Shown here: positions 1 to 64,000 of the stretch, piece by piece
Layout of the letters: every line of letters begins with the position of its first letter
Numbering within the stretch: position 1 is the stretch's first letter
Translations under genes and position numbers: made by a program
Source: Tachypleus tridentatus
Taxonomy: Eukaryota > Arthropoda > Merostomata > Xiphosura > Limulidae
Assembly (NCBI RefSeq): GCF_004210375.1
Contig: NC_134834.1
Span: forward strand, 142,881,009-142,945,008
Length of the DNA: 64,000 bases
Direction of reading: 5' to 3'
Notes under the pieces: generated by a model
The model's database searches: none
Seen by the model: the letters and a program-made list of their open reading frames with translations, nothing else
Told to the model about the DNA's origin: nothing

Positions 1-60
1 GTTGAATAAAACGAAATACGTGGAGGTATTATGGACTGTCATTTAGCTTGGCATCGCCTG

Positions 61-335
61 GTTTGTATGTTTGATTTTGAATTTCGCGCAAAGCTACACC
101 AGGGCTATCTGCGCTAACTGACCTTAATTTAGCAATGTAAGACTAGAGGGAACGCACCTAGTCATCACCACCCACCGCCAACTCTTGGGCTGCTCTTTTA
201 CCACCGAATAGTTGGAATGACCGTCACATTATAAAGCCACCATGGCTGAAGGGGCGAGCATGTTTGGTGTGAGTGGGATTCGAACCCGCAATCTTCGGAT
301 TACGAGTCGCCTTAACCAACTCGACATGCCGGGCC
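61..335 (-). repeat. tRNA-derived SINE family A, near full length
   Basis: Read on the minus strand it starts with a tRNA-like head (A box near CCAGNTGGTTAAGG, B box GGTTCGAATCCC) and ends in an AATTCAAAA-type tail. This family is the commonest repeat in the window. CpGs are mostly retained. Confidence 0.9.
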
Positions 336-2533
336 AAGGTATTGCCTGGAGTTTAGGGCGTTGACTTGCAAAATTGAAAGTTTCAATTTTGGTTCCACGT
401 CACAAAATATGTTCATTGTATATGGCCTTCGGGTGTAACAATTGTCGGCTTAGAACAATACTAACCGACTTCAAAACAGTGGAAATTAAGGTCGTAAAGT
501 AGGAGTGTTAGGTGTATTATCGGTTTCCAGATCAAACTGACATAAAATTAACAATATCACGACTGCGTATAATATGTGGGTGTAAGAAGGTTTAAATGAA
601 TATCCACAAACGAAACGAGACATGCTAGGACAGACTGAGGTTTGTGTTATATACCCACAAAATGGGACTCTTTTTTTCTCAATATGCTACACAATCATAA
701 TTTGTCCCATACGAAATATTTTGCCAACGTCAAAGCTTAACACTAATTCAGCTCAATAAAATGGAGACTTATGTAACTTAAAAACTGAAAACTCCAAACG
801 TTTGATGATTACATGACATTACTTGCCATAGGAAACTGCATCAACTCACAGTTTAAAAAGAAAAAAAAAATAACAAAGGTAAGTACGAAATGACATTTCG
901 TGCCATTAGGAGAAAACTACTATGCAACGAAAGTCCTCAGGTAGATGATGCTCAAGTTATTGTAAATGTAGATATTTTACATAATTGAACGACAATTAGG
1001 AACAATATTTATCAACAATGGATAAAACAAAAGACAAACTAGTCATGAGTATCAACTTCAGTCTATATATATTACTGAACTCATATAATGACTTCAAATT
1101 TCAACCTAAAACAAATAACTTGTGAAACTAAGCGAGGCGGACGGCAACTTCGTGTCGTAGAAACAGATGTGTAGAGGACGACATTTCGAAATTTTTCCTC
1201 CTATTGTCTTTATCAATTTGAAAAAAAAATGTATCAAAAACTGCATTTCTTGTGATAGAAGGAAGGTAAGATAAAAAGGTAACTTACGTGAAAGGTTTAC
1301 TAATTTTTGGTTAGTTCGTACATTGTAATAAATGTCATGTTTATATTTAGATACACGAGTACCAAAATGTAAACATTCAACACGTGCTTCATTGCTACAT
1401 TATCACAAGCATGTACACACATACATTTTTCTCTGAAATCAAAAGTGTGTAGTCGGATTGCGTGTTCTCTTCTCAGAAAGAAAAAGAAATCAATTGATTC
1501 ATGTGAAAACACTTGCACAAGTACACATGCGTGTATATAGATACGAGCTCGAGCCTGTTAAGTTGTATTGCACTCAATATCCTAGTAAAGAAAATGTACG
1601 TAAACTGATTAGTGGCTACTTAAGAGATGACATCGTTTAGTGATCCGATGCCAAGTCATTTAACATTTACATCCAATCAGGAGCACAATAATTAACATGA
1701 ACTTAAGTATTAAGATCACAAACTGCAGGTTGAGGAGAACGAATCTGATTGTTTTACGAACTGTCCACCACGAAAAATCGATCCCAGTAATTTTAAAGTC
1801 CGTGAATTTACCGCTGCCCAACTGGAGAACAGGGTGAACGAGAGGTAAACGGGTTTTGTGTTGCATGTACTTACCTATAACAAAAACATACAGTTCTGGG
1901 AACAGGGTGAACTAAGAACTAACTTAAGAAAAAAAGGAGAGAGAGTATTAGTATCAAATGTAAAAGCGAGAACTCATCGGTTTTGTAGGTAAATTAAGTG
2001 AAGCCTTTCTTCATTTTGTTACTTGTACTTTCTGTATTTACCGATAGGACATTATAAATACATTTTAGTTGTCATAAATGCCTCATAAGTATTAGCGGAT
2101 ACTATATGCAACAAAAAGTATATATGTACAGGTTTATTTTAAAATATCAAAGTATAAATAATGCTCTACGTACATGTGTGGTGCACTAGTGACTATGTGT
2201 ACAAAACAAATGTTCATGTTAATACATAAAGTTCCTACATTTCTCCAGAGAAACGTAGTTACTTAAATTAGCACAATTACATTATTTTATCAAGTTGCGA
2301 ATACGAACGTTCTTGTGAACCAGTTTCAAGCGATAAGAAACGTTACATTTTTCGATTCTCTGGCGATACAGCATCTAGTAATTAAACTTTAAACATGACA
2401 TGAAAAGTCCTTCGAAATACTTGCGCCCTCTGGTAACTTTTGAATACAAATTGATATATATTCATTCACTTAGCGAATGTTAGATTTTAATCACACTAGA
2501 TATTTCCGAAATCTAAACTATTATCTGACAAAA
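336..2533. other. Non-coding stretch
   Basis: AT-rich sequence with ordinary CpG frequency. Reading frames of 60-72 codons overlap on both strands without recognisable domains. No gene, RNA or mobile element was seen. Confidence 0.6.
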
Positions 2534-3052
2534 GTGTGTGTGTGTGTGTCCACTTATAACCGATAAACAGCTAGACTAATTGTCACCACACATAGTATGT
2601 GGCCCCTATAAACCCGAGAAGCTTGGATTTAGCCCTTGTTTATTTCGTGCGTGATGTCCGTTTGTAATGGAAGAATCGCTGTACTGACTGTCACCAAACT
2701 TTGCATGTACTTTAGGGCCCTGAAAGAGACATTTTGACCTGATCCCTGATGCCTTCCCGTACCTAAAACCAAAAACCGTGGCAGGTATTCAGTTTAAAGT
2801 AGAGGCACTAGAAGCGTCCTATTCCAGCTGGGGTATTCGAGAACGTTTTCATTCTTCTTCGCCCTGACTTCCCGTATGTTCACAGGTTAGTTGGCTATTA
2901 TGGATAAAAGTCATCTAGTGAGCGACATTAGAACTACATTATCTTACCGTGATCTCTTAACATTAAAATTTGAGAATTAGAAAATTAATAAGTGGCTTTT
3001 TATGTGTTTACGTTTTAATCATATTTTCTTAATTTCAGTTACAAATAGATGT
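2534..3052 (+). repeat. Dispersed repeat family C, copy 1
   Basis: It shares a ~400-bp mosaic with 5128-5513. Matching landmarks are a GT-rich start, CTGACTGTCACCAAACTTTG, GGTTAGTTGGCTATTATGG, AAGTCATCTAGTGAGC and TGTGTTTACGTTTTAATC. Type unknown; no coding potential. Confidence 0.7.
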
Positions 3053-3679
3053 GAAGGAATTATGCGTGTTAGACGTCATTCAGCCTGACTACAGTCGATA
3101 AATGGAAAAGTTGGTAACTAATATTTGGCGTGGTTTGAAGACACAGATTTGTACAACAAAAAATCATGTGGTTTGTTAACATGTATAATTTCTCATACTT
3201 TTGTGTATCTTTACAAACTGCTGGTCATCAGATATATCCTAACATTAAACCTTGTGCGCCATCACATCTTGTTCTTTAAACTCGAACGAGCTCTGGTGTG
3301 AGAGATCAGAGAAAAGTATTTATTACATTATTAGACATAAAAAAAACAAACTTGGCACCTTAAGTATATTTTACACCACTTTATACAAACATTTATAAAA
3401 GAGGAACACTCGAGTGCGAGTAATAACTAATTAGCAGCAAAAGTACTGACAATGAACACTTCACATTATTAAGTGTTGGCTGGGATATCCGTACCCTGGA
3501 CGGAAGTTACATAAACTCATGATTAAAGAGAGGTTATCTCAGTACATGAAAAGTCGTTTTCTTTATACATAATTTAAAGAAATCCAAAACGCCCATAAAA
3601 ACAGCTAAACATAAAATGTGAAACCGTATGTTTGCATACATCTCATCATGGACCAAACAAACCTTCATGCCCAATTTGA

Positions 3680-4325
3680 AGATCCATCAACAGGGGGAGA
3701 AGTAGTGGTTAAAATATTTGTGAAAAAAGTAACCAACATTTGGAAAAACTTACAACAAAACACAAGATTCCAGTAAACACTAAATTATTCAAAAACCAAA
3801 TACAAAACCAAAGTCCATACTATGTAAAAATTACACTGACAAACAACACTAACATTATTTATAAAATACAATACAACAACTGCCATGACTTCCATATTGG
3901 AAAAACAAACACAAAAATAAAAACTGGATACAAGAAACACAAAAAAATATACCTTCGCATGTTTCTGAACAAGGAAAATTAAATAAGCACAATATACCGA
4001 TAGAAAACACCAACATACTATGTATGAAAACAAATACAAACAAACGTAATATTAAAAGAATCCCTACTAATACAACAACTCAAACCAAAATTAAACCAAT
4101 ATAAAGGAAAACCTTCATACTTATATTAATTAATAACCTAACATCTAAATTCAACACTCCCTAAAATCTCCTACCCGTTTACACTCTCGTTCCTAAGACG
4201 TGCCTAGCAACGGTTAGTTGCAAACTCTCTTTGTTACCTGAAGATGACCTGGTCGAAAAGTTGTTCCATAGTTTATTTTAATAAGTTTTAATACCCTTAC
4301 CATCCGTCTTTAGAATACACATATA
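3680..4325 (+). mobile_element. Penelope-like element, 5'-truncated, with GIY-YIG domain remnant
   Basis: A reading frame at 3740-3982 ends in YKIQYNNCHDFHIGKTNTKI and GYKKHKK, a decayed GIY-YIG endonuclease domain of Penelope-like elements (compare YKTQCNGCHDFYIGETSRKM in the 32.1-kb copy). The preceding KVTNIWKN matches the end of the RT-to-endonuclease linker after a frameshift. The non-coding tail at 4200-4325 includes the hammerhead-like motif and ATACCCTTACCATCCGTCTT. The element is inactive, with its 5' part missing. Confidence 0.8.
4237..4262 (+). ncRNA. Hammerhead-ribozyme-like motif in Penelope tail
   Basis: CCTGAAGATGACCTGGTCGA followed by AAAG contains CUGANGA and GAAA boxes of a hammerhead core separated by a short stem II (GACC-U-GGUC, plus one extra U). 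Penelope-like elements are known to carry minimal hammerheads. Stems I and III were not resolved, so activity is unproven. Confidence 0.4.
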
Positions 4326-5127
4326 CAATCCAGTTTCTAATGTCATCCAATCAAATGTTTCTCTGCCTGTCTCTCATCACTTTTCCTTAAATTTTACCCA
4401 TCAAAATCTCTGCCAACCCTCCCTCCCTTAGATTATACACCCAAAGTAGAGCACCTCCAGTTTTCTACTTATGTCTATTAACTTTGTCTTTGCTCGTTCC
4501 AAACATCTTCAATAAGAACTATTTATCTACCTATATATCGGTTTATATATATATTTTTACACTTTTTTAATTTCGGTGTTGTATACATGCACGACTTTAT
4601 TGTCATGTCGAATAAACTGATTTGAATAGAGTATCTCCCTTTTGACACTTCTTACAAAAAAATACGACTATAAAATAAGCGCCCTCTTCTTTTCTTGCAC
4701 TCAGTAAAATGACAAGGAACTGCTGAATCCAGTGGAAAAAATTCCTGTAGCTACTTAGCGAACCTGAGCGCTCTATTGTACTTGATGCGCCCATTGTATC
4801 GAAACTCAAACAATTTTACCAATAATGCATTGCAGTCAGCCTTTTTCTTAAAAACAAAAGCAATTAATTTTCCTAATTGATAATATACGGAATGATAAAA
4901 AAACGGTTGCAAACAGCTCATAGACAATCATAATGAACACAGCTATGATCTAAGTGTTGACTGCATACGCGTTATTTATTAATCGCTATTTTTGGAAAAT
5001 TACCACTGAACTGTTTCAACGAGTATCTGCTAATGCCAAATACTAAACCCGAATATGTACTTCACATTTACTATTATACAACTACACATCAACTTATATT
5101 CAATGTAAAGTATTCGTATAAAAGCTC

Positions 5128-5513
5128 GTGTGTGCGCGTCATACCCGACGAACTACTGGACCAACTGTCACTAAACCTTTCGGATCTTTCCTTCTGTATG
5201 TAGTGTCCGATTACAATTGGCGAACCGCTGAACTGACTGTCACCAAATATTGCTCATACTTTAAAGCCCCAGAGGGAGTGAGTAATACAGAGGACAGCGT
5301 TCGGACCTTACTTCCCCTGTGTGTTCGCGTGTGTTGAACAGATACGTCAGTTAGCTTGTATAAATAATGCCACCTAGTGATCAACCTTAGGACTATATAA
5401 TATCACCTTCTTCTATGAGCATATTTATATACGACAAATAATCAGGAAGTTAATAAGCGACTTTTTTCATGTGTTTACTTCTTTGTTATATTGTTTAATT
5501 TCAATCACAAATA
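5128..5513 (+). repeat. Dispersed repeat family C, copy 2
   Basis: Counterpart of the 2.5-3.1-kb copy (GAACTGACTGTCACCAAATA, CACCTAGTGATCAACCTTAG, AAGTTAATAAGCGACTTTTT). The short open frames over it are accidental. Confidence 0.7.
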
Positions 5514-5650
5514 CATGCACTTCCATATTACAATAATGCATGTTTAAGCACCACCACCAGAGTGCACTACGTGGTTACCTGTTAAATGCCATAGGAGCAG
5601 TTTCGTCGAGACATGTTTCTGTTGCTTTCAAAACTTATGGGTGGGAGGGT

Positions 5651-5830
5651 TCGTTTGTTTGGAATTTCATGCAAATATACACGAGGGATATCTGCGTTAG
5701 CCTTCCCCAATTTAGCAGTGCAAGACTACCGTCAACGAATAGTGTGACTGACCGTAACATAATAACGCCCCTATAGTTGAAAGGGCGGGCATACTTGGTG
5801 GGACAGGGATTCGAAATCGCGGCCCTTATA
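5651..5830 (-). repeat. SINE family A, internally deleted and 5'-truncated
   Basis: It has the tail region (TTGGAATTTCATGCAAATAT) and the B-box (GGGATTCGAAATCGCGG) but lacks ~75 bp of the middle and the tRNA A-box half. Confidence 0.85.
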
Positions 5831-6954
5831 TTTTGGTTCATTTTGGATATTAGCGCAAACTTATATAAAGGTTATTTGGAGTAGTCGTCCGAAGCATTAA
5901 CTTAGTTTTTAGTTCAGAGAGTACGTCAAGATCCGCTACCGCTAACTACTGGGCTTAGGGAAAAGGTAGAACTTATACATAGAATTTTATTTTTATACCA
6001 CAAGGAACATGGGATAGAAACATAAATAATAAATTATATCTAGCTAATAAACGTTTACAGCTTTATTTACCAACAAGATACGTTTAACATCACAAATTAG
6101 AAATATTCACAATGAACACAAAAATACAATATTCGCTCACATCTAAGACACTAAATTTTTTAATAGTATAAATAAATAAAGGTCAACCAACTTACAAGAA
6201 TAACAGTAGAAAAAAAAACGCTTAGACTAAGTTCAAAACCTTGATGTTTAAAAACGTATAAACTGATTTAATGAAAATAAATCACGTTTCTAAACGTGAA
6301 AATTCAAGAATATCCGATAAAATATCGTATTAGTGTTTATATGGACGCAGAAGCGTCGCTGAATACTTAACAAATTCGGGATCAGGACCTAGAGTGGGTA
6401 TTTTTAGCATTTCAGTATAATATCGGTCATGTTTTTCTGTTCCGTTTTTTTTAAGACAACTGTGAATTCGGAGCACTGTGAAATAATATCGAGACAAGGG
6501 CCACGTATGCCAGCGCCTAGCGACACCTCTGTTTGGACATTATAGAAGAAGGTACAGACAGATCTGTTAACTACTTTTGAGTTTGTTGTAGGTGACCTTT
6601 CATATACCCTACACAGCTGTGTACCACGAGACTAACGTGTAATATCAGGTTGCACGAATCTATTATTGTCTGATTATACAATAAAATAATGCAGTCACGG
6701 GTTTCGTAATAAACAATTTTTCAAGATCGTGTTACAAAAATTCCAAGCGGATGCATATTTATTAACAGCAATAGTTTAATACAGTACTGTACAAAAGTGT
6801 TTGGTAAAAAAAACAAAACCATTCTTTCCATTCTTGTGTAGCTTTGTGCTTAACAAACAACAGTATGCTGGAATAAATCAATTTAATATCAATCCACAAC
6901 TAAACCTTCATAAAAACAATTTAACAATATATATTGTGTTGTCGTGCCATAGCT

Positions 6955-7643
6955 AAAAAAAACGTAAAGAATTGTCACCAGAGCAGAGAGTTTGCATAAA
7001 AGCTTTACATGATGCTGGTTGAACTCTCCGACAAACTGTTCAGACTTGAAATGTTACCCAAACACTCTCAAGTACATCGTAACTCGTGAGACCAAGACAT
7101 GTAAATTTGAAAATATGAAAGAAAGACGCAGAACACCTAAACTTGAGTATCAAGAAGACTCAACAAAAATGGAATGTTTATTCATGTAGCAATTTAAAAA
7201 CATTTACTTTGATCTCTAAAAAAAAGACTGAAATTTGCGAAAAGTACAAAAAACTGTAGTGTTGATTATTGGAAAAGGGTTTTATGGACAGATGAGTCCA
7301 AGTTTGAAATTTCTGGTTCAAAGCATACGTTGTATATTTGGCGAGAGAAAGATAAAAGGTACTTATCTTAATGCGTATCACCCACAATGAAGTAAGATGG
7401 GGGTGTTTTTCTGCTGAGGCAATAGGAGATATATTTGCAGTACCGTTAGATACTGATCCGTTATGGTATACACAGTGATTTGCGTATTATTGGTAAAGGA
7501 TTCTACTACCAAGATAATGATTCCAAACACTCATCCAACCCATGCAGAAATTACTTGGCGAAGAAAGAATCTGCTGGAGTCATTCAAATGATACAATAAT
7601 CCCCACAGAGTCCCGATCGCACCCCAACTGAGCAAATCTGGAA
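6955..7643 (+). pseudogene. Tc1-like transposase relic
   Basis: Conceptual translation across several frameshifts and stops recovers Tc1 transposase landmarks in order. These are LSPEQRVCIKALHDAG-like N-terminal sequence near 6980, DYWKRVLWTDESKFEISGSK with the first catalytic Asp near 7270, GGVFF near 7400, and IGKGFYYQDNDSKHSSN with the second catalytic Asp near 7510. NYLAKKESAGVIQ and SPDRTPTEQIWK carry the third catalytic residue near 7615. It stops abruptly at AKSG, where a Penelope tail begins. It is heavily mutated and inactive; terminal repeats were not found. Confidence 0.85.
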
Positions 7644-7645
7644 AT

Positions 7646-7748
7646 TGTATTCTCAAGATGGCTGTATTTTATTTTAATTAAACTACTAATACCCATACCA
7701 GCCATCTGGAGAATACACTTTTACTTCAACTGGGTTTCTCGTCATCAC
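7646..7748 (+). mobile_element. Penelope-like element tail fragment with inverted end
   Basis: The segment ATACCCATACCAGCCATCT...TTTTACTTCAACTGGGTTTC, ending CTCGTCATCAC, matches the 3' tails of the Penelope fragments at 9.0 and 32.6 kb. Its left edge (7646-7663, TTCTCAAGATGGCTG) is the reverse complement of 7699-7716, so the tail folds back on itself. No coding part and no hammerhead-like core remain. Confidence 0.7.
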
Positions 7749-8011
7749 GAAGATCTGGTATTTGAGAGATCGAAAATTTAACAAATCAAAAGTTAATTCC
7801 AAAGAAACTTTATGCGAGTGTATTCTAGAGGCACAAGGAGTAAAATTTCAAAGGCCTGATAAAAGACATGCAACTTCTGTAGTTTGATTTACGATTCTTT
7901 ATTTGAGTCTAAGTTATTGAGCTTTTCCATTCCATAAAAACTGAACTATTCGTCATGCATTAAATGTATTCATTACATGAGTTTTATTCGTTAAATTTTT
8001 ATGAAGGTTTA

Positions 8012-8192
8012 AGTTCGGTTTAAATTTCGTGCAAAGTTAAAGCAGGGCTACCCGCACTAGCCGTATCTAAGTTAGCAGTGTAAAACTTGGAGGGAAGGCA
8101 GCTAATTATCACCACCCACACCAACTCTTGGGCTACTCTTCTGCTAACGAATAGTGGAATTAACGGAAACAGGTAACGCCCCCGTCGCTGTA
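8012..8192 (-). repeat. SINE family A, 3' portion
   Basis: Tail and body are present from AATTTCGTGCAAAGTT to AACGCCCCCGTCGCTG; the tRNA head is missing. It faces the plus-strand copy 60 bp to its right, so the pair forms an imperfect inverted repeat. Confidence 0.85.
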
Positions 8193-8253
8193 AGTTTCTT
8201 TATAACGCACATAAACATATGTGGATGTATGTTTCTAATATAACTGCTAAGAT

Positions 8254-8512
8254 GGTCCGGAATGGCCAGGTGGTTGGGGTCCTCGATTTGTAATCTGAGG
8301 GTCGCGGGTTCGAATCCCTGGCACATCAAACATGCTCGCCCTTTCACTCGTGGGAGCGTTATAATGTTACGGTCAATAAAAGAACAGCAAAAGAGTTGAC
8401 GGTGGGTGGTAATGACTAGCTGCCTTCCCTCTAGTCTTACACTGCTAAATTAGGGACGGCTAGCGCAGATAGCTCTCGTGTAGCTTTGCGCAAAATTAAA
8501 AAACAAACAAAC
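8254..8512 (+). repeat. SINE family A, near full length
   Basis: Plus-strand copy with an intact tRNA-like head (GGCCAGGTGGTTGGGG, GGGTTCGAATCCC) and an AACAAACAAAC 3' tail. Confidence 0.9.
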
Positions 8513-8975
8513 TGCAAGATTTTTTCTTTGCCATTTCACTAATCAGAAAACTATTTTTCACAGCTTTCAGCAGCAGCTCTAAACACACGCTGACATTTCT
8601 AGCAAATGAACTCGACATATGTGAGAGTAAAAGTTTGAATAATTTTCGGTTAACTTGCAGGAAATCAGAGAGTTTAACGTGAAGACTGTCTGCGCAATGA
8701 CAAGGTGATTAGTTTTTCACAGTAAAAAGACTTACACTTCAACTTATCTACTGGCGTCCTTTTTAACACAGCGTCCGTTGTGCCATTATATCACGCATGC
8801 ATCTTCATCAACGGTGATATGTAAAATATAATCTGTGACGTAGAAGCCTATTATATTTTTGATTCGTCAAAACCGCTGCCCTAGACTGTAGTCTCGTCTA
8901 TTCAATGCTCATCAGCACAGCTGGCGTTAACAAACTTAATCAATACAGTATTGCCTCTTTCGTAATGACGAGGAA

Positions 8976-9183
8976 CCCACTTGAAGTAAAAATGTATTCT
9001 CAAGATGGCTGGTATGGGTACTAACACTTTAATTAAAATAAAGTAGAGAACAAGGTTTCGATCTTCTTAGATCATCTTCAGGTTAACAAAGAGAGTTCAC
9101 AACTAACTGTTGCCTAAGACATGTGTTATGTACTTTATTCTAATTAAAGCTTTAGTACCAATACCAGGCGTCTTGAGAATACT
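8976..9183 (-). mobile_element. Penelope tail fragments in inverted, abutting arrangement
   Basis: Positions 8976-9125 are a tail on the minus strand, from the ACTTCAAGTG end through CCAGCCATCTTGAGAA to the hammerhead-like motif and CTTAGGCAACAGTTAGTTG. They abut 9129-9183, the same tail on the plus strand (TACTTTATTCTAATTAAAGC through CCAGGCGTCTTGAGAATAC). The plus copy lacks the upstream motif. No protein-coding part is present. Confidence 0.75.
9054..9082 (-). ncRNA. Hammerhead-ribozyme-like motif with variant stem II
   Basis: Minus-strand CCTGAAGATGATCTAAGAAG then ATCGAAACC. The CUGANGA and GAAA boxes are kept, while stem II is GAUC/GAUC instead of the GACC/GGUC of other copies, a paired compensatory change. 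Confidence 0.45.
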
Positions 9184-9910
9184 GTATCTTCTCTCATAAC
9201 AGTGATATGTGTATTAGGTTTATGGAGTTTTAAAGTTTTATCACCAAAAAGTAACTGAATTTAGGTTACTAAACTCTGAGTTAAAAATGAGTTACAAACT
9301 CCATAAACGTTCAAATATCGCGAGCTTTTATTTACTGTAGTGAGGTATCATTTTCTCATTTTTTCCTTCACAATTCTGTTACTATTAGTTCACCGTGTAG
9401 GTGTTTACCACTGAATACCAATGTCTGGCGTATACACATAGACACACGCCAAGGTATTTTGAAAGTTACAGCAGGTGTCGTCTGCCCATGTTTCAAGATA
9501 CCTGGAAATGCGTACAAAACGTATATATTCATACGCATGACCGAATGTCTGGAAAAATGCGGGTGACGAAATGATTTACAGAAGAACTACGTCACAGTAA
9601 CACGTGAGGTAACATACCTTTGTTATAACTTACCTTCACAAAAGTTATGCATTACACACACACATACTTGCATCCCTGTGCGACGCTGTGAGTAAAATTC
9701 AAGTTTCACTAACGACGCTTATAGTGCCCTTCATCTGTAGCAAACAATATATGGGTCAGTGAGCTCAATGTCACCTGCTGTATCAACAAACGTACACTGC
9801 AGTGGGAAACAGAACGCTTCACGACATCAATAACAAGCTCGTTGACTGTACAACTTGCGTCATTTCAGCTTGTGAAACAACATGTGTGGCGTAGAGTATT
9901 TCTACTTATT

Positions 9911-9941
9911 TATATATATATATATATATACACACACACAG
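9911..9941. repeat. (TA)n(CA)n microsatellite
   Basis: About ten TA repeats followed by five CA repeats. Confidence 0.95.
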
Positions 9942-10435
9942 TTATAGAGTAACGAAACAAGTCATAATATCCAACACCTTATGCTAGTAAAACATTTATA
10001 TGAAAACTGTTCAGTATCAAAATGTTCATTAAAAACAACTTACAGTGTGCTTATTCAAGTTGTTAATGCAATCATTCTGTTTATTCTATAGCTTTAGCTA
10101 TTAATTCAAGAGTAACTTTCGCTGGCTTACTGCAGTGGAAAAATATTTAGTTGTTTTTCTGGTATTCAAGTGGTGATACAGCTTGTTCACTTAGGTTCAT
10201 TATTCTCTGGGACTAAAAGTCACGTGATACATTGAAAATTTCATAAAACTTATGGTGACTGAGCAGAATATATACATGTTGTTTCTCCCCTTCAATATCG
10301 GCTGTAACTCTAATGGAAGTGTAGTTCAGTGTTTATAGAAGTTAGGGACTTGGGGATAATCTCCCTTTGAAAACGTATAATATGAAAGATCGTTGATGTA
10401 CGCATTCTAGGATTGAGGGATACTTTATTAGGTTT

Positions 10436-10573
10436 TTTTTCTTGTTGAATTTTGCACAAAGCTATTCGTGAGATTATCCGAGTTAGTAATTCCTAATTTT
10501 GAATTGGCAGACTAAAGAGAAGGCAGTTAATAAACACCACCAACCACCTATTCTTGGGCCTCTCTTGTCATAC
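10436..10573 (-). repeat. Diverged SINE (family A-related)
   Basis: TTGAATTTTGCACAAAGCTA and CACCACCAACCACCTATTCTTGGG give it away; the head is missing and the body differs from the main subfamily. Confidence 0.7.
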
Positions 10574-13500
10574 CGGTGTGATAACAACTGGGTCGCATTC
10601 AGCCATACTTTTGTGGTCTGTCTTAAAAATGCGGTATCTACAAAATCCTGACTGGCTTGTCCTCTGAAGCCGTGTTCCTTCTTTAATTCCAGCAGCTACA
10701 AGAGAGGTTAATATAGAGCTATAAGAGTCAATAAGTTTTATTATAATATTCCAATACAATGCGTTTATTTGTGAAACAAATATGTATGTCTTTTGTCTTT
10801 CGCTGCCTATGTGAGATTTATTCTCTGCACAAAGCTTTCCCAACTTTTCATGTTACACTCATAACTATTTGTTAGTTCCAGTTTTATCTGACAATAACAC
10901 AAGTGACAATTTTGGTGTTGTGACCAGAAATTGAACTTGGATTACTGTGGAGTTTATTTGAAATGGGCTTCAATGTTTGTTCTTAATTTTGTACACCATC
11001 ATATTAGAATATTACTTCCTAAGATTGCATAAAATTACAGGGAAAGGAACAAGCTGTAGTTGAGGTGAGGACACATCTCACCTCCACTGGTTACCTTCTG
11101 TATTTAGAATCGTAGGGCACTAACAATAGGTCATGCTGATGACGAGTAGATTTAACACTCAATTGATAGCTCAGATATCACCAAGTGCTGCTGAGAGACA
11201 CCTATAGCTAAGTAAAATACATGTGGTGAACTAATTCTACAAGAAGACATGTGACACCACCAGGTGAAACAGCTAATATCACGAACCAGCAGACAGATAC
11301 CTGAAGTGGTCAGGAGGATCTTCGGTCAAAATGGCATGCTGAAAATGTATTGCGATTTGTCCAATAGCTAACACGGATACAAAGTGCAATAGTGATACAT
11401 ATTCATGTGTGTCATAGCATTCTGATAAAGAATTTAACTGAGGATACCACACCTGACAGATTGTGCACGTATGTGGTTTGTAGAAGATGAGGAAAGCTTT
11501 CTTTGAGTACGAACAGGGTCCAAGCTTTATTACATCTGTAGACATACAGGTAGTAGGATTTTACAACGACACTAAAGTGAAAAAAGTTAACCCAGCTCTT
11601 TTTAGTCTGAATTTCGTGTGGTTTTTTGTTTATTCGTTTGTTTTTTTTTTTTTATCCAAGACAAACGACACCATAAAATAGTTTCATATCGTTTCTCACA
11701 TCACCTCCAAAGTAAAACTATAACTAAAATCTTCAGATTACTACTATTTTGTATATAGTTAACAATATTCATTTTGAATAAATAATAAAAACTTAAACCG
11801 CTAGCCCTAATTTCGATTGTTGCCCTCCTCTGACTGCAATTTTTATTTGGAAAAAAGAAATATGAAATCTTTCCCTCTGCATATACAAAACATATCACGA
11901 AGGAATATAAAATGGTCGACATATAGTCGCTGCATTCGCGCCTCGTTCGTTTTTAGACCAAATGGTTTGAATATTTGTAGTTATCTACTTGCATAGAGTT
12001 TAATTTAGTAAGTCCGCAGTTTATTGATGCCCTCAGCTTGTTAATTGTGTTTATTGAACAAGATCTGGTGCTACAAAAACACTCACTTCAAATTTATCCC
12101 CAGCATGGGTTAAAGGTTAGTTGGATGTCTATTCGAAGCTTATGTACACAATTTCTAAAAGAAGTCGACAGTAGCCTATAAAAATAAGATATAGGAAGCT
12201 AAAATGCTATCCATTTATATTAGTTTTAACACCATGTAATATACTTTACAAGAAAATTTATTTCACCAAAGCGAGCCAGTCCATAAGGCTTGAAACTATA
12301 TTATTGCTCATTGACTACATTACTGTTAGTTAGCGCGTGTGAAATCTGGTTTTTAGGTTAAGGGGTATGGGCATGTTGCACAATAGCAAAGTATAAAGCT
12401 ATGCCACACAGGGGTTTTTGTTTCATTATATGATGCAAATTTATGAATAAACCTAATTTAGATTTCAAATGCTTAGTGGTTGTTATGTCTGAAGTTTCAG
12501 TGTTTCAAATATTTTTATGAGTCCTAACTTTTTTTCATGCATGCAAATGCAATAGTTGCCTATACAAGTGTATAATCATATTCCATTTAAATTAGTTAAC
12601 GGACGGGCAAAAGAGATTATATATCGTTTTTTAAACGTTTCGGGTAAGATTTTGCTTGGAATGGTTGGGCTCATTGACAGTGATGCAATGTCTGATTCTG
12701 ATACTGAGATGAGATGGTTCAGTGGCCACTGACTTAAAAGACTTGAATGACTGGAATATAGTCATCTCTAGGTTGCACAGTAGACTCAACTCTGTGGAAA
12801 AAAAGTAATCCATAGGTCTGAATTTAAAAATTCAAGGTGTGGGCCACATAAGAGTTTAATTTAATCTAGTGGAGCCATAAGTTAGAGTTGGTACCACGTT
12901 GCATATTCCAGTGATGTTACACGGAAATGAGATTGTTAATGAATACTGGAGTGTTCAAGATGTTATTTGACCTCATTGTGCGTTAACCACCTTAAATGAA
13001 TTGATCACTTCAGCTAATTACTATCAACTTCATTCGAATTAACGCAGCAACAAATTAGTTAGTTACATTCGAATAGAGAGGCATGTCCCTGTATTTACAC
13101 TACCACTTATCAAATGCATGTAGTTGCTTCTAATCTCGGTTCAGTCATTAGTACGTTAACGATAGGCCGACTTTAGAACATGCCAGTCAATTTTATATTA
13201 AGTCTTTGTTTTGTAACTCTTACAAATTCACAAATAACAAATATATTAAATGTTCTTAGGAATTTGGTGAAAGTGTAAACGTTAATTTTTGGATTTAAAT
13301 ATTGATATATATAAACCAGTAAAATTCCTTTAGAATTTTCAGAAACCTGACTTACAGTGACACCATCATACATGGTTCTTCAAAATATCCAGTATCTCAC
13401 AAACTTGCCGTAGTTTGTTATACAGGCTTATCACAATATCTTTGTCACTTGAAGATTATGAAACCGAATTAAACCGGCAAAACAACTTGGTGACAACGAT

Positions 13501-13725
13501 GGTTATATAACAACAACAAACAAAAATAAAGTGGTTAAGACACGCTGTATTGGTAAACCTCATAAAATATAAACACACTGAACATGGAATTCTAAAGACT
13601 GACCTTTTATTGTACAAATAATCTACATAATATGTTCTGCAACAACAAAAAACAAAATCAAAAAGTATAGCGACTGTGGTGTTAATCAATTAACGTGTCA
13701 CAACTGCATTAGCGTACATGTACGT
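10574..13725. other. Non-coding stretch
   Basis: Frames of 60-91 codons (for example minus 10568-10843 and minus 11279-11545) have no recognisable motifs, no splice-supported extension and AT-rich composition. I see no convincing feature. Confidence 0.55.
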
Positions 13726-13752
13726 ACACACACATACATACATACATACATA
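13726..13752. repeat. (CA)/(CATA) microsatellite
   Basis: ACACACACATACATACATAC repeat run. Confidence 0.95.
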
Positions 13753-13984
13753 TAGATCAAACAGGACTTTACACTAAAACAAGAATTAAAGAAAATTCTA
13801 GATGCTGGAAATTAACGGAAATGGATTACATCTTTAGATCTAGCTTTGTTGAAACTAAACACCAATTTTATCCAGAAAACCAAAAACTGCAAAATTTTAC
13901 CTATCTGAGAAAAATGTAAAAACTAAATAGCCTGAACATTTTAGAAATAAAAGTCTAACAACAAATCCAGAAAAGGAAAGACAA

Positions 13985-14383
13985 CCAGTCAACAACGCCC
14001 ATCGCCAACTCTTGAGCTGCTCTTGTCTGCTCGAATATTTGAATTTGACCGTCACTCTCAAAAGTATATCCACGTCCCCAAAATGCGAATCGTTATTTTA
14101 TGTGATAACGGTTTGTTTTTTTTTTATTTCGCGCAAAGCTGCACGAAGGCTGTGTGCGCTAGCCTTCCCTAATTTAGCAGTGTAAGAATAGAGAGAAAAC
14201 AGCTAGTCATCACCATCCACCGCCAACTCTTGAGCTACTCTTTTACCAACGAATAGAAGGATTGACCGTCACATTATAACGTCCTCAGGGCTGAAAAGAC
14301 GAGCAAATTTAGTATGATTTGGATTCGAACTTGCGGCCCTCAGATTACGAGTCAAACACCTAACCACCTGGCTATACCGGGCC
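13985..14383 (-). repeat. Two adjacent SINE family A copies (one partial, one near full length)
   Basis: 13985-14085 is a diverged partial copy (CATCGCCAACTCTTGAGCTG). 14111-14383 is a near-complete copy ending in the tRNA head GGCTATACCGGGCC. Both are on the minus strand. Confidence 0.85.
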
Positions 14384-15059
14384 GACTAACTTGTGTGCTT
14401 TATGACAGAGGGCCTAATCCTCCAATAGCAGCATGTCACAAATAGGTATACCACACTCATTGCACGGAACACAAACACCATACTACATACACCATACGGA
14501 ACACCATAATACGTTAACCGTAATCCTTTATAAATATGAAAGACCGAACTGTTCACCTCCCAGCGTCCACACTTATATCTGATTATATTTTTGAAGCTTC
14601 TTAAAATGGATTTCGTTACTTGTAAAGTATACGACCAACTTTACGATTCTAGTGATAACGAACCTAATCACCAAGCAAAATGATGCCAGACATTCTTGGG
14701 GATAATAGAGGGTTTGGTATTTCAAACGAATTGCATGCAGTTAAGGAAATGCGAAAGTGTTCCAAACATAATTTTCTGTATTTTCACACAGTTAAAAGAA
14801 AAAACAACAACTGTTATTTATTCTAAGAGTAAGTTCTAAATTTTATTTTATCAAGTTTCCGTCCCGACAGGGTAATCGTTTACATTGCATCAGAACCTCA
14901 GTTAACATAGTGACCATTTTTCTACACTACCGCTAGATAATTTTATCTCTTTCGCATTCGTGGTTTACGAAAGTTCATCACACGCACTTCGACACAGCTG
15001 AACTCGCCGCACCTTCTCCTCAACGTATACTGAATGGAGTATGTGACATCCCTGACATG

Positions 15060-15290
15060 TTTTGTTACGGGTAATTGCACAAAACTTTATAAAATCATTC
15101 TAGGTTAACCATCCCTAATTTTAAACTTAAGACTGCACGGTAGGCAGTTAGTGAGTCAACAATATCCATCACCAACTCTTAACATACTTATCACGCGCCA
15201 ATGGTCTCAAAGTACGGACGGTGGTTTATTTTTTTGCGGCAAGAGGATGATAATCTGGGAGTTTCGATCCACAGTACGAAACACTAACCA
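15060..15290 (-). repeat. Diverged SINE (family A-related)
   Basis: It has the same architecture as the other family A copies (GCACAAAACTT, AACCATCCCTAATTT, CATCACCAACTCTTAAC, GTTTCGATCC), with many changes. Reading frames over it are accidental. Confidence 0.6.
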
Positions 15291-15602
15291 TATTTTTACA
15301 TGTAACGTAAAGAAACTCCCTGACAGTCCCCTCTTGAATATGTCAAAGTATTAATAAATCATATTTAACAGTGTCAATTTATATTATGATCAACACTTCC
15401 AAAAGAAACTTTGGTATAATGCTTGGTAGGCTTCAAAACGCGAGAGTAGTCAATAAGAATAATAATGGACTACCAAGTCTTACAATATTAATTCAACGTA
15501 ACTATGGAACGTTACAACAATATTCAAACACTGATTATTTATACACAGAAATGTCAGGTACTATTACCATTTTTTTAGACACAACTATCGAGAAGATTAG
15601 GT

Positions 15603-15877
15603 TTTGGTTTGTTTTGAATTTCGCGCAAAGCTACACAAGAGCTATCTGCACTAGCCGTTCCTAATTTAGCAGTGTAAGATTAGAGGGAAGGCAACTAGTC
15701 ATAACTGCTAATCGTCAACTCTTGAGCTACTCTTTTACCAACAAATAGTGGGATTGACCGTAACATTATAACGTCTCCACGGCTGAAAGGGCGAGCATGT
15801 TGGCTGTGACGGGGATTCGAATCCGCAACCCTCAGATTACGAGTCGAGCGCCCGAACCACCTGGCCATGGTAGGTCG
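15603..15877 (-). repeat. SINE family A, near full length
   Basis: GTTTTGAATTTCGCGCAAAG through GGGGATTCGAATCCGCAACC to CTGGCCATGGTAGGTC. CpG-rich and well preserved. Confidence 0.9.
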
Positions 15878-17512
15878 ATTTTGAAAGAAATAGACATGAA
15901 ATACATTCTACGGCTAGAAGTTTTTCATGGCATGAACGTGAGTTGTCTCACTCATTTCAAATGTAACTCCTCATAATGGTTAAAAATATATGTATCGCTA
16001 TTTTTTTAACAATCATTACGGTCTTACAATACTTTAACACATACGCTTAATCACTAAAACTTGGACCTTATATATACCTGCATTTGTGTTTATTAAAACC
16101 ATCATAAAACAAACCTCTTCGCTCAACACAACAGACACTTCCAATTGTAGCCTAACAATATTTTTTGCTTCCTAGGCCTTTGATTTAACACAGTGGATCA
16201 CAAATATTGGAGTTCCCGTACCATTTTATTTTTTATTTTTTTTTATAAATCTCGATGGACCATAATTTAAACTATGTTCCGCTTCCTTTGTGTAGTTTTG
16301 CAACTTTTCTATAAAACCGTGCTTTAAATATAATAAATCGACATTACTTCTGAATCATCGAGGCCTTATAATAACACTTCAGCATTATATATTCTTACAC
16401 CAAGGATCTCTACCAGCTTACTCTCAAACTGAAATTATTTATGCAGGATTAGAATAAATTCATCTACGAGACCACGGGTGTGGTCAAATACATTAAGCAG
16501 AAAGGTTCGACCTTCCGCATCCAAAAATTTTAATTTGATTTTTAATCGGTAAAGAGATGACGGAGGTATGAAACAAAAATTTGTACTTGAAAAACTCGGA
16601 ACCATTTTATAAGCCATTATTCTGAGGCTAAAAGATACTGCAATTTCCGGCGATATTAATAGCTTTTAATTATAAGGCAAAAAAATGCCAGGAACAATTA
16701 CTCTATTTCTTAAAGTAGATATTATGATCTTGTTGTCTTACTTTTCATATTAGAAGAGTCTGAATTGTCAACCGTATTAGCAATAACCAAACTGTTTTTT
16801 TTTTTTTTGTTTTGCAAATAAATAATAATAAAAAGTAACTTTTCTGTGGTAAAGTGCCCATCTTCGATGAAATCAAAACCTCGGTTACAGTTAATTCAGC
16901 AACATCCAAGTATCATGCCAAACCTTGAAGCACAAATATACTGAGGTGTTCAGGCAATTCGAATTTCGCAGAATGATTTCTATTTAAAACCCTCTTCTAA
17001 GAAATAAAGGACACACGACAAGGTAATGACAATGAACGAAGTTTGTGTGTGCTATTTTAGGGAAAAAACAACTCTTTGCCAATTTTCAGTGTTTATTTAT
17101 AGCGTGACACGACCTCGTTCAAACTACACTCTCGCAACGTTTTCGGGTAGTCGATTATCTGATTACTTGTGAATACTTACAACTGCAATTAGTGCAAAAT
17201 GTCTTGGACTGTAAAACTAGGGAACAATGTCATGAATCATATAATGCAACACACTGATGATGAACGTTAGAATGTTTTCTTCAAATCCTAAACTAATATT
17301 AATACAAATATTTTGATAACCAATATACTTTTAAAAACAAGCAAAAATATTTAACACCAAGAAGGTACCTTGGAAAACTGTTTGTCAACTTTCGATGAAT
17401 AAAATTAAAAACAAAGCAATAAAAAACAAAAATAGAGCTACTTATCAACTATTTCGGAAATGGAGTTCATCATTAATTGTCCTAGTTAAAGGGCGTTACT
17501 CAAATAGCCCGG
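15878..17512. other. Non-coding stretch
   Basis: AT-rich with homopolymer runs (T-tract near 16797-16810); nothing recognised. Confidence 0.6.
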
Positions 17513-17872
17513 GTTTTGGTTTCTTTTGAATTTCGCACAAAATTACACAAGGGATATCTGCGCTAGGTATTACTAATTTAATTTTGTTTCTTTGAAGCTA
17601 AGCACACATTTACACAATGAGTTATTTGTACTCTGCCCGCCACGGGTATCGTAAGTCGGTTTCTAGAGTTTAAGTCAGCAGACATTCCATTGTGCCACTG
17701 GGGTACTCCTAATTACGTAGTGACAGATTAAAGGAAAGGCAGCTAGACAACATTAGCTACCGCCAACTTTTAGGGTACTTTTTTTTTTTTTTTTGAACGA
17801 ATAGAGCTGAAGGTGCGAGCATGTTTGGGGACAGAGATCTGAACCCACGACCCAACTGAATATTTTATCGAC
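17513..17872 (-). repeat. SINE family A split by a SINE family B insertion
   Basis: The outer copy is 17513-17599 plus 17707-17872 (tail at left, degraded B box GATCTGAACCCACGACCC at right). The inner family B copy, 17600-17706, includes CTGCCCGCCACGGGTATCGT and ends CCACTGGGG. The nesting shows B moved after this A copy inserted. Confidence 0.8.
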
Positions 17873-17933
17873 GGTTCACGATGAGAGTTTTAATGCTGTG
17901 TTGATATACAGGTTTGTTTGTTTGTTTGAATGA

Positions 17934-18045
17934 ATTATAACACCCCCACGGCCGAGAAGGCAAGCATATTCGGTGTGACAGGTATTCGAATCCGCGAGCC
18001 TAAGATTGCGAGTCGAGCACCCTAACCGCTTGGCCATGCCGGGCC
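17934..18045 (-). repeat. SINE family A, tRNA-head half
   Basis: From ATTATAACACCCCCACGGCC to the complete head CTTGGCCATGCCGGGCC. Confidence 0.85.
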
Positions 18046-18605
18046 TTAATAAACAGACGAACTTCAACTGACGGGAAAACAGCTAGCGCTATTTTACATG
18101 GGAGTTTTTTCCGATTATGATATCTAATGTCCTCATAGAAACACTAACATCCAAAGTTTTTCAACTAAAGTTGAACGGTTTGTAATGTTGGAAATCTATA
18201 AACGTTCTGGACATATATTTGTACTTTCCCGGGAAGTTTAATAAGCGTTAATCACCGCTATGACTTCCGAGATTTATAGTGTACTACTTGTAGGAAACCA
18301 ACAATATTAAAATTCTTTCTTGGAGCAGCGATTTATAAGCTTTAGGAGAGGTTCTTCGAAGTTCAGTTGACAGCAATATACTACTTACATACACAGTACA
18401 TTGTTGATTCTTACACTCGAGAATCTACAAATTTAGAGAACAGGCAGGAATTTCGCAATATATTTAACACTACAAGATACATTTAACTATAACAAACACA
18501 AATATTAAAATAATTACATAATAGTAAATATGTTACAGTGTGCAATCGGTTGTATCTAATAAAAACCAGTTCTTTGACTAGCCATTCAAATACCGTGTTC
18601 TGACT

Positions 18606-18757
18606 TGGGCTAATCTTTTACCAACAAATAGCGAGATTGACGGTTACATTATAGCGCCCCCACGGCTGGAAGGGCAAACATGTTTGGTGTGACGGGGATT
18701 CGAATCCGCGATCCTCATATTACGAGTCAAGCGCCCTAACCACATGGCCATGCTGGC
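18606..18757 (-). repeat. SINE family A, tRNA-head half
   Basis: From AATCTTTTACCAACAAATAG through GGGGATTCGAATCCGCGATC to the head GCCATGCTGGCC. Confidence 0.85.
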
Positions 18758-18759
18758 CC

Positions 18760-19768
18760 GGCTACAGTTGAACAAAACAGATTTCAGATCTTGTGATGTA
18801 TATAACACATTGTGTGCAGGCAAATATCTCAGTAATGACTAGAGGAGTCACGAACTTGATTATTTCATAAATAGTTTAGAACATATTTTTAGCCAGATAT
18901 ATAGCCAGATTAACTTTGTTTTTCTTTTAAATTTCGTGCAGGTATTGTGTAGGCAGTATGACATTTCTGTTAGATGACTATCGAAATGTTGTAAATATGT
19001 AATAATCCTTCTAGTTTTTAAAAGTTGCACAGATAAATAGCAAAATACTTGCACCACTTTCTCCTTGTGCCTGACATCCGTGGGGAGAAGCGAGTCCATC
19101 TGAGGGGGAACGAATACTTGTACAGACTGGTATCAGTTAGAGGTTTATGACGCCTATACATTTTGAAACAGTCTGTGATATCTGCAGCGTTGGATTTTGG
19201 CTTTACTACTTTAACTACGGCAAATTAGATTTTTTTTTGGCTTTGTTCTTTGTAGACGTATACAGAATATTCTTTGTACATCCAGGGCTGATGTTTAAAG
19301 AATGTTCTCTGTCCCAGTAGCCAGTAAACCCATGAATCAAAATCTGACCAATCTGGTAAACAAATGTTATACACAAGTTACGATTATGGATTTTGATTTA
19401 TTTGGTCACTTGTATTTAAACGTTTCGTCCTTCACTTTCCAATTTTGATTCTTAGCATTTTAGGAATACGTATTACCTTGTTTGTCGGGCATCAGTATTC
19501 CAGAATATGAAATTAGGTGGAGTCCTAACAAAATCTCCATGTTACGATGAGAAATGGCATTAATTTGGAATTACATGACATAACCATAACTTTTATTTCT
19601 ATGTTTACTTAATCTGTAAGTAATGCTTACTCAGTTACCAAGGAAACCATAAAAACAAAAACGTTTGAGAGTTCGTTTGTTCATCAGTCGAGAATGAAAC
19701 AAGTTTCCGAAAGCATAATTCTCCCTATATTGTTATAGTTAATTCATATAAATATACAAATCACATGT
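18760..19768. other. Non-coding stretch
   Basis: No motif-bearing frame. The 79-codon minus frame at 18860-19099 has no recognisable domain. Confidence 0.6.
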
Positions 19769-19795
19769 GATATATATATATGTATGTGTGTGTGT
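19769..19795. repeat. (TA)n(TG)n microsatellite
   Basis: GATATATATATATGTATGTG followed by TGTGTGTTGG. Confidence 0.9.
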
Positions 19796-19821
19796 TGGTT
19801 GTTGTATGTCTATAAAACTAT

Positions 19822-20095
19822 TTCGCAGGGTGTGGATGAATCTTCACCAAAATTGGTATGAAGGTTCATTAGGTCCACATGGGAATACATACAATTTTTT
19901 TAGTTTTGCATTTTATGGTTTTTATGGGCTTTTTTGCGTCGTTTACCACTACTTCGTCCCCGTTGATGGATCTTCGCCAAATTTGGTATGAACATCTAGC
20001 GGTGATACATGCAAATTTGCGGTTTCATAATTTTCGTTTTGCAGTTTTTGTGAGCGTTTTGCACAGTTACATACAAGGGAAGCAACTTTACATGC
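19822..20095 (+). repeat. Two-copy ~132-bp internal repeat
   Basis: GATGAATCTTCACCAAAATT-GGTATGAA near 19835 recurs as GATGGATCTTCGCCAAATTT-GGTATGAA near 19965, each followed by a T-rich GCATTTTATGG/GCAGTTTTTGTG stretch. Probably a fragment of an unidentified dispersed element. Confidence 0.55.
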
Positions 20096-20343
20096 CCTAA
20101 ATAACCTTTCATTAATTTAATTTACATAAATTCTGTCCAGTAAAACAATATTCTTGAAAAACTGTCAGTTCAACAAAGCTCGCTTATTGTGAGAAACTAG
20201 TCAACTTTACACTTGTAGAAACGGTTATTTACTCTACCTGTTAAGCGATCTTTTCCCAAAAGGAAATGTCACTTTCAAAATACAGTAGCCAAGTTCAGAA
20301 CATTTCACCGACATGCGAATATTTGGGTGATATCCATTAAAAC

Positions 20344-20521
20344 ATTTGTTGTTCATTTGTTGAATTTCGCGCAAAGGTACTCGAGGTACTTAATACCCGT
20401 GATAGCCTTTTCCTGATTTTGATATATTTCTAGTTTTTTTAATGTAAAACTACACTGTGGGCTATCTGCACCTGGTTCACCATGGAAACCCCGGAGAGTA
20501 GCGTTGTAATTCCGTTGACTT
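20344..20521 (-). repeat. SINE A tail fragment followed by a SINE B fragment
   Basis: TTGAATTTCGCGCAAAGGTA (family A tail) is followed from ~20434 by CTACACTGTGGGCTATCTGC and TAGCGTTGTAA (family B). Confidence 0.6.
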
Positions 20522-20563
20522 ACCCGTATATTCATTGGGAGACACTTCAGTTTTGAAGTAATA

Positions 20564-20803
20564 CAGGATGGCCCGTAAGTCCCTACCCATCCATATGTTA
20601 TTATGTTATGTTCAATTACGCATGTATTATAAATTTGTTTGTTTCTTTTTCAGAGAAATATGGCCGATATAAGCCCATTTACACTTGAGAAGTGTATTGT
20701 GACAAGTACGTGGGTAAATGAGCGCAAGAATACTGGTGACACCCTGGATACAATAACTGGCAAATAAGATATATGGATGAGTAGGGACTTACGGGCCACC
20801 CTG
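20564..20803 (+). mobile_element. 240-bp TA-flanked MITE with ~33-bp inverted repeats
   Basis: The left end CAGGATGGCCCGTAAGTCCC and the right end (reverse complement CAGGGTGGCCCGTAAGTCCC) continue matching for ~33 bp. TA lies at 20562-20563 and 20804-20805. Size, ends and target site fit a non-autonomous Tc1/mariner-superfamily element. Inside is a 35-codon reading frame (20660-20767) beginning MADISPFTLEKCIVTSTWVN, directly preceded by a pyrimidine run and CAG. It resembles the start of a transposase, suggesting the MITE is a deletion product keeping the first codons of its parent gene. Confidence 0.9.
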
Positions 20804-20987
20804 TAGTTTAAATATTGTTTCTCAACCTTTTCCGTTCAAAGATGTCAGGGGTCGCAAAATCTTTCAACACTGTTGAGAATAACTAAAACAGCAAGCACAA
20901 TGAAAGGTCATTACGATTTATACATGAATTTTTGTTTCTTTATTTTCGTGAAATCCCGCGGACCGGTTATTGAGAAACACTGGTTTA

Positions 20988-21125
20988 GAAGGAAGGCAGT
21001 TAATCAACAACACCAACCGTCAACTCTTGTGCTACTCCTTCCTAACGAACAGCGGTATTAACCGTCACAAGATATCGTTATCTGGGTTCCCAAAAATTGT
21101 CAGTCAAACACCCTAAAACCACGGA
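20988..21125 (-). repeat. Diverged SINE family A fragment
   Basis: AGAAGGAAGGCAGTTAATCA, CCGTCAACTCTTGTGCTACT and CCTAACGAACAGCGG match the SINE body. The rightmost part is decayed. Confidence 0.65.
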
Positions 21126-21785
21126 GCAATTTCACGTCTACGATTTTCTTTTGTTGTTGTTTCTAGATGTCAATTAGAAACGTGGACTCCCTTCGTGTGA
21201 ATATATGAAACGAATGTTTGGATGCAAATTTGATTTATTCTAACATAAAATATTTATAACAGAAAATGGAGTTTCACTTAAATAAATGACAGCTTGTTAA
21301 AAAAGAAAGAATTTGGCATTACATTACAGTGCGGCAGTACACAGACATTACACAGTATTAACTTCTACAGAAAACCATTCTGGGCGTGGTCTGAGGTTAG
21401 CATGCTTGAAGTCCGAGAGTTTATTATTCACGAACTCAGTATTTATAGGCCGTGAATATGCTGCAAGATGGTGAAATAGAAACCTATTGTTCGATCAGAA
21501 AAGAAAAGCAGCAGGCTTAATGTTAAACTAGCGGCTGTTCCTCTAACCATTCAAATTAAACTGAATAACTGACGGTTATGCCCACATACCTATTTGTTTA
21601 GTTTGCAGAAAACCGAAACAAACTAAATTCAGTGAGATTTGCGACTTCCTTATTTCTTGAAACTGTCATTAAATCGTGAAAGTTATAAATACGTTCTAAA
21701 AAAAAATTGGACACGAAGCAAGCTTTGTGTACAGCCAGATATGCTAATAATTAATCCACCGCTACTCTGCTTGCATTCAAGTTTT

Positions 21786-22192
21786 GTTTAAAATTTTAAA
21801 GCAAATCTACACGATGGCTATCTGAGCATGCTCATTACAAGCACTGAACTGACGGATGAACATAGAAGGCAGCTGGAATACAGCAAACGCCGCTAGCTGT
21901 TTGATTAATCTTCATTGACCGAATAGTGGACATTTGTTTGGTTTGAATTTCGCCCTAAGTTACACGAGGGCTATCTGCGCTAGCCGTCGCTAATTTAGCA
22001 GTGTAAGACTAGAGAAAAGGCAGCTACTCATCACTACCCACTGCAAACTCTTACCAACGAATAGTGGGATTGACCGTAACATTACAACGCTCCCACGGCT
22101 GCATGGGCGAGCATGTTTGGTGTGATGGGGATTCGTACCTGCGACCCTCAGATTACGAGTCGAGAGCCTTAACCACCTGGCCAAGTCGGGCC
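21786..22192 (-). repeat. Diverged SINE followed by a near-full-length SINE family A
   Basis: 21786-21930 is a decayed relative (CTACACGATGGCTATCTGAG, GAAGGCAGCTGG). 21937-22192 is a well-kept copy ending in CTGGCCAAGTCGGGCC. Confidence 0.8.
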
Positions 22193-22218
22193 TGCTGTCC
22201 TTGTAATTTGAAGCAAGT

Positions 22219-22593
22219 TTGAAAATGGTATTTCAACCTCTTTGGACACTACAGAACATATTCAGTTTCACTGTCAATGAACTGGCGCTAGTCGCAAATT
22301 CGTTGTTTCGGATGTTCATTATTCCTGATCTTCTATTTGTACACACGTACATTGAGAAGTCCTCAAAAAAGGAAATCTGTGGAAGTAAAATCCGAAAATC
22401 TTGGGACCCATTCCTGGAAAACGTCTGCGAATCTAAGGGCCCTGGGAAGGTGTTTTTCAACCAAATTCGGACTTCCGAGCTGCAAATCCTCTATAGTTCC
22501 AGACGTTTTCGGGCACTCTGTATATCACGTGATAAAATTATATCAATAATGGATCTCATCTACGAATTTCCAATACAAATTTCGCAGAATTAG
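22219..22593 (+). CDS. Orphan 124-codon reading frame, doubtful
   Basis: This is the longest open frame in the left third of the window. It starts at an ATG at 22219, 27 bp after a SINE end. The translation has a hydrophobic stretch (LFRMFIIPDLLFV, residues ~34-46) followed by a basic, serine/lysine-rich middle. No known domain, no signal peptide, no conserved cysteine pattern and no neighbouring exon were recognised. A competing 75-codon frame lies on the opposite strand. It may be chance or a fragment of an old element. Confidence 0.15.
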   Translation: MKMVFQPLWTLQNIFSFTVNELALVANSLFRMFIIPDLLFVHTYIEKSSKKEICGSKIRKSWDPFLENVCESKGPGKVFFNQIRTSELQILYSSRRFRALCISRDKIISIMDLIYEFPIQISQN

Positions 22594-25500
22594 GATTAAA
22601 GCCTCGTACTTACGTGATTGCGCATGCGCACAATATTTTATATTACTTGTGAAAGTATTTCGTTTCTTTTCTTCTTGTAGTTATTACAAAATCAAAGAAC
22701 ACTAATGAGTCATTTACATCCGTTTGTATTTCCGTACAAATAATAATAACTGTGTAGCCTTCTGTAAATTGTGCTATTTTTTAGTACACAACTAAATCCT
22801 AGGTGTTTTCTGTTATTTACTAACTAGATGGACATTTTATTGGGTTATATCTACAAAGTTGCAAAAAAGATTAGAAAGTTGCGCGGTATTTCAGATTGAA
22901 GAACACGCTATTTATTACATTTATTCTTTATCGTTAATCCGTGAGAGGGCGTGGTAAAGTAATTGCAAACTCTCTCCTGCATAAATTTCTACTGGCACGT
23001 AATTTGTCAACTTAACTGCCGAGATAAGGCTTTTTTTTTTTTTTTCCAGGGATGTTATAGACGGGTGCATGTCAGAAACTCGTTACCAAGTGTTGTGCAA
23101 TAGTGCGACAAACTTCAAATACATCTATTCTTGTATACATTTAAAAAAAAGAAAAGAAACGTTGTCCTTTAAGGCTACGGTTTAGAAAAAAAATGTGTTA
23201 AATTTGGAATCATTTGGATACAAGTATACGATGAAGTTCCTTGAAAAACTAAATATTGCATACTGAAAACTGAAGTCACTTTGGTTACGTTCGTTGGTAA
23301 CTTACTGTATGATTACGTGTAGATGACTAAATTTCCAGATGCAGCCAGGGTCGAAAGTTCACTTTAGGAACTGGAAAAGTTAATCCTTTGTCGCAATAGA
23401 CTGGAATTCAAACAAGTTTGTATGTGTATAAAATTGTACATAATTAACAGTAGCAAATCCTGATAGTTTAAAGTATCTTATTATGTGTTATTAGTGGAAT
23501 GACTATTTAGTTCAGTTTGTAGAGCAAGTTCGAGGTTCTATTCCTGCGCGTGGGAAATGCAAGACCACAGACATATAATTTACATTTATGAACTTCAAAA
23601 TGTGACTTACTGAAAGTAACCTTACGTAACCATACATCTTAATTATTCTGGCGTTGTTTCAGAGTCTAATTAAGGTTTTTAATAAAACTACACACAATCT
23701 GTGTTACTTGACAAAGACTGGACAAGACCAGAGTTTAAAAAAGTTACAAAATAAAGTAAATGACTTTTTTTTATAAATTAAGAGTCATTATAATACAAAA
23801 TCAAGTTTAATGTTACAGTTTCTGCAATAAGTTTCAAGCCAGATGAAAACCTGACATCTTCCCCTCCTATTATCAACTGAAATCCTGCAGGTAAAATATT
23901 TCGTTTTATCTTTGGAGTAACAATTGTAATATATAATGCATGATACTTATGCATTATTTCGTAGTTTATACATAATGTAAAATCTTAACAAATATAATAA
24001 TCAGTATTAGAGAAAAACTCGCAGAAAACTATTTCTCCCAAAATTTGACGAACCGTGCGATGTTGACTTTTCCTTAATTACCACTTTGTTTGCAGAGAAA
24101 GTTATCGTACACGGGCAACGATAGGCAAACTTTTTAGGTACAACCCCAGTATTGTTATAGTTGTGTTATATAAAAGGCTGTAATTAAACTTGCTTGAATA
24201 ATGAAGATACACTAAACTGAATATTCATGCACACGTTAAATGAAATTATTTGATATAGACACACAGGTATAGAAAGACCAAGGTGATGGTGTAGTGCCCA
24301 TAAATTTTATGCAGATAAGATTAGTTCAACCATATCGATTTTCTTGCTAATCTGATACAACAGTGAAACAATATTAGCTACAGATAATAAAGCATACTTT
24401 TAATTGCATCGTCGTTTTAAAATAAACTACATATCTTAGCCACATGATTCACGTTCAGTTTATCGTGTCTCATATGGTTATTCCTATTCGTCATAAGAAG
24501 TATTATAACTTCCTAAAATCTTAAAACGTATTAAGAAATGTAACTTCATCTCAAATATGATTGTTTTAACCTTCCAATACAAATTCTGCAGTTAGTATTA
24601 TAACACTATACTCCCATGATTATAGAACACACGAGCATACAACGCTCAAATTTCATGATAAGAGAGAACTCAGACGAGAAACATTGTATAGTACTTGTGA
24701 AAGCGTTTCTAAAGATAAGAGTTAACTTATTTAATAATTATTTATAATATTTCAGATACACTCACTTTCAAAACACACACAAATTTTCACGTGTAGGAAC
24801 TCAACCCTGCATATGCATTACTGACCTAATTTCGTGTGCTAGTTACACACGTCAAAAGCGCGTATGCCAGTAAAGATATTCTTCACTATCTCAGTGGTGG
24901 TACTGTTGGAGACTTAGTTTTGACCTTGTTTCTACTACCTTTAGTGAGCTCATTATAGTTAACTTTAGAAATGTCTATGGTAAATTCCTTTCCGATTTTA
25001 ATTTCACCTATAGGGTGGCCAGTCACGTGGGTAACGAATGCGTTATGACACAGTTAACCGTATCATTAAGCATACAGTGGTTATTTTTCTCACTCTTTAA
25101 AACTGAATATGTTCAAAATACAAATATAAAGAATTCATAGATTCATTTCTGTGATTCATCAGTCCTATCTGACGTTTAGCACACTAGTAAGTGTTTAATT
25201 TATTATTGTTTAATTCAGTCAAGCCTATGCACTCGTTAGTTTAGAACTGTTGTCTGATAAGTAGAGATCGACTACTGCGTTCAACACTACATCCAGTCAC
25301 GTTCAACTCGTTCATGCCAGAATTCCAGTTTAAAATCTGCGTTATAGTTACTAATGTTTCTCCGATAATCTGCAGTTACTTTTACCAGTATGATTTTTCA
25401 GCTTACTTCTTGACACAAATAAGTGTAAAATAAGTTTAATCATATCCATCCTTTCCAATGAGAGTTTTACAATTATATACGATAAAACAAGTACCTGTAC

Positions 25501-26667
25501 GTATATAACTTGTGATATTCCTAGTGTGATTGTTGTGAGACCATATATATAGCTCAAGAGCTATGTAATATATCAGGCAGGTGGTAGCTCTGCCTATGTA
25601 GTGTTGATTCTTTTTGTTAATCCAAGTGGTATGTTAAATATCTCTTCAACAGGTCATCAGAACTTTAATGTTTCCCTTTATAACAATATATACGTAATAA
25701 CTGTCTCACAAGTTCTATGAATGTCTGTAAATATCGTAGCAAAATTGTAGAAGTTCTTGTTCTTCTTTCTGCTTCTATTTTGATACAACTCAAAAATCAA
25801 AACAATGTCACCCAATGTCACTGAAGTGACATAGTATTATTAATAACTAGTACTTATATAAAAATCATAATTCTAGTGTAAACGATGTTATTGCTACCCC
25901 TTGAAGTTAGCTTTCGTACAGAAATTGTTTTCCTTTAAAATACTTAAGTACATGAGGAACATGAATTACCATTCAGTATAAGTAATAGGTAAATAATAAA
26001 TACTGTACTTAGAACCTCATTGTATTTATCACCAAGTTCTAAATACAACCTTCCAATGTCTGTAGAGACATTGAATAATTAAAAACAACAATCAAAGAAG
26101 TAAAGAAAGAATCTTCAAAAAAAGGAAGTAAATGTAGGGATGCCTAATACCAGTCCTTCAAAAAACAATGCAAACAAGATAGTAGGGTTGGTATTTGTAC
26201 ATCTTGTGAAATGCCCATGGGAACAGAGAAAGCATGTGAGACACTAAAAAGAAATGACATTAAAATCTTAAACATAAGAATGTTATGCAATTCGTGTATA
26301 GTATGTGGTGCTTTACGAAATTATCAACTTGTTTTATAGCGTAATATATACGGTAATGATATTACACTAGCAATAAATTGAATGAAAAACTGTACATTGA
26401 AGTCCAGTAACATCATATATGCATAATTATGTACGTTTATGATATAATACAAATTTTGGTGTATGACACGCATATTATTTAGCGGTGGAACAACAAAGTA
26501 TTTTACATACAATGTCACGTAACTTCTCAGTCTCAAAGATATTTCAAAATTTCCACTGAACGATAGCGCCACTAAACTTAGATCACTTAACTCACTTCAA
26601 ACCATGCATTAAGACGATATAACAATCTTCACGTCTGCTGTTCTGTTTGAAACAATACATTTCACAG
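22594..26667. other. SINE-free non-coding stretch
   Basis: Over 4 kb without a recognisable SINE, unusual for the left half of this window. CpG frequency is normal and no coding motif was seen. Confidence 0.55.
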
Positions 26668-26972
26668 CAATTCTTCAGCATTACAAAGATATCGAATCAT
26701 TGTGATTTATAAGCATTTAATACACTAATTCTTTGGCATTAGAAAGTACAGTAGTATAGTTTAAAAGCACTTTATACGTAAATTCTTAATCATTAAAACG
26801 TGTTGATTCAGTAGTGAAAGAGCGATTCATACATCAGCTCTTCAACACTATGAGCATACAGGATTAGCAGCGTATGAGTAATTCATATCTATTCATCAGC
26901 ATCATGAACATCTTGAAATGATAGTTTACGAGAATCTTATATATTATTTCTTCAACGCTAATAAAGCCTTCG
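26668..26972. repeat. Degenerate ~55-bp tandem repeat, about 5-6 copies
   Basis: A pattern of TTCTTCAGCATTA followed by an AT-rich segment recurs about every 52-58 bp, with starts near 26668, 26728, 26783, 26840, 26896 and 26952. The copies are strongly diverged (for example TTCTTTGGCATTA, TTCTTAATCATTA, CTCTTCAACACTA, TTCTTCAACGCTA), so this is an ancient array visible only by the recurring anchor. Confidence 0.6.
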
Positions 26973-27362
26973 GCAACTGACGCGATAACTTTTCTATGAG
27001 GAATAAATATTTTTTACCGTCAGTTATAGTCCTTTTACTTTAATATTTCCATGATATGAGCCTAAACAATATTTAATAACCTGATTTAATCAATTGTATG
27101 TGTATTCTACGTATTTTTAAAGACAAAACGTTTTAAATCCGTAAATTATATACATTTTACGTCAATTCTTAAACACGAACACATTCGAGTTTCTTAGTTT
27201 CATGTTCACAGTGACAGATTTTTTTAAAACTGGTAATCGCGCGTTTCGGATTTTAGGAGATTCGTGGTAAACAGAAGTACATAAAAAAATGAGCAAACAT
27301 AACGACAGATTTCGTGTTGTTTTTTTTTAAACGTATCAATTAATTGTTCTCCATTACTGCTT

Positions 27363-27610
27363 TAGTTCTTAATATATCTTGCTACCCAGATTAACATCCT
27401 CTTAACGTTTTGGAAAGAAAAAAAAATTAATATATCTTACTGCACAGAATAACATCGTGTTAACGTTTTGGAAAGAAGAAAAATTAGTTTTGAATGCTTC
27501 TTGCAACACAGAAAAACTTCGTGAGATGTTTTGGAAAGAAGAAAAATTAGTTTTTAATATTTTTTGCTACATAAAATAACATCGTGTTGACGTTTTGAAA
27601 AGAAAAGATT
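27363..27610. repeat. ~62-bp tandem repeat, 4 copies
   Basis: Four consecutive units share TAACATCGTGTTAACGTTTT followed by GGAAAGAAGAAAAATTAG, with anchors near 27392, 27451, 27513 and 27577. Unit divergence is about 15-25% by eye. It is directly followed by a second two-copy repeat starting near 27662. Confidence 0.8.
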
Positions 27611-27659
27611 GTTTTGTGTTGTCTGTCTGTCCATATTAGAAACAAAAAAAATGAACATG

Positions 27660-27775
27660 ATTAACATCACGTAATATGAACTTTGTATCCGGTTAACATA
27701 CGTCACGACCAACATGAGTAATATCTCTTGATGTGAACTTTGTATCCGGTTAACATATATCACGACGGTTTCGAA
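27660..27775. repeat. ~58-bp tandem duplication, 2 copies
   Basis: Two copies of a segment containing GAACTTTGTATCCGGTTAAC (27679 and 27737) followed by ATAYRTCACGAC lie head to tail. Both keep the same start (ATGAACTTTG / ATGTGAACTTTG), so a simple local duplication next to the 62-bp array is the likeliest origin. Confidence 0.75.
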
Positions 27776-27805
27776 ACATTTAGCAAAAAATAAATTAAAA
27801 ATCAA

Positions 27806-29035
27806 CCCATACTGGTATTACAAACATGTGTTTATCAAAAATAGTTGCTATATTTATTAGTGTTCAAAAATACATCTTCATATAGAAACATAAAACTCTA
27901 AAGTTTTAACTTCATTTTTATACATATACCAGCAACCGATGGGTCCATAGCCTACATTTAAGGGACGCTTTGATACAAAATTAATTCTTGAACTATTATT
28001 TTACAATTTTTTTAGCTTAATGATCATTGGCACTATAACACAATTTTAATTTCCTTAACCAAGTTACAAGCGGTAATTAGTAAGCCTACTTATTTACGTA
28101 TTCTATAATGCCAATCGATGCCAAAATTTGGGTCCGTTTTCGAGGAGTTCCTGTAAAAGCGTATTTACGAAATACCAGAGTTCCCTAAGTGGTTGTGTGA
28201 AAAGCTTTTACCTTTATGCAAACCTCAAGATGAAGATTATTCGTTTGGCAACTCTTAGAAGTTGGTAAGTCTAGGAATTTAGGAGGAGTTACGTGACACA
28301 CACCCAGACATAATCTTGTTATATAAATGTGACAAATATGGTGAAGACAGGAATAAGCATTGGTGAGCATAACGGGCTAAAACTGTGCAGAATTATACCA
28401 CTTATGCCAAACAGTATAGATGTTAAATTTAAGACCCTTTAGTGATGTACGCATATGAAGGTGCAACTGACTATTTTTTTCAGCCTAAAGAATGATAATG
28501 TTTGCCTCACTTCAATAAACAGGCCAACATATTCCTTTAAGACTGGAATATTGATTTCAACCTCATAACGCTACATTCCCACCAAACATATAACTGGGTC
28601 CTCTTTGAAGACGTGTCGCATACCGTCTAGTGATTTCACACATTAAAGAAGTTTTGGAAAGAGCCTTTCCGGAGAAGTGGTTGAAAATATCTCAGGATTC
28701 TATCAACATGCACCGTCAGTGCCGAGCAAGTCTTGCTGTTCGTGATGAACACAAAAAGTTTTATAAATAAATAGAAAGGTCATGGACTGAAATGACTTAA
28801 AATAATCTTTGCCAAACGTTCGTTTACAAGCATGAGATTAATGAACATTTGTTCGAAGTTTTAAAAACATTAACTGGCATTTTCAACCTGACACAGAGGC
28901 TAAATTACCAGGTCGGAGACTAAGGTACAGACATAGTTACCCTTAATTTGAAACAGCTGAAGGACAAACAGTCAGCAGCACTCACCTTAATTTGGAAAGG
29001 AAGTAACCCCTACTTCAAGACAGCTGAAGGATATC
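27806..29035. other. Non-coding stretch, possibly a very old coding element
   Basis: A stretch near 28620-28760 can be translated with frame changes into SHIKEVLERAFPEKWLKISQ, which has a transposase-like flavour, but no diagnostic motif was found. I would not name it. Confidence 0.3.
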
Positions 29036-29059
29036 TAATGATAAAAATTCACCATACAT

Positions 29060-29140
29060 ATGACTACTCTTAACTGAATAGTGGGTCTAACTGTCACTCT
29101 TAGAACACCCCCACAGTGAAAATGAAAGCAGAGGGCGTTC
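29060..29140 (-). repeat. Diverged SINE fragment
   Basis: ACTACTCTTAACTGAATAGTGGGTCTAACTGTCACTC is split here as ACTACTCTTAACTGAATAG and TGTCACTCTTAGAACACCCC; both match the SINE body. Confidence 0.5.
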
Positions 29141-29869
29141 ATATACGTATCGCAACTCAAATCTAGAGCTTTTCAATTCTCAGTCCAGTACAGGAAGTGA
29201 TTAGTAATGTTTTATAACAGTAACTTTCTCTATCACAGCTAAGGTTTACAAATTCTGCTTATTTTATTAATGATATATATTTTTTACTTGAAAACTTAAC
29301 CATACACGTATAACTCACAGACACATCTGCTGAGCAGTGAAGCAGGCGAGAGATTTAGTACTGGTTAGATGACGTATGCTACTGGACTAAGGAAGACAAA
29401 ATGAATGGATAAAATGTTACCCTCACGAGTGCCATATATATATATTTTACATTTATATGGTAGGTTTGATACGACACATGTACACATTATAAGCGTTCCT
29501 GAAAACCACTAATGGAATCATATTTGGCATAGCCACATGCTTAACTGAACTACAGACGTAGAAAAAGTGAGTGATATGTAGGAGACTTCGATGCGTCATT
29601 TCAGCCTTGTCCTCTACATTGGTGCGTTTCTTGTCTATTGAGGAAATATAAGACACACCAAGGATTCTCGTGCTAAAATGGAAGCGGCTTGTTTGTTTTT
29701 AAATTACAATTCCCAGTTGTTTGTGTTTTAACTAGAATAAAAAGGGAATTGGCGAATATTCGTTCTCATACAATCTCAATCATAATATATGTCGAATAAA
29801 TAATTTACGAAGTCTGTTCAAAAAATACGCGGACTGACGTCATAAAACAAAATGTACTTTATTTAGAAG

Positions 29870-30128
29870 TTACAGATCTGAGGCCCCTTCAAAGTACTCT
29901 CCTCCCCAACGCACACATTTATGCCAACGGTGTTTCCACTTGTTGAAACAGTCCTGGTACGCTTCTTTTGTAATGTCCTCCAGCTCCTTCGTCGCATTTG
30001 CCTTAATCTCGGGAATCGTCTCAAATCTTCTTCCTTTCAAGGGTCTTTTGAGTTTGGGGAACAAGAAAAAATCGCAAGGAGCAAGGTCAGGTGAGGAGGG
30101 GGGTGGAGAAGAACAATGATCGAGTGTT
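29870..30128 (-). pseudogene. Mariner transposase C-terminal piece
   Basis: After the internal deletion the sequence resumes in the catalytic domain. SPDLAPCDFFLFPKLKRPLK contains the third aspartate (in PCDFF) of the DD34D triad. The frame continues with KGRRFETIPEIKANATKEL to the normal C-terminus KCVRWGGEYFEGASDL with a stop at 29870. The joining region near 30085-30128 is out of frame with the rest. The good preservation on both sides suggests a fairly young copy. Confidence 0.88.
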
Positions 30129-30139
30129 TGGCCAAAAAC

Positions 30140-30517
30140 TCACGAGTTCTGAGGGCTGAATTTCGCAGCAACGCGGTGCATCTTCAATTGTTTGGTCAAA
30201 ATCTCGTAACAAAATCCAACTGATATCCCACACTCTTCAGCAAGCTCCCCGAAAGTCAGACGTCGATTTGCCCGCACCAGGGTGTTGATTTGGTCGACGT
30301 GTGGGTCGTCAGTTGACGTGGAAGGACGTCCAGGACGCTCATCATCTTCAATGGACTGTCGACCATCCTTAAAACGTTCATGCCACTTGAAACATGCCGT
30401 ACGATTCATAGCAACATCACCGTAAGCCGTGTTAAGCATAGCAAAAGTTTCAGTCGCAGATTTTTCAAGTTTAACACAAATTTTCACAGCAAGTCGTTGC
30501 TCCTTCAGGTCATTCAT
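30140..30517 (-). pseudogene. Mariner transposase N-terminal half (truncated)
   Basis: The frame starts at the ATG at 30517 (MNDLKEQRLAVKICVKLEKS) and runs ~125 codons through the two helix-turn-helix DNA-binding motifs of mariner transposases. Recognisable landmarks are TACFKWHERFKDGR, the linker ERPGRPSTS, and LAEECGISVGFCYEIL. It ends with a stop shortly after KMHRVAAKFSPQNS, where the catalytic domain should begin. An upstream in-frame extension to 30577 lacks similarity and is probably untranslated. The first two catalytic aspartates are absent from the element, so it cannot encode an active enzyme. Confidence 0.9.
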
Positions 30518-31248
30518 TCTGAAATCCGCCAAACGAAAAAATCGCACTTCACTTAAAACCGCGTAGCTAATACACAAATGAAGATATCTGCAATCGGAAA
30601 ATGGCGTAGTAATCAGCTAATCTGTGCGAACCTAGCGACACCAAGCAGATTCCCCTGGAACCAACTGGAGCCGCGCAATTCAAACAGTCCGCGTATTTTT
30701 TGAATAGCCCTTGTATGTATAAGTACATTACAGTGAATAATATCTTTTATCAAAGCTATCATCATATATTTAGACAGTTTTTATATTAAATCTCAAAACA
30801 TGTTTCCAGATATCTAATCTCGTTCTTGAGTCTTTGATAAACAAAGTTACAAAAACTCAAAAATGAGTTTCCAGAAAATCTAAACTTAAATTTCAAGAGT
30901 AGTGTACAAAAAGAAGCTCTCCAGGCAGACATAATAAATTACTTCTCACTGGAAGACTTCCAACTAAAACAAGAAGTATAACAGGTTAGAAAATCAAGTT
31001 TTCACAGAAACAATGTTGTATTATCTGGGTCATAGTGCATTCCAATAGTCCTGTAGTGTACAAATTGATGTAAAAACATATAGATTAATAAATTATCATT
31101 GAAACACATACATACAAATATTAAGATAAATTAGGTCACATGTTACACAGAACAAAGAAAGCACAGAGTGACTCTCATACAAACTGATACAAGAAAAACA
31201 CTATCATTTTCTAAACCACTGCTAGTTTGAAGCAAAACTACATGTAGT

Positions 31249-31368
31249 TATTTGTTATTAAGCTTAAAGCTATACAAAGAAGGTCTATTTATTATCTGCC
31301 CACCAGGGATAACGAAACCCGATTTCTAGCTGTATAAATCCGCAGACATGCCGCTGTGTCACTTGGGG
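31249..31368 (-). repeat. SINE family B
   Basis: ATTTATTATCTGCCCACCAG, AACGAAACCCGATTTCTAGC and CGCAGACATGCCGCTGTG. The minus strand carries a tRNA-like head with a B box of the type GGTTTCGATACCC. Confidence 0.8.
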
Positions 31369-31640
31369 AAGGGTGGAGACTACGTCTATATTAATAGTTA
31401 TTTTTTGTCTATATGATACATTAATTTAGTGGCAGAACTTGACCTCGGTCGAATATAACCTGACACTTCATTAGAAGAACCACAACCGATACACACACAT
31501 TTGTTACAAGCGAAATACTAGGCGTGACTGAATATATTAATTGTGTGAATAATCTTGTTATTTGATTTAGAGTAACGTCACATTAGTATCTCAGAACGAC
31601 TGGTATGGGTATTAACACTTTTACGGATAAGGAAAGAACA

Positions 31641-31670
31641 ACGTTTCGACCTTCCTAGGTCATCTTCAGG
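31641..31670 (-). ncRNA. Hammerhead-ribozyme-like motif in inverted Penelope tail
   Basis: Minus-strand CCTGAAGATGACCTAGGAAG then GTCGAAACGT, with stem II GACC/GGUC, six-base loop UAGGAA, and intact CUGANGA and GAAAC boxes. Confidence 0.45.
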
Positions 31671-31686
31671 TTAAGAAAGAGAGAGT

Positions 31687-32230
31687 TTGCATACTGGATT
31701 ATACATTCCCGGGACTCAGCACATGCATGAAACAAAACAAAAACTCAACATATTAAGAAACCAAATACACACAGCCACAGAACTATGTTCACCTGATAAA
31801 ATTAACGATGAAATCAACAAAATAAAACACTTCATCAACATCAACAAATTTCCTCAAAAACCCATGGACAAAATTATACACACACACCGAGACCAACAAC
31901 AAACAAACAATAAATCCCAAGATACAACAAACTACAAAACCGTATACTGCTGCATACCATATGTTCCTGACATCATCGAGAAAATAGCCAACATTAGGAA
32001 AAAAAAACTTAACAAAATACAACATTCCGGTAAACAACACCAAAGTAATTCAAACACCAGATACAAAACTAAAATCCATACTATGTAAAAACTACAGTGA
32101 CAAACACACCATTAACACAATTTATAAAACACAATGCAACGGCTGCCACGACTTCTATATTGGAGAAACAAGCAGAAAAATGGAAACTAGGTTCAAAGAA
32201 CACAAAAAACACCTTCACACGTTTTTGAAC
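31687..32230 (+). pseudogene. Penelope polyprotein fragment: RT C-terminal end and GIY-YIG endonuclease
   Basis: The first frame (to 32088) includes FININKFPQKPMDKII and IPYVPDIIEKIANI, the conserved C-terminal end of the Penelope reverse transcriptase. After a frameshift near 32040 a second frame reads TPDTKLKSILCKNYSDKHTI, then YKTQCNGCHDFYIGETSRKM and RFKEHKK, the GIY-YIG endonuclease with its paired cysteines and the catalytic-region YIGET and EH motifs. The catalytic RT palm is missing. The protein in active elements copies RNA and nicks target DNA; this copy cannot. Confidence 0.85.
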
Positions 32231-32476
32231 ACTGCAAATCAAATCAATACAACATAACCATAGAAAACACCAAGATATTAAGTAGGGAAACAAATATAAA
32301 CGCAAAATCAAAGAAGTCCTACTCATACAGCAACAAAAAATAAAATCAAACCAATATAAAGGAACACCTATATACCTATACTAATTAATAACCTAACATA
32401 CAACTGCAACGTCCCCTACAATCCTGTATCCCTAAGACGTGTGTAAAAGGTCATATTCAAACTCTTTCTTTATTAG

Positions 32477-32506
32477 CCTGAAGGTGACCTAAAAAGGCCG
32501 AATCGT
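32477..32506 (+). ncRNA. Decayed hammerhead-like motif in Penelope tail
   Basis: CCTGAAGGTGACCTAAAAAG then GCCGAATCGT. The A9 position of CUGANGA and the GAAA box are both mutated, so this copy is expected to be inactive. Confidence 0.35.
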
Positions 32507-32605
32507 TGTCCTAGCGTCATTTATAAATAAAAGTGTTAATACCCATACCAACCGTTCTGAAATACATTTTTACTTCAAGTGGGTTTCTCGTCATCACATA
32601 TATTC

Positions 32606-32736
32606 ACATTAACTGTTGACTAAAGCTGTATTCACACTAACTGTTGTTTTGAGGTGTATTCACATTAATTGTTGACTAAAGCTGTGTTTACATTAACTTT
32701 TGGTTGTAGCTGAGTTCACACTAATTGTTGGCTAAA
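32606..32736. repeat. Short degenerate tandem repeat, ~28-30 bp unit, about 5 copies
   Basis: Successive copies of a unit built on CACATTAACTGTTGACTAAA appear next to the end of the Penelope fragment at 32.6 kb. Spacing varies slightly and copies carry substitutions (CACTAACTGTTG, CACATTAATTGTTG, CATTAACTTTTGG, CACTAATTGTTGGC). No function is evident. Confidence 0.75.
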
Positions 32737-34299
32737 CAATGACAAGTACAAGCGAGAAAAAAAGTTGGCGGTGGGTGTTGCCAGTCAGTTAGCTGCCTTG
32801 TTTCATCAAACAACTCAACAGAGAGAGAAATGAAAAATCACTGGAGGCAGGTGCTACCAGATAGTTGCTTTCTTTCTAACCAACAATTCAAAACTAGTTA
32901 TAACTGCACATAGCATTATTAGTTTTGCCATAACAAAAACAGAGCAAGCGTAGTGGCAACAGGAATCAAACTTATGACTATTCATGTAGGTATTTTGAGT
33001 ACAAATATATTCTCATTTTGTGTACAACAGACTTGTACATCTGATTAAAGGCTTACCTCATTCTGTATGGATAAAAATAGTAAATTGAGAATTATAGTAA
33101 ACATTCTTTCTCCAATACAGCGTCGGTCCACTTGGGTTAACAAAGTGTTAAGATAATTGAAAACACTAATTTTAACCAATTTAACCATAATTCAGTTAAT
33201 AAAATAAATAATCTAGCATTAATAATGACAACCATAAAACATGGTGAAAACGGCCTAGGGCATAAGGAAAAATTTGGTAGCCAAATCAGACAATGTAACA
33301 GAATCGTTATTCAAAGTCCTTCCTTGATACTAAACACGTAGCGAACACATATCCAACCATTTGGCTTTAAAGTGCTGTTATCAGTTGCTAGAATTACCCT
33401 GAAAGTTAACATTTTTTTACAATGAAAATTTGTTTCTGAAAGATAATTACCTCCTCAGACCCAAAGCTATCTCGACCCTCATTCACAACTTTCGTTAATA
33501 GCACACTTTCGCGTCACTTCAGACATGTCGATCACGTGACAACCTTCCGCCAATCATACTGTGTCATCTATACTAATACATCCAACTTACTCTACTATTT
33601 TGGCATAATATTCTCTTTCGTTACTTAGCAGGTACAAACTAGAAACATCAACATACCAGTGGAGAAGAAAGTTGGTAAGTACCTATCGGAAATATATTTT
33701 CAGAGTAAGAAAATGTTTACTTTCGAAATGGTACTATTTTCTCTCACTCAAAACTATAATTCTACATTGTGAAGGCGGAGAGGCAACAATATTCAATCAA
33801 ATGGAGAGCAACCATCTTGAAAGAACAGGTGTGCCACAGTAATAAAAGGAGGTACATCTATGGGGTATAGCAGTTCTCCTGGAACAGGTATACTTATCAC
33901 TCTGTAACGAATACAGTAATAGGCAGGCACCAGAGCCTCAAGATGTACAGCACTGTTCTGTGGAGAAGTGTTGTATAACTATGACGGGAACCAGTGCGGC
34001 ACGAACAAACATTGAATGTCTGGTAGGTAATCGACAACGGGCCGAAAAAAATATTGGCCAAGGGTAGAGTTTTGTGGCACACTGGAACGTTAACTGGTGT
34101 CAAAATGGGCAGAACATCCAGTGAAAATGTCTTGTCTGGGATATCGTGACCAACGATGGCGATACTCCCATGAAAAAAACAACAACAAAAATCCAGGAGA
34201 AAGTGCCTTCAATAAGTAGTCTGATTAAAACTTGTCAAGTAATTCGGAGTCAGCCTGATGTCAACATATGTAGAAACTGTAATCACGGGACATACCAAT
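32737..34299. other. Non-coding stretch up to the edge of the CpG-poor domain
   Basis: Normal CpG density (for example 33508-33550 and 33980-34160). The minus frame at 33897-34103 has no recognisable domain. Confidence 0.55.
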
Positions 34300-36060
34300 A
34301 AGTATGGATGATTAGGACAGTAAACTGTTTATGAATAAACCAAGTGCAGTCTGCATGGGCAAAAACAACCAAGGGCAGCACCTTGGGATATGTGAGAGCT
34401 ATATAACATAACAAGAAATTTACTGGACAAAGCAGTTGATCTGATCCAAAAGGCAGTACAGGTGGGAAATGAATGTAAGGAATTAGAAGAAAAGGCTAAG
34501 CAGCTTCTCAGGCAGTTGATGTCCTGAAAAGGAAGGCCCAATCTGGAGATTGGATAACATACAAGAAATAAAGGAAGAGAGAAACATTAATGCCATAAAT
34601 ACTGGAATAAAAACAACCATATGGTAATAGGGTAGGAAGAAAGTCAAGAGGTACAAGGAACACATTAAAATGGGTTAAAAGGAAGAACTGGACAGAGCAT
34701 GAAGGACAACAATGAGGATCCCAATCTGGCAGAACAAAGAAGTGTGATGGATGGACAAAGAGAAAAGAACAAAAGAGGATGGAAATAATTTGGGAAGAAA
34801 AAGCTTTCAAGAGGCACAAGTATGAAAGGTGTTTAACAGGGCAGTCCTATAACAAAGCAACAGGGAAGGAACAGAAGGGCAAAATTGCTAGAAAGAAAGC
34901 ATTCACCATAGAAGCTCAAGGGAGAGGAAATGGAAACAAAAATGGAAGGAAATTGTCATTTTACTGAATGACAAATGCATATGTTTACAGTTATCCCAGT
35001 TAAGAATATACTCACAGAAATACCTATGAATGGAGGAATCACTCCATGAGAAGAACATGGTTAGGGCATAATAAGGGATTAGCCACAAGATTCAGAACTG
35101 TCATCTCATAGTCGTTAGCTTAGTACAGATGATCCAGAGTCTGAAAACACAGAGATCTTGACTTGGTTCCCCCTCTACCTGGTGATATAGCTGACAACAA
35201 TGGAACTGTCAGAATGAAATATAACCACCTTCACAGGAATGGAAGGAAATGATACAGAGCTTGAAGAGTTGCCTAAGGTTCCAGGATAAGGTTGTGGAAT
35301 GAGAACACCTCCAATCCCATGATCAAATCCCTGTTGAGCCACAAAGCAATATCAGTGCTGATACCAAGTGGAAGGATGATGATATAGTCCATGGAATCAT
35401 GGAAGAACTTCCACTGGTTGAAAAGCATCTAATGAAGGTAATGCATATGCACCCTACCCAAGGGAATGAGTAGCTCACAAAAGAAGTCCACATCCCAAAA
35501 AAAGATGGAGCCTCTTTCACAGAGAGTGAAAGAGAAATTAGGGCCTATGTGACTGCCTACTCCATATCCCAAAGCTGAAGTGGAGAAGATTGAGCCCAAC
35601 CAAGATGGGTCATAACTTATGGATCATTCATGCTCTATACAGCAGAAATAAGAGTCTCCCAGACATATGTGCATTTCATATCAGCAATAGATCATTTGAC
35701 TTCTCCTTGGAGGTATTAAAGATGATCACTTTCCACAAGTATATAGACTGAAACAAGAGAGTAAAAGCACTACTGGACTTATAAAGCACAAATTATCTTT
35801 AACAGAGAACTTCTCTATAGAAAAATAAAATAAAAAAAAACAAAAAAGCAACAGTTCCAAGTTGTTCTGGGAAAGGTCTCAAAAATAAACATAAATCCTC
35901 AGACCAGAAACTTATGGCAATAAGAAAGTTATTTTGCACACAAAAGGGGTGGAATAACTTAATGTAGTAATGGAATAAAATAATAGTTTCCACAGAAAAT
36001 AATGCCCTACTGCAGCTATGTAATCTCAAAGTGCATGAATGTTAAACTCCTTTTGTTAGA
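34300..36060 (+). other. Purine-rich tract with traces of former coding sequence, unidentified
   Basis: Strong plus-strand purine bias and few CpGs. Short plus-strand frames such as NLLDKAVDLIQKAVQVGNEC and DDDIVHGIMEELPLVEKHLM read like decayed, charged coiled-coil protein, separated by stops every 30-60 codons. It may be a dead retroelement gag or a decayed gene. The frames on the minus strand are low-complexity by-products of the bias. Confidence 0.3.
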
Positions 36061-37799
36061 TAAGACTTAAGTACAGTTGCAAAAACCAAGACACTGTATA
36101 TATGATAGAAAAAAACCTATCAAAACAGGTTGACAATTTTGTTAAAAAGGCTTTTCATTCTGAGGGATAAACAGCTGTTTGATATCCACTTAACCATAAA
36201 ACCCCATTCAGTTTAGCAATGAGCCTGAGATAAACTGAGGAAAAAGGGTTAACTTCATGATGTCATGACAGAAGCTTAAGTTTTGGGATTGATGTAGATG
36301 TCAGAAAGAAAGTAAGAAAACTAGAGGCTTCACTTGCAAAACCCCAATACAGATAACTAACAATGTGTTAGGCAAAAAGGGGCCACCAGTAAAATGTGAT
36401 AACTGTTAAGGCAAATCTTACAAAAAATCTTATGTTAAAAAACAAACTAAATAGAAGGGTTTTCATATTAAAACCAATCCTTATCTTCCTAGATTTAAAA
36501 ATCCATAACAGGGACCAAAGCAGTCACACTTCATAATTAAATGGTTGATAACATAAATTATAACACTTAAAGAGATAGCTTCAACACAATGAACAGACCA
36601 TACAGTTGGTAAGACCTTGTTGAAAGAAAAAATGAATTATCAGAATACTCGCAAATCTTCAATAAAGACAAGCTTGTAAAGTTAATAAATGAGTTGTGTA
36701 CATGTCCACAAACTAAGATATAAAACTAAATCAATTTTACTGGTGCTTAGGATTTTTTGTAATATTTGTTTTAATTTACTTTTCTACAAACAACTTTATT
36801 TTTCATACATGATTGATTATTCTCATGTTATGGTTTTAAATAATTTAAGAACAACTTCAAAAATAAAATTATATTTATTTGAAGGAACTGTTATTGATAA
36901 TTATAAACAATATTATGATCATGAACGAAGACTAAGAGAGTTATAAGTTAATTAGTTTTTACACACATTCAGCTTTAAAATCTTTCACTCTTTATTATTA
37001 TGTCTATTTTGAAAGGAAAGGAATTTTGGGTAAGGAACAGTTCATACATGAAATTCAAATTTCTTTAATGAATTAAGTCTTTTAGTAAATACAAAGCATA
37101 TAAAAATTATATATAACATTTTCCACATATTGACTCGAACACATAGTTCATTCGATATCTCAAAAAAAACAGCAACTGTTTTCGTGGATATGTAGTTCTA
37201 ATGTATATTTTAATCTTTTTTCTACAAAAATATATTTTAACATGTTTTGATATTGGTAAAAAATAAATAAGTAATACTAAACTATAAGGCTTTCTAACCA
37301 AGACAGACAAAAAACAAACAAACTTGGCTGTAGGTTTCCAGATCATCAAGTTCTTCTAACAACTTGAAACCACTACGAGTACAAGTACAGTTTTTAACTA
37401 TGATAGTGAATACTACATTTTTATGTAGGAGTAGCCAGTCAATGTGAGATCTTAAAACTAAAACAAACCAGCTTCTTAACTATCCCAAAATAACACATTT
37501 TAAACACTTACACCTTGAACGTTTACCAAGATTTAAGAGCTGGAAATTTTGTACAGATGTATTTCCTTTCAGTTTGAAATTTACACACCACAAACAGCTT
37601 TATTTCATTATGAAATCTAAATATGAATAAAACAATAATAAAAAATATATTTTTTAACAACATAATCCTGATGTATTTAAAGATATGTATGAAGAGTCTA
37701 TTTGGCCTGCTAAAAAATGTTACAAGGATGTGACACACAGTTTCTTCATGCTAACATGCCGTATCAAAATGAAAATAAAGAAATGTGTTTCAGAAACTC

Positions 37800-38340
37800 A
37801 TGAATTTATTCTCTAAACAATCCAAATTTTTACTTGACAATATTTATAACCATCTTGATGGTGTTACTATGGCACCTAGATTAGCTCTATTACTGCTTTT
37901 TTTTGTTTCTGTGTCATCATGTTGGCTTTAAAAATGTTTGTCTCAGTTTTAACAAGTATATTACAAAAGATATACAGATATCTTTTTCATCTTTTGACAA
38001 GCTGAATATACAAATTTTTTTTAACTACCTTAACAGCACGTATCTGAATGTTAAATTCACCACAGAACATCAACATAACCATTATATTCCATCCTTGTAC
38101 CTCTCTATATTCATAATAAAGATGGCATATGTTGAGTGTGAAGTTTTGCATAAAAGTATTTTCACTGGTTTATATATTTGACCTTTAATATTTTTATCAA
38201 AAACCTGATCAAAATACTTGTCCATCAGGCATACAAGTTAACTTTCAAACATACTTTATCAAAAGAGATGGACTATATTAAGAAATTTTTTACTAAAAAA
38301 ACTTTCCAATAAACATTGTAAATTGAGTAATTAGAAACTA
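37800..38340 (+). pseudogene. Penelope-like reverse transcriptase relic
   Basis: Translation with frameshifts gives QSKFLLDNIYNHLDGVTMAP at 37821-37880, matching the Penelope RT motif DGVAMGSPL. It continues FLCHHV (37904), then a degraded region where the YVDDI-type active site should be (KDIQISFSSFD, near 37963), LNSTYLNVKFTTEHQHNHY, ECEVLHKSIFTGLYI ending at 38178, and NLIKILVHQAYKL. The motif order is right for Penelope elements. It lies in the CpG-poor domain and is much more decayed than the 32-kb copy. No tail was seen. Confidence 0.75.
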
Positions 38341-41300
38341 TTTAAATAGTAAGACTTTCTGAATTTCCTAAATGAAATGTAGCTGAATGAAAATAACTGT
38401 TTGGTCCTCCTCTATAGAGGAAAACAGGTTATTTTGATTAGAAACTTCCTGCACAAATTATGCATTATGTATTCCCTCAAATGGAGTCGAGATTTGCTTT
38501 AAAGACTGTAGGAAAATTAGTGTTTGATTTAGATATAAGGATTATATATCCACCTTCAAAACTTCTAATGTGGTATATTAATCACTATAAATATTCTGTT
38601 GTTTTTTTTATATTAGGTTGCATTAGTTCCAACAGTAAGTGGTTAACAGTGTGCATAAAAGAACATGTTAATTTAATTTCCAAGTATTAAGAAACATGTG
38701 ACAAACAAATGTAATGAACCTATTAAGAGATGGCAATTTAAAATCTTCATTAAAGCCAACAGTGACAAGAACTGTAAATAAGGGAACATCTATTAATTAA
38801 CAAACAAAAACTGAAGTTAAACAAGCAAAACAGATTAGTTTGGTTTTTGCAGAGGTAATTTTCTGTATGTTTAAAGAGGCAATTATGAGCCACTTTTTTA
38901 TATGTCCAAGTTATGTCCTTTATTATTATATATTACTGTGACAATTGTTGTCTTCAAAATTTAAACTTAAATGTTTTTATCATTTGAGTCTTCCTTGTTT
39001 AGTTACTATTTGTTAGACAATAGCACATATTTTTATTTGGTTTTGTGTAGCAGAAACAACCTTTGTCATCAATTAGATTTACATGATCCATGACTTAATA
39101 ACTAATATCTAAATAGTTACTTAATAAGTCTGGCTTCTTAAAATCTCATTTTGGTACACCTACACTAAATTACTCTAAGTGTCATCTGAGTTGAATCACA
39201 CAATCTGTAGAGTATGCAGCTATGCTCTCTTGGTTTGCGAGACTTCAGGTTGTTAATATTTTTGACTCAAAAGATAAGCAACATTTTAGGTGGATAGATC
39301 CTACACTGATTGACATTAAAATAGCCTAGGTTAGTTTTAATACTAACAACAAATTTGGGAAAACTAGTTCAGTGAACTGGGGGGCCATGGATTAAGGATT
39401 CAGTTATGATAAATTGTATGATGATTCCTTACCATTATTTCTAGCTGTAATCATAGCCTGGATATAAAATTATAATGAGTAAATACATTCTTTATAAATT
39501 GATTTCTGTATGTTCAATGATATTATGATATTTCAAATAATCACTGAACATAAATACAAAAAGAAAGTAGTATAATGAGTAAATTCATTATGGTATTAGT
39601 ACATATTTAGCCAATTTTATAAGTATGTGGATATAAAGCAGACCTTTTATTTTCAAAGAGCAATTACACTTTCTTTAAATGACAAAATCATGGAGTAGGT
39701 CATGAATGAGAGCTCATTAAAAGGACAAAGTTTTCAATTCTCCTCCAAGCTAGTTTTTTGTTGTATTTGTTATTATTATTTTATTATAACAAGTGTGGAA
39801 TTACAACTACTTCATCTACTCACGTGCCTGTGATGTTCCCCAGTAAATTTGCATTGGACTTCGTATTATTGGCTTCTCTAAGCATTTATTGAACATTGCT
39901 ACTCATGTGTGATAGAGGTTATGTATAATAGAAAGTGTCAACATGTATGATATAAGAATGTTCTTGGCATCCTTTTTAAAAGCTTGTTATGGAAACTATG
40001 GTTTCAGACCACAGAACTGAACATGGTCAATGATAGAAAAAGAATGATTCCAAGATGAGCACAGGACCAAGAACATCCTTCTTAAAAATGTGTGATTAAC
40101 TTCAGTACATCAGAGTTTTCTGTAAACTTCTTCTGTCATAAATAATGCTAAAAATATGCCTGCCTTACTTTAACCAGTGCTTTTAAATTAGTGACAAGAA
40201 AAATATGCAACTTATTTACACTTCTGAGATCAATGTAATAGACAAAAGCTCTTATTATGCATCTGTAGTTTCTGGATATTCTTTGTCCACACAAGCCAAG
40301 AAAACAACAACAAAAAAAAAAAACATTTGGAACATTACATCATATTCAACTAAACTCATGGAGAAGTTTAAACTCAATTTCTTGTGCCATAAATATAAAA
40401 CAATTGTAATTTTTCATTAATAATATCATTTTCAGCACAACATTGTCTAAACTAGCTGACTCAACACTGTAGTGAATGTTTTCTATTTTCAGATTATTAG
40501 GTAAATGTAATCATTTTCATCCAATATCAAACTTCTCATGGTCATGTTGACAACAATATATGTATTTACTCATGTATGATACAAACAGCAGCAATATAAA
40601 AGTAACTAATCAATACAAAAATAAGAGCAGCAAAGTTATTTGAAACTCTAAGGTTGCCATTTCTTTTTATACAATCTGACACGTAAATGCAATTACAGTT
40701 TTTCTGTCCTACTTACATTGTGTGTGTGTGTGTCTATAAACCATGCATTTTTCTAACATGAATCAAAAATATAGAATGCAATGACTCGCATGATGAGAAG
40801 ATGTTTGTGGCTACTCCAACATTGTTAACCCATTTTTCCAAAGTGAATATAGTCTTACCTTATGATGTCATTTGTGTTATATTTAGAGATCTATTATTGT
40901 TGCATGTTATTTTTTAAAATATTGTAGTTCAGATGTTTTGTGTTTCTATACAATTAAGGTCAATCTTGCTTAATAAACATCTACAAAAAACAAATATTTA
41001 TAAAATTTGTAGATACATAGAGGTTTTTGGTAAAAATAATATTTATGTTAGAATATTATTTATTGTATATAAGATCCCTGATAATTAGATTTATGATCTA
41101 ACTGTATGAAAATAAGTTTTTACACAATGGAATAAAATTATGTTTCAAGCAAAATAAAATATATATTTTTTTGCATCCTGCAAGTTAAAATAAAAATATT
41201 TCTATTTTTCATTAAAAAAGCAACATCTAAATATAATACAAGTTTTGTTCTCACCTTTGTGCTGATTTGAGATATGGTACATTGGTTCTCAACCTTTTTA

Positions 41301-43522
41301 TGTTAGTACTACAAGTCAGACCTTTGTTATGACTGTAATCACACACATCCACTGATAATGTAATTTTTCTAAGCCAATCACCTTTCTGTTCAGTCTACTT
41401 TTTATTTACACATCTTTATATCGTGACACCTTACCTAGATCCACCAAGATGAGGGTCATGGTGGAAACAGTTATGGTAGAAGTAAAACTTTTCCTAATTA
41501 TATTTCACTTCTAGCCTGTTAATTTCAAATACAATAATTCTCCTCTTGCAATCTTAAGTTGAAATCTCCAAACTGAAATGAAAGTGAATCTGGTGGAGAC
41601 AGAGAAGAACTTAGCACTTTTGAAAGTGAAAAGGAATAAAGAAGTATTGGAAAAAGGGTAATTAGAAACCCAAAAGCTACTTGCCCAAGAGCAACCTTGT
41701 TAGCTTTTAGTAAGTGTAATGGACAGGTTTTGTTAAGGTGCTGCTTACCTAATAACAAGCCAGGTTGTCCAGATGAAATACCAGTTCTGATCTAACTTCC
41801 AGTCAAATAGACTGCCTCTACAGGGTTTGAAAATGCCACCCATATGCTGTTGATGGCAGACAGTACAACTAAACCATATCACTGAAACTAAGTAAGTATA
41901 AAAGGGGCACCAAACTATCCAGAAGTAAAATAAACCAGTGTAAACATGCAAGGTATTATGCTTTTCTTAAATACCACTATTACATGGAACCAGGATTTAC
42001 AAAGACAAAAACATACAAACTTATATTATAAATAATAATAAGATGGTGGGAAGTCACTATAAGAAGAAAAGAATTTCCATATTTCCAACATTGTTGTTAC
42101 TTGGACATGAAGTAAGAAATGGATACATGAAACAATATACACATCTCAGCTTTGATAATAGGCAATATAAGACCTTTTATAAAAACTAACAATTCATCCA
42201 CTGGATTGGGTTTGAAAACACTGTTTAACAACCAAAGAAGCAGAGAAAAGCTAAGCTTGAAAATGTAATTACTACGCATGTGCTGAAAAGCTGAGATTCT
42301 GGGCTGATGAAGGAAATTCTTCCAAACTGAAAGTGTATCCTGAGGTTGTAAGCCTAAAAGTCACAGCCAGTAGTTAACTACAAAAGATGAATGATCTCTA
42401 TAAACATCATCAGAAGTGTTTAGCCATATAATAATCTCACACAGAATGGAATTTGCAAAACAATGTAGATAGTAAAAGTAGGAAATGAAGGAGGAAAATG
42501 GACATGGATGAAGATATGTCTAGCTATGGCATTAACAAGAGATCATCTTGAAATTATGGCAAACATACAATATTATTCAAACTACCATTTTACCTACAAA
42601 GTTCACAGGAAAACAAATTAACCAATCTTCAAGAAAACAAAAATCACTGACACAAACAAATCATCCTTGAAATACAAATACTCAGAAAACAAAAACAACT
42701 AGTTTACATATAATAGTTTGTTCCTTCAAGTTTCTCCTTGTACACCCATCCTTGAAAAAAGTAAACATTTAAGCCCACCCCTTTATTTTAAGGAAATAAT
42801 TGATTCCCTTCTTAAACACAAAATTGTCTGGTAAATATTGCTACTGATACAACTCACTCCATAAATTAGTTGGATTTTAGACTTCTCAAAGGCTTTTAAT
42901 CTTACATTAAATAGAAAAACTGAGTAAAGATATCTTAAGCATCTTAAGAGATTTCAAACACAGCCTTATTATACCAGAAGGGTATATGATTAAAGTGCTA
43001 AAGGTTATTATGATGAGGGATAAAAGAAGATACCAAAACTAAAAAGCATCTTAAAGTTGGGAGAAGTTTTTCTTTAAATTTTGTTTATGTTGAAAAAAAG
43101 TAGCTTTTGGGAAAGAAACTTTAACAAAATAGAAAAAGAGCTTTAATATGAATTATATTAATTTTTGGAAGCAATCACACCGTCATTAGGAAAATGTAAA
43201 TGTAATTTGTATTTTAAACCCTGTGTTGCTCAGTGAAATGTACAGTTAACAACTTGATATCTGTTACTTAACACACATAGAAATGATTTAAATTTATAGT
43301 TAAATGCTCTTATTTCCAAGTAACAGCCTAAATTGACCATATAATTATTTTTGTTGATTTCTCAATTGGACAGTATTACTTCTAGGTAACATACCCATTT
43401 ACAAATTAGTTAAATACATTGCAAAAGCATTGTTTTTAAGCAATCTAGACTTAAGTAAGAAATTCAATGAAAACATATTTGACAAACTACTTTCATAATG
43501 TATGCCATAGATTTCTGTGGTT
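38341..43522. other. Intron-like CpG-poor stretch
   Basis: AT-rich, with few CpGs. A segment near 42750-42930 translates with stops into YFKEIIDSLLKHKIVW, vaguely LTR-retrotransposon-polymerase-like. Nothing else was recognised. Confidence 0.4.
40719..40733. repeat. (TG)n microsatellite
   Basis: Seven TG repeats. A similar short run lies at 2534-2549. Confidence 0.9.
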
Positions 43523-43778
43523 TGGTTTGAATTTTTACACAAAGCCACATGAGACCTATCTCCACTAGCCATCTCTAATTTAGCAATAAAAGCCTAAAGG
43601 GAAGGTATCTATCCATCACCACTCACTGCCAACTCTTTCACCAATGAATAGTAGGATTGACCATAACATTATAATGCTTCCAGAGCTAAAAGGATGAGTA
43701 TGTTTGGTGGGGTGTGGATTTGAACCTGTGACACTCAGATTGTGAATCAAGTGCTCTAACCACTTGATCATGCAGGGC
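43523..43778 (-). repeat. SINE family A, near full length, all CpGs lost
   Basis: It aligns over its whole length with the family, but every CpG of the consensus has become TpG, CpA or another dinucleotide. Examples are TTTGAACCTGTGACA for TTCGAACCCGCGACC, and ACCAATGAATAG for ACCAACGAATAG. It sits inside the CpG-poor domain. Confidence 0.9.
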
Positions 43779-44598
43779 TGTGTGTAATATAGGGTTAAAA
43801 ATAATACAAACATTCTACAAATAAATTTACAGACATATTACTTTGATTTATAATTGAAAGTTATCATTTTGAAAACATATGTAAAGCTTTCATTGCACTA
43901 ATGATTCTTAGACTGGATAAAGGAAACAGTTTTCTTGTCTAACATTTTGTTGAAGCTATCTGACAGGATCTTCATGTCTTCAAATGAAGACATTTTAGTT
44001 GAAGTTTCATATTCTTAATTGTTCTAAAGAATGTGGAAACAAGCTACCAGATTGGTACCAAATTTATGTTTTAGTAGAAGTATATTAGAATAAAAGTGAC
44101 AGAATACTTACCTCTTTCAAAGTTATCCCTCTCATTAATAAATAAAAGAAAAACATTTAAGTTAAATATTTTAACTGCAAGATGAAGCTTACAAGTAGTT
44201 TTAGACTAGAGTTTATAGTATAAAAAATATCAAATGTTTTTGGGTTGGTTACTTTGTGTGTATTCATGGAATGGTTTGCCTGATGTGGACTGTTAGACTG
44301 ACTTATCTTATTTAATCTTTTTTTATGTATACACATATGTAGAAAGCTAAATTTAACTTTACTATTTCTTCTTCTTTAATGGTTACTTAGGGGTGAAGTG
44401 TGACCTTCAGAAACCAAATTAACCTTTTAACAATTCCTTTTTCCTTGCTGTTCTAACATTCTTTAGTGTCATATGAAGATATGATAAATTTTATAGTTGT
44501 AACTTAAATGCTTAGAAATAACCCAAGAACTTAATTTGTTACCTTCATCAAAGGGCTTTGGAGTAATTGTAAATGGACAAATAAGAGCTTATTAACTT

Positions 44599-44736
44599 AA
44601 CATGGATGTCCTTTCCAACTCCCAACTATAACTCAAAATGGATGTCTCTTCCAACTCCCAACTATAACTCAACATGGATGTCTCTTCCAACTCCTAACTA
44701 TAACTCAACATGGATGTCTCTTCCAACTCCCAATTT
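44599..44736. repeat. 36-bp tandem repeat, about 3.8 copies
   Basis: Four near-identical 36-bp units begin with AACATGGATGTCTCTTCCAA and continue with CTCCCAACTATAACTC. The differences are only a handful of single-base changes, so the array is young. The unit length is a multiple of three, which keeps a 12-residue repeat frame open (WMSLPTPNYNST) in a 68-codon reading frame. There is no other sign of coding, and I treat the frame as accidental. Confidence 0.9.
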
Positions 44737-45858
44737 CATCCACCCCTTAACCATTACACTAAATATATTACTTTTAAATAATAACACAAATTTCCTTTCC
44801 CATATAAAATAAAGCCTTTCAAAATTCTCATACTCCAAGTGCATATATTTACCCTTTTTAATAAAATTGGATTTTTCCAACCATAGTATCATTCTTTAGC
44901 AATATTACTGTCAATATTTTTCTGAATCTTAAATTTAAAAGTCCTACAAAACAACTTAAAACTCTTTCTAGTTGATTAACCTGTTTCTTTTATTCTCTGC
45001 TATTTTTCCAAAGTCAAACTGTAAAAATAAACTGCACTGAATAACTTTGAGCTTTTAGAACACAACAGCTTAACCCACTTTTCAAATGTATTTTCTCTAG
45101 AGTGGAGAAGATCTAGAAGTAATTTGATTGGTTCAGATGTTTAGAATAACAGTTAAGAACTTAAAAACAAATCTACCTTTGGGTGGTCTTCTTGAGTAGT
45201 GAAAGGAAAATGTTTGAAGTACAAACCTGGGTAACAGGGTTAAGCTCTGAAAACCCATTAATACTGATTTGTTCTTTGATAAAATTAGTTTTAGCAACAA
45301 TTATATACTTGTGAAACTACAGTGCATGGTTACATATTAAACCTCACATGTGTAAAAACTGTGAAAAATCAAGTAATTATTATTTCTTCCTTCAGATGCA
45401 GACATCTACCTGTTAGCACAATAATTACACATCATATAACTTATTACATTAGAAACACAGACAATCAATAATAACCTACAATTTTCTTACTTATATTTTG
45501 TGCAATCATTTTGTCTAAGCTTAAATTATACTGTATGATGTAACTTGAAACTCAGATGGTTCATACATGGTGTTTATTGTTGATTAGCTTGTTATTCAAC
45601 CCAGGTGATTCTGTGGCATCTGGTATTGATCAACCTGTCACATAGGTATTATGTTACAAGCTGTAAACATCTGAAGTCAAAGTATGCTGAGATGAGGTAC
45701 ATAATTACTTAACTGTCAAGTTAAAATAAGTTAGGATTAGTTTTGCATCACTACCACTCCAGCATATACTACTATGTAGGTTTTAATACACTGAAGCCTA
45801 ACACGATTTGCTATACATCATGTGAATATTACCTGTCCTATACTTATTAATTGTCTTT

Positions 45859-48800
45859 ATGCATTAATAAAGAGTTCTTGGCATTACTTTATACACTAAA
45901 AACAGTTCCTGGGATTATTTTATGAGTTGATAAACACTTCATGGGATTACTTTGTTTGTTGGAAAATAGTTTCTTTAATAACCTTATCAATTGATAAATA
46001 CTTCCTGGAATTACTTTGTGTTGATAAACAGCTCCTTTGGATTACTTTATGAATTGACAAACAGCTTCTTGGGATTACTTTGTGTTGATAAACAGAACTT
46101 GGGATCAATTTATGTGCTGAAAAACAGTTTCTTTGATTACTCATATGTTGAAAAACAGTTCCTGGGATTACTTATGTGTTAGTGAACAGTACTTGAAATT
46201 ACATTCAGTAGATAAACAGTTCCTAAAATTACTTTACATGCTCACAAACAGTACTTCAGATTACTTTATGTATTGATAAACACTTTCTTTAATTACCTAT
46301 AAGTTGTAAAATCTTCAAATTACTTTGGATTAATAAATAGTTCTTGGGATTACTTTAAGTGTTGATAAACAATACTTGGAGCTACTGTATGTTGATAAAC
46401 AGTATTTGAAATTACCTTATATTGATAAACAGTTCGTAGAATTACTTGGTGTTGATAAACAGTTCCTGGGATTATTTTATGTGTTGATAAACCATTAGGG
46501 AGATTACTTTGTGTGTTGATAAAGAGTTCTTAAGATTATAATATGTGTTGATAAACAGTACTTGGAATTACCTTATGTTAATAAACAGTTCCTGGGATTA
46601 CCTTATGTTAATAAACAGTTCCTGGGATTACTTTATGTGTTAATAAACAGTTCCTGCAATTACTTTGTGTTGATAAAAAGTACCTGGAATTATATTATGT
46701 GTTCTTAAACAGTTCATGGGTTTACTTCATCTGTTGATAAAAAGTACTTGTATTACTTTGAGTTGAAAAACAGTTCCTGGAATTACTTTATGTGTTGATA
46801 AACAGTTCATGGAATACTTTGTGTTGTAAAGCAGTGTTTGGAATTATTTTATGTGTCGATAAATAGTGCTTGAGATTTCCTAATAGGTTGGTAAATAGTG
46901 CTTGGGATTTCTTTATGCATTGATAAACAATTGCTAGGATTACTTTGTCTGTGGAAAAAGAGTACTTGGGATTACCTTATGTGTTCACAAACAGTTCTTG
47001 TGATAACTTTGCCTTGATAAACAGTTCCTGAAATTACTTTGTGTTGATAAACAGTTCTTGGGATCACTTTATGTTTTGATATTCAGTTCTGGCGATTACT
47101 TTATGTGTTAATAAACAGTACTTGAAATTACTTTATGTATTGATAAACAGTTCTTAAGTTTACTTTATGTGTTGATAAATAGTTCTTGGGATTACTTTAT
47201 GCGCTGATAAACAGATATTGAGATTACATTGTCTCTTCATAAAGTTAATGGTATTATTTTGTGTATTGATAAATAGTGCTTGGGATTACATAATGTGTTG
47301 ATAAACAGTACTTGAAATTACTTTATGTGTTGATAAACAGTATTTGAAATTACTTTGTTGATAAATAGTATTTGAACTTACTTTATGTGTTGATAAATTG
47401 AGTTTGGGATTTTTGTGTAGATAAAGAGTTACTGGGATTACTCAGTCTGTACATAAACAGTTCTTGTAATAACTTTGTGTTAATAAATAGTTCCAGGGAT
47501 TACTTAATTTATTGACACACAATAATTGTGAAAACTTTGTGGTATAAATGGTTCTTGGGATTACTTTATGTATCAATAAACAGTTCTTCAGATTACTTTA
47601 TTTGTCGATAAACAGTTCTTGGGATTGCTTTATGTGTTGATAAACAATACTTCGAATTACTTTATGCAGTGACAAAGAGTTCTTGGAATTACTTTATGCA
47701 TTAATAAAAAGTTTCTTTGATTACTTTAGATGTTGATAAACATTTCTTGGATTACCTTGTGTGAATAAATATTACTCTGGATTACTTTATGTGTTCATAT
47801 AAAGTACTTTGGATTACTTTATGTGTTCATATAGAGTACTTGGGATTACTTTATGTTTTCATAAACAGTTCTTTGGATTACATTATGCATTGATAAAGAG
47901 TATTTGGAATTACTTTATGTGTTGATAAATAGTTCTTGGTATTACTTTATGTGTTGATAAATAGTTCTTGGTATTACTTTATATGTTGATAAATAGTTCT
48001 TGGTATTATGGTATTACTTTATGTGTGGATACACAGTTCCTGGGATCGCTTTATGTGTAGATAAACAGTTCTTTGGATTACTTTGTGTTCATAAACAATT
48101 TGTTGGATTACAATACGAGTTGATAAATGGTTCCTGAAATTACTTTGTGTGTTGATAACCAGTTCTTAAAATTACTTCATGTTGATAAGCAGTTACTGGG
48201 ATTATTTATGTGTTGATAAACAGCTATTGGGATTACTTTATGTGTTGACAGTGTATTTGGAATTACTTTTTATGTTGATAAATAGTTCTTGGGATAACTT
48301 TGTGTTGATAAATACTTCCTGTAATTACTTTATTTGTTGAATAATAGTTCTTGTAATTATTTTACTTGTTGATAAACAGTTCTTGGGATTACTTTATGTA
48401 TTGGTAAACAGCACTTGGAATTAGTTCATGTGTTAATAAACAGTACTTGGGATTACTTTATGCAATGACAAAGAGTTCTTGGAATTACTTTATGCATTCA
48501 TTAAAAGTTTCTTTTAATTCTGTTCATAAAGTTATTGGAATTATGTTTTGTATTGATAAACAGTAATTAGAATTCCTTTATGTGTTGATAAAGAGTTCTT
48601 GGTAGTATATTATTTGTTGATAAACAGTACTCGGGATTACTTTGTTGATAAATAGTACTAGGGACTACTTTATGTGTTGATCAACAGTACTCGGGATTAC
48701 TTTATGTATTAATATACAGTACTCTGGATTACTTTGTGTGTTGATAAACAGTACTCGGGATTACTTCGTGTATTAATAAACAGTTCTCGTGATTACTTTG

Positions 48801-50408
48801 TGTGTTAATAAACAGTACTCGTGATTAGTTTGTGTGTTAATAAACAGTACTCGTGATTAGTTTGTGTGTTAATAAACAGTACTCTTGATTAGTTTGTGTG
48901 TTAATAAACAGTACTCGGGATTACTTTGTGTTGATAAACAGTTCACGGGATTACTTTATGTGTTCACAAACAGTTTCTTCGATTATTTTATGTGTTGATG
49001 ATAAACAGTTTCTTGCATCACCTTATAAGTTCATAAATACTTCCTGTAATTAGTTCCAAAATAGTTCTTGGAATTACTTTATGTGTTGATAAACAGTTCT
49101 TGGGATTACTCTGTGTGTTGATAAACAGTTCTTGGGATTACTCTGTGTGTTGATAAACAGTTCTTGGGATTACTCTGTGTGTTGATAAACAGTTCTTGGG
49201 ATTACTCTGTGTGTTGACAAACAGTTTCTTAGATTAACTTATAAGTTGATAAGTACTTCCTGTAATTACTTTATTTATTATATAGTTTTTGGGATTACTT
49301 TGTGTGTTAAAAAACAGTTTTTGGGATTACTTTGTGTGTTGATAAACAGTTTTTGGGATTACTTTGTGTGTTGATAAACAGTTTTTGAGATTACTTTGTG
49401 TGTTGATAAACAGTTTTTGAGATTACTTTGTGTGTTGATAAACAGTTTTTGAGATTACTTTGTGTGTTGATAAACAGTTTTTGAAATTACTTTGTGTGTT
49501 GATAAACAGTTTTTGAAATTACTTTGTGTGTTGATAAACAGTTTTTGAGATTACTTTGTGTGTTGATAAACAGTTTTTGAGATTACTTTGCGTGTTGATA
49601 AACAGTACTCGAAATTACTTTATGTATCGACAAAGAGATCTTGGGATTACTTTAGACATCCATAAACAGTTTCTTGGATTACATTATGTGTTGATAAACA
49701 CTTCCTGAAAATGCATAATGTGTTGATAAACAGTTCCTAAAATTACTTTGTGTTGATAAACAGTTTTTTGAATTACTTTATGTGTTTACAAACAGTTTCT
49801 TTGATTATTTTATGGGTTGAAAAACAGTTTCCTGGATTACCTTATGAGTTGATAAATACTTCATGTAATTACTTTATTTAATAAAAACATAGTTCTTGGA
49901 ATTGCTTTATGTGTTGATAAACGGTACTTGGGATTGCTTTATGTGTCGATATACAGTTATTGAGCTTACTTTATGTGGTGATAACCAGTTACTGGGATTA
50001 CATTACGTGTTAACTTCGTCTTGATAAACAGTTCCTGAAATTACATTGTGTGTTGAGAAGCAGTTCCTGAAATTACTTTATGTGTTGATAAACAGTTTTA
50101 AAGATAACTTTGTGTTGATAAATAGTTACTGGGATTACTTTGTGTGTTTACAAACAGTTTCTTTAATTATTTTATTGGTTAAAAAACAGTTTCTTGGATT
50201 ACCTTATGAGTTGACAAATACTTCCTGTAATTACTTTATTTGTTGAAAAACAGTTATTAGAATTACATTGTGTGTTGATAAACAGTTCTTGGGAATATTT
50301 TGTATTTATAAACAGTACTTCAAATTACTTTATGTATTCATAAACAGTTTCTTGGATTACTTTAGATATTGATAAACAGTTCTTAGGAATACCTTATGTG
50401 TTAATATA
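45859..50408. repeat. Giant minisatellite, 30-32 bp unit, about 145 copies
   Basis: About 4.55 kb of uninterrupted head-to-tail repeats lie in the presumed FoxJ intron. The unit is ~32 bp, often shortened to ~30 bp. Its two conserved cores are TTGATAAACAGTTCTTGGGA and GGGATTACTTTATGTG. Most units diverge by several substitutions or small indels, so the array is old. Young homogenised blocks stand out near 48.74-48.92, 49.07-49.21 and 49.28-49.60 kb. TGTTGATAAACA at each junction is a short inverted repeat (TGTT-GATA-AACA) that contains ATAAACA, a forkhead-core match. Open frames through the array are accidental because unit lengths vary between 30 and 32 bp. Confidence 0.97.
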
Positions 50409-50997
50409 ATCAGGGTATAGAAAATTAACACAAGCAGTGTTTCAACATGGTTGAATGCAGAAGTGTGAAGAAATTGATACATTGTAATGAGCTTGAGTAA
50501 TGTCTGATAGGTGTGGATCTGATTATGACTAAGGAATTATACATATTCTCTCACACAGAACTCCTTCATATATTTATTGAGAGAAATAGGTGTGTTCCCT
50601 TTCACTACTACTTCCTTACATTAGTTGTGGGAATGAACTACCAATTGGGCTCAAGAATTAACTGAAAGATCATGGACAAGCTTAGAACAACATTTAAGCT
50701 ATCCAGACCTGTGGGATAGTTTTTCAGGATAACAAATGATTAAATGCTACACAAGGGCTACATATAAACAGGTTAAGTAATATGATGTTTAAGGTAAGCT
50801 ATGACAAAGAGGAGTTTAGAAAGAGGAAATTTAGACCTGAAGAGGTTAAAACAGTTTTAAACATAAGTCTGTAAATTTAAGATTAAACATAATAGGATCA
50901 TGGATAACTTTAATACTACTATTCTAATATTAGCATACTATAATGTTTAAAGACAACAAAGGGCTTGTGGTCCATTTTATTTGTTACATCCACTCAT

Positions 50998-51290
50998 TTA
51001 AAAGTAACTAATTCCAGTAGCCAATCGCCTTATTTGAAAATTCAAAATATCTAAGGACAAGATAATTCCTACCCTGCCAGTATGTATAACAGAGTCCCCA
51101 AGTAACATCATTCTCACTATAATGTATGCAAAAAAAATCAATACTAACAGTTCCATTAATAATATTAACCTGCCTTTATATGATAATCCTACTTTCCCAG
51201 ATATCATATGAGTAGCTTTCATATGAATCTTTTTCAACAGTTCAAATGTCTTTTTTATGGTAAGAAAAGTCATAGCTTACCCAAAACTGA
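50998..51290 (-). pseudogene. CR1-like LINE reverse transcriptase fragment
   Basis: Minus-strand translation gives LLKKIHMKATHMISGKVGLS followed by YKGRLILL, matching the LEKIQRRATKMIPG...LSYEERL region at the C-terminal end of CR1-like LINE polymerases. The rest of the 91-codon frame is not recognisable. It is old, short and inactive. Confidence 0.5.
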
Positions 51291-51689
51291 AGACAGTACT
51301 CAAAATAAGGCTTAATTATTGGCCTATACAATGAAACAATAGTCACTTTTAGAGTTCAATATTTCAGTAAATAAAGCTCAAAATCCTATTTGCCCTACCA
51401 TTAGCAGGAGCACACAAACATAACACCAAGATTATTTTTATCCACAAGTGCCAAGAATACCATTATGGTTACTTCCATTAAATTTATGAAAATTCATATG
51501 CAGCATTATGCATTTATGATGATTAAAAATCATCTGTTAGTTACTTGCCCAATTCATTCAATGATCTATGTCAATTTGTAAAATATCAGGACTTTAAATC
51601 ATGTTAGGAGCATAAGAAACAAAACAGATGAGTTCAGGACTCCAGTTTTAAAGAAAGACTATGATATAATAGGAATTTAGTCAGATTTA

Positions 51690-51912
51690 AAGAATATTAG
51701 AAATAAGAGTTATTTAGAAATTCCAAGCTGATAGTATAAAGGCTTCTATTACAAAGTTAGCCGGACAAGAGTAGACAAAGTTAGAGATTTAAAAGACAGG
51801 TTATACTCAGTTAAAAACATTTTTGGTTTCTAACAGGGTTATTAGTGTTTGGAATGAGTTGCCAGTAGTAGTGGACACCACTTCCTTAAAAATAGTTCAA
51901 AGAGCATAATCA
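51690..51912 (+). pseudogene. LINE (CR1-like) 3' end fragment
   Basis: After a frameshift the sequence 51838-51906 reads VISVWNELPVVVDTTSLKIV, resembling the RVINVWNELP...V...SL..FK tail of CR1-like LINE proteins. A second, one-base-disrupted WNELP-like motif occurs near 50630. It is oriented opposite to the 51.0-51.3-kb piece. Confidence 0.45.
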
Positions 51913-53623
51913 ATATATTCCTGATTTTTTAAAATTTTTCTTTGGAGTGGGTGTGAAAAGAAACCAACAGAGACCAAATGTTGTTTGCTGTAGCAAACTT
52001 CATTAGTTACAGATGATGGTCATAATCAGTGCCAAATTAAAGGCAGGACAAACAGGTCATTTGCCCACAGCCCCCATGAAGTTAAAAATGAAACTGAATA
52101 AAAGTACAAAATACAACTAAAACAAATGTAGTAAAACATGAAAATAAAAATAGATTAATTTTTAAAAATTAAATACATTAACACTTTTCAAGTTTATGAA
52201 TTCTTTTGTTTTCAAATTTAAAATCTGTAATACTATTGTGCTTTTGGTTTAAGTTTATTTTCTTTTAAACCACAAAAAGTTTATATGAAATTTGGGTGAA
52301 GTAGTCATAGCATACCATATAAAGAATATAAAAGTACCCAAAGAGCCCCTAAAATGAGCCCTTGCACTGGGCCCATTTTTCCTAAGTTCAACACTGGATA
52401 AAACATGCATTACATATTTAAAGCATTTTTATAAAATCTTTGAATCCAGAAATAAATTTTCTTTCAAACTATTTACAAACTGTATCAGTAAAGGAAATGG
52501 CATAATATTTAATAACCTCACTTTCTGGAATGAATCTAATGTGTTAGTGATTTAAGATACAAACTTTGTAAAGAGATTTTTTTAAAATCAAAACACAATT
52601 CTTATTTGGTGACTGATATTAAATAAAATGTACAAACACACACACATATATATATAACAGCTTGCTTTTTGACATTACCAAAATGTTTCCCTAATGTTGG
52701 CTTTGAAAGTATGGCTCTTTTGGTTGAAAGGTTTTTGTACATGTGCTATTTATTTTTATTGTGTCTTATCTTTAGCTTAAATACTTTACATAATATGCAG
52801 ATGGAATGATATATAAAAGGTGAATGAAACTATTCTAATTTATATTTTCTCTTTAATTAACTTGTACAAAAGTACACAATACATTCAGTACCAACAATGT
52901 CCCATTTTAAAGTTAATTTGCAGCATTTAGCTGACCACATCAGGGTCTACACTGCAGCACATCATTGCCTTTACATTCAAACATACATATAAGATTAAAA
53001 ATCTATGACTTTTTGTGCCTAAAATTGAGTTTTCAAAAGCATTTCTTGGCAAAATAAAGCCAGGGTCTAAGGTATTCGTAACTCACCTTTTAAGTGTATT
53101 GTACATCACAAGTAATAATTATTAGATATATAAAATATATCATTTTGCATTGAAAACTTAATTATTTTAATTTGCTCTTAAACAAGTTATAGCATAAAAC
53201 TCGAAACTTTCACTACTAGAGAATTAGTAGAATGCCACTGAAAATAAAATTGTTTTAATTAATAACACCATTGCATGCAGGTCCCAACTAGTAAATCAAG
53301 GATTTAACTCAAATTTAGTAAGCTTGCTATTAGAACTAAATAAAAATAACTTTACTAAGGTTTGTTATATTTATAGGCTATTTGAATACGAGAATCTCAT
53401 CATGATTACAGAATTTGTACAACTACAAAAAGTACAACACACCCTTTGGCACTTAGCACACAATACAAAAGGCACACGTGTCCCCATTCCATTCAATTAG
53501 TGTGATACTGTAAATACAATTATTATCAATAACTAACTTTCTTAAGCACTCCTGGTAATGGCAAAGTAAAGAAGAAAAATATGTTTTTAAAAGAAGTTGT
53601 GACTTTACTGTTTAAATTTGAAA
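51913..53623. other. Intron-like CpG-poor stretch next to the FoxJ exon
   Basis: AT-rich. No FoxJ exon, SINE or transposon was recognised apart from a microsatellite at 52635-52657. Confidence 0.5.
52635..52657. repeat. (CA)n(TA)n microsatellite
   Basis: ACACACACACATATATATAT, in the CpG-poor domain. Confidence 0.9.
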
Positions 53624-53714
53624 TTAATGGTGCATGAGTTGGGATGACTTTTTGCAACTCTTTACTCTTACTGTTAAAGAAAAACTGGTCTCACTATAAC
53701 TTTCTTTTCTTCTT

Positions 53715-53716
53715 AC
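53715..53716 (-). other. FoxJ2/3 exon 1 splice donor and start of a long intron
   Basis: On the minus strand the coding frame ends at Gly-Trp-Lys and continues AAG|GTAAGAAG, a near-perfect 5' splice site. Past the donor the frame no longer resembles a forkhead domain and stops within 31 codons, so the intron call is firm. The matching acceptor was not found; the intron seems to extend at least through the minisatellite region. Confidence 0.85.
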
Positions 53717-54052
53717 CTTCCAACCATTTCCCGCTTCTCTGTAGTACGGAAAGTTTGTACGTATCCATGAGTAAATCTCACTTAGAGTCATCTTTTTCTT
53801 AGGTGAACTATTTATGGCGAATGATATTAAGTTTGCATAGCTATAAGGTGGTTTTCCATCCTTCTGACTAGAATCTTTAGTTGTTGAAGAAACTGAACAG
53901 TCGGAACAGTTCTGATTCCCACTACAACACAACGTGTTACTTTTATGATCACAACTGATACAAGAAGAATGCTCTCCTTTCAAAGTTCCTTGGACATTTA
54001 ACCTTGGTAACCAATCTATGGATGTTAAGCTTTTATCTAATTCCGACGCCAT
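53717..54052 (-). CDS. FoxJ2/3: FoxJ2/FoxJ3-type forkhead transcription factor, first coding exon (partial gene)
   Basis: This exon encodes the N-terminal 112 residues of a nuclear forkhead (winged-helix) DNA-binding protein. Residues 1-18 read [18 protein letters not shown], the hallmark N-terminus of vertebrate FOXJ2/FOXJ3. Residues 65-112 begin with [19 protein letters not shown] and end in [10 protein letters not shown], the first half (helices 1-2) of the forkhead domain. The reading frame then meets a consensus donor (AAG|GTAAGA at 53717/53716) in phase 0, so the recognition helix (family motif NSIRHNLSLNKCF) must come from a later exon to the left, which I did not find. The ATG at 54052 is chosen because it begins the conserved motif, has a good context (A at -3, G at +4), and an in-frame TAA lies four codons plus one upstream at 54067-54065. 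Residues 31-52 form an unusual cysteine-rich linker. The exon sits at the right edge of a CpG-poor domain. Family assignment is strong; ortholog naming beyond FoxJ2/3 is not possible from this exon. Confidence 0.93.
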
Positions 54053-54330
54053 TTTATGTTTCACTTAACTTTTACCATCAAATAAGCAGCATTTGTACAA
54101 CTTTTAAGAAAAACAGCACAATAAAATCTATACTAACGAAGTTCATATCGCGCCATAGAAACACGTTCATCTATCTACTTGACATCACTCTATAATGTAC
54201 TATGATGAAGAATACTAGAGCTCTTAGAAGACATTGTACCTTAGTGTCACCTACTGGTAGAACGTTTGAATGTTATAGTTAGTAGCGTCCTCTCGTGAAC
54301 TTAAATAAAACGAATTATGTTTCACCAAAA
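54053..54330 (-). promoter_or_regulatory. Probable 5' UTR/promoter region of FoxJ2/3
   Basis: This is the sequence immediately upstream of the FoxJ start codon. It regains ordinary CpG frequency (for example at 54139-54165 and 54288-54313) after ~19 kb of CpG-poor DNA, as expected for an unmethylated 5' end. No TATA box or other convincing core element was recognised. Position and CpG content are the only evidence, and the transcription start is unknown. Confidence 0.35.
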
Positions 54331-55059
54331 TTTGTTATGTTTTGTAACAGGTTTTTAATTTAATGCGAATTTTACAACGCTACACATATTCATGTTTATA
54401 CTAAAAATTACATAAAATGATAACTTTCATATCAAATATACATACGCATATAACATGAATATCTATTTATAACAAAATATTTATTGCATATAGTAATTTA
54501 CGTTTTGGGGGTTGATGTTATTTTATTCATGCATTTAATTTACGTCTTATTTCATCTATATATATAAATTTGTACAGCTATTATATTGTGTTTAGTATAT
54601 AGTTCTTGGTTATGTAGGTTCGTCATATAATTTTCTTTACATTTGTTTTATTTTTGCTCCTGTGGTTAACGCTAACCTGGTACGAATATTTATGCTTTGT
54701 TTATTAACTTGTTGCCATAATTAGTTAAGGGGAATAATTAGGTTATCAATAAGTGGAATAGTACCAGTTATTAATTTATTAAGCTATGTTTGTTTATTAT
54801 AGTTTTCAGGACTATACTTACCTGTGCTATAAAATTACCTTGTTACTTGATTGTTGTGCTGGGAAACTTGTTAGGGCCTGTGAAACAATTGGTTAGATAT
54901 GTTTAGAGATAAAACAATTTTAACGTTCAATTTTACATAGGCTCAGTAGTGTTCCACCTACCATACTATGAATGTTGTTAATGATATGCATATTTAATTG
55001 TTCTGTGTTGTATTTGAAAATGATCAAACTAATGATCAAAACTTTGTACGTATTCTGAC
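54331..55059. other. Intergenic stretch upstream of FoxJ
   Basis: AT-rich with no recognised feature. Confidence 0.5.
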
Positions 55060-55172
55060 AGAGGTATGTTTGCGGGCTCACACCGCTAGAAACCGGGTTT
55101 TGATCCCCGAGGTGAGCAAAGCACAGATGGCCTATTGTGTAACTTTGTGTTTATTTCCAAACAAACCAAAAT
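55060..55172 (+). repeat. SINE family B
   Basis: TGTTTGCGGGCTCACACCGC, GGGTTTTGATCCCCG, then AGCACAGATGGCCTATTGTG. Confidence 0.75.
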
Positions 55173-55562
55173 CTAACATACTAACATTTCCAATTATCTA
55201 TTACAAGTTATAAATAAATTTAAAGTATTTATTGTTTGATATTTAATTATTTTTAGACGATGTGAATAAGGTTATTGTTGTTTAAACAAAGCCCTATTAA
55301 AGTATTTGCTGTATCCACCGCAAGGAATCGCATGTCGAATTTTAGCGTTTTAAATCTACTGACTTATCAATGTCCCAAGACAGAGAACAATGAAAAAAAG
55401 CTTGTATGTTTCTTGGTGGTAGTTATTAGTTATTTGATTCACTCTTTATTAATTTAAATTTAAAAATTCTGTGCTATATATTTTATTTGTTGACTAACCT
55501 TGTATATATGGTGGTTAAAAGTTATGAGTTACAATCATCATGTAATACAAGTACTTTATTTG

Positions 55563-55730
55563 ATTATTTCGTTTTGCGCAAAGCTACTCGAGAGTTATAT
55601 TGGCTAGACATCGTCAGTTTTGAGGCTAGTAAAAGGACTCAAGTTAATGATCACCATTCACTTCTCTAAGCAAATAGTGAGATTTGACAGTCAACTCTTC
55701 AAACACACCCAAGCCTCCAAAGTGCAGAAC
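55563..55730 (-). repeat. Diverged SINE (family A-related)
   Basis: TTTTGCGCAAAGCTACTCGA at the left, GTTAATGATCACCATTCACT in the middle, CAAATAGTGAGATTTGACAG and CCAAAGTGCAG at the right. Confidence 0.7.
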
Positions 55731-56235
55731 GTGTTTATTTTTTAAACTTTTTTAAGGTAACTATGTGGAAGTGTTGGAACCACTACTCGACACCATAGCC
55801 ACTGGTTTGTGTTCTCTCTGATAGGTAAAGTATCCTTTCACTTGAATGATGTTACAAAGTGTCGACCGAATAAGCAGGACAAGTGCTCTATAATAAACAC
55901 GTTTTTAAAAATATTGTTTGTTTTGTTATCGTACTTGTTTAGTCATTTCAACTAATAATTTGTCTCCTAAATTATGTCTGTTAGTGGATAGCGTGATACA
56001 TTTGGGATCTCGCACTTGCTAAAGCCAGAACACTAACACTACAACATGAAACTTTTTTTTTGAGGCATCAGTGAAAGAACTTAGACACAAATTAACTATT
56101 GGCATGTTTAAATGTACTTCTTTCTGGGGTCCCCGAAAGTGTCCAGTTTCGAGAGCATATGAAACCAAACTTAAGAGTAAGAAGTATCTTTATTTCTTGC
56201 TTTTGAAGTTCATATGTCCTGTGTCTCCCGGTGCC

Positions 56236-56345
56236 AAAATGGTTTGTCTACGGACGTATACCGCTAGAACTCGTGTTTCGATTCTCGTGATGGTCATAGA
56301 ACAGATAGCCCATCGTGTAGTTTTCTGTTTAATAACATACAAACA
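56236..56345 (+). repeat. SINE family B
   Basis: TTTGTCTACGGACGTATACC, CGTGTTTCGATTCTCG and CAGATAGCCCATCGTGTAG. Confidence 0.75.
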
Positions 56346-56669
56346 TATGTCACGTTTGGTGTAGCCTACAGAGTGTATAATTTGTCTCGTGATTCATGGC
56401 ATGCGCACGTTTTACTGACGTCATGACAGTACAAGTTATAATGTTAATTGTTCCTTCTGCATCGCTATTTTAGTGTCGGCTGACTGACAGATAACACACT
56501 ACACGTGCAAGCAGCTAGAACTGAAGAGTCTTTACGTCTCTTTAAATCTGTATTAATTTATTCTAATCCTGCTTAAAATAATTTTAATTTGAGGTGTGCT
56601 GGATCACAGCTGAGATCCCAGCTTTGATTCCGTGCTAGTCAGACGTGTTTTTACATTTCTCTTGCTATA

Positions 56670-57131
56670 ATGACGCTGTCATTTCCAGGTCCTGCTGTGC
56701 CGTTCCCGCCAACTGTCCCGCCGGTAATCGTCGACGGTCTACCGCCTCACCTTTCGCCTCTTCAAGTTGCCACATTTATTGCGCAGGCTAAGCCTGGCGC
56801 TTCCATTGATTCGTCTAGAACGCGTATTCTCCGCCGAGGGGGAATCCTTCTCCAGCCGTCTACGCCTGAAGACTTGTCCTACCTCTGTTCGCCATGGAAC
56901 TCCCCTATGATTGTTAGTTGTGCACCCACGAAAAGCCCTACTAGCTTATTCACAGTCTTCCTTAAAGGAGTACATCATTCCATCCAACCGAATGAAATTA
57001 AATGCGCCGTGGAAACCCAAACCCAGTCAGTGTTATACGCCGTGCACCGAATTTATTCAAAATCCTCCCGTCAAGCTACTAAGTTCATTCGACCAGAACA
57101 AAATAATAATTTAACCAAAATTCCTACCTAG
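56670..57131 (+). CDS. Retroelement ORF1-like (gag-like) protein, 153 codons
   Basis: An intact 153-codon frame of markedly higher GC and CpG content than its surroundings starts at the ATG at 56670 and ends in TAG. It is proline-rich at the N-terminus (PGPAVPFPPTVPPVIVDGLP). Near residues 92-125 it has a pattern resembling the RNA-binding region of LINE/jockey-type ORF1 proteins (FTVFLKGVHHSIQPNEIKCA, then VLYAVHRIYSK). No zinc knuckles follow; the frame ends in a polar tail. The stop is followed within 45 bp by a hammerhead-like motif and a Penelope-type tail. It is most likely a mobile-element protein, possibly truncated, and a cellular gene is unlikely. The function assignment is tentative. 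Confidence 0.6.
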   Translation: MTLSFPGPAVPFPPTVPPVIVDGLPPHLSPLQVATFIAQAKPGASIDSSRTRILRRGGILLQPSTPEDLSYLCSPWNSPMIVSCAPTKSPTSLFTVFLKGVHHSIQPNEIKCAVETQTQSVLYAVHRIYSKSSRQATKFIRPEQNNNLTKIPT

Positions 57132-57173
57132 ATCTGTGCTCAGCTTCCGGTCAGTTACCTCTTTCTTTGTGAA

Positions 57174-57203
57174 CCTGACGATGACTGAAGAAGGTCGAAA
57201 CGT
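57174..57203 (+). ncRNA. Hammerhead-ribozyme-like motif downstream of the ORF1-like frame
   Basis: CCTGACGATGACTGAAGAAG then GTCGAAACGT. The CUGANGA (with N = C) and GAAAC boxes are intact, with a short stem II GAC/GUC. The following GTTGTTC is shared with the Penelope copies. Confidence 0.45.
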
Positions 57204-57346
57204 TGTTCACTCTTCTATGTAAAATATTTTCTCAACCCAAACGAGTCGTTTTTGCATATATATTTCTCAACAAGTTGGTTTCTCGACATCACTGATGATT
57301 AACATTGTGTTTTGTATATCACTATAAAGCTCTTTCCTTGCTGGAA

Positions 57347-57392
57347 GCCCGGCATGGCCAGGTGGGTTAAGGTGTTCGACCTTAACATTCGA
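57347..57392 (+). repeat. SINE family A head fragment
   Basis: AGCCCGGCATGGCCAGGTGG and TTAAGGTGTTCGACC only; the rest is absent. Confidence 0.75.
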
Positions 57393-57404
57393 AAGAATGT
57401 TCAC

Positions 57405-57545
57405 GCGCATGTTCATGAATAAAATAAGTAATGCCCAATTGTACACCCTCAGGGTCCGTTTACTATGTGTGCAAAATTAAGTTTCTAGGTTTTTTCCTAT
57501 TGGAACTATGGCGGTCACACACAGACACGTCCCTTTTATTTTTAC
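57405..57545 (-). repeat. Dispersed repeat family D, copy in inverted orientation
   Basis: The reverse complement resembles 60485-60560 (ACCCTGAGGG, TACTTATTCAYGAA) and 59470-59530 (GTGTGTGACYRCCATAG, CCTAGAAACCCGAAATT). The three pieces surround the 250-bp duplication and the Alp 3' end. Confidence 0.5.
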
Positions 57546-57879
57546 AGACTAACATACAGTTCGTCAAAAATGACATGAAAGGTACTAGAACCCCAACTCC
57601 ATAGTACACCCTAATCTTACACTTTATAGCTAATTAAAATAAATAAATTTTGCGAAACCAAACTTGAGCAACAACAGTACAATCGAGGTAGTCAAATGTC
57701 GGTAAATTCGTTTGTGAGCTAATCAGAATTAAGATAATTCATGAATTGAACTTGTGATGTATTCATACAATATTTATTGGTAAAAATCACTTATAATAAC
57801 AACTTCTCATACATAGAAAAGCCAGTGCGTTTTGGTAAAACTGCATTTCAACAATAGCTTTGATGTCTTGTTGATTAGC

Positions 57880-58129
57880 AACAAAAGTATAACTCAATAT
57901 TGTTGTTTTTCTATGTACTGAAACTATAAAATTAAACGTACAGACAACAAATAAAGTGTTGATAAAAGTGTTTTGTTTCATTAAAGATATTGATGACATA
58001 GCAGTAAATAGATTAATTCAGAAATGATTCAGTTTTAAAACTGAATCGATATTTTTACTTTCTTGATAAATTTTATGCACTTGGCTCTGGACTAGATGAT
58101 CCCACACTGCGTCATTACTTTAGGTTTAT
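57880..58129 (+). repeat. 250-bp direct duplication, copy 1
   Basis: This 250-bp block recurs at 59118-59367 with only three substitutions and no indels. Copy 1 contains a perfect 22-bp palindrome at 58026-58047. It ends in CTTTAGGTTTAT, after which the two copies diverge at once. The similarity shows a recent duplication. Confidence 0.95.
58026..58047. repeat. Perfect 22-bp palindrome
   Basis: GATTCAGTTTT is followed immediately by its exact reverse complement AAAACTGAATC. The counterpart in the duplicated copy (59264-59285) has two mismatches in the left arm. Confidence 0.95.
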
Positions 58130-58902
58130 TATAACAGCACTCTCTATAGCAATGAGGTTTCAAGGTACCCTCGTCATTGAAATCATAATGGAGAGACAGT
58201 AATCGAAATATTCTATCTAATTAAATGCACTTTGGTATTTGTGACTCTTTCTATCTCGAGAAACCAAGCGTGATGTGACACACAGAAGTTTTATATAGGT
58301 TAGATATTAATATACTGAAGGACAGACACACTCCCTAAAATTGATATATCTTTGACAGTTCAGGATTTGCGTTTAGCAACTCCATATGCTTTCAGTCTCT
58401 CATGGTAAAATTTGCATGTCCAGCCAAGCTCTTCCATTTTGTAACTTCTTCGTACACATTCTTGCTGTGTCAGGTTCATATGGATTTGATTTGTGGTCCT
58501 CCATAATCTTCACGTGTCTCAGGACAAAGTAAAGCATATAAAAAAAAGAAACGTGAATTACAGCTTCATAGCGTTAGAAAATATATTTAATAACACATTG
58601 TTATTGCCAAATACTAATACCTTGCTTTAGAAGAAATGCTCCAAGAGGGAAATAAAGTTTTCAAAAGAATAACTTGACGCTTCTTCAACCATGAAGAATT
58701 TAATTCTGTAATTAATAAAAAAAAAAACGTTTCTCGCGTGTTTTTTTCCTGGATCAGAACCCCGTTATAGAAAAATTCGGTTTTGTATATATATATATTT
58801 TTTTACTGAGATAAGAAAATTGTAATTACCTACGTAATAATATTCGCTCAATTTTTATTCAAAAAATGTTTTTTCCGAAAGTGGTTTCAGCAAGAATTGT
58901 TT

Positions 58903-59118
58903 TGTTTTTGAATTTCGTGAAAAGCTACACGAGGGCTATATGCACCAGCCATCCCTAATTTAGCAGTGTAAGACTAGAGAGAAGGTAGCTAGCTAGTCAT
59001 CACCACCCTCAGCCAACTTTTAGGCTACAGTTTTATCAACGAATAAGAGAATTGATCGTCTTATTATAACGTCCCCACCGCTGAAATGGCGAGCATGTTT
59101 AATGCGACGGGGATTCGA
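58903..59118 (-). repeat. SINE family A cut within its B box
   Basis: Tail to B box (GACGGGGATTCGAAC). The tRNA A-box half is replaced by copy 2 of the 250-bp duplication. Confidence 0.88.
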
Positions 59119-59367
59119 ACAAAAGTATAACTCAATATTGTTGTTTTTCTATGTACTGAAACTATAAAATTAAACGTACAGACAACAAATAAAGTGTTGA
59201 TAAAAGTGTTTTGTTTCATTAAAGATATTGATGACATAGCAGTAAATAGATTAATTCAGAAATGATTTAATTTTAAAACTGAATCGATATTTTTACTTTC
59301 TTGATAAATTTTATGCACTTGGCTCTGGACTAGATGATCCCACACTGCGTCGTTACTTTAGGTTTAT
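59118..59367 (+). repeat. 250-bp direct duplication, copy 2
   Basis: Second copy of the block at 57880-58129. Its left edge joins a SINE precisely inside the SINE's B-box (GGGATTCGAAC), so insertion or rearrangement cut the SINE there. Two of its three differences from copy 1 fall in the left arm of the palindrome (GATTCAG versus GATTTAA). The third is CATTAC versus CGTTAC near the right end. Confidence 0.95.
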
Positions 59368-59459
59368 GTGCATCTTTTTAATGAGCCAAACTAGAAAAAA
59401 ATCACATAGAAAATAATTTGTTCCTTATATTACAAATATAAATAACAGACAGATAGACA

Positions 59460-59530
59460 TGCACGTGGGTATCTTTGTGTGTGACTACCATAGCGCCATG
59501 AGGAAAGAACCTAGAAACCCGAAATTTTAC
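59460..59530 (+). repeat. Dispersed repeat family D fragment
   Basis: CACGTGGGTATCTTTGTGTG and GAACCTAGAAACCCGAAATT match the reverse complement of 57480-57540. Confidence 0.5.
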
Positions 59531-61217
59531 ATCCATAGAAAGTAAATCTTGAAGTTTTGCATCTTGTGACTGGTTTAGTATTATATATCTACTTTAATAT
59601 CGATGTTTGTTGAAGTTAAATTTGTATTTAAAAAAGTACATAACTTGTACTATTAAATCTATATTGCAAAACTCTTATATTCAATAAAGTTGCAGAAGAT
59701 TCTCTAATGTAAGAATCAACATTATATGTGTGTACGTAAACACTAGTGTATCGTCAGTATTGTTGTGCAAGCTGAAATTTTTAGAAACACTCCTCATTTC
59801 TATAAATGTAAACAACACAACATGCCAAGAGAGAGTATACATTATTGGTTTGCTATAGTTGGAAGATTTAATTGTGAGTAACGCTTATTAATCAGAAACT
59901 TCAGATATTTAACTAGTAAAGTTTAGAGATTTCGAAAATTATAAATCATTTAACTTTGACAGATTCACGTCGGACATTAGTATTTTTACGAAGACATTGT
60001 GTAATTTCAGCGGGAAAAATTTTGACGGGTGATTAGTAAAAAGCAAAAAAGAAGAGCTAGCTAGCTCCCTATTAAATGAATTGTACCTACACCAACTCGA
60101 AATTAACTCTCTCATCGTAAAACACCAAGAAGGTGTTCCAGACCAGAAAATAGACATGATGTTATTGTAAAACTTTTGTAAATAAATCATTATTTATAAT
60201 AACCATTACTGTAAATTGTATTGTTGTTCCTACATCAAAATATAAATTATACTAGAAATGAAAAGTGTGTGTATCAATTTTGTTGGCAAGTATCATAAAT
60301 TTGATACATGTCGAAATTTATTAAACTTTTAAATCTAAATTATCATTTAACTCAGTTTCAGGCTATTTCAAATTGTAATACATAACAACTTTGATATTAT
60401 TTATCTTATTCACATTTACGTGCGAATCGTTTTATTGAGGCAATCTAGAGAAAGAAAAACAGAAAAAAGTGTTTCTTTATATTACAATATGAACCCTGAG
60501 GGCGTGCATCTAGGTATTAGTACTTATTCACGAATGTGTGCGCATTTCTTTAATATGGCGAGCTAGAAAAAAAACACATAGCCGTGTTTTATTTTTCTGT
60601 GAAATTAAAATGTTTAAACATTTTATACTCTTCTTTTAAGCTAAAATAAGTTCAAAATACAGGCGGTGAGTGATCTACAATATTAACTTAAAATAACCAT
60701 AGCAAAGTTGGGTCATTTCACTAGTGTTCAACATTTTCTAAGCTGAAGTCACTGTTTAATACCACCTCGATAACAATACCAAAAAATGTTTGACAAAACA
60801 TTTATATGTGAATTTCTCTGCTGGTCTACAGTAACCACTTTTTACAGAAATGATGTGTAAATAGTTCTTTAAAAGAATACTGAGACCTACGAAATTATTC
60901 TATTTACTAGGTCTCATTAGCATTTTCTTGCATTGTGTTATTCAAAGATTTTGTATTTTGACTTGGCAACATATCTGTATTTTGTATATGATAGGCTGTT
61001 GTCTATAAACTAAAGCTTACACCATAAAACTACAATCCAGTCCTCTGTGCAGTTGCATTTTAACAACGACAACAGAACTGCCGATAGTCTATAAATTACT
61101 AACTTCTCAAACTTTGTATTTTGTATATGTTTTTTAAAAAGATTAACAATGATTACTCTATTTAATCTAGAATTACATTCTTTTTAGTCCGGGAAAAGAT
61201 TAACAGAGTGTATTATC
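59531..61217. other. Alp 3' UTR and downstream intergenic DNA
   Basis: It contains candidate minus-strand AATAAA signals (60593-60588, 60436-60431) and a family D repeat fragment at 60485-60560. The 83-codon minus frame at 59939-60190 has no recognised domain. Confidence 0.45.
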
Positions 61218-61531
61218 TTAGTAACTTTTGTAATGTGTTGCGCTGACAAGAATTCCTGATATAACTAATACGATGTATTCGAGTTGAACTGATCCAGTGT
61301 TAGGTTCAAAATTCTTCATCGTCGATGGTGCTGCAAAACGACTCGTACGGCAATGATTTTTATTTGAACCTATACACGCTGCATAAGCCATGGCGTGAGC
61401 AATGTAATTCTGCTCATGAACCCCATGAAATAAGTGAGACATAGGCCCATTAGCATAGATAGCTACATCCTCTCCTCCGTGAGTCTCGTCTTTTCTCGGC
61501 ACTCCAGCGAGTTGAACATAATTGTCGGCAG
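61218..61531 (-). CDS. Alp: Alkaline phosphatase, last coding exon with GPI-anchor signal
   Basis: This is the terminal coding exon, read after an acceptor preceded by a pyrimidine run (TTTTTTTTCCTCATAG, AG at 61533-61532). With the single base donated by the previous exon it reads [20 protein letters not shown] and onward. ETHGGEDV carries the final zinc-ligand histidine. [27 protein letters not shown] is split here as motifs [15 protein letters not shown] and [11 protein letters not shown], both highly conserved in animal enzymes. The C-terminus ends in a polar spacer followed by a hydrophobic tail ([15 protein letters not shown]), typical of a GPI-attachment signal, so the enzyme should be anchored on the outer cell surface. 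The stop is TAA at 61220-61218. Candidate polyadenylation hexamers AATAAA (minus strand) occur at 60593-60588 and 60436-60431, but neither is proven. Confidence 0.95.
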
Positions 61532-61711
61532 CTATGAGGAAAAAAAAATTAAGTAACTTTATGATGCCATAAAGGACACTGGACGCGTGTAAACATGATA
61601 AAAATGTAACATAAACTTAAGAACAGTGGAATAGTAAAATAATGAGACTTTTTGTATTAGAAAATGAAGGCATAATAAACATATAGGTAAGTACATTGAG
61701 TCTTTGTTAGT

Positions 61712-62150
61712 GGGATTGACCATCACATTATAATGCTCCCATGTCTGAAAGGGCGAGCATGTTTGGTGTGACGAAGATTCAAACCCGCGACCCTCAGATT
61801 ACAAGTCGAACGCCTTAACCCACCTGACCTTGCCGGGTCATCGTACATTGAGTGACAATATTTATCTCAAACAGTTTTTCTTGATAATAAATTTGCAGCG
61901 AAGGAAAACAATGCTATATTTAACGCGTATCTTTAGGAAGATAATTTTAGGGTCATGGGCTCAATTCGTATCGCCGAACATGTTCACTCTTTTAGTCGTG
62001 GGAGGACGTTATAATGTGATAGTCGATTCCCGTATTCGATCAGAGAAGCTAAAGACTTGTTGGTGAGAGGCGTTGATCTGTTTACTTCCCTCAAGAGCAG
62101 ATAGTTCTCGAGTGGCTTTACGCAATATTCAACAAAAGAACGACAAGCAA
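61712..62150. repeat. Two SINE family A pieces in opposite orientation inside the Alp intron
   Basis: 61712-61839 is the head half on the minus strand (GAAGATTCAAACCCGCGACC, CTTGCCGGGTC). 61945-62150 is a decayed plus-strand copy (GAACATGTTCACTCTTTTAG, CAGATAGTTCTCGAGTGGC). Confidence 0.7.
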
Positions 62151-62232
62151 AAACTCCATGTTTAATAATTGTAACAAGTGGATAACGAAGTATATTGATT
62201 GATGTATGACTTTTTTCATACGACGTAACAAG

Positions 62233-62253
62233 TATATATATATATATATATAT
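62233..62253. repeat. (TA)n microsatellite in the Alp intron
   Basis: About ten uninterrupted TA repeats. Confidence 0.95.
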
Positions 62254-62461
62254 GTTTAATACTGACGTTTAATTACTATTCATTAGGAAATCCTACTCTA
62301 TCGATGAAAAGTTTCCTCGAAGGTCAAGGCATTATCGATGACACTAAATGTTGTCATTGTTACTCATAATAGGTTTTATTTTGCAGTTATTTATGTTAAC
62401 TTTTTAGCACATATGAAAGTCTTCCACCACAATGCTAAACTCAGCTTTTAAAGTCCCTAGC

Positions 62462-62688
62462 ATTGTTAGGACGCTCGATGAAGGTAGCAGGTTCGAATCC
62501 CAATCACATAAAACATCTTCACCCTTTCAGCCGTGGAGACTTTATTATGTGACGGTCAATCCCACTGGTTGTTGGTAAATGAGTAGCCCAAAAGTTAGCG
62601 GTGGGTGGTATTGACTAGCTGTTTTCCCTCTAGTCTTACACTGCTAATTTAGGGATGGCTAAATTAGCCGTCACTAAACAAACAAATC
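62462..62688 (+). repeat. SINE family A inside the Alp intron
   Basis: CAGGTTCGAATCCCAATCAC (B box), AGCGGTGGGTGGTATTGACT and ACTGCTAATTTAGGGATGGC; the A box is decayed. Confidence 0.85.
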
Positions 62689-62970
62689 AGCTTTTAAACC
62701 AATCACGCTTTAATTTTTGATCTGAAACTATTGGGCACCTGGAGGCACAAGTTCAAGGTCACATGAATAAAAACAAAACAAGAAACTGATAATTTTGTTG
62801 ATAGAGGTAGCAAATGTAATTTAAAACGCCGGTAATTTTAACTTCAATAGTTTCTTCATCGATAGTTTAGGAATAGCGCGTCATTTTATCATATTTCGGT
62901 TATACTTTCTTGGTAGGTTGAGGTAAATTTATTAAGGAATTAATTAATCGTTTGCCCGGGGTGTTCGAGG

Positions 62971-63092
62971 TTGTTGTTTTGAATTAAGCACAAAACTACA
63001 CAATAGGATATCTGTGATCTGCCCACTACGGATATCAAAATTCGATTTTCAGCGTTGTAAGTATGCAGACATAACGATATGCCACTGGGGCG
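62971..63092 (-). repeat. SINE family B inside the Alp intron
   Basis: TTTTGAATTAAGCACAAAAC through CTGCCCACTACGGATATC to TATGCCACTGGGGC. Confidence 0.85.
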
Positions 63093-63521
63093 CAGGGTGT
63101 TCGAAGATTTGCAATCCTCCATCACTTAGCTTGTGACTGAAGTTGAATTAATTAAGCTAATAAAAATAAAACAAATAATAATAATTTTGATAAGTCAGAT
63201 AATACTGATAACGTGCAGCATTCTGTTTCCACATTATTTGTAAGGTTAATATTATTGTAAATTACTCCGTAGGTGTGTGTGATGGAGGTGGAGATGAGAA
63301 CTTTAAGTTGCAAACTGATTAATGGATTTACTTCACTTTTAACTGACTATTCAATTGATTAGATACCAATGTTAGATTCTAGTGAGCTCTTGGACTAATT
63401 TCTTTAATTCAAATTTTATCTTCTTCTTTCACTATCAGCACGTTTACATAGTTTGACACGTTTCTAGCAAACCAAATGATGTTCACTTGGGCCACAATTC
63501 TGACTTATTTATTTTGCCCCG

Positions 63522-63648
63522 CCTTCTTAGTGGTGTAGCGGTAAGTCTGCGAACGTAAAACGATAGAAACTGGGTTTTGAATACATGGTGGGAATTTCAC
63601 AGATAGCGCAATGTGTAACTTAGTGCTTAACTATCAACAAACAAATTA
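63522..63648 (+). repeat. SINE family B next to the Alp exon
   Basis: TAGTGGTGTAGCGGTAAGTC, GTTTTGAATAC and TGTGTAACTTAGTGCTTAAC. It ends 14 bp from the donor side of the exon. Confidence 0.8.
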
Positions 63649-63661
63649 ATTTATTTCTTAC

Positions 63662-63973
63662 TTGTATCAACACCAGTTAAGTTGAGCCTCTTGCCATCTT
63701 CTGTTCCTCTGAATCCTCGACCATTAGTATACATCAAAGTGGTGTATGGCATGTGATCTACATCCGAAATATCTGCCAGTCCTAGGATAGGATTCCCTCG
63801 TGCCGGGTAACCGTTAATTGTTAAAACATGAGAGTGATCGGCAGTTACAACAATTAAAGTGTCCTCTTGATTGGTCAGATGTAAAGCCCTCTCCACTGCT
63901 TTTTCGAATGCGAGTGTGTCTTCCAAAGCCTTCTTTGCAATGCTCTCATGATGGGCGTGGTCAATTCTGCCAC
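63662..63973 (-). CDS. Alp: Alkaline phosphatase, penultimate coding exon
   Basis: This exon encodes ~104 residues of the catalytic core of a metazoan alkaline phosphatase, a zinc/magnesium phosphomonoesterase. It opens with GGRIDHAHHE, which supplies an Asp and a His ligand of the first zinc in this family. It continues with VVTADHSHV, whose Asp-His pair binds the second zinc, followed by the conserved RGNPILGLAD stretch. The exon begins after a good acceptor (TTTTATTTTGCAG, AG at 63975-63974) and ends at a donor A|GTAAGA at 63662/63661. Phases are 2 bases in and 1 base out, matching the next exon exactly. No stop or frameshift interrupts it, so the gene looks functional. The N-terminal exons, including the catalytic serine, lie beyond the right edge. 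Length and motif order match vertebrate tissue-nonspecific alkaline phosphatase. Confidence 0.95.
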
Positions 63974-64000
63974 CTGCAAAATAAAATACAACAACAAAGG

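Follow-up and report, generated by a model that had tools for sequence, protein, structure and literature searches.

Whether a long tandem array built of forkhead-core-like sites, situated in what appears to be an intron of a forkhead gene, serves that gene as a regulatory element or simply carries a motif multiplied by copying is the question raised by the 64,000-nucleotide stretch of DNA analysed here, referred to as the window. The distinction matters beyond this locus, as the copying inherent in a tandem repeat can turn one chance motif into dozens and thereby mimic a designed regulatory array. We present an analysis in which the array is most probably a drifting intronic minisatellite whose founder unit held the motif by chance.

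The array was delineated by TRF at 45855-50406 (plus strand), with a period of 32, 144.5 copies, 72% matches and a score of 3054, which bears out the tandem array of about 145 units at 45859..50408 described in the original prediction. Its head-to-tail units lie within the range of seven to several hundred bp that is characteristic of minisatellites. Cyclic profile alignment divided it into 146 pieces, of which the first is partial and the other 145 are taken as units (the final one breaks off after six bases), and the unit listing gave a mean identity of 83% to the consensus TTGATAAACAGTTCTTGGGATTACTTTATGTG with gaps scored as mismatches. The spacing between units has its mode at 32 bp (96 of 144) with a shorter class of 30 bp (25 of 144) and a mean of 31.5 bp, and 137 of the 145 unit sequences are distinct. 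Signs of copy-number turnover are present in the form of these 30-bp length variants and a block at 49086..49213 (plus strand; units 104-107 of the listing) in which the same 32-bp unit is repeated four times without change, probably through recent amplification. A second subtype is represented at 49339..49594 (plus strand; units 112-119) by eight 32-bp units that are nearly identical, and the units 100-102, 126-128 and 137-139 seem related when judged by eye. In lag analysis the units showed no sharply defined period of higher order (best lag 1, 0.758; mean 0.731), and self-BLAST of the array gave, among the matches listed, only long alignments of about 73-74% identity.

The host gene is represented by a FoxJ2/3-like coding exon on the minus strand at 53717..54052, comprising 112 codons with a possible start codon, whose translation matches PF00250 with E=9.3e-18 over profile positions 2-48 of 88. 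The 112 residues finish with the N-terminal half of the forkhead domain, and a splice donor, GTAAGA, follows directly from 53716. A search of solved structures with the exon product returned general forkhead similarity, the best match being FOXM1 at 8.2e-13. The start of vertebrate FOXJ3 is very similar to the product of 54052-53717, and on the strength of this similarity the gene likely belongs to the FoxJ2/3 class. Local tblastn with a 39-residue query did not locate the remaining half of the forkhead domain anywhere in the window (best E 1.4). Because the forkhead exon is closed by the GTAAGA donor and the other half of the domain was not detected in the window, the array probably lies in the intron downstream of this exon, placed from the 5' end of that intron, of which positions 1..53716 (minus strand) are presumed to form a part and which would span at least 53.7 kb if the gene is intact. 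No 3' end of this intron was located in the window, and the next coding exon would be situated past position 1. The placement in intron 1 of a FoxJ2/3 gene that had been proposed from the bare sequence is thus supported, by inference, through a PF00250 half-domain exon and a donor on the same strand; intron 1 here denotes the intron following the first coding exon. The ATAAACA sites of the array fall on the antisense strand of this minus-strand gene. Two exon-like alkaline phosphatase matches, at 61221-61616 (E=8e-15) and 63654-63998 (E=3.4e-28), lie further upstream, likewise on the minus strand.

Forkhead-like cores do recur in the array units as predicted. Exact ATAAACA occurs 66 times on the plus strand and never on the minus strand, exact RYAAACA 74 and 3 times, respectively, and exact TTGATAAACA 44 times and not at all, so that the density of ATAAACA is 14.5 per kb in the array vs 0.61 per kb elsewhere in the window. 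The earlier estimate of 70-90 intact cores, made by eye, was slightly above the count for ATAAACA and agrees with that for RYAAACA; with 74 RYAAACA on one strand of 4.55 kb, the array holds one factor's motif in dense copies. Classified by core, the 145 units comprise 66 with ATAAACA, a single one with the optimal GTAAACA, 7 with another form of RYAAACA, 20 with only the looser RYMAAYA, 35 without a match, 2 with an insertion and 14 whose core is disrupted by an indel, the truncated last unit being counted among these; the unit alignment counts 67 rather than 66 ATAAACA, as insertions between columns are ignored there. The AATAAACA form is found in 11 of the 66 intact cores. Along the array the intact cores show mild clustering (63 runs vs 72.8 expected, fraction 0.05), for which block amplification can account.

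The degree of surprise attached to the motif was gauged against 4000 random 32-bp pieces drawn from the rest of the window, circularised and read on either strand, among which RYAAACA was contained in 6.0%, RYMAAYA in 18.2% and exact ATAAACA in 2.1%. The chance that such a unit would match the host gene's own family through RYAAACA is therefore of the order of one in 17, for a coincidence noticed post hoc. The unit also contains WGATAR, TAATCC, TTTATG and a MYB-type core, and it matches 5 of 27 motif families vs a mean of 0.75 in 1500 random pieces; it is rich in motif matches generally and not in forkhead matches alone.

If the core were of special importance, it might be expected to stand out from the rest of the unit in its conservation, which is the check suggested in the original prediction. 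Two of the 145 units with at least eight gaps (at 48497 and 50401) were excluded from the analyses of column variation, parsimony and ranking. By raw conservation among 32 cyclic seven-base windows, ATAAACA ranks third, after ATTACTT and AAACAGT, the latter having five positions in common with the core, and by parsimony on trees of 143 units ATAAACA and ATTACTT tie for the fewest changes, at 7.9 each. Intact copies per 145 units number 73 for ATTACTT, 72 for AAACAGT and 67 for ATAAACA. ATTACTT lies outside the core and has no forkhead match.

Adjustment for base composition renders the standing of the core dependent on the reference chosen. With reference means that include the core columns, ATAAACA is 10th of 32 by conservation and outside the best ten by parsimony, a comparison biased against the core, which makes up five of the eight A columns. 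The adjustment was accordingly revised by removing each seven-base window from its own reference, and measure, base class and type of average were combined into eight variants. By conservation, ATAAACA then ranks 4 (mean) and 10 (median) per base, and 4 by both mean and median when A/T is set against G/C; by parsimony the corresponding ranks are 9 and 12, and 3 and 5. When the outlying column 28 is also dropped from the reference, the core falls to ranks 21 and 20. The base-adjusted rank of ATAAACA, from 3 to 21 by choice of reference, depends on few columns. At least two other seven-base windows are ahead of it in all ten adjusted rankings, and ATTACTT is in the top six in all ten and above ATAAACA in nine.

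Considered position by position, the A residues of the core are well kept: the three best kept A columns (6, 10 and 4) all belong to the core, with the non-core column 20 as the fourth. Compared with the A/T columns elsewhere in the unit, those of the core vary less (Mann-Whitney p=0.036, uncorrected), and 4.9% of random sets of six columns are equally low in change (likewise uncorrected). As a joint entity the core fares differently, being intact in 67 of 145 units vs 63.8 expected under independence of columns (z=1.0), a z exceeded by 25 of the 31 other seven-base windows, such as GGATTAC at 2.9; for seven-base windows wrapping the unit end the joint counts are approximate, as these join the end and the start of one unit and not of neighbours. 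Across raw and base-adjusted conservation, parsimony, joint intactness and substitution type, evidence for core-specific constraint is mixed for the A positions and negative for the core as a unit, and the analysis shows that at least one other part of the unit is kept as well as the core. The survival of the core in diverged units, which had been the reason for attention, holds to the extent that it is among the better kept stretches (third of 32 raw, jointly fewest steps). A special role for the core is not supported: ATTACTT is kept as well, the C is variable, joint intactness is near independence, and substitutions that preserve the core are as frequent, in proportion, as their counterparts elsewhere in the unit.

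The pattern of substitution by base bears on the same issue. Outside the core, the sites differing from the consensus are 245 of 972 for G, 47 of 279 for C, 196 of 1802 for T and 50 of 410 for A, with column 28 alone supplying 37 of the 50 A differences. Within the core they are 40 of 139 for C, 21 of 138 for T and 21 of 705 for A. The C of the core, which is the base that separates RYAAACA from looser sequences, is the fourth most variable of the 32 columns. Changes at the degenerate core positions that keep RYAAACA (A to G in 3 of 4, T to C in 12 of 21) occur in proportions that match those of the same change types elsewhere in the unit (A to G in 42 of 50, of which 36 are in column 28; T to C in 98 of 196). 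The A-rich core would therefore look conserved in consequence of substitutions falling more on G/C than on A/T. As a separate observation, T-to-C differences on the plus strand of the array affect 110 of 1940 sites vs 52 of 1115 for A-to-G (36 of them in column 28), an imbalance with few columns behind it that could be a transcription-linked strand asymmetry of the minus-strand gene.

Taken as a drifting minisatellite, the array may have begun with the tandem duplication of a 32-bp AT-rich segment, probably in a very large FoxJ2/3-like intron. The founder unit would have contained ATAAACA by chance, and the motif would have been multiplied by copying. Growth would have proceeded by replication slippage and unequal exchange, processes suggested by the unit-length variants and the homogenised blocks, and the units would then have drifted, substitution falling more heavily on G and C than on A and T. 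We infer both the neutrality of the array and this mechanism of expansion. Of the three options offered in the original prediction (enhancer, decoy and coincidence), coincidence fits best, and the enhancer and decoy options have no positive evidence past the motif count and the well-kept A positions of the core.

A transposon origin of the array found no support: when the window was compared with itself (E up to 1e-8), no match between its two flanks was listed, and each flank scanned alone yielded, apart from short or imperfect repeats, just the separate array at 44593. In the rest of the window, no match to the unit consensus had an E below 0.66. Neither Rfam, at gathering thresholds, nor ARAGORN reported anything, an exact scan of viral_contigs gave 0 matches in a collection from which the window's own genome records may be absent, and among the titles listed in the literature search none describes this array.

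The foremost alternative is that of a motif-cluster tandem-repeat enhancer or silencer, in which FoxJ (or a different factor of the forkhead, GATA or OTX type) would bind the array and regulate its own gene, and in which the number of weak forkhead sites matters and no single unit does. Such a function through motif number needs no constraint on each unit, and it would draw on the 66 ATAAACA and 74 RYAAACA gathered on one strand within 4.55 kb and on the very well kept A positions. It finds a precedent in the MORC3-repressed enhancer, an intronic tandem repeat that varies in its unit from one mammal to another and has 10-80 SPI motifs; as described there, better conservation of the motif than of the surrounding unit does not figure as a defining feature (PMC13373173). 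Further in its favour, another study describes FOXJ3 as relaxed at the first three bases and AATAAACA as enriched in FOXO3/FOXJ3-bound regions (PMC4770209). Weighing against it, no constraint specific to the core emerged from the tests, with the core C fourth most variable and ATTACTT equally kept, and GTAAACA is present in only one of 145 units and AATAAACA in only 11 of 66 intact cores. On balance, a regulatory array of this kind is unlikely; its narrower version, a FoxJ autoregulatory enhancer acting by motif count, with about 70 weak putative sites, a cluster kept by turnover and weak constraint on the core A positions, is slightly more doubtful still. Should related species keep forkhead-rich arrays in this intron, the locus would become a natural setting in which to test autoregulation and whether selection acts on motif number.

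Two other functional accounts are weaker. A structural role, whether as phased or curved DNA or as folded repeat RNA, is made conceivable by the mean unit of 31.5 bp, equal to three turns of 10.5 bp, and is nevertheless very improbable, as phase coherence at 10.5 bp was matched or beaten by 24% of shuffled unit orders and the RNA folds of four 128-nt stretches were not clearly better than those of shuffles (z 0.42, 1.83, -0.89 and 1.55). That the array acts as a decoy sink, titrating forkhead proteins off other targets, is the least credible of these accounts: many cores are indeed collected in one place, but some 70 sites are few when the remaining 59 kb or so of the window holds 109 RYAAACA on both strands, and the tests again gave no constraint specific to the core.

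Comparison with known systems places the array nearest to repeats of the minisatellite type. In common with the intronic minisatellites or VNTRs, it consists of intronic units repeated in tandem, with a unit length in the range from seven to several hundred bp, and it is distinguished from that class by its approximately 145 units over 4.55 kb; some intronic VNTRs are stated there to contain enhancer sequences (PMC8096271). The MORC3-repressed tandem-repeat enhancer of IFNB1 resembles the array as an intronic repeat with many motifs for one factor and differs in having seven core units of 192 bp with more than 95% identity, a tested function and motif clusters in other mammals (PMC13373173). 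A further parallel is the association of forkhead proteins with tandem repeats seen in FOXP3 multimers on TnG microsatellites, where the repeats are TnG with spacings of 8 and 12 bp as against cores about 32 bp apart in the array; that study identified no long TnG elements in the FOXJ2 and FOXJ3 ChIP sets that it examined (PMC10719092). The Fkh1/2 site array of the yeast WHI5 promoter shares repeated forkhead sites in one regulatory stretch; it differs from an intronic minisatellite in lying in a core promoter at -126 to -75 bp and in having been tested by mutation (PMC13288135).

The window contains several other elements. Its self-comparison revealed a dispersed repeat, about 270 bp at its longest, in many copies and both orientations, at about 73-89% identity, with copies at 60-308, 8262-8511, 14110-14372, 15603-15869, 21933-22183, 58897-59120 and 62479-62661, among others; a GATTCGAATCC stretch in one copy hints at a possible tRNA-derived SINE. 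A mariner-like transposase fragment lies at 30143-30616 on the minus strand (HTH_48 of Mos1 transposase, E=1.8e-08), and the adjacent 29873-30139, on the same strand, gave no Pfam match at 0.01 and may correspond to the C-terminal part of a mariner. A longer dispersed repeat with open frames is present in two copies of 79% identity, at 3722-4144 and 31978-32399, the latter overlapping an ORF with a DUF5824 match under its cut-off (E=0.0013). A direct duplication of 257 bp, at 57873-58129 and 59112-59367, retains 98% identity over a separation of about 1.2 kb. Finally, seven further short tandem stretches of other units were detected by TRF (27362-27604, 32601-32736 and 44593-44733, and also at 11613, 27654, 54449 and 62680), three of them with at least about four copies and the remaining four with about two.
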